Part shown: piece after piece, positions 1 through 30,282 of the stretch
How the letters are laid out: every line of letters begins with the position of its first letter
Position numbering within the stretch: position 1 is the stretch's first letter
Virus record (IMG/VR): IMGVR_UViG_3300025141_000501
Location: 1 to 30,282 of that record
Strand: one strand, 5' to 3'
DNA: 30,282 bases
Source: a virus
Translations under genes and position numbers: made by a program
Notes under the pieces: generated by a model
Databases searched by the model: none
Told to the model about the DNA's origin: nothing
What the model saw: the letters and a program-made list of their open reading frames with translations, nothing else

Positions 1-110
1 ACAAGCGCACCAGCACTGTTAAGCGCCAAAAGAACATAAACCTCGCGGGATCCCTGCAGTAACAAAAGCTGCTTTGCTAAGACTACCGTCTCTAATAATA
101 ACTGTTTCAT
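1..110 (-). CDS. 5' part of an unidentified gene, cut by the left window edge
   Basis: An open frame starts with ATG at 110-108 and runs off the window edge after 36 full codons without a stop. The visible N-terminus is MKQLLLETVVLAKQLLLLQG followed by a further 16 residues, rich in Leu, Val and Ala. It could be a helix or a hydrophobic segment, but too little is visible to call a signal or membrane segment. The ATG is preceded by AGAGG at good spacing, and this ribosome site overlaps the stop codon of the primase gene; the gap between the genes is 11 nt. The tight spacing and shared strand suggest it belongs to the same operon as the resolvase and primase. I do not recognise the family. Confidence 0.6.
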   Translation of the reverse strand, partial: MKQLLLETVVLAKQLLLLQGSREVYVLLALNSAGAL

Positions 111-121
111 GTTTTATTCCT

Positions 122-1057
122 CTATACAGACATAGCAAGTGTCAACAATAAATAGTTGTCTGGAGTGATAAGGGTCGCATTTTCTAGGCACTTTTTGAAT
201 TGCTCTTTTCTCATCGAGCCAACATCCTCATAATCTCCGATACCGACTTTCCAAACTTCAATGTCAAAATCTAGTAAGGTTTTGATAATCTCCAGTTCTT
301 TCTTCTTAGCATCAGGATCAAGAGCAACATATACTCCGGCATCTTCTCTAACAATTTTACGTAGCAAAACCGAGTGCTGATTTAGGGTCGAGCCGAGGAT
401 TGGAACTGCATTGCGCCCCGCAACAATTGCATCAAATATGCCTTCGACCAGAATAATGTCCGAACTCCAATCAACAAAGAGATCGTTAAATATAATATTC
501 TTGCTTACCGAAGGATTCTTATACTTTGGGTAATAGGCTTTATCATAAGATCGGGAAACAAAATAGTTCAAATCTCCTTCGTCGTCAAACGAGGGAATAA
601 TGATTCTACCTTCGTATTCTCCTCCGCTGCAATATCCCATCTTCCACCAAACAATATCTTGTTTGCTGATGTTTCGTTTTCTCAGATAGTTTCTTGCGGC
701 AAAGCCCGTAGGTGGTACATCCTTGTTTGCCAGGGACACAAATCCTTCTGGCATCTCAAGGATTTGTTTTTCTTCGATTTTCGTGGCAAATAAATCTTCG
801 AGCTTATTATAATCTATCTCGGATGTAAACTCACGCCACCGTGATTTATCGCTGTTTGTCCCGAAACGCCGGATAACACGATAGATATTCTTGCCGCGAG
901 TATCGCAAACCCAACACTTATAATACCCCTTTTCGAGGTTAATAGAGAATTTGCGCTTATGATGATCGCAGTAAGGACATTTAAAAAGAAATTCGTTATT
1001 GGTCCGGTAGCCGGTCCCCAACACATTAGTCAGTATCTTTAGCTTCTTCTCTTTCAC
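122..1057 (-). CDS. DnaG-type DNA primase (zinc ribbon + TOPRIM), no helicase domain
   Basis: The protein (311 aa) should make RNA primers for lagging-strand synthesis. It has an N-terminal CHC2-type zinc ribbon with C27-x2-C30 and C48-x2-C51 (CPYCDHHKRKFSIN then YYKCWVCDTRG). Residues about 149-171 (GRIIIPSFDDEG...SRSYD) match the DnaG catalytic-core entry. A TOPRIM domain follows, with the acidic motif ILVEGIFDAI (E204, D208) and the DxD motif VALDPDAK (D246, D248). It is much shorter than bacterial DnaG (about 580 aa) and has no fused helicase, so it probably works with a separate helicase encoded elsewhere. The start is GTG at 1057, which overlaps the resolvase gene by 32 nt. A GTG at 1024 just after the resolvase stop is an alternative, but it would remove the conserved-looking residues before the zinc ribbon. 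T4 itself uses gp61, which differs, so this replication module is not classically T4-like. Confidence 0.88.
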   Translation of the reverse strand: MKEKKLKILTNVLGTGYRTNNEFLFKCPYCDHHKRKFSINLEKGYYKCWVCDTRGKNIYRVIRRFGTNSDKSRWREFTSEIDYNKLEDLFATKIEEKQILEMPEGFVSLANKDVPPTGFAARNYLRKRNISKQDIVWWKMGYCSGGEYEGRIIIPSFDDEGDLNYFVSRSYDKAYYPKYKNPSVSKNIIFNDLFVDWSSDIILVEGIFDAIVAGRNAVPILGSTLNQHSVLLRKIVREDAGVYVALDPDAKKKELEIIKTLLDFDIEVWKVGIGDYEDVGSMRKEQFKKCLENATLITPDNYLLLTLAMSV

Positions 1058-1559
1058 GGATCCAGCCTGCCTTTGCGATCACATAGCTATCTGACCGGTC
1101 GGCATAACCAGCCTTTGGATTTCCATGTCTAGTGTATTCTACCTCAAAACCAGGGACGTTGTCAACAACAAACTGCAAAGAAACAGCCTTTGCTTTCTGC
1201 CCTTTGGGGACCTTGATACCGCATAATTTGCGGGCGGATGTGGCGGCGAAGTATAAGGGTTCGCTTCCAAAGATATTATAGCAGATCCACGACACAATAC
1301 CATTTATTTTTGATAATAACGAAAGCGTTTGTGCTGAGGAAAAGCCCGAGCGAAATGACTGAAGTGATTGTTCAATATACACTTTCTCTATAAAGTACTG
1401 AGATCTTAATTCGTTAAGGGTGCCCTCGATCTGGGCAGCCTTTAAAAAGAAATTCTTTTCCTTTCGTAGGTCGATATGCTCACAAACAACAATATTGCCC
1501 TTGTTGTCTAATATGGTGTAACCGGTAATACTGGTTGATATGTCTAATCCTAGGATCAC
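1026..1559 (-). CDS. RuvC-like Holliday junction resolvase
   Basis: The protein (177 aa) has the RNase H-like fold signature of RuvC resolvases, Mg-dependent endonucleases that cut four-way or branched DNA. Visible motifs are GLDIST near the N-terminus (D6), VYIEQSL (E63), and near the C-terminus YADRSDSYVIAKAG (D154 and D157). Together these give the expected acidic catalytic set. Length is close to that of bacterial RuvC (about 170 aa). In a large phage such an enzyme clears recombination and replication branches before DNA packaging, the job done by endonuclease VII (gp49) in T4; the substrate here is inferred. The start is GTG at 1559 with no good Shine-Dalgarno, 12 nt after the preceding stop, so expression may depend on coupling. 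Its 3' end overlaps the primase gene by 32 nt. The family call is secure; its exact role is inferred. Confidence 0.85.
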   Translation of the reverse strand: MILGLDISTSITGYTILDNKGNIVVCEHIDLRKEKNFFLKAAQIEGTLNELRSQYFIEKVYIEQSLQSFRSGFSSAQTLSLLSKINGIVSWICYNIFGSEPLYFAATSARKLCGIKVPKGQKAKAVSLQFVVDNVPGFEVEYTRHGNPKAGYADRSDSYVIAKAGWIREREEAKDTD

Positions 1560-1571
1560 AAAGATATGATA

Positions 1572-2915
1572 TCAGATATCTAGCTTGATCTTAAACGTAA
1601 AGTCGCGTTCGACTGTTTTCTTAATTGGGGTTGCGAGCTTTGCGATCGCGATTAGGTTTTTGCTATTGTCATAAATCCCAACCTTAGAAATATAAGTTAC
1701 TTTTTGGAATGATCCAGTGGGATCAGCATAAGCTGAACTAACAACGTTTTTAATTAGCATCTGATCATTTTCAACATATGTTTTTGAACCAGTATTGGCA
1801 AAATTAGCCGTCGTATACTTAATAAACGTCGGGTTTGTAGACTGATTTAACTGTCCCTTAGGAGCATTGGCAAACATAGTGAGAGTTTGGGTGGTGGAGG
1901 TGCCGCTCATTTCCATCACGAAAGAGGCGCTAGCCGCTGTAATCGGACCCACAGTAGGATCTATTCCTGGTCCTAAATCATCGCCTACCGTCCCAAGAAC
2001 TGATCCACTTAAGGATTGAGCAAAAAATAGCCAGCATGGCGATGTGAGTCCGCTTGAACTTGTATAATAATCTTTATCGATACGCGACAAATTCAGCGAG
2101 CTGGTCAATATTATAAAACCTTCGTTATAAAGCGCCAGACCAATCACGCTGCCCGAAGTCCTGCCGTAGGTGCCATATAGCACTCCATCTTGATTTTCAT
2201 CTTGGGCACGGGCCAAAAGTGCTCCAGTAATATAATATTTAAGATCTATTGTCCCCTTTTTAATCGCCGAACCATAGAATATGGTGGGAATATTCACAAG
2301 CCCGAGATCAATGCTATTAAAATCGCGACCGGCGCCTGGGTATAAAGCCCCTTCCGACGAAGAATAAATAAAATGTGGATTTATGTAAGTATAAGAATCA
2401 ATGGTATTTTTAAGAGCCAAAATATGGGAGACGGAGCCCGTACGAACGCCATTTGTTATTAAAGGATTAGAAGAGGATCGCGGAGTAGCGGCGGCGTAAA
2501 ACTCTTTAGAAATACTGGAAGTATAAGGGTAGTTCCCAAATATAACTTGCCCGTATTGAGCTTCATTCCACGAGCCGGTGCTAGCTAATGTTCTAAATCC
2601 GAGTCGGGAACCATTCTTCACCACAAACGAATAAATTAAACCATTATCCGGGACGCCGGTGATGGCGTCTTCCTCGGGTAGGGGCACCTGGGCACCCATG
2701 AATCTGTCCGTGGATGAACTGACACGGTCGATATTCATTTCATACAGCGAAATGTGTCCGGAATCAGTTAGTCTAATTGGATCGGCATGGGCGCCGGAGA
2801 TATTGGGTGTATTATTATAATAAGCCGAGCCACTATAAACTATAAATTTAACGCTTGGATGTGTCTTTAATGTGTTTCGATAAACATTATTGGTCTTAAA
2901 CTTATAGTAAGGCAT
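1572..2915 (-). CDS. Virion-associated protein, paralogous at its C-terminus to the 372-aa neighbour
   Basis: The protein (447 aa) is rich in Ser, Thr, Tyr and Gly, as is usual for beta-rich phage tail or fibre proteins. I see no signal peptide or membrane segment. Its last ~100 residues run parallel to those of the upstream 372-aa protein: both have a 'Y[IV][ST][KT]VG[IL]Y' step, then 'LIAIAKLATPIKK' here against 'LLAVAKLSEPLKK' there, and both end in an alternating hydrophobic/charged strand (FKIKLDI against IRVRLDY). A weaker match, centred on IKKG, lies near the middle of both. The pair probably arose by duplication and then diverged at the N-terminus. The ATG has no evident Shine-Dalgarno and follows the upstream stop by 20 nt, so translation may be weak or coupled. 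This is the last structural gene before the resolvase. A role in the baseplate periphery or tail fibres is inferred from context only. Confidence 0.75.
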   Translation of the reverse strand: MPYYKFKTNNVYRNTLKTHPSVKFIVYSGSAYYNNTPNISGAHADPIRLTDSGHISLYEMNIDRVSSSTDRFMGAQVPLPEEDAITGVPDNGLIYSFVVKNGSRLGFRTLASTGSWNEAQYGQVIFGNYPYTSSISKEFYAAATPRSSSNPLITNGVRTGSVSHILALKNTIDSYTYINPHFIYSSSEGALYPGAGRDFNSIDLGLVNIPTIFYGSAIKKGTIDLKYYITGALLARAQDENQDGVLYGTYGRTSGSVIGLALYNEGFIILTSSLNLSRIDKDYYTSSSGLTSPCWLFFAQSLSGSVLGTVGDDLGPGIDPTVGPITAASASFVMEMSGTSTTQTLTMFANAPKGQLNQSTNPTFIKYTTANFANTGSKTYVENDQMLIKNVVSSAYADPTGSFQKVTYISKVGIYDNSKNLIAIAKLATPIKKTVERDFTFKIKLDI

Positions 2916-2935
2916 GCCCGAGCCGCATCATCTTA

Positions 2936-4054
2936 TTAGTAGTCTAGGCGAACTCTAATAGTAAACTCTGTTGATGGATCCTTTTTCAGTGGCTCCGACA
3001 ACTTAGCGACTGCTAACAACTCATTATCCGGCGAATAGAGACCTACTGTGGTAACATAAGAAACGGGTGCGTCAGAAGAATTGTCTTTAACAACCATCTT
3101 ACTGGCACTTAAGTAGGTATTATTACTTGAATAGTTGAAGTCTGTGTTGTTAACGCGGCAGAAGTAAACTGTTGAGTTCAGCTCTGTAGAATTGTTGAAC
3201 GAAATATTGTCGACTCTGTGGCGCAGGTTGTCGCAGTTCCCCGAAATAGATGCACTAATAAAGTTGCCCACAACGCTCGCGCTAGCATGAACAGCAACTC
3301 CCTCTGTAGCGCTCATGCTAACCGAGGAGGACAATAAACTACCAAATACAGATGCCGAAATTACTGCGATACCGGCTTGATAATAGAGCAAGCCGACTTT
3401 AGCGTATCCACGGTCCCACTTAGCGTTGTATCCGCCTGCAGACTGGTCCCACACATCGCCAGAACCTGTTGCAAAAAGGATGCCGTATTCGCCGGCTGGT
3501 GAATTTACCTTATAACCAGCTGATCCGCTCTTATCTGTAATTGTAAGGGTTTGGGCAAAAGGAGAGCTATGTCCCGAAACTCCGGGGGCATTGACTCCTA
3601 GTGTAAGAGTAAAACTACCCTTCTTAATCTCATCCTTAGAAAGAAGACGCGTAAAGTTAATGAAGTAAGCTTCATCAATCTTGGTGCCGGATGTGAGGTC
3701 ACCATCTTCGTCAAATTGTCGGACGGCATTGTTGCTATCAAATCCAGCAAGCACTTGGGCCATCTCGTTATAGATGTTTATCTTTTTAGCCTGATTTGTC
3801 GTTGTACCATAAGAGCGAGAAAGCGACGAGGTAGCAGGATACCCACACGTAAGATCTAAGATATGGTTAGCAGACGAACTTAAATAGGGATAATCATATA
3901 CTGACTGAAATATCCCGTGACTATAATTCTTAATATTATTATCAGCATAGGTGCCCGACAAAATCGTACCAGTGAGGGGGATAGCCTCATGCAGGAGATT
4001 CCTGGTTACCACCGAGTCTTTTGCTGTGTCAAAAGTTTTGAATGAAGTTGCCAT
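2936..4054 (-). CDS. Virion-associated protein with the same C-terminal module as the 447-aa neighbour
   Basis: The protein (372 aa) is Ser/Thr/Asn/Gly-rich with no visible transmembrane segment. Its C-terminal ~100 residues form a module shared with the next gene: a segment with FNNSTELNSTVYF, then TVGLYSPDNELLAVAKL, a proline-lysine turn (EPLKK) and a final strand ending RVRLDY. From memory, this 'T.[GV]LY...LLAVAKL..P..K' signature recurs in uncharacterised structural proteins of large T4-like marine phages; that is unverified. The start ATG at 4054 has a good ribosome site (AAAGGA about 8 nt upstream). The gap from the 307-aa gene is 15 nt. The protein probably belongs to the tail tip, baseplate rim or fibre set, but no specific function can be assigned. 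Confidence 0.75.
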   Translation of the reverse strand: MATSFKTFDTAKDSVVTRNLLHEAIPLTGTILSGTYADNNIKNYSHGIFQSVYDYPYLSSSANHILDLTCGYPATSSLSRSYGTTTNQAKKINIYNEMAQVLAGFDSNNAVRQFDEDGDLTSGTKIDEAYFINFTRLLSKDEIKKGSFTLTLGVNAPGVSGHSSPFAQTLTITDKSGSAGYKVNSPAGEYGILFATGSGDVWDQSAGGYNAKWDRGYAKVGLLYYQAGIAVISASVFGSLLSSSVSMSATEGVAVHASASVVGNFISASISGNCDNLRHRVDNISFNNSTELNSTVYFCRVNNTDFNYSSNNTYLSASKMVVKDNSSDAPVSYVTTVGLYSPDNELLAVAKLSEPLKKDPSTEFTIRVRLDY

Positions 4055-4069
4055 TATTATTTCCTTTTA

Positions 4070-4993
4070 TTAACTTGTTTTCTTGACAAATCTAACTGGA
4101 ATATCCAGCGTGAATCCTGTGGATACGCCGGAGACTCTCACGGTAGAATCGATAAACTTGTAATTTGCTGCGGCGAGGGTCTTCGTCCCGCTAGTGATGG
4201 CTGTGGTCCCCGAAGTGCCTAATTGGGTGAACAAGAAGGTACTGGTTCTTAAGTCTAGACCTGAGCCAATCTTGAGTGATACACGAGTTCCACGTGGACC
4301 CACAATGTCCGAGGCAGCAGCCGCGGCAATGTTGGTAACTACTCCGGTCCCATCCTCAGCAGTAGCTACATATGTTGCAATATTATCATCATCGATCGAT
4401 GTGGGTTTCAGCGAGCCGGCGGAGGGTCGCAGAAAACCGAGCCGATTGTCCATCTGTATAAAATATTGGGTTTCTAGGAGGGACGGGTTGATAACAGACT
4501 CGTTGGATAACTCACTAGTATTGAGACCCTGATCCGTTCTGATGAGGTTTGTTCCAAGGTCGGGGCGGAATCCGTTTAGGAGTCCGGCGTCCAAGCTATT
4601 ACTGTCAGTTGTAAGTGCATTGACAGTTTCTTCGTCCACCAGAACAACATAGCTTGAAAGCCCGCTATAGAATGCCGAACCGCCGATGGTGGTGGCAGGC
4701 ACGATTACTGGTAGGTATAGAAGATCGTTTTCCCCATAGGACATAAGTCTAGACTTCATGCTAGACATATTGTTTGTAAATGCCTCTAGCACTGGTGTTT
4801 GAAGAATATTTATATCATAATACGCAGAACCATTGGTATTAGTCTTGTCGTATAGCCCATAATCAATTTCATCATCACCCAAAGCAAACTTGGAGATTCT
4901 AAATCTCCCATTGCCGCGCGCTAATCTTTTTCTGCCTAAGTCAGTTAAAACGGCGTCTAAAATAATATCGCCTGAGTTGTCTAAGAATCCCAT
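4070..4993 (-). CDS. Virion protein with an N-terminal module shared with the 308-aa protein
   Basis: The protein (307 aa) opens with a distinctive module: LDAVLTDLGRKRLA, then SKFALGDDEIDYGLYD, then ILQTPVLEAFTNN. The 308-aa protein encoded at 10641-11567 shows the same order of elements (LDVELTEYGKYLLS, AFFDDDVLYD, DTPQLKILANR), so the two are paralogs. The 'LT..G...L' plus 'FALGD' pattern also recalls the N-terminal region of phage tail-collar/fibre proteins (DUF3751-like), which attaches fibres to the baseplate; this link is suggestive only. The middle is Ser/Thr/Ala/Gly-rich and the end is a beta-like strand (FTLDIPVRFV). ATG at 4993 has a strong GAGGA site 7 nt upstream. The 37-nt gap before it is the longest gap between genes in the window. 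Confidence 0.78.
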   Translation of the reverse strand: MGFLDNSGDIILDAVLTDLGRKRLARGNGRFRISKFALGDDEIDYGLYDKTNTNGSAYYDINILQTPVLEAFTNNMSSMKSRLMSYGENDLLYLPVIVPATTIGGSAFYSGLSSYVVLVDEETVNALTTDSNSLDAGLLNGFRPDLGTNLIRTDQGLNTSELSNESVINPSLLETQYFIQMDNRLGFLRPSAGSLKPTSIDDDNIATYVATAEDGTGVVTNIAAAAASDIVGPRGTRVSLKIGSGLDLRTSTFLFTQLGTSGTTAITSGTKTLAAANYKFIDSTVRVSGVSTGFTLDIPVRFVKKTS

Positions 4994-5030
4994 ACTGTTG
5001 TCCTCTTCATATAAATAGTCTTCAATGTCT

Positions 5031-7955
5031 TTATTCGCTAGGATTTACAATCCCAGTATTTTTAAATGTCACGTTTAGATCTAGTTTTCTTCCTGTCTTC
5101 TCGCTGCTTACTCGTATTTTAAATGTTTTATTCCACAGATCACCACTATCGGGGGCGCCTAATATTGACGAATTGGGAGCATTCGTAACCACTGGTACGC
5201 CTATAGAAAGAGGGTCATCCAAGCTTAATTGCTTCAAACTAGGCTCAATATAAATATAGCGTCGGCCGAGTTTTGTATGTACTGCTTGTGTGGTTGTTTC
5301 TAAGGTAAATATATCATGAGTTAAATAAACTTGCCCGGCGGAGTCCACCATCTCAATTTCATGAATAAATGTAGGATTCGAAATATTTTTGTTTATGTCC
5401 ACCGATCTTGCACAATAATAGTACTTCTGATTTGGACGAATTGTGTCAGTCATCGAACCTGGAATACCGCGTTCAGGGTTGACCGAGAAGAACCTGCCAG
5501 AGGCAAAATCGGTATACTTCGTCGGTGGCACCGTTAACCTAAAAATTTCATATTCATCTACAGGGTCATCCGACTTGAATGTAAGTTGGGCCGACGCCAC
5601 GTTGTCATAGGTGGTTTGTATTCCAGTCTGAGATAGATACTCTGCGACAAAATAACTTTTATCACTTTCCGCTATCGCAACGGGGCTTTCATTGACTTCG
5701 CCAAAAGCAGATTGAAGTAAAATTTTAACCCGATTGTTCACCCCCAGGAAGGGATAGAAAGAAATGTCGGGCGAAACAGGAGGTTTGTCCTGGGCTACAA
5801 CAGTAACTGGTCCGAGTATATAGGGGACCTGAAGTATTCTTATGTTCGGATGATTAAAAATACCAATGTCAACTGTGAGCGGATCCGGTTCCGTGGACTC
5901 GTTGGAGTTCCCTGCGATCGCCTGTCCTTGAAATCCGGAGAAGGTGGTATAGCCATACTGATTGCCAAAGACCAGCAGGATCCTATCGATTTCATAACGA
6001 TAAGCTATCTTGGACTTTATTTGAGAATCATAATATACAATATTTTCTCCATCAAATCGATTTGTAAAATAGAAAGTCTGTACAGGGTGCACCCGGTTTG
6101 AGGCTCTATATTTTCTAACCACATACATCAATGTCTCAACATGACACTTTGCATTGTGCAATATTTCTTCATAGCCGCGAGTAAAATTCGAGCCAGCCTG
6201 CACCTCAAAAGCCAGCAAGGGATCCGTGTTATCTGGGGTTGAGTCAGCATAGGGAGGCGGCAGTGTAGCGCGCTTGTGTAAGAGTGCTGCGCGGAAGGCG
6301 ATGTCGGGGTTTCCCCCGGGAGCGGGCATGAAACTATCCTCGTCAATTTTCTCTGCTATAGCAGTCGCTGTTACATCAATGTCCGCGGGGTCCTGGTTTG
6401 TGAGGTCATCATATAGACTGCCGAAAGTTGCTAAATCAACATAGGTAGTAGGAGTAACAGCACTCCTAATCCCGGGGTTGGCGAGCGCACTGGTGGGCTT
6501 TCTTGTCCAAGCGTCGAAGCCTAGGCGCGGGGGCGTAGCTTGTCTGAGTTTTTGAATCACCCTATACTGTAATAAGCTCAGTGCATCGTGAGGGTCTCCG
6601 CTCGCCAGCATTGGCGCCGCATCGCCGGCGGTAGAGTCGGCGAGACTCTTAAGAAGCGCGACCTGGAAATCTCCGGCGTTTGTCGCGACCTCGCGTCCCT
6701 CGGGAAGCGAAGGGGGGATAATTATTTTATTATAAAAAGGTGTTGTAGCGGGGTTGATGGAATCTTCTTCCAGTACCTCTCTGTCTTTGTGCAATACGAT
6801 AAGATCGGCTACAATTTTCGTCGCAGTTGTTGAAAGCTTCTCCTCAGCGAGCGCTTGCAAGAGTGCCCTAGTGTAAGTGGGGTAGAAGCGTCCTACACCA
6901 GTCTCCGTCCTGAACATCGGGGTGTTCTGCACCACTCTTCTAAACCAAGGTGTCTCGGTGGCAGAATCGGGGAGCCTTTGATTCATCAAAGTTAGTGCAT
7001 CCATATAGCGCCCGCCAGCTAGAGGGAAAACTGTTCCATTTTGCAATTCGAGCTGCAAATAATAAACATTTGGTAAAATGTGCTCTGGGATATTGTCCGC
7101 GCTAATCACTGTTTCATAACTTGGGTTGCCATCTATATATTGCTGGTAGATAGGATCGATCGTAAACGCTTCGCCAGCTGCTTCGCGAATCCGGGGGTCC
7201 GCGGAAGGAATATGAAACTGGCACGTGTGATCTAGGAACCGCGGTGCGGTGGTGTTCGCCGAGGGCGCAAGTTGTCCATGTAAGAGCCCGCGAATATGTG
7301 CTGGTGCACCTAGGATTGGGGGCGTCTCCATGCTCTGTGCGGTGCCTACATAAAGGTTCAATCTCTCTTTCGCTTGTTCATATAGGGGCTCGATATCCCC
7401 CCATTCAGACTGAATCCCTTCGCCGGTCCGTTGGGCGTTCGAAATTGCCAGGGAGGATCCACCACCCTGGGATTCCAGATCGCCTAGGTTAACCTGAAAA
7501 TTGGGTGTATAATCGAACCACAGCTTAGCAGGGATACTAACATCGTAGCTCATCCATGCGGGGTTGCTGAACTCCATGTTCAAGGCTTCGTCCCAGTACG
7601 GGTACGCATCATGATCGGCGCGCTCGCGGGTCGTTGAATAATTGAAAGGAATATTGTTGCCCCGGTTGGGACCAACGAATTGAGCCGCAACGGTACCCCC
7701 CCCGGCACCTACCACACCGAAGCCCTGCTGTTGGGAACTATCAAGTGCTTCACCAGCATTCCACAAAGCCTCTCCTTGGGTGCCCGGGTACTGGAGATAG
7801 TACCTGCCCAATACTCCTCTAATCTTGTCGGAAGTCCCCCAATCATTACGCGCCATTGGATGGAATTGAGGCCGATTAGGTTTTCTAATGCGTAGACCGA
7901 CCATCGAAGAGTTTACAATAACAAGACGATCTTGGTAATTGCTAAGGGCTGTCAT
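5031..7955 (-). CDS. Large tail/baseplate protein with a C-terminal fibronectin-III-like region
   Basis: The protein is 974 aa from ATG 7955. A longer frame opens at GTG 8006, but that start lies inside the preceding gene. The ATG at 7955 sits one base after the preceding TAA and has AGGA at 7-nt spacing, so I prefer it. The N-terminal half is Pro/Ala/Asp-rich with no recognised domain. Around residues 598-680 is a conserved-looking block (HNAKCHVETLMYVVRKYR, then FYFTNRFDGENIVYYDSQ). Residues about 790-870 resemble a fibronectin-III fold: EYEIFRLTVPPTKYTDF, then TIRPNQKYYYCARSVD, then SNPTFIHEIE. FN3 domains are common on phage tail surfaces and usually bind carbohydrate or serve as spacers. 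The end (FKIRVSSEKTGRKLDLNV) is beta-like. Context suggests a baseplate-periphery or adhesion component. Exact function is unknown. Confidence 0.8.
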   Translation of the reverse strand: MTALSNYQDRLVIVNSSMVGLRIRKPNRPQFHPMARNDWGTSDKIRGVLGRYYLQYPGTQGEALWNAGEALDSSQQQGFGVVGAGGGTVAAQFVGPNRGNNIPFNYSTTRERADHDAYPYWDEALNMEFSNPAWMSYDVSIPAKLWFDYTPNFQVNLGDLESQGGGSSLAISNAQRTGEGIQSEWGDIEPLYEQAKERLNLYVGTAQSMETPPILGAPAHIRGLLHGQLAPSANTTAPRFLDHTCQFHIPSADPRIREAAGEAFTIDPIYQQYIDGNPSYETVISADNIPEHILPNVYYLQLELQNGTVFPLAGGRYMDALTLMNQRLPDSATETPWFRRVVQNTPMFRTETGVGRFYPTYTRALLQALAEEKLSTTATKIVADLIVLHKDREVLEEDSINPATTPFYNKIIIPPSLPEGREVATNAGDFQVALLKSLADSTAGDAAPMLASGDPHDALSLLQYRVIQKLRQATPPRLGFDAWTRKPTSALANPGIRSAVTPTTYVDLATFGSLYDDLTNQDPADIDVTATAIAEKIDEDSFMPAPGGNPDIAFRAALLHKRATLPPPYADSTPDNTDPLLAFEVQAGSNFTRGYEEILHNAKCHVETLMYVVRKYRASNRVHPVQTFYFTNRFDGENIVYYDSQIKSKIAYRYEIDRILLVFGNQYGYTTFSGFQGQAIAGNSNESTEPDPLTVDIGIFNHPNIRILQVPYILGPVTVVAQDKPPVSPDISFYPFLGVNNRVKILLQSAFGEVNESPVAIAESDKSYFVAEYLSQTGIQTTYDNVASAQLTFKSDDPVDEYEIFRLTVPPTKYTDFASGRFFSVNPERGIPGSMTDTIRPNQKYYYCARSVDINKNISNPTFIHEIEMVDSAGQVYLTHDIFTLETTTQAVHTKLGRRYIYIEPSLKQLSLDDPLSIGVPVVTNAPNSSILGAPDSGDLWNKTFKIRVSSEKTGRKLDLNVTFKNTGIVNPSE

Positions 7956-7956
7956 T

Positions 7957-10641
7957 TTAGTATCCTGCTCCTCGGGTGATATTCCTTCGTCGCGTTCCTG
8001 GACCACGTGTCCTTGTTGCGCGAGTTGCAGCGGGTGCAGATTCCCTCAGCGCTTCTTCGGTCGGGAACGGAATATTCTTTGCATATAGAATATCAGGTGA
8101 ATTCAAATAATTTAAACTATTATTAGATTTACTAAAAGCTCCGACCATTTTTTGATATAGAGCAGTATATGTGCCCACAGCACGGTTTCGGCGGACGGGA
8201 CCTAAAACAAAAACCGAAGCTAAGGGTTGAAGATGCAAAACGGTAGGCGCGTCAACAGTGTTGGAAACCTTTACCAATCGACAAATTAAAGCCTCCTTGT
8301 TCTCTAGTGCTCTATTATAAGTCTGTTGATTTAGGAGGGTCCAGTTTTGGTGCTTCACTCCAATAAGGGGATTATATGCGGCTAAGTATTGTACCTGCAC
8401 GAGGGAACCAAAATTTACTATATTTGTCATCGAATCGGAATGCTTCAGAAGTAACGAGTCCTCCTGTGTTTTTCGAAGTGCCAGTGAGCCTCTGATAGCT
8501 GATGGGTTCGTTATCCTGGTAATATTATTGAACTTTGTAACGGTCTGACTTACTAATTCGCTGACGAGCAGTGATTGCACAGACCTATCCTCAAGTTGTG
8601 ACGATTTTATTATACTATCCGAGGATCCTGACACTCTAGCATCCGCGGCGGTCTCTGCAATGACAAAATTAGAAGTTGATGAAAAGTAATTTTCAGAATC
8701 CACAGCTAGCGGATTTACTATATTATTATCAAAAACAACTTTTCTTAAGCTTGAATTATTTTGAGCGATGGCGATTCCAGACTGGTTCAAGATTTCCCTC
8801 ATATTGGTCCCAGATGTCTTCTTGGTTTCTAAACTTGTGGCTGGATTTTCGTCCTTTTTACTGCGTATGAGAGCAACAAAATTGCCCGTACTGTTATCCA
8901 GGCTCGTCGTAGAAACCGCGAGTGGGTTTGCTCTTAAGCTCACCGATCTCGGGGTCAAGAATCCTACCTTGTTTATCGAACCGGCGTTTGGATTGGTTAC
9001 AGAATACTTCTTCACCTCTTCGTCTACCCGGGCAGTCATTTTAGCATAACTAATAACAGGCATAGCCCCTCGCGGGTTGCTTATAATGTCATCCACATAA
9101 TCAAGTCCCACGCTTTTATAATCTGTCACACTATATTTTTGGGGGAAGGTTTTAACCAATCTTAAGCCACTATCTTTTTTAACATTATAAATTTTAGAAT
9201 TAAAATCCGCTCCATCACCTGTGATATTTTTCGTTGGCGAAAGTATGGCTTTAAGACTAGCTGCAAAGCTTTGTATCATCGTTAACACCCGCTGGCGGCG
9301 ATCGTTGTCCTCTGGCGTTACTCCCGACATTAGACTAAGAAAATATTTCTGCCACGCGTTGGAGGATATTCTGGCAAATGCGGCTGAGCCCAAAATGAAG
9401 CCTATAGAAGCAAGATAAGTATCTATTAGTTGTTTAGCGGGGCGGATGGAGAGCTTGCTGGGTCTCCTCTCATAACGTGCCAGTTGATCTCTCAACTTCT
9501 TTGCTACTAGCAGAAGAGCTTCCTTTGTTTGATCATCAAAGATAACTTCTACTTTGTATTCCAAGAGATTGCTGCTATATTCTTTTGCCGTCCTGTCAAC
9601 AAACGAAATATTTAATATACTGGACTGGTTGCCCCGATTTATTATTCTAAGTCCCCTCTTTAGGGAGGCGACTCTCCGAAATAAGTTTTCTTGCTTGATC
9701 CCCGCCGGGGCGAAGTAGCCGGGGGTTAAATCGTTGCCGGCATCGTCAACCTTCACAACTTTCTGATATACGATAATATCTTTTATCCCGGTGGCGGACA
9801 AAAGGGAAGAATTTGCTTTGATTAAGAATCCAAAATCTGCATTCTCCTGAGCGAAACTTAAATGATCAAGAGAGAAGAGCCCGTGGACGTTTCCTGCTTT
9901 ATTCCTGGAGAACGTCGCCGCAGATAGATATGCATTCTTGGGAACTCTTTTGGGACGGGAAGAAAGAGAGAACCTTTCCGCAAGCTTTAAAATTCGCATG
10001 TCTTTTGTTTTAGCATTTAGGGTTGATTCGGAGGACAAATTAGGATGGGTTGCTTCTGTGTGGATGTTGCCTGCCATAATTACTTCTCCATTGCTATGTG
10101 CCGAGCCCGGCCAGACTGCGCCCTTGACGCCATATCCCGCAGCCGTTTGCGATAAAGTATAGAGAGTAGAATTGGTGGGGGAGAAGCCCTTAAGAAGAAT
10201 TGTTTCCTTTACAATATTGCCAATAACATATTGCCCTTTGTTCTTCCTATAGGAAGCCACCAACGCATATAAAGTTTTAACACTTTTTCCAAAGCGCCTA
10301 GTTTCCTCATAAACATTATGATAAAGCGACGCATTTGTTGGAATAGCAAGCTTGGCTTTGGGAACAAAATCTTGTGGAAAAAGATGTAAATTCTTTGTAT
10401 TCGATGTATTTGCCTTAATGTGCTCTATTAAACGATCCGGGTCTAAGGATAGGGTATCAATCAGACCTTTTCTAGACGTTAAAAATATATAATTTGAAAA
10501 ATTTACCCTAGATTTCACGCGTCCTACCTCATTTGAGATAGATAAGGTTACCAAGACGTGATTCTCGGTATCCACATCAATCTTTATTTGTTGGATAGTG
10601 GCGAAAGGCATGCTTCGTCGATATGGTCCGGCAGCAATCAT
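7957..10641 (-). CDS. Large virion protein of unknown function with a basic Thr/Arg C-terminus
   Basis: The protein (894 aa) is Ser/Asn/Lys-rich with no recognised domain, signal peptide or clear membrane segment. The first ~60 residues (starting at PFATIQQIKIDVD) look beta-stranded. The last ~25 residues are strongly basic and Thr/Arg/Gly-rich (ATRATRTRGPGTRRR), similar in composition to the tail of the 3163-aa protein two genes upstream. ATG 10641 overlaps the preceding stop as TAATG, with a GAGGAG site about 11 nt upstream. A second Met at residue 11 has a poorer ribosome site. The gene lies between the two paralogous ~308-aa genes and directly before the 974-aa gene, so it probably belongs to the same tail or baseplate assembly. 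I cannot assign a function. Confidence 0.72.
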   Translation of the reverse strand: MIAAGPYRRSMPFATIQQIKIDVDTENHVLVTLSISNEVGRVKSRVNFSNYIFLTSRKGLIDTLSLDPDRLIEHIKANTSNTKNLHLFPQDFVPKAKLAIPTNASLYHNVYEETRRFGKSVKTLYALVASYRKNKGQYVIGNIVKETILLKGFSPTNSTLYTLSQTAAGYGVKGAVWPGSAHSNGEVIMAGNIHTEATHPNLSSESTLNAKTKDMRILKLAERFSLSSRPKRVPKNAYLSAATFSRNKAGNVHGLFSLDHLSFAQENADFGFLIKANSSLLSATGIKDIIVYQKVVKVDDAGNDLTPGYFAPAGIKQENLFRRVASLKRGLRIINRGNQSSILNISFVDRTAKEYSSNLLEYKVEVIFDDQTKEALLLVAKKLRDQLARYERRPSKLSIRPAKQLIDTYLASIGFILGSAAFARISSNAWQKYFLSLMSGVTPEDNDRRQRVLTMIQSFAASLKAILSPTKNITGDGADFNSKIYNVKKDSGLRLVKTFPQKYSVTDYKSVGLDYVDDIISNPRGAMPVISYAKMTARVDEEVKKYSVTNPNAGSINKVGFLTPRSVSLRANPLAVSTTSLDNSTGNFVALIRSKKDENPATSLETKKTSGTNMREILNQSGIAIAQNNSSLRKVVFDNNIVNPLAVDSENYFSSTSNFVIAETAADARVSGSSDSIIKSSQLEDRSVQSLLVSELVSQTVTKFNNITRITNPSAIRGSLALRKTQEDSLLLKHSDSMTNIVNFGSLVQVQYLAAYNPLIGVKHQNWTLLNQQTYNRALENKEALICRLVKVSNTVDAPTVLHLQPLASVFVLGPVRRNRAVGTYTALYQKMVGAFSKSNNSLNYLNSPDILYAKNIPFPTEEALRESAPAATRATRTRGPGTRRRNITRGAGY
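7963..7966 (-). promoter_or_regulatory. Ribosome-binding site that decides the start of the 974-aa protein
   Basis: AGGA on the minus strand ends 7 nt before the ATG at 7955-7953. The TAA of the preceding gene lies between them (TAAAATG arrangement). This makes the ATG more likely than the GTG at 8006, which has no comparable site. Confidence 0.7.
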
Positions 10642-11567
10642 TAGTCACACGGCTCCTCGTTATCGGTAAGGTAAAGATTTCTATTGAATCGAAGCTTCGT
10701 AGGTCCTGCGGACGGACGGGCGCCGAAATCAAGGTCGCCCACAGCGCGGTCGATCTCGCCATCCACCAATATATTCATATAATATTCTACATGCGATGAT
10801 GTTGGTTCAGTAAACTCTGGTCCCGACGTAGGGAAGAAAGATTTTTGTGTATATTCTCCCACTCCATTTGCTCCTGATCCTGATTCAAATACCTCGATAC
10901 TAAAATTTTCTTTTTCATAGTTGGTATTATTCTCTAGCAACTCTAACAGTAAATAGTTATCGTTTAGTGCCAAATACACATTTGTGTCTTCATAAAGCCC
11001 TGTTATCGATTTTTCCATATTCAACCGGTCACCAAAAAATACTTCATAATCAACATTAATGTTAATTTGAGGAATCTGCTCCACCAGGGCGCGTCCTGAG
11101 CCGCCTTCCTGTAAATAGCGAGCAGATGAAGATATTTCTGGCTCTGATAGCACCTCCAGCTGCCATGCCGGATTATATTTGGAGTCTATAGACGAATTCC
11201 CGAGAGGGTAAGCATTAATCTTTCCTTTGTTGGCGAAGGGCTCTTGGTTTCTGAACTGGGTTACTTTATTAGCCGGATCGAGCTGCCGTCCTGCATTGGT
11301 TAAGTTTAAATCAGCAAGGAACTGACCAACTCTAGTTTCTACCCCAGTTCTGTTTGCAAGAATCTTCAACTGAGGCGTGTCGTACTGGATTCGGCGCTCG
11401 ATATCATTTTGTGCTTCCGTATAGCCCGAGCCGCTCACATCGTACAGTACATCGTCATCAAAAAAAGCATAGTAAGCAGGATCAAGCTGACCAATTGATA
11501 AGAGATATTTACCGTACTCAGTAAGCTCAACATCAAGTACTTCTTCTTTTTTGTTAAAAAATTCCAT
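10641..11567 (-). CDS. Virion protein, paralog of the 307-aa protein at 4070-4993
   Basis: The protein (308 aa) has the N-terminal pattern shared with the 307-aa protein: M.F..N, a VLDVELTEYGKYLLS helix-like segment, AFFDDDVLYD, and then DTPQLKILANR. The shared block covers roughly the first 85 residues, after which the two diverge. The C-terminal half is acidic, Asn/Glu-rich and contains SHVEYYMNILVDGEID and LRFNRNLYLTDNEEPCD. The start is very well supported: ATG 11567 overlaps the upstream stop (TAATG) and is preceded by a full AGGAGG at 9-nt spacing. Its position directly behind the giant LamG protein suggests it connects or caps that protein, or attaches it to the baseplate. This is inference from order and from the tail-collar-like N-terminus. 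Confidence 0.78.
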   Translation of the reverse strand: MEFFNKKEEVLDVELTEYGKYLLSIGQLDPAYYAFFDDDVLYDVSGSGYTEAQNDIERRIQYDTPQLKILANRTGVETRVGQFLADLNLTNAGRQLDPANKVTQFRNQEPFANKGKINAYPLGNSSIDSKYNPAWQLEVLSEPEISSSARYLQEGGSGRALVEQIPQININVDYEVFFGDRLNMEKSITGLYEDTNVYLALNDNYLLLELLENNTNYEKENFSIEVFESGSGANGVGEYTQKSFFPTSGPEFTEPTSSHVEYYMNILVDGEIDRAVGDLDFGARPSAGPTKLRFNRNLYLTDNEEPCD

Positions 11568-14500
11568 TAGTTATTGCCTCCTCTGTTTCGGGTTGTTGTT
11601 GATCTAGTGGCGCGCTGAGTCGTTGTTGTTGATCTAGTGGCGCGCTGAGTCGTAGCTATCCCCTCCGAGGGCGCTGGCTGTGCCTGTGGCGCGCCGGGTG
11701 CCGCAGGAGCCTGTCTAGACGCCACAGGCGCCGTCTGAGCGCCTCTAGAGGTCACTGGGGCTCCAGGTGTAGATGGCGCGGTAGCTGTCGATCCTACGGG
11801 CGATCTGGACGCGTTAGTGGTGCGCTGGACATCCAGGGCTTCTTCTTCGCTCATGCGCGTGTTCTGTTTAAGGTCAGTTGACACATACTGAACTTGCTCA
11901 TTGATCTTAGCTAGCTCCACCAGGGAGAAATAGTCATATGGCCAGTTATATGAATAAGGACTTGTTATAGCATTGGGCATCGCGCTAAGGTCAGCATCTG
12001 GGAGAAGGGACCGGCGGACCTTCTCAAAGTCTTTCTTAGCACGCTTTTTAACCTTGAATACCATCCAGTGCGTATCTTTGTCCTTATTAAGAATGAGATC
12101 AACAAGCTGTTTCTCTTCTACGATCGCCTCTTTAGTCTCGAATTTCTCATTTATGTTGGGCGGCAGGTTCTGCCATATATCAGCTATATCCTGTTGAGTT
12201 AGGTCTGCAGAAAATTCAAAGATATACATTAACACGGGGTCAACAGTTCGGAATCTGGTGAAGTCAAATTTAGGTGGGAATATATATTTGTCCATTGCCT
12301 CTACCATGTTGCGATAAGTATTTGAATTCCTTCTATTTTGTGCTACGCGGATGAAATTTCTTCGATTTTTAGATTGACGATATGGTATTGCAACTATAGC
12401 TTCTTCAAGTTTAAATGCTGATTTAACAGTACCGACGCGTTTGGATTCAGCAGTAAATTTTACAACATCCAAAAGGGAGTTAGATCCTTCGGATGCCAAG
12501 GATGTAAAGACGCCGGCTTTAGATCCTGTCGGGATAGAACCATATTGCATCCACATGCCTCTGTTAATCAGCCGATTAGGGGGGTCCTCGGTACCGTAAA
12601 CCGACGCCGTTGGTGGAACAGCATAATTGGCGCTAGCAAAATTTAAAACTGGTGTCTCAAATTTAGACTGAATAAGCCAGCGCCTCTTTTGCGTGGTGGT
12701 GCCGGGGGGCACTTCCACTAAAGATTCTAATAAATTATAGCAATCATTTATCATCATGCGAGGATCATAGGTCGCGTCGTCGGCTACGGCGTACTCATTG
12801 TCATTGTATTCATCACGGGTGTAGTACAGATTCGTTCCCGATAGAATCTGATCTAGAGTAGGTATCCCATTCAGTGATGCCGTAAATGCTAAGAGAACTG
12901 ACCCGGCGCCTGCGTAATAGGGAGGCGTTACATGTGAGAAGGAGGGAACATTTGTCCCACCTCCAACCTTGCCATTCAATGGAGTTCCAAATCCTGTGAT
13001 TCGGGAATACATATCAAATGAACCCGTATCAGCCTCGCGGGCAGTGCTACTCTTCTTTTTAATTGGGCGGCTGATATCTAGACGCATTGTGTACACCGTT
13101 CCGGCAGTCACCGGAGTAAAATCCTCTTCTCTAGCGGAGGTAAACGAGGTTAGGTCCTCAACAAACATATTGGTTACTTCACAGAGGAAATTATCAATTG
13201 CAAGGCTATAAAGAGGTATCGATGTGCGCAAGTTGCCGGCAATATATGGCACGTTTGTGATGGGTGCCGGGTTGGAAAGCCAACTTGTGGTGCCAGAAAT
13301 ACCCGTATCTACAATATAGCCCCAAGTTGCTCTAATGCCAGTATAACTTCGGAAAGATCCATGTCGTCCGGACAGATTAATTAAATTCTCGTTTGTAAAG
13401 AAAGATTTCGGCTTATAGAGAGCCTCGAAAGGAACCTTTGCGGTACTAAATCCCTCAAAAGTATCGTTGGCTGAACTTGAACCAATGTCGAGGATCCGGC
13501 CTGCTGACCATCGAACGACGCCCTCTGGGAGTATGGTAGTTGAGGGGGATAAGCTTGTTATTGGCGACGGCGCGGCGCCAATAACCGAATAGGAACCCGT
13601 GTTTAGCAACACAAAGTTACTTACCCCCAAGCCTGATTTAACCGTATTATACAAAATTCCTGGGGAAAAGAGCGGTTCGATCAGGGCACGGTGAGCTTGA
13701 TCAGACACGGCGGTGCCGAGGTGCATGTTGAGATCATCCGCACCGGAGAGGTAGGAAGCCGAAAATAAGCTGACTAATTCTAGTGTTCTCTCCGCGGGGT
13801 AGAATCCCTTGTACGGTAAAAATTTAATTGATGCGGAGCACTTCAAAGCAACTTTGTCGCGGATAATCTTAAGATCACCGGAGCGCTGTTCATTCAAGTC
13901 CTCGTCAATTACATTAAAATATTTTAAGAAATCTGCATTTGTATAAGTCTTAAAGAAGCCAGCTTCTGAGCTGTCCGCAATTGCGGCGCCTGTTAGCTCA
14001 AATATGTTATCTATTTCAGCCAAGAAATTACTTTCTTTAGAGTTCACATATGTATCCATCAAAGTGCTGATTCGGAATTCTGGCACTATGGAATAGTCTT
14101 TTCCAACTAAGCGAATTTTCTCAGCATATGTAGAATAATTTTCATAAGGCTGTTTGCCGGCTTGATCGCCTGCTTGCCATTTCGCGCCGCCGAAGATGAC
14201 GGGGTATGCGCTTCCCGTATGTCCTGCTATAATCGGCATCCCATATGTTGGGGCACTTGTAATGCCGGATCCCAAGGAATTCGAGAAACGGGAATATGAA
14301 TTCATCAGTTCTCCGGCGCCGTCTGCAGTACGAACAGAGGAGGTAGTGGTGAAGTTAAGATGTCCGTCCAATGGCCAAATACTTGAATCCGAGACCGGCG
14401 CCTTCTCCATGGAGCCTACCAGACCGCCGTAGGTTGTGCTTCGCTTCGTTCTATTGTTATTCCAAATATTATTTATGGTATAATTCTGTCTACCGCGAAC

Positions 14501-17500
14501 TGCTGGTTTATAAGCATTCTTTGCGGAGGGATAAAGTCTCTCAGAATAATTTATCACCACACTCAAGGGGCTCAGGAGCGTATAGTCGATAACCGAATTG
14601 TAAGCACGGCGGCTATCAAGATCGATTTGTAAGCCAAGTCTATTATTGAGACCATTATTTGAGAAGTAATCTAACTCATTTCTAAATGGAACCGTAAGAA
14701 CTAAATTATTAGCAGTGTTAGAATCATCAGTATTATCCTCAAAATAGAAATATATTGGAGAGGAATTATTAGAAAGAGGCGCCTCAAAATAATCAATAAA
14801 GGTGTTTGGCTGGGTTGGGGTTATATATCCTGTTTGAACGCCCCCCACTATATCTGGAATCGGCTTCGGGGCTATAACTGTTCCTATCTGATTAGTTTCT
14901 CTAAGTTTTCTTACTACAGGCTTCTCTCCTTGCCGGATTTGTTTCCAGGTGGAATACCCAAAGGCGCCCCCACGGTTATCCAGCAGCACATTAAGATAAT
15001 CAGCCGTGTTAGTTAGAGTTGCTCCCTTCAAACCAAGAGTTGAGTTATAATAAACGGTGGCTGCTGGTGAGGTCAACGGGAACCCCAGGATATGGGCGGA
15101 TGCCGACACAGGATCCAGGACTAGCGAACGAAGTCCTACAAAGTTAGAGTGACCATAAGTGCCGCTAGTGACTAGCTCCGATAAGGTCGATGCACTGCAG
15201 CACGAGGGGCGCTGAAGATCTAAGATCATGGAGCCGCTCTTAAGGGACCCCGTTACCCAAGTGTACTGCTGAGTAGATTGTGGTATAGCATGTTGCACAA
15301 ATAGGTTGTCATATACTGAACTGGTGACGTACGTATCACCACTGAGGACTACGCGCCTCTTGGTGTTTCGGTTTGTCTTGTGCCATGCCGGGAACTGGTC
15401 GATGGTGGCATAAGTACCATATGCCGGATCGACTCCAAATTGTCCACAGTGAAGAGTAGCTAGTTGATTCAAGCCGCGCGGCTTATCGATTTGGTCGACA
15501 ACACGCATAGCAGTATTTAGGACATTATCAATTGACGCAGACCCGGACATACCGTAGCTGATTACGTCGCGATTCCGATATGGCGAAGCGTTATATGCAG
15601 ACAACTCTTCATGTGCAGGATCTAAATACCCGCGCGAGAGTGTTCTGTATGAACCGGGCGAGCTAAACAGGTTCACTATTACAGTTTTGTTTGAATTAGC
15701 GCCGCTGCGATTTGGAAGGGAAAAGTTGTGTCGGACTAAATCTCCGAAAGGCGACCTGGGGGCAGTAGCACGGAAGCAAACCTCGGTCGGTATATCAATT
15801 AGAGTGGGAGAGCCTCCTTGCGCAACTAGATTTGCATTTCCCATCTGGTCTACAATAATGTCGGCAGTGTCCGTAGCTCCATTGCCACAGCGCCACCATA
15901 TAAGTAGATTTGCTGCAGCGCTTAGAGGTCCATAGGTTGCCAAATTTAGAGTAGAATTGCCGTAAATCTGTCTGATTTCGTTGGAGTTAAGGTTTGTATT
16001 ATAGAATGCAATGTCCGACAAATATCCCTCGAAACCGACAGACGAGTGGTATCCGATTCGGATCTTAGCGTCATACTCTTCCAACTTGCCGGTGGGAGTT
16101 GCGGTTTGACTTATCTTTACCCTGGTACCATTAACATATATTTCTGGGTGATTGGAAGTAGAAGAGCCGTCATAGGAGATTGCAATGTGGATCCACTCAT
16201 CCGTCGCAACAGGGTCGTCTGTTTTCCAGTTCCCGTCGTTGCCGTCAAAGTAGGCGTGGAAGATGAGACGATCAGTAGAATCCAAATACGCATATCTATC
16301 ATCAGCAACCGCGCCAACAAGGAAATAGTTGTCCTGTCCCGAATTAGTGCAATTCATCCAGAAAAGCCATGTTTCCTTGTCATTAGTGTTCATCGCGCTG
16401 AAAGAATCAAACTCATAGTAGTTACCAGAATCGTCTATGGTAGCGGCCTTATTGTTAACCGCGCGGACATCTAACAAGCGACTATAAGGAAGCTGAGGAT
16501 TAAGGGCAAATTGATAAGATTGATCCTGGAAGAACGGATCGTTGGTAGTCCTACCGCCTGTATTAATAACTTGGTAGTTCTTCTGATAGTTGCCGATCGC
16601 ATTGTGGTCCAGAGTGCCGGAGAGGCGCGTGCCCACAGACGCCGTAGTCATCAGAATGTTCCTAATATTGACCGGGCGCTTGGCTGTCTCGTCCCGGAAG
16701 CGTTGTGCGGTCGGAAGACTTGCCAGCCACCCCAAGGGAGCCGAGCCTGGTGGGGAATCGCCAAACGGATAGTTGGGGGGCACTATCCCCAGCGTTCCTG
16801 TCAGCGGCAACGTGAGGGATCCTAATTCAACCCTAAACCCTTCGGCGCGGCTTTCTCGCGTGTCTGTGCCATCATTAACTTCGGTATGTCGATAGTAGCG
16901 TCCGCCGACAAACTTCTCCGGGAAGGGACCCTGCATCGGAATATCATGATTCTGAACAAAGTCATTATGGAGGTTAGTTATCATTGATCCTGACTTATAC
17001 TTCTTGACAACATTAGAGTTATAGCCAGTAGTGACTGAGGAACTATAGAGGCTGAATGGCGCATAAACGTTGCCATCAAGGTCTCTCTCTTGATCAATAT
17101 TGATGCTGGGGTCTAGCGCGAAACCCAATCGTTGTTTAAGTGTCGGGAAGAAGATATCCGTGGTGTCAACTAGTTGTTCCACGTCGGAGCCTACGCCGAG
17201 CATAATATTTGTTGGAATATTGGTACTCGGGACAACCGGTCCATAAGGAGCGCATGCGGCGAATACATAATTAGGACGATTATTATGATGTCGTCCGACG
17301 CCGCCAAAAGAGATGCCGCCTTCTATCGACATTCGGACCGGGGATGAAACTCTGCGCGTGTATGTCTGCGCAATAGCTAACCCGGAGGATGTAAGATCTA
17401 CAGAAACAGCCTTGAATGTTTCTTGCTGTCCGGCATATCGATGCCAATACGTGTTCTCAGTCTGCGGCGGAGTGCCGAGGGGCGTCGAAGCTACCGGCGC

Positions 17501-20500
17501 ATGGAAGAATTTCCAAGCCTTAGAATATGGCGGATTAGAACTACCAATCTGCCGGCGTGTAAACGTAGAGTTCGATGATATACCAAGACCGGAAGGAAAA
17601 TCGTCCGGGGAGTTGTTCTCACTTGATTCTCCTACCGTGTCTACCGTTACAATTGCTGTCTCGTTGCCGCCAATTCTCTGCAGGAAGGGGAATTTTCTTC
17701 GATATTTTGGACGCTCCAGGAGATGATTTTCAACAACAGTTAGCACACTCTCAGCAGCATCAGCAGATGCCGGCACAAGCTGAGAGAGAAGAACTGATAG
17801 CGCCGAGTCAAACCATTTGTAGAATTCGTAATATTTATCAAAATCAAGTTCGGGATTCTTAACTTTCTCAAAGAATTTTCGGCGCATGACGTTTAATTGC
17901 TTATATTCGAGGCGATATTTTTCTACAGGATCTCCAAGAAGGTTGTGAAGATCTTTTAGATTAGCAAAATAATTTAGCATTTCTTCTGAGATTGTTTGAT
18001 ACATGCTCTTTTCAAATGCAAAATAGTGATGGAGCGGTCTAGAATCGGCTGTGAATACCTCTGTGTCGGCAGTGCCCTTGACAGTAACCATATCTTCGGC
18101 GTGTATGTTTTCCGGCAGGTTTAGGCGCGACGAAACTATAAAATCTTTGTCTATAGCAGACGTGGAGGATGCGGCAAAGAAAGATCCACTAGCGGTATAC
18201 TGGTTGTTTAAGATATTCCCTAAATTGCCGAACCTAGTAAAGTCGGCGGAGCCTGAGCTAATATCTGCGACGGCGAATTGCCCGTTAGCATCTGAGCCCG
18301 TATTGGTTAGGAACTCCCAATTGAACACCAGAGTATCAAACTTAGTGATATCTCCGAAAGAAGCCGACGGATTAAATTCATAAGCATACAAGTGAGGCTG
18401 AAGTGCCCCGTAATTTTCAGTGTCTAGAGCATGGGCGCTGAGGGTTTCGTTATCTAGATAATCTAGCCAATACCGGCAGGCATTAATTTTTACATCCGAT
18501 TGCTGCAATACAGCACCGGTAAAGTTTGTTCGGTGTGCACCAATGTATGCGCGGCGACTGCCCGTCATAAAGCCAGCACGAGGAGCCGTAACAGATTGAG
18601 ATATCGTAAATTCTGTCAATACCTCACCAGCATCAACCTCGACACCATGTAACTCAACAATATAGTTACTATTCGAGCTAGTAACCAATCCCTTAAGGGG
18701 ATATGTCTCGGGCTTAATCCTTACAGCAAGGTTCCATTTTGTATCATTATAGACTTGCTGATAGAGGCTCGAGGTCAATCTTGTTATGCGTCCGCCCGCT
18801 GAGCTAGTCAGAACAAACTTCACATTGTCCGAGCTAAGTTCGTCGCGCTCCGCATAAACCTGGAAGTTCAGAGTGTCAGGCGTTCCCCAAATCGCATCGG
18901 AAGCGAGCAGGCTGGCGCTGTGCATTCCGAACAGAGATGCACTTATAGTATTCGTGTTAACATAACCGCGATCTGTCGGACGCAATTTAAGAGGGAATAC
19001 AACTTCTGTCTCTAAAGTGAGAGCATAACCGCCTGTTAAGTGCGCGGATGCAGGTATAACACCCACTGAATTGGCATTTGTCGGATCGGCGTAGTTATAG
19101 ACCGTGGCATCGGTGTTGGACTTCGCATTAAAGTTTACGAACTTATCAGCGACGGCTACATTGCGTCTGTTGGATCTTAGTTCATATTGAACGTTATCCG
19201 CATAAGTATTAAATTTGATCAGCTCATCATCAATTCCAAAACAGCGAATGAGGTTTCTAAATGACTTCTGGGTGCCCTTTGTCTTGTAAATGTAAGATAG
19301 GTTGTTATAAATGTTCTGATATATAGTGTTTTTTATATCATGAAGAGATTTTTCGTAGACTTTATCTTCACTTCGATCAGCGAGCTTCTCCAATATGTCA
19401 GCATCCAGGAACAGATCCGGGGCGACGAGTCCGCGAGAAGCCAAGAGATTTTCAGCAAATGGAAGAGGCTTTGTGGTGCCTGTCACATATTGTCTATCTT
19501 GAAGTTTGTTGAGACTTTTAATCTGTAGGTGCAAAGTGTCAAAGTAGCTTGACATAATCTGAGTTAAATATCTTAGCTGCTTTTGACCTTCAATATCCTC
19601 TTCTACAATCCAAGTTGGGATGGAGTTATAGATGGAGGCATTGTTCATCGTGTCATGATCAGAGCCCGACAGCTTGAGGGCGCTGTTGAGAGCTACTACA
19701 GCTGGGTGGAATGAATAGATTATGGGATCTTGGAATTCTTTGATTGCCGCACTTGAGGATATGATGGCGGATCCCGTATTCCGCGAGTTCGAGCCGTAGC
19801 CTGTCCAAGCACCATTAGAGAACCGACCAGAGTAATCGAGGACGACGCTATCCGTCGCTGTGACCCCCGTTATGCCTTCGTTAAACTTAAAGTAGACACC
19901 CAAGTCTACATTGCCCGACTCCATCGTCTCAATGAACGGCTCTGGGTCTGTGTTAACACCTCCCCCAACTTGCGTGAACCAGTACCTCCCAATGTCTTTA
20001 GAGGTTCTTTGGGTCTTCCAATAGCGGAACTCATCCAAGGAGCCGGAGAGCTTTCCGAAGCCGGCGCCTGTCGTGGAGGGAGTGGTGGTGCCCGAAACAG
20101 CGGTAATTAGAGCGCCCACATATGCGCGCAAGGACGTACTGTCCATATCGTTAATGCCGGTGGACCCCAGAATGCTTTCTTTGTTGAGTGTTCCATCAAC
20201 ATAAAATTTAGTAGTAACGCCAGCAGAAGCAGACTTAAGAGTTACCGCGTAGTGGTGCCAGTTGCCATCGGCTACAGATGCACTAGTAATGGTTGACGTC
20301 GCAATAGCTTGGCGATAGAATCCTGCAGTCCCGGACATGGCGGTGAGCAAAAAGGGGTCGGCGCCGTCCGAAAGATTTCCTGTTAACTCAAGACGCAGGC
20401 GGCTGTAGTCTGCGGAGGAGGAGTTCTCTCCGTTCCATAAATCGAAAACAACTTCTCGTGGAGACAGCGACGGCGATAAAAAGGTATCCTTTTTCAACCA

Positions 20501-21058
20501 GAACTCAACAGAAGCGCCTTGCGATGCTAAATTGAACTCCAGGTTGGAGCCACGATTCATTGACGGCTCGTAATAGTTAGAGCCAGTAAACTGGGTGGAT
20601 CTCGGAGTCGCCGTATCAGGATGAGGGTTGGGACCGCCTTCCATATAAATGTATTCGGGGGATGACGAGGATCCGTAGCCGTCTGCTATGTTGCCGGTGC
20701 CCCAACCATCGGCGGACATAATGATATAACCAGTTGTCCTGGGATATTCGTGATCGTATATGTGAAGATCTAAATATGTAGAATCATTGACCCACTCTAG
20801 ACGTTCTTTGAGAGACCCATCATACGGATAGGTATTATAAATTCGTTTTATAGATTGTTCGTAGTATTCTTCGGCCGAGCCGTAGCGAGCGAAATTTTCC
20901 GGCTTGGAAAAGTCGATACGAGGTATGAATCTCTCTTCCTCGATGATATCTTGCGCGTGATATCCAACAGACTCAACCTCGGATCCTATGTCGGCGGCTG
21001 ACTTGTTTGCGAGAGACTGTATGTTTTCGGCAACTTCGAAATACTTCTTAATGCTCAT
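11567..21058 (-). CDS. Giant 3163-aa virion protein with three LamG/concanavalin-like modules
   Basis: This is the largest gene in the window, one uninterrupted frame of 9.5 kb. Three segments look like LamG/ConA-like jelly-rolls. The first (about residues 140-360) has GASVEFWLKKD, GNWHHYAVTL, KFYVDGTL and GSLDEFRYWK. The second (about 675-880) has TKWNLAVRIK and RRAYIGAHR. The third (about 1540-1740) has DEWIHIAISYDG, EIYVNGTRV and GYLSDIAFYN. Such folds usually bind glycans. Around residues 583-623 the pattern YKTKGTQKSFRNLIRCFGID recalls P2-type tail protein I (KGT...LL..G). A dense block near residues 1370-1390 (DIPMQGPFPEKFVGG) and another near 2920-3060 (LMYIFEFSADL, DIADIWQNLPPN) look strongly conserved; I recall similar ones in giant proteins of marine phages, unverified. 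The extreme C-terminus is Pro/Ala/Gln-rich, then Thr/Arg-rich with a 10-aa tandem repeat. The ATG at 21058 has only a weak ribosome site. Likely a peripheral baseplate or adhesion protein; exact role unknown. Confidence 0.85.
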   Translation of the reverse strand: MSIKKYFEVAENIQSLANKSAADIGSEVESVGYHAQDIIEEERFIPRIDFSKPENFARYGSAEEYYEQSIKRIYNTYPYDGSLKERLEWVNDSTYLDLHIYDHEYPRTTGYIIMSADGWGTGNIADGYGSSSSPEYIYMEGGPNPHPDTATPRSTQFTGSNYYEPSMNRGSNLEFNLASQGASVEFWLKKDTFLSPSLSPREVVFDLWNGENSSSADYSRLRLELTGNLSDGADPFLLTAMSGTAGFYRQAIATSTITSASVADGNWHHYAVTLKSASAGVTTKFYVDGTLNKESILGSTGINDMDSTSLRAYVGALITAVSGTTTPSTTGAGFGKLSGSLDEFRYWKTQRTSKDIGRYWFTQVGGGVNTDPEPFIETMESGNVDLGVYFKFNEGITGVTATDSVVLDYSGRFSNGAWTGYGSNSRNTGSAIISSSAAIKEFQDPIIYSFHPAVVALNSALKLSGSDHDTMNNASIYNSIPTWIVEEDIEGQKQLRYLTQIMSSYFDTLHLQIKSLNKLQDRQYVTGTTKPLPFAENLLASRGLVAPDLFLDADILEKLADRSEDKVYEKSLHDIKNTIYQNIYNNLSYIYKTKGTQKSFRNLIRCFGIDDELIKFNTYADNVQYELRSNRRNVAVADKFVNFNAKSNTDATVYNYADPTNANSVGVIPASAHLTGGYALTLETEVVFPLKLRPTDRGYVNTNTISASLFGMHSASLLASDAIWGTPDTLNFQVYAERDELSSDNVKFVLTSSAGGRITRLTSSLYQQVYNDTKWNLAVRIKPETYPLKGLVTSSNSNYIVELHGVEVDAGEVLTEFTISQSVTAPRAGFMTGSRRAYIGAHRTNFTGAVLQQSDVKINACRYWLDYLDNETLSAHALDTENYGALQPHLYAYEFNPSASFGDITKFDTLVFNWEFLTNTGSDANGQFAVADISSGSADFTRFGNLGNILNNQYTASGSFFAASSTSAIDKDFIVSSRLNLPENIHAEDMVTVKGTADTEVFTADSRPLHHYFAFEKSMYQTISEEMLNYFANLKDLHNLLGDPVEKYRLEYKQLNVMRRKFFEKVKNPELDFDKYYEFYKWFDSALSVLLSQLVPASADAAESVLTVVENHLLERPKYRRKFPFLQRIGGNETAIVTVDTVGESSENNSPDDFPSGLGISSNSTFTRRQIGSSNPPYSKAWKFFHAPVASTPLGTPPQTENTYWHRYAGQQETFKAVSVDLTSSGLAIAQTYTRRVSSPVRMSIEGGISFGGVGRHHNNRPNYVFAACAPYGPVVPSTNIPTNIMLGVGSDVEQLVDTTDIFFPTLKQRLGFALDPSINIDQERDLDGNVYAPFSLYSSSVTTGYNSNVVKKYKSGSMITNLHNDFVQNHDIPMQGPFPEKFVGGRYYRHTEVNDGTDTRESRAEGFRVELGSLTLPLTGTLGIVPPNYPFGDSPPGSAPLGWLASLPTAQRFRDETAKRPVNIRNILMTTASVGTRLSGTLDHNAIGNYQKNYQVINTGGRTTNDPFFQDQSYQFALNPQLPYSRLLDVRAVNNKAATIDDSGNYYEFDSFSAMNTNDKETWLFWMNCTNSGQDNYFLVGAVADDRYAYLDSTDRLIFHAYFDGNDGNWKTDDPVATDEWIHIAISYDGSSTSNHPEIYVNGTRVKISQTATPTGKLEEYDAKIRIGYHSSVGFEGYLSDIAFYNTNLNSNEIRQIYGNSTLNLATYGPLSAAANLLIWWRCGNGATDTADIIVDQMGNANLVAQGGSPTLIDIPTEVCFRATAPRSPFGDLVRHNFSLPNRSGANSNKTVIVNLFSSPGSYRTLSRGYLDPAHEELSAYNASPYRNRDVISYGMSGSASIDNVLNTAMRVVDQIDKPRGLNQLATLHCGQFGVDPAYGTYATIDQFPAWHKTNRNTKRRVVLSGDTYVTSSVYDNLFVQHAIPQSTQQYTWVTGSLKSGSMILDLQRPSCCSASTLSELVTSGTYGHSNFVGLRSLVLDPVSASAHILGFPLTSPAATVYYNSTLGLKGATLTNTADYLNVLLDNRGGAFGYSTWKQIRQGEKPVVRKLRETNQIGTVIAPKPIPDIVGGVQTGYITPTQPNTFIDYFEAPLSNNSSPIYFYFEDNTDDSNTANNLVLTVPFRNELDYFSNNGLNNRLGLQIDLDSRRAYNSVIDYTLLSPLSVVINYSERLYPSAKNAYKPAVRGRQNYTINNIWNNNRTKRSTTYGGLVGSMEKAPVSDSSIWPLDGHLNFTTTSSVRTADGAGELMNSYSRFSNSLGSGITSAPTYGMPIIAGHTGSAYPVIFGGAKWQAGDQAGKQPYENYSTYAEKIRLVGKDYSIVPEFRISTLMDTYVNSKESNFLAEIDNIFELTGAAIADSSEAGFFKTYTNADFLKYFNVIDEDLNEQRSGDLKIIRDKVALKCSASIKFLPYKGFYPAERTLELVSLFSASYLSGADDLNMHLGTAVSDQAHRALIEPLFSPGILYNTVKSGLGVSNFVLLNTGSYSVIGAAPSPITSLSPSTTILPEGVVRWSAGRILDIGSSSANDTFEGFSTAKVPFEALYKPKSFFTNENLINLSGRHGSFRSYTGIRATWGYIVDTGISGTTSWLSNPAPITNVPYIAGNLRTSIPLYSLAIDNFLCEVTNMFVEDLTSFTSAREEDFTPVTAGTVYTMRLDISRPIKKKSSTAREADTGSFDMYSRITGFGTPLNGKVGGGTNVPSFSHVTPPYYAGAGSVLLAFTASLNGIPTLDQILSGTNLYYTRDEYNDNEYAVADDATYDPRMMINDCYNLLESLVEVPPGTTTQKRRWLIQSKFETPVLNFASANYAVPPTASVYGTEDPPNRLINRGMWMQYGSIPTGSKAGVFTSLASEGSNSLLDVVKFTAESKRVGTVKSAFKLEEAIVAIPYRQSKNRRNFIRVAQNRRNSNTYRNMVEAMDKYIFPPKFDFTRFRTVDPVLMYIFEFSADLTQQDIADIWQNLPPNINEKFETKEAIVEEKQLVDLILNKDKDTHWMVFKVKKRAKKDFEKVRRSLLPDADLSAMPNAITSPYSYNWPYDYFSLVELAKINEQVQYVSTDLKQNTRMSEEEALDVQRTTNASRSPVGSTATAPSTPGAPVTSRGAQTAPVASRQAPAAPGAPQAQPAPSEGIATTQRATRSTTTTQRATRSTTTRNRGGNN
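11577..11582 (-). promoter_or_regulatory. Strong ribosome-binding site of the 308-aa gene inside the end of the giant gene
   Basis: A full AGGAGG on the minus strand, 9 nt before ATG 11567, is embedded in the codons for the final Arg-Gly-Gly of the 3163-aa protein. The stop and start overlap as TAATG. This is the best Shine-Dalgarno match I see at any gene start in the window, so the small protein may be made in excess of the giant one. Confidence 0.7.
11591..11650 (-). repeat. 30-bp tandem repeat, two copies, in the 3' end of the giant gene
   Basis: Two adjacent 30-bp units (11591-11620 and 11621-11650) are identical except for their first base. In the coding frame they give two consecutive copies of the decapeptide TQRATRSTTT. 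The unit is a multiple of three, so copy-number change would keep the frame. It lies in the basic, low-complexity tail of the 3163-aa protein, a common place for slippage-generated repeats. Confidence 0.9.
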
Positions 21059-21065
21059 ACTTTAA

Positions 21066-22589
21066 TTATTCTTCAACTCTAAATTTGAACGTCTGTGGTT
21101 GTTCTTGCCAATCTCCTATACTATCGTTATAATATGACAACTTAATTTCGTACATATATCCTGGGTCGAGTAAGTTTATATTTAGATCAAAATAGTTGCC
21201 ATCCTTATCATATGAGAGGTATGTACTCAAGTCTGAACCTGTTCCGTATGGAATGGCTATGTAATTATCTATTACCCGACAAATAGAGTACGAAGCGCTC
21301 GTGATAATGTCTGTTGGATTATTAGCCGTCGCAACAGTATAAATTGTTGGGCTCCAATCTTTGTCTCGGACAAAGAAACGGAAACGTGCTTTATCACTTG
21401 TAACATAGCTCTTTTTCAAATTCCTACAAGAAGTTATCCTATTAAAGGTTGGAGCACTATCATATGTGGGTACCAACTCAGGATAAAAAGAACCTGTGTA
21501 GAATTCGGTGCCACCAGAATGCCAAACATCGTGAACAGCTAAAAATCGAGTTGCCGCTGCGGTAAGTGCAAGTTGACAAGAATAGAGACCCGTGCTAGAG
21601 TAACTTGCTGTGGCGTTAAGATCATCATCAGCGACAACCCCGCCGCCTAGAGGGAGCTTGATCTTCGAGCCAGATGGAGAGCCATTGGAACTAGAGTAAA
21701 AAGATACTAAGAGGTCGTCGGTACCCACTGACGGGATATTAACTAAACGCCCCCGCACATAATTATAGAGGATGAGCTTATTGAGATTATCGGCGGCTGG
21801 TGCTAGTGAGCTCGAATAATAAAAATTTTCTCTGTCGTCCTCGGTCCTTGAGTTCCAGCGCGCTTCGATCACCGGGCGCTTGAAGAAAAATTCTGTTGAG
21901 CGAGCAAAAAACTTCTTAGTGTAGTAAGACTGTGATGCGCCTTGCGTATTCTGGATTACACTTCCCGAATCTACTCCGCTAGAATTAGAAAAGTAGGCTT
22001 CCTGACTAGCTGTCAGGCGGACTCCGAAACCATAATTTGTAAACTCATTGCCGGAGGTTATCCATCGTTCAACAATCTCTGACACATCAAGATTGATGTT
22101 TTCATACCCCGCGGGAAATAATACATTATAATTTGAAGCTGTCAGATAATCGCCACCGACGCTTGTCCAAGCTGTTGTAGAACTGGCAGATCCCCAATTG
22201 GCTACTCCCAAATCCTGATAATTGTCCATATCGAGACCTGTTCCCTCCGTCCAGGTTCGGGAAACCGGAGCGATTATTAAATTAAAATCTTGCGGTAGCG
22301 TAAAAGGCGTTTCGGCATTGAACATCTTCAAATAAAAAGATACGCTGCCAGAGGCCGGGATTGTGCCGGCGTCTCGGTCGGCTGAAACGGTGTCTATAGG
22401 AAACTTAACGAGAATACGCGACAGTTCCTGCGACTGTCCGGTCGAGCCGGACTCCTGCCCATATATGGAGAATACCTCAAGAGAATCCGCGTAGCCCATG
22501 TTGGACCCACTGCCCCGCGTCCTCAAATTTGCTTCGTAAGCATTCGTGATGGTGGTGTCAGCACTCGCCGTATATCTTACTATGGCCAT
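21066..22589 (-). CDS. Tail protein with an N-terminal DNRLRE/CBM96-like domain
   Basis: The protein is 507 aa. The first ~240 residues fit the DNRLRE (CBM96-like) beta-sandwich: an opening 'ADTTITNAY', a 'SRILVKFPID' strand, 'SVSFYLKMF', the 'SRTWTEGTGLD' motif with 'VANWGSAS', then 'NLDVSEIVERWITSG' and a closing 'RPVIEARW'. In bacteria this domain binds carbohydrate or occurs in surface proteins. The C-terminal half has a second conserved-looking block (KKSYVTSDKARFRFFVRD, then SYDKDGNYFDLNINLL) and ends in the strand TFKFRVEE. ATG 22589 overlaps the preceding stop as TAATG, with AAAGGA 11 nt upstream. Its place directly behind the gp6-like gene and before the giant LamG gene suggests a baseplate-attached surface protein. 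The domain call is by pattern, without a profile search. Confidence 0.75.
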   Translation of the reverse strand: MAIVRYTASADTTITNAYEANLRTRGSGSNMGYADSLEVFSIYGQESGSTGQSQELSRILVKFPIDTVSADRDAGTIPASGSVSFYLKMFNAETPFTLPQDFNLIIAPVSRTWTEGTGLDMDNYQDLGVANWGSASSTTAWTSVGGDYLTASNYNVLFPAGYENINLDVSEIVERWITSGNEFTNYGFGVRLTASQEAYFSNSSGVDSGSVIQNTQGASQSYYTKKFFARSTEFFFKRPVIEARWNSRTEDDRENFYYSSSLAPAADNLNKLILYNYVRGRLVNIPSVGTDDLLVSFYSSSNGSPSGSKIKLPLGGGVVADDDLNATASYSSTGLYSCQLALTAAATRFLAVHDVWHSGGTEFYTGSFYPELVPTYDSAPTFNRITSCRNLKKSYVTSDKARFRFFVRDKDWSPTIYTVATANNPTDIITSASYSICRVIDNYIAIPYGTGSDLSTYLSYDKDGNYFDLNINLLDPGYMYEIKLSYYNDSIGDWQEQPQTFKFRVEE

Positions 22590-24382
22590 TATCTTACAGA
22601 TCCTTTAATGTTGACATTTGGGAACTTTAGTTCAAATACAACATTCTTTTCTCCGACAACCTTTTTGCTGTCTGCAGCTAAATTGCCTTCAAAATCAAAA
22701 CTAGTATCGGAGTAATTCCCTCCTGAGATCCCATCGACCTCTAGTCCCTCTACATCTACTACGCCTTCGGTTTTCTGCAATACTTTATAGAACTCGGTTA
22801 GCACAATAGATTCTCCGATATCATATTGGTGTGTAGAAAGATATTTTCTTAGTGCGGCAGAAGCTCTATTCACGACAGTATACTTACTCGTATTGAGGTC
22901 TGCAACAACAGTAAATTTGATTTCAAAATTAGCAATTTTTGCATCTAGTATGTCGACTGTGTCATTAATCATCTTATATTGACTTATCCAAGTTCTTAAG
23001 TTATTTTTAAGTGTAATATTGGCAGGCGTTAGTTTACCGCTCGTGTCTTCGGAAACCACATAGAGATTCAAATTTCGTTTAAGAGCGCCGAAGTCTTTAA
23101 TTAAGGCTGCTCTTTTTACGGCGCCATATCTCGCGGGCATCGCATAGGCTAAAGATTGATAATCTTGTGCTGTTACGGCGCGATTTTGAGTCGCATAAAA
23201 CCCCATAACACGCTGTTTAATTTCATCTGTCGACGGCAGAGAGACATCACCTACAAAGCTTTCTTCGTTGATAACCTCCAGGGTACCCTGCACTGCGTTG
23301 CGGGTCACCTGTGAGAGAGTTCCTTGCGATCTAAACCGGAAGAGAGGTCGCTGCAAATTTACGATTGTATTCACCCCAGCATTAACATCGCTAGTGGTAT
23401 TTACTCTATAGGATATTCTCAACGTAGTGTCTGCCGGTGCGATCCCGAATTTATCAGTGCTGATTAGCTTTGTGGGGTCGAAATCAATATCAGTAATGTA
23501 ATCGCGACCGTTTAAGTCCAACACTAAAGCTGATGGGTCTGTCACCGAGTCGCTAAGAAGCTCAGAATCAGAGCCATATCCAAACTGTAAATAAGTGCGG
23601 TCACGCTCCCTTTCAACAGTGAATCTTCGTGCTACTGGGACAGCTTTCATAATGTTTCTAACTGTGTTATTGGTTGCGGTATTGGTATTGCGGATGGCTT
23701 TATAAATAGTATTCTGGGATAGGTTGTCAACCTCAACATACTCGTGACCTTCTGAATCTGTAACTGATAGTACTTCAGCTACATTCACCGCCCCCAGATC
23801 AAGTTTCAAAAATCTTTGAAAGTCTCCGACAGTAATTTCCTTGTAGGCGCCTCGCCCGGAGACAGCGCGTCCTTGCGCACGAATAACATAGTTTGTAGGA
23901 GACCCTGTGGTGGTATCTACGGTACCTACAACAATTTGGTTTGATGAGCGCGAGAAGTCAACATCTTCAATTAAGCTGTAGGAGCCCCCGCCAGTCGAGG
24001 CGAAGAGCGAGCCTGCTTGCAAGACCGGCGCATATTCAAGATCGGGTCCGGAGGTAGTACCAGGAACTTGGATATAGAATGTTAGCACCCCATAGGAAGA
24101 AGGGCTAGTGGTTAGCTTAAATCCCATTTGATTGGCAAGCCGCAGGACATTGTCATATTCAATCGCTGTATTTAAAAAGCTTTCATTCGCCTGATAATCA
24201 ACATAGAAGGAAAGAATGTCTCCGATATAAGCAACGGTGTCTAGCATCAAAGACCCAAAGGAGGCTTTATTAAAGTCCTTATAGGTATCTGAGTAATATC
24301 TTTTTGCGTAATTTTCTAAATCCTTCCGGATAGAATCAAAGTCGCGGCTTGTATATTTTATCGATTGTAATTTTTTGGACAT
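22589..24382 (-). CDS. Baseplate wedge protein, gp6 / baseplate-J-like
   Basis: The protein is 597 aa, close to T4 gp6 (660 aa). The N-terminus carries the typical opening YTSRDFDSIRKDLENYAKRY followed by FGSLMLDTVAYIGDILSFYVDYQANESFL, which is diagnostic of T4 gp6 and its relatives. The centre (about residues 388-425, FYATQNRAVTAQDYQSLAYAMP and RYGAVKRAAL) is the baseplate-J-like core. In T4, gp6 forms the inner ring of the baseplate and heterodimerises within the gp25-gp6-gp7 wedge; the ring holds the baseplate in its pre- and post-infection states. The gp25-like gene lies 12 nt upstream, which supports the assignment. The start ATG 24382 has only a weak GAGA site, so translation may be coupled to the preceding gene. 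Confidence 0.93.
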   Translation of the reverse strand: MSKKLQSIKYTSRDFDSIRKDLENYAKRYYSDTYKDFNKASFGSLMLDTVAYIGDILSFYVDYQANESFLNTAIEYDNVLRLANQMGFKLTTSPSSYGVLTFYIQVPGTTSGPDLEYAPVLQAGSLFASTGGGSYSLIEDVDFSRSSNQIVVGTVDTTTGSPTNYVIRAQGRAVSGRGAYKEITVGDFQRFLKLDLGAVNVAEVLSVTDSEGHEYVEVDNLSQNTIYKAIRNTNTATNNTVRNIMKAVPVARRFTVERERDRTYLQFGYGSDSELLSDSVTDPSALVLDLNGRDYITDIDFDPTKLISTDKFGIAPADTTLRISYRVNTTSDVNAGVNTIVNLQRPLFRFRSQGTLSQVTRNAVQGTLEVINEESFVGDVSLPSTDEIKQRVMGFYATQNRAVTAQDYQSLAYAMPARYGAVKRAALIKDFGALKRNLNLYVVSEDTSGKLTPANITLKNNLRTWISQYKMINDTVDILDAKIANFEIKFTVVADLNTSKYTVVNRASAALRKYLSTHQYDIGESIVLTEFYKVLQKTEGVVDVEGLEVDGISGGNYSDTSFDFEGNLAADSKKVVGEKNVVFELKFPNVNIKGSVR

Positions 24383-24394
24383 TAGTTTATCTCA

Positions 24395-24790
24395 TTAAAT
24401 AGGTTGATTCGCCTCTACGCTCAAAATTGCTCTGGTTTGAAGAGGAATGATTGTAAATTTAATCCTTACTTGGAGATCATTAGGAAATAATTCGGGCACT
24501 GAGGGCGTTGAAAATTCTACACCATCTATATTAATATACGAAAGATACCGCTTGGCTTGTCTCTGGATGCGGCTTCGCAATTCCCCATAGACTGTGGGTC
24601 CAGGGTTCTCAAATATAAATTGTCGTATGCCCACCCCAAAACTAGGGTCCATCATCCTTTCACCAGGATTTGTAAGAACGAGCATTTTGAGGTTTTGTAT
24701 TGCTAAATCAGCAAACGTTGTATTTAGGCGATAGGCACCAAAAATATCACTTTGGACCAGTGGTAGTGCGACTGCTAAACCTGAACTCAT
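24395..24790 (-). CDS. Baseplate wedge protein, gp25-like
   Basis: The protein is 131 aa from ATG 24790, nearly the length of T4 gp25 (132 aa). It contains the family signature LVLTNPGERMMDPSFGVGIRQFIFE, here at about residues 38-62, and a C-terminal beta segment (LQVRIKFTIIPL). gp25 is the lysozyme-like-fold wedge subunit that binds gp6 and contacts the sheath; homologs occur in T6SS (TssE) and most contractile tails. A GTG two codons upstream (24796) also opens the frame, but AAGGAG at 24798-24803 lies only 1 nt from that GTG and the ideal 7 nt from the ATG, so I chose the ATG. The stop of the preceding gene is just upstream. The GER motif and the gp6-like neighbour make this a confident call. 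Confidence 0.93.
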   Translation of the reverse strand: MSSGLAVALPLVQSDIFGAYRLNTTFADLAIQNLKMLVLTNPGERMMDPSFGVGIRQFIFENPGPTVYGELRSRIQRQAKRYLSYINIDGVEFSTPSVPELFPNDLQVRIKFTIIPLQTRAILSVEANQPI

Positions 24791-24792
24791 GC

Positions 24793-26661
24793 TCACTCTC
24801 CTTCTTGATCACTGCAGTCCGGTGGGTTATCACCGGCGCCATCGACATTCTCTGTTCTATTGCCGATTTCATTTTTAATTAGTTCTAACAGCAAATAAAG
24901 GAAGCCGAATGGTGTGGGAGGTATCATAAACATTCCGGCTACTGTCCCCGTCATATCAATACCGTCGAGATCCACAGTAGGGAAGAAATTCGGCAAGTTC
25001 CCGCCGGGCTCATCGGGCAGTCCGGCATCCGATATCGCTGCCTTGATGCCCATATCCCCCGCCCTGAATCCAGCATCCATCAAACATAAAAGAAGCCCCA
25101 TGGCTTTTTTCCCCGTAAGATTAAGCTCGTAATCCTCAAATCCGAACTGCTGCATGGTTGCCGCTGTGCTTTCATTAATAGCGTCTACCGGTCCAGCGTT
25201 GAGGGCTTTTGCCCCCTGCCCAAAGGCATAGGATGACCCAGTTTTTATTAATTTTGTTATAGCCAGGTGAGGGTCTATTAGTTCGGCGAGTCCCTTTAAA
25301 ATATTGATGGGTGCTTGAATCAACATTTTTAAAATAAAATCTCTTGCCTCGATGCCGTGGTCTTTATTCCCTGTGGCTGCCGCAATTGCAGCCTGACTAT
25401 CGGCATTAGACATATTAGGCTCCATGTTGAAGTTCGCATCCTGCGAGAGAAGGTAAACTAAGGTACTAAGTGCCTTTGCTTTGGGACTTGCCAGCGCTGA
25501 TTCAATGTCCATAAAATATCTTTCTGTCAAATAAAGATTGTTGATTATAGGAATGGCTGTAATAACATCCTGTGAGAAGGTGGTAGAAAAATATTCCTCG
25601 TACGCTGGATTGGTGGAGATACTATAAACTTCTGATTCTGTGAGCGTTGTGAGATCGAAGCCGAACTCTTCTAGTTCTTCGGAGATAGTTTCTTCAACAT
25701 CTTCCTCCAGCTCCTCTTGGCGCTCGGATTCTTCGTCAATCCAGGTCTCTATATCCTCAGCTAACACAGCAATGCCAGCAGAGATATTAGCCAGCATGTA
25801 CCTCACGGCGCGGCGACTTGAGCGAACATAATTTAGATCCGAATTAAACGGCTTCAGATCGGATCCGTACAAAGCATTGTGAATTGCGATGATCCTAACT
25901 AGAATCCGGGTCGCAACAAACTGTGTGTTATTATTATACGGCGGATCGTCTTTGTGGAAAGTAAAGAGTATTGGACGGTGTCGATCGCCGGTGCGGTTGC
26001 GACTATTGAAGAAGTCAGCTTCCCTAGCGGCTCGTGAAGTGGAAGGACCGAAGTTCTGGGCGCGGGCAATGGTGTCGGCATATGCTATCTTGAAATAGCG
26101 ACGCCGATGCGCATCGGATTTGCTGTTGGGAGCGTATACCTGACTTCGGAAGCGTCGCAGTTCTGCCTGGACCGCTTGCATAAGGGTCCGATCTTCTTCC
26201 TCATACGCGTGCGGGTTTCCAAACGTAACAAATTCCGGCTCGGCAGAAAATTTCTCTAGCATGATGTTCATTAAAGCCACATGATCAAACCAGTTGCGGC
26301 GGACAGGTGTGTTTTTATCATTTAAATCGGCGTTGTCCGCAAACGTGGATGCATTCAAGTTATCGGCGCCTAGGCGCTGGAAAGGCCAGTCTTCGATCGG
26401 ATGTCCTTCTCCGGACACCTCCTCTTGCTCTTGCTGGGCAAGATCGGGATCGTCGGGAAGTTCCCGGTCGGCGCGGAGTCCACTGGGGGCGACCGGGCTG
26501 CCGTCGCCGGTTGCCGTCTGGAGGTACGGGAACACAAACTCAGGGTTTGTGGGTATCGCACCAAGATAATCGAGGGCTTCAGGGAAGCTGTTCAGCGCTG
26601 CAGTGTCCTTAAGGAGTGCTCGATATATTTGCGGGCGTGATAAATAAGCTGAATCTGCCAT
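24793..26661 (-). CDS. Unknown virion or assembly protein upstream of gp25, with an acidic coiled-coil-like stretch
   Basis: The protein (622 aa) matches no family I recognise. Around residues 315-345 is a very acidic helical segment (SERQEELEEDVEETISEELE) that could form a coiled coil. The region around residues 440-470 (FILKMLIQAPINILKGLAELIDPHL) is helical and amphipathic. The C-terminal part has a Pro/Gly/Phe-rich hydrophobic stretch (MFMIPPTPFGFLYLLLELIK) followed by an acidic end (DCSDQEGE). ATG 26661 has GAGG at 9 nt. The stop lies inside the ribosome-binding region of the gp25-like gene, which implies translational coupling. By position it could be a wedge or hub component, but this is context inference only. 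Confidence 0.72.
   Translation of the reverse strand: MADSAYLSRPQIYRALLKDTAALNSFPEALDYLGAIPTNPEFVFPYLQTATGDGSPVAPSGLRADRELPDDPDLAQQEQEEVSGEGHPIEDWPFQRLGADNLNASTFADNADLNDKNTPVRRNWFDHVALMNIMLEKFSAEPEFVTFGNPHAYEEEDRTLMQAVQAELRRFRSQVYAPNSKSDAHRRRYFKIAYADTIARAQNFGPSTSRAAREADFFNSRNRTGDRHRPILFTFHKDDPPYNNNTQFVATRILVRIIAIHNALYGSDLKPFNSDLNYVRSSRRAVRYMLANISAGIAVLAEDIETWIDEESERQEELEEDVEETISEELEEFGFDLTTLTESEVYSISTNPAYEEYFSTTFSQDVITAIPIINNLYLTERYFMDIESALASPKAKALSTLVYLLSQDANFNMEPNMSNADSQAAIAAATGNKDHGIEARDFILKMLIQAPINILKGLAELIDPHLAITKLIKTGSSYAFGQGAKALNAGPVDAINESTAATMQQFGFEDYELNLTGKKAMGLLLCLMDAGFRAGDMGIKAAISDAGLPDEPGGNLPNFFPTVDLDGIDMTGTVAGMFMIPPTPFGFLYLLLELIKNEIGNRTENVDGAGDNPPDCSDQEGE
24798..24803 (-). promoter_or_regulatory. 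Ribosome-binding site that decides the start of the gp25-like protein
   Basis: AAGGAG on the minus strand is 7 nt from ATG 24790 but only 1 nt from the GTG at 24796. It lies within the last codons of the preceding 622-aa gene, so the two genes are probably translationally coupled. Confidence 0.75.
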
Positions 26662-26673
26662 AATTCTTTACCT

Positions 26674-29600
26674 CTATTCTCCTGGCTCAATGTTTTGCAG
26701 GGCATTCAGTAGTGCGCTATAAATACCATAGGCATTAGTGGAGAAGTTGCGAGGGGGAGTACCGAATCCCTCCATTCTAAAGCCCGGTTCTTCGAACGTT
26801 GACCCAAAGGCAGCTACACCATCGTCGTCGGTGTCCCAGTCCGGGTCGTTCTCGTTGTCGCCCGTCTCAGGTACGCCTTCGCCGTTTCCAAAGGGTCCTC
26901 CCCAAATAGCCGTCGCAGATGTGGACTCGTCGGCTGGGAAGCCGCTGTCTTCGTCCTCGTCTTCTTCGTTTGTGCCTCCGGAGTCGCCGGTGCCTTGGTC
27001 CCCTCGATCTGGACCACCGCCTCCACCGCCTCCGCCGCCTCCGCCCATTTGTCCAGCAGTTTCCATGTTGTACATTTGCTCAAATGCCAACGCTACAGCA
27101 GCAGGGTCCAAACCCATTCCAGCGAGATCCAAGATATCGAGTAGTCCGCCCATACCCATCTCGCCTAACCGATCGAGTTCGCCCTGTACCCCAACCAGAA
27201 TATCCTCAATCATGGAGTCGGGCGCTCCAGCGCCATATGCACTGTCCCAGAACAAGCCGGCTGCCTCTTCTGGAACGGTACCTGGGTCCACTAACTCCTC
27301 GGCGTTGTAGAACTCCTCGAAGCCGGTATCGCGTTGGTAGGTGGTTTTGGTCCGTCCGTGCTCATTGACTTGGTCTAGGAGGGGATCAGGGACACCGGGG
27401 TCGACGGCGGCGGGAATGGATGGTGGCATATAAGTCTTGGAATAAATCTTATTAATTAACTTTATTACGCGTGGAAATGGACTTTCCTGTCGAGGAATTT
27501 CTACACCGTCCTCGGTGAATTGCCACTCAATAATCGGGTTATAGGTATCGTCACCGGTATAAAACCACAGAGAGAATTCGCGACGGTAGCCTACTGGAGG
27601 CTGAACTGCAGCCATCTCGTCTAATACAAAAATCGTAGGCTTCGCCGGACCAATCTCGACATCCTCAGTGGTATCTCGGAGGGCGTCGGACGTATCTGGT
27701 AATTCGATCTCTCGAAAGGATATCTCTGCCGCGGCAGCAAGCTGCGTGACGTTTGCTGGAATCTCTGCGGTACTGTGTAGAACAGGATATGTGCTTATAA
27801 GGGCTTCTGTGAGGGGGACCGGCACAACATCCGTGCGCTTCAGAGCCTTACGCAGCACATTATTGAGAGCTGTGCGCGAGCGGTAGAGTCTTTCGGCTAC
27901 CAAATATTCGATAATATCCTCGAAGGTAGCCGTATTCTCTGCAGATGACTGGTATGCCGCTGATCTTGATCCTGTGTTGGTGAATACCGTTCCCACAGGA
28001 AATACGAGGTCCTCGGGCGACTGGGTGTATCGAATACCGCCGTTGGAGACATTTACTTCTCGGTTTAGTTTTTTTCCGAAATAGCCTAGCATATCGTTTT
28101 TTAAAGCAGTGATATTTTGGGGTTGCAAATTTGGCGGAAGTGAGGGAGTATCAGGATCATCCAAAAAGCTAAACAATGAATCTTTTATTTGCCTTGTCAT
28201 GAACTGGAATACAAAACTATCTCGGCTTTGTATGAGACTGTCTGCCGTAAACGCAGAAAATACAAATATATTTTTAATAATGAATTCGGCTATGTGAATC
28301 TGAATGTACGTCAATAGTAATCCAAATTTGAGAGCGCGGCGAATCTTATCACGAATTGAAACCCCCCGGTCGCTACAGGCTTGTTCCGCATACTCTTTTG
28401 TCATCTGTTCTAGGATACCCTGAGTGTCCAGTAGGTCAGCTATCTCATCGGGTGGACAGCCTTCATTTAGATGAAAAAAGTTTAATGTTTGTAAAGTAGC
28501 TGCATCAAATACCCCATGTTCCACAATATAATCGATCATTTGTGCCACTAGAGCCACATATGCTTTAGGGAATTCGCGCTCGATAATACTGGGGTGCGCT
28601 GAGGTTTCTTCGTCCTCCATCGGGTCAGCGAGGGGGTCAGTGGGGAGGGTTGCCATATATGCGTCTACAAACCGTTGAAGATAAAGATTTGTTAGGTCAG
28701 TTCCCGGGTCTTCTTGAGAGTTAAGTATTTCTTCAAGTACCGGGGCGCCCAATTCTACGGGACCACTTTTAAAAACCAATCCAGAAGTGGAGGCAAAATT
28801 AAGGCGAGCTTGTTGGGAGTGTCCGGGATAGTTATGGGGATAAATGATGGACAGAGATTCTTCGCGATTGGCGGCGTGTCGCGACGGGGCAAGAGTTGAA
28901 AAATTAAATTTAAGGTTAAACGGTTCTCGGTCTGATATCTCCTGTTCAACGCCTACAATTTGAGCGAGCCCGGGCGGGTCGCCTACCTGAGGGCTGGAAG
29001 AAGCAACTTCCGACACTAGTTTCCTCTGAGAAATAAAGTTCTCCGGGACAATGTATTCTGTTGTCGCGGGACTGTAAACACTGTCGGCTACTTTTAGATA
29101 CTTTGCAAAACCTTGATAAAACTGTTGATTAAATCTATACGTCTTGACTATAGGCTCATTGAGTCCGGATGCCATAATCTCTGCTAAGCTATCCGACATC
29201 CCCTGGGCTGAGGCTTCAAAGTTTGACTCGGCTAGGGCGGTGGAGATCTCCCTCAAGACTGCCGTGAAAACCTGTGGGATTTCACCGATATCCACCCCGA
29301 ATAGCTCCTGGGGAGGCACGTCGCAGTTCTCAAAGAGTTCCACGGCTCGGTCGGCTGCATCCGCGCCTTCGTTTAATTGCCCCATGACCATGTCGACGGA
29401 TTCTTGGATTTTTTCCATAGGAGCCGGGTCGAGGGTGGGCGACCAACTCGGATGCATGTCGGGACCGTGCCCCAAGAGCTTAGCTGCCGCTGCAGACCCG
29501 TAGATCGAAGACTCGCCGCCGCGGACCCAAGCGGGCTCAAGAAGAGTTTCTTTCAGAGATTCAGTTGAATTTATAAAGCTGACTTTAACGGTCTCTAGAA

Positions 29601-30282
29601 CCGTGTTAAAGGCTTCGGGAATAGATTTAGTAATTGTGGGATCGTTAATAAAGTTTGCTGCGTCCATGCAGTCAAAGTTCAACTCAGGAAGCGGCAATGT
29701 AGTCAAGTTTCCTAAATCAGGAGCATCTGCCAAAGCCAAACAAACATCAGCTTGATTGAGGACTAACACAGTATTTGCGATTTCATCGCAGAGGTCGGTA
29801 ATGTCCACCAACTTTGCAAGGTCTTTCATAACTCCCACCACCGCAGCCGGGGATGAGAGGTTCTCAGTGATGAAAACATTATCATACTCTAGATTGAATT
29901 CAACAATACGGTTAAGCAGGGAGGTGGGGGGTATTATTCCGACACTAAATAAATTACAAACGTCTATAGAAGTTAAAATTCCAGAAAGTGCCGATAAATA
30001 ACGCCGTAGTTCTTCAACGGCCATATTGTGTTTCTGTGCTAGGGCGGCTAGTCCATTTCCGGTCGGGTCGTCGGAGAGCAGTTCGATGTCGGCTGCTCCA
30101 TAATCCGAAGCATGGGGGTTGTTAATCTGACAACTTTCTCGTATCAACTCAGCGAGCTTCTTAATAATCTCTAGAACCGTTTGCTGCACTGTGTCGATCA
30201 AGATTTGTAAAATTAGTTCACCTATATTCCCGTCTTTCATCTTGGGAACAAAGTCCTTAAGATTAAATGCTGGAATCTCAAA
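26674..30282 (-). CDS. Very large virion-type protein of unknown function, 5' end outside the window
   Basis: The frame is open to the right edge. An ATG lies at 30240, but 14 further in-frame codons reach base 30282 without a stop, and there is no Shine-Dalgarno before that ATG (the preceding bases are TTCCCAAG). I therefore treat the gene as 5'-truncated by the window; at least 1188 aa are visible. The N-terminus is helical (LILQILIDTVQQTVLEIIKK). About residues 1064-1075 are a run of 11 glycines, followed by an Asp/Glu/Gly-rich linker (TNEEDEDEDSG and DNENDPDWDTDDDG) and a short end rich in Gly/Phe/Asn. The length, acidity and position just upstream of the wedge genes suggest a baseplate or tail protein. 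I do not recognise a domain, so a tail-tube-proximal, hub or wedge role remains open. Confidence 0.72.
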   Translation of the reverse strand, partial: FEIPAFNLKDFVPKMKDGNIGELILQILIDTVQQTVLEIIKKLAELIRESCQINNPHASDYGAADIELLSDDPTGNGLAALAQKHNMAVEELRRYLSALSGILTSIDVCNLFSVGIIPPTSLLNRIVEFNLEYDNVFITENLSSPAAVVGVMKDLAKLVDITDLCDEIANTVLVLNQADVCLALADAPDLGNLTTLPLPELNFDCMDAANFINDPTITKSIPEAFNTVLETVKVSFINSTESLKETLLEPAWVRGGESSIYGSAAAAKLLGHGPDMHPSWSPTLDPAPMEKIQESVDMVMGQLNEGADAADRAVELFENCDVPPQELFGVDIGEIPQVFTAVLREISTALAESNFEASAQGMSDSLAEIMASGLNEPIVKTYRFNQQFYQGFAKYLKVADSVYSPATTEYIVPENFISQRKLVSEVASSSPQVGDPPGLAQIVGVEQEISDREPFNLKFNFSTLAPSRHAANREESLSIIYPHNYPGHSQQARLNFASTSGLVFKSGPVELGAPVLEEILNSQEDPGTDLTNLYLQRFVDAYMATLPTDPLADPMEDEETSAHPSIIEREFPKAYVALVAQMIDYIVEHGVFDAATLQTLNFFHLNEGCPPDEIADLLDTQGILEQMTKEYAEQACSDRGVSIRDKIRRALKFGLLLTYIQIHIAEFIIKNIFVFSAFTADSLIQSRDSFVFQFMTRQIKDSLFSFLDDPDTPSLPPNLQPQNITALKNDMLGYFGKKLNREVNVSNGGIRYTQSPEDLVFPVGTVFTNTGSRSAAYQSSAENTATFEDIIEYLVAERLYRSRTALNNVLRKALKRTDVVPVPLTEALISTYPVLHSTAEIPANVTQLAAAAEISFREIELPDTSDALRDTTEDVEIGPAKPTIFVLDEMAAVQPPVGYRREFSLWFYTGDDTYNPIIEWQFTEDGVEIPRQESPFPRVIKLINKIYSKTYMPPSIPAAVDPGVPDPLLDQVNEHGRTKTTYQRDTGFEEFYNAEELVDPGTVPEEAAGLFWDSAYGAGAPDSMIEDILVGVQGELDRLGEMGMGGLLDILDLAGMGLDPAAVALAFEQMYNMETAGQMGGGGGGGGGGGPDRGDQGTGDSGGTNEEDEDEDSGFPADESTSATAIWGGPFGNGEGVPETGDNENDPDWDTDDDGVAAFGSTFEEPGFRMEGFGTPPRNFSTNAYGIYSALLNALQNIEPGE
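27013..27050 (-). repeat. GGN-codon tract encoding an 11-glycine run
   Basis: On the plus strand this is a nearly pure run of CCG/CCA/CCT/CCC-type triplets; on the coding strand it gives a run of 11 glycines in the C-terminal linker of the large protein at 26674-30282. The codons vary (GGC, GGA, GGT), so the run is kept as glycine rather than being a pure DNA repeat. Boundaries are approximate. Confidence 0.8.

Follow-up and report, generated by a model that had tools for sequence, protein, structure and literature searches.

The giant LamG-bearing protein of this baseplate locus (P0001; 11567..21058, minus strand, 3163 aa, ATG start) is built from a conserved scaffold that includes two domains, LamG1 and LamG2, and from an exchangeable insert, LamG3, seated at one of many sites. 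Within a contractile-tail baseplate, the protein is probably the second wedge subunit, of gp7 type, and has been enlarged into a display platform. The window referred to below is the whole stretch of 30,282 nucleotides that was analysed.

The giant frame and its baseplate locus

The single 9.5-kb frame at 11567-21058 is exactly as described in the sequence-only reading, which gave no strand. A chance ORF or an assembly fusion is ruled out by 44 LamG-bearing ORFs longer than 2700 aa in independent loci. The gene is kept in 79 IMG/VR loci, mostly as giants of 2700-4400 aa, and the relatives of the source phage come mainly from marine samples. Among annotated phages and isolates no full-length giant was found, only distant core matches.

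The giant follows a gp25-like sheath initiator/wedge gene (24395..24796, minus strand, 133 aa; Pfam GPW_gp25 6e-8, PHROG 261 1e-14), a gp6-like baseplate wedge gene (22589..24382, minus strand, 597 aa; PHROG 219 2e-18, PHROG 10646 2e-18) and a gene of 507 aa (21066..22589, minus strand). The gp6-like protein has about 30% identity over 99% to its counterparts in the phages Mel-JY01, LR756508 and immuto. The giant lies beside the baseplate wedge genes, as had been claimed, but not directly behind the gp6-like gene; it occupies a gp25-gp6-gp7 cluster with one additional gene between. This intervening gene is without a match in Pfam, PHROG and NCBIfam, and its earlier DNRLRE label is unconfirmed, with no Pfam match at E<=1. 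The gene of 308 aa directly downstream (10641..11567, minus strand), which overlaps the giant by one base, likewise has no match in Pfam, PHROG and NCBIfam.

Scaffold LamG domains and exchangeable inserts

LamG1 (19739..20737, minus strand, aa 108-440) is a conserved scaffold domain of the pentraxin/LamG fold. Its AF2 model is a LamG/pentraxin jelly roll with VIA Z-scores of 17-20 over about 200-220 residues, matching PAPP-A (19.7), B. ovatus 4dqa (19.1) and SAP (17.2). As a single sequence it reaches Laminin_G_2 only sub-threshold (0.0034, below the Pfam cut-off), and its profile aligns with the inserted LamGs at an hhalign probability of 98 (E 7e-14). The domain is universal in the family, with clade support of 100/100, and is inherited vertically. 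It confirms the first of the proposed segments, but is larger than the bounds drawn for it.

LamG2 (18299..19168, minus strand, aa 631-920) appears in the AF2 model as a 12-13-strand beta domain at about aa 631-864, and laminin LG4-5 pairs align across aa 109-918 of the giant model, LamG2 included. A Pfam search of LamG2, family members included, gave no match, and the profile comparison with LamG was not significant (E 0.01); the predicted fold suggests that LamG2 is of LamG type. The domain is conserved in the giant family and in Mel-JY01, where the hhalign alignment passes through it, and is absent from immuto.

LamG3 (15734..16483, minus strand, aa 1526-1775) occupies site S1515 and matches Pfam Laminin_G_3 with E 2e-22 and 80.4 bits (cut-off 27.6; best stretch aa 1543-1695). 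The giant passes the curated Laminin_G_3 cut-off through this domain, with LamG1 below that of Laminin_G_2 and LamG2 without a match. The position has low occupancy in the family alignment: a minority of relatives carry the insert, and the closest ones (L002, L003 and L016) do not. A search outside the window for DNA closely similar to its LamG3 found none.

The motifs named in the sequence-only reading are all in place: NWHH at 266, YVDG at 286 and GSLDEFRYW at 339 in the first segment, TKWN at 773 in the second, and EWIH at 1621, YVNG at 1641 and GYLSDIAFYN at 1678 in the third. Two of the three LamG/ConA-like modules it proposed are firm, the first by its AF2 fold and the third by Pfam; Pfam and profile comparison do not establish the second, and only the predicted fold speaks for it.

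Core LamG1 is the only LamG in 31 of the 44 LamG-bearing ORFs above 2700 aa in the fetched loci. Extra LamGs number from zero to four per relative and are distributed over about nine scaffold sites, two of them nested inside LamG1; within the modelled part, the inserts are located in predicted loops. Site occupancy changed repeatedly across relatives. Occupancy of S1515 requires seven changes on the backbone tree, at least six of them forced by supported branches; S1190 and S1900 require five each and S2000 four. Site 1190 of relative L021 and site 1515 of relative L026 share a 459-nt block with 95% DNA identity, which includes identical stretches of 219 and 90 nt; the backbone identity is 64-73%. 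A search for further contigs with this block returned only those two, and an assembly chimera may lie behind it.

The LamG domains may also be viewed as decoration, structural or neutral, that persists because surface loops accept it and that has no glycan-binding or host-range role, comparable to the promiscuous Ig-like domains found on surface proteins of phages. The patchy occupancy, with LamG3 missing from the nearest relatives and LamG1 standing alone in most giants, is in keeping with this, as are the non-LamG inserts found at the same or nearby sites. Loop tolerance alone, however, leaves unexplained both the repeated use of LamG, a ligand-binding fold, and the fact that every member has kept LamG1, and we consider neutral decoration rather unlikely.

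The probable wedge core and the C-terminal unit

The N-terminal 1130 aa of the giant are the counterpart of a protein of 1265-1400 aa in immuto, Mel-JY01 and the 484-kb phage LR756508, where it sits one or two genes past gp25-gp6. The shared part consists of helical core A, which is gp7/tail-protein-I-like (19139..19738, minus strand, aa 441-640; KGT motif at 594), and core B, the second half of the wedge-type core (17654..18046, minus strand, aa 1005-1135). Both align with all three phages, and the homologue alignment covers aa 450-1121 of the giant (hhalign probability 98, E 2.6e-14).

The bridge to gp7 is one 33-column motif and passes through cyanophage gp7: the 'YxxKGTxxSF' motif is common to the giant and to cyanophage giant gp7 (pairwise hhalign E 1.2e-5), and the cyanophage gp7-slot giants align with T4 gp7 (E 3.6e-7). 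Compared directly with the T4 gp7 profile, the giant core gave non-significant E-values of 0.05-0.4, and removing LamG2 from it in silico did not bring significance; pairwise E-values of this comparison are only rough, because a control alignment of the enlarged core with LamG2 (pairwise hhalign E 4e-4) extended beyond the core. Pfam Baseplate_wedge (PF23786) has no match in the giant at E<=1, Tail_P2_I (PF09684) is matched by one of 26 core members (E 0.03), and a PDB sequence search with the core profile gave no credible match. In the fold search with the N-terminal model, the match lists were filled by the LamG domain. XM1 gp17 and T4 gp7 make the (gp6)2-gp7 wedge, and flexible parts of XM1 gp17 bind the tail spikes (PMC10457771). 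We read the giant as a probable wedge subunit of gp7 type that has gained about 2000 aa and is linked to T4 gp7 indirectly, via cyanophage gp7.

A baseplate-periphery protein (for example gp10- or gp8-like) that is no gp7 equivalent and lies near gp6 by happenstance is improbable. Three further lineages have the homologue at the corresponding position, the KGT motif is common to annotated cyanophage gp7, and no other ORF of the window has a gp7 family match; these observations speak against such a protein, whereas the T4 gp7 comparison, the unmatched PF23786 and the gene between the giant and gp6, unlike in T4, would agree with it.

In four relatives the C-terminal unit (11870..15145, minus strand, aa 1972-3063) is encoded by a gene of its own. 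The gene splits accepted as real, at about 1939/1972 and in two cases with ATGA overlaps, mark domain boundaries; the three-ORF form of relative L007, which resembles a frame-shifted assembly, was left uncounted. The modelled 1040 aa or so (2021-3063; AF2 pTM 0.85) form a compact mixed alpha/beta unit. Against the PDB (Foldseek/VIA) the model gave only weak jelly-roll capsid-like matches (best E 0.026, Z 5.2), which were taken as noise. Its BFVD search returned relatives only, with no useful name, the PHROG comparison of the C-terminus nothing, and the search of PDB sequences with the C-terminal profile no credible match. The protein ends in a variable low-complexity Pro/Ser/Thr/Arg-rich tail (11567..11869, minus strand), whose DNA includes a tandem repeat of 30 bp at 11592-11653.

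That the giant is a classical adhesin of the tail-fibre or tail-spike kind is highly improbable, since the C-terminal model is compact rather than a repetitive trimeric fibre, the gene belongs to the wedge cluster and the homologues of the N-terminal half are compact baseplate-locus proteins, even though LamG3-type domains are reported in jumbo-phage tail fibres and other virion proteins (PMC7824862). The earlier preference for a baseplate protein over a classical fibre is supported by the locus position, the syntenic homologues in three phage lineages and the KGT motif.

A putative display platform among known baseplate proteins

In the proposed gp7-type platform, the two halves of the wedge core would lie within the N-terminal 1130 aa, with LamG1 ahead of them and LamG2 lodged inside, both permanent. 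The further residues, about 2000 including the compact C-terminal unit, would make up the baseplate periphery. LamG3 would be an accessory cassette in a scaffold loop or linker, and relatives would acquire, drop and recombine such cassettes at many positions while the scaffold stays. Several lectin-like modules would be displayed per wedge, presumably exposed at the surface, and a ring of six wedges would then contact the glycans of the host surface multivalently and with low affinity, either ahead of the baseplate switch or in the course of it. A cassette swap would retune host recognition and leave the wedge core untouched.

Multi-point adhesion is plausible, and the interpretation as an adhesive baseplate protein is partly supported, with glycan binding putative. 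More tentatively, the wedge scaffold could be a chassis with many insertion ports that take up and lose lectin cassettes, with recombination exchanging these between ports, placing host-recognition diversification in the baseplate core and not in swappable fibres. If true, the adhesive diversity of an abundant uncultured phage group resides in a wedge-core protein, and host switching could be predicted from the identity of the LamG inserts, which metagenomes reveal; module gain, loss and swapping in related phages may retune the grip on host cells. The C-terminal unit, modelled with confidence and with no relative of solved structure, invites structural study. Caution is needed in annotation, where gp7-slot giant genes often carry only 'hypothetical' or 'structural protein' labels.

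The cyanophage gp7-slot giants (Syn1_094, 3274 aa; P-HM2 gp7, 4454 aa; S-SM2 gp7, 4156 aa) are comparably enormous, lie directly in the gp25-gp6 cluster and carry the KGT motif, beyond which no other similarity to the giant was found. Their KGT core is at the N-terminus, and a YHYH domain is present in the two that were scanned, neither of which has a Pfam match to LamG. Flavobacterium phage immuto (gp161, 1265 aa), Microcystis phage Mel-JY01 (WWT39511, 1336 aa) and LR756508 (ORF of 1400 aa) share homologous cores A and B and the gene order, but by alignment lack LamG1 and the 2000-aa extension, immuto also lacking LamG2. T4 gp7 (1032 aa) and Vibrio phage XM1 gp17 (242 aa) are the second wedge subunit beside gp6 in a contractile baseplate (PMC10457771), and T4 gp7 carries a KGI/KGT motif as the giant carries KGT; both are far smaller, with no LamG reported and no significant sequence match.

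The LamG3/ConA-fold lectin domains of jumbo-phage virions have the same fold and are virion-associated; PMC7824862 reports them for tail fibres and elsewhere in the virion, and its available part does not describe multi-site insertion in a wedge-type scaffold. Domain mosaicism in phage proteins (PMC10684548) concerns mainly receptor-binding proteins, endolysins, neck passage structures and polymerases and does not cover the giant family, which has in common with it the recent shuffling of domains in host-meeting phage proteins.

LamG modules of the giant protein and their locus

The 30,282-bp window is a single fragmentary virus record. Its minus-strand gene series opens with a 1188-aa and a 622-aa protein and continues with a gp25-like protein (Pfam GPW_gp25, 6e-8; PHROG 261, 1e-14), a gp6-like wedge protein (PHROG 219, 2e-18), a 507-aa protein and the 3163-aa giant (11567-21058). 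Proteins of 308, 894, 991, 307, 372 and 447 aa follow in that order, and a RuvC-like resolvase and a DNA primase end the series. The 372-aa protein (2936-4054) has a weak Ig-domain match (Pfam, 0.011). Within the giant's variable C-terminal tail, a 30-bp repeat (11592-11653, 2.1 perfect copies) codes for a Thr/Arg-rich decapeptide.

The sequence-only reading proposed three LamG/ConA-like modules in the giant, and the motifs it named are found at its positions. LamG3 (insert aa 1526-1775) gives a clear-cut Laminin_G_3 match at aa 1543-1695 (Pfam, 2e-22). LamG1 (aa 108-440) gives nothing above the Pfam cut-off; in the AF2 model (pLDDT 72.7) it adopts a LamG/pentraxin fold, comparable to PAPP-A, a Bacteroides ovatus carbohydrate-binding protein, SAP and CRP at VIA Z 17-20, and its profile matches other LamGs at E 7e-14. 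LamG2 (aa ~631-920) is a beta domain in the AF2 model, and laminin LG4-5 pairs align over LamG1 and LamG2 together (aa 109-918) in the predicted-model comparison. Its profile comparison reaches E 0.01 with no Pfam match, so that the predicted fold backs LamG2 as a LamG and the sequence profiles do not prove it. Two of the three proposed folds therefore hold and the third is backed by the predicted fold, so it is not the case that two or more segments lack a jelly roll.

LamG insertion across the family

The family occurs in 79 IMG/VR loci, the majority of which encode giants of 2700-4400 aa (IMG/VR scan). The family alignment is strongly conserved over aa 30-1125 and patchier as far as aa 3050; aa 1526-1775, corresponding to LamG3, forms one block nearly missing in relatives, and some other relatives carry extra blocks of ~200 aa at different places. 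Located with an iterated LamG profile, LamG1 is present in essentially all members spanning its region, and additional LamGs occupy about nine scaffold positions, 0-4 per protein. Two insert positions (window aa ~258 and 277) are nested inside LamG1; the others lie at aa ~800, 1190, 1398, 1515, 1903, 1950, 2000 and 2070. Among ORFs longer than 2700 aa, 31 have one LamG profile match, six have two and seven have three to six, the ORF with six counting a split LamG1 twice.

The LamG1 copies form a single clade (100/100), and the insert LamGs make up a separate set. Within that set, none of the sites with several members is monophyletic. On a backbone tree built from aa 430-1120, occupancy of site S1515 (sites are numbered by window aa) requires seven changes, with at least six forced by supported branches; S1190 and S1900 require five each and S2000 four. 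LamG3 is absent from the window's closest backbone relatives (L002, L003 and L016). Of the inserts, those after aa 231, 233 and 256 could be mapped to the N-terminal model, and they fall in predicted loops.

Non-LamG inserts are also present by eye, as a repeated ~120-aa beta domain. This domain ('TFTLTDADNVKTTYRV...GGPASKDKVAEAV') recurs, by eye, at several scaffold sites in the giant ORFs of L043, L035, L068, L062 and L072. The 4.5-kaa member L063:9839-23344 has an insert near site 2000 that looks repeat- or beta-propeller-like by eye, with a LamG adjoining. Family members also occur in bacterial and archaeal MAGs (L083, CP070664.1; L084; L085; L086) labelled as WOR-3 'chromosome', Maricaulis and Poseidoniales; these are probably misbinned phage and therefore give no host evidence.

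One copy of the giant would be placed in each wedge, six per baseplate, with the LamGs pointing outward and offering multivalent weak contact to glycans, their putative ligands; swapping of inserts would adjust specificity. The main rival to this adhesive role holds the LamGs to be tolerated decorations resembling Ig-like domains.

The L021 insert at site 1190 and the L026 insert at site 1515 share 95% identity over 459 nt, with uninterrupted identity along stretches of 219 and 90 nt; elsewhere L021 and L026 match at 64-73%. Because both edges of the shared block fall inside the LamG, it looks like recombination between LamG copies and not whole-cassette transposition. The block is carried by those two contigs only, from different datasets, and an assembly artefact is possible.

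Recent domain shuffling is already known in phage proteins (PMC10684548), and LamG3 domains are already reported in jumbo-phage virion proteins (PMC7824862). A limited search of the open-access literature found no description of a wedge-type giant in which LamGs are inserted at many positions, nor of nested LamGs and between-position exchange in such a protein.

Gene splits and the C-terminal unit

The giant is encoded as two genes in L029, L046, L033 and L049, with a break near aa 1939/1972 and an ATGA overlap in L029 and L046. The L067 form (10001-23173) is split near aa 1127/1333, a 162-aa gene lying between both parts. Split forms are distributed over two separate clades, and the break points are taken as boundaries between domains. 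Searched against the PDB, the model of the C-terminal unit (aa 2021-3063; pTM 0.85, pLDDT 80.6) gave no match (at best Foldseek E 0.026 and VIA Z 5.2), and the unit matches predicted viral proteins only, the named ones from an uncultured marine virus. Since the predicted unit was compared as one whole, it is not put forward as a new fold.

The proposed wedge-type core and known baseplates

The gp6-like gene of the window has counterparts (~30% identity over 99%) in three phage lineages: Flavobacterium phage immuto, Microcystis phage Mel-JY01 and the 484-kb LR756508. Each encodes gp25/gp6, one or two small genes and then a 1265-1400-aa protein, homologous by alignment to giant aa 441-1135. The Mel-JY01 homologue aligns with the giant at hhalign probability 98 (E 2.6e-14), and the family profile, which itself includes three such sequences, recovers the immuto-type core at E ~1e-49. 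In the alignments a LamG2 equivalent is present in Mel-JY01 and LR756508, which lack LamG1; immuto has neither. This distribution indicates a shared core to which LamG1, LamG2 and the C-terminal 2000 aa have been added.

Giant proteins in the gp7 slot are annotated in cyanophages. The two scanned, Syn1 (L153:13807-23631) and P-HM2 (L161:9914-20665), both contain a YHYH domain (Pfam 7e-25 and 6e-27, respectively) and have no LamG match. The gp7 Pfam model PF23786 matches weakly at Syn1 aa 1820-1863 (profile end) and P-HM2 aa 207-247. Because the KGT motif of Syn1 lies near aa 198, its gp7 core appears as if interrupted by some 1600 residues.

The core motif 'YxxKGTxxSF' aligns with the gp7-slot giants of cyanophages at E 1.2e-5 (core with enlarged profile, 6.5e-5), which in turn align with T4 gp7 at the motif (E 3.6e-7). 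Because this bridge runs via the cyanophages but the direct alignment of the core with T4 gp7 has no significance, the giant is considered gp7-like by place and motif and is not classed as a gp7 family member. One study considered pelagimyophages to be missing gp7 and to have VrlC in its stead (PMC7029224). The gp7-type protein of T4 and XM1 makes the (gp6)2-gp7 wedge (PMC10457771). XM1 gp17, whose flexible parts bind the tail spikes, is no longer than 242 residues (PMC10457771); by analogy, it offers a precedent for a size-variable wedge protein that bears the baseplate periphery.
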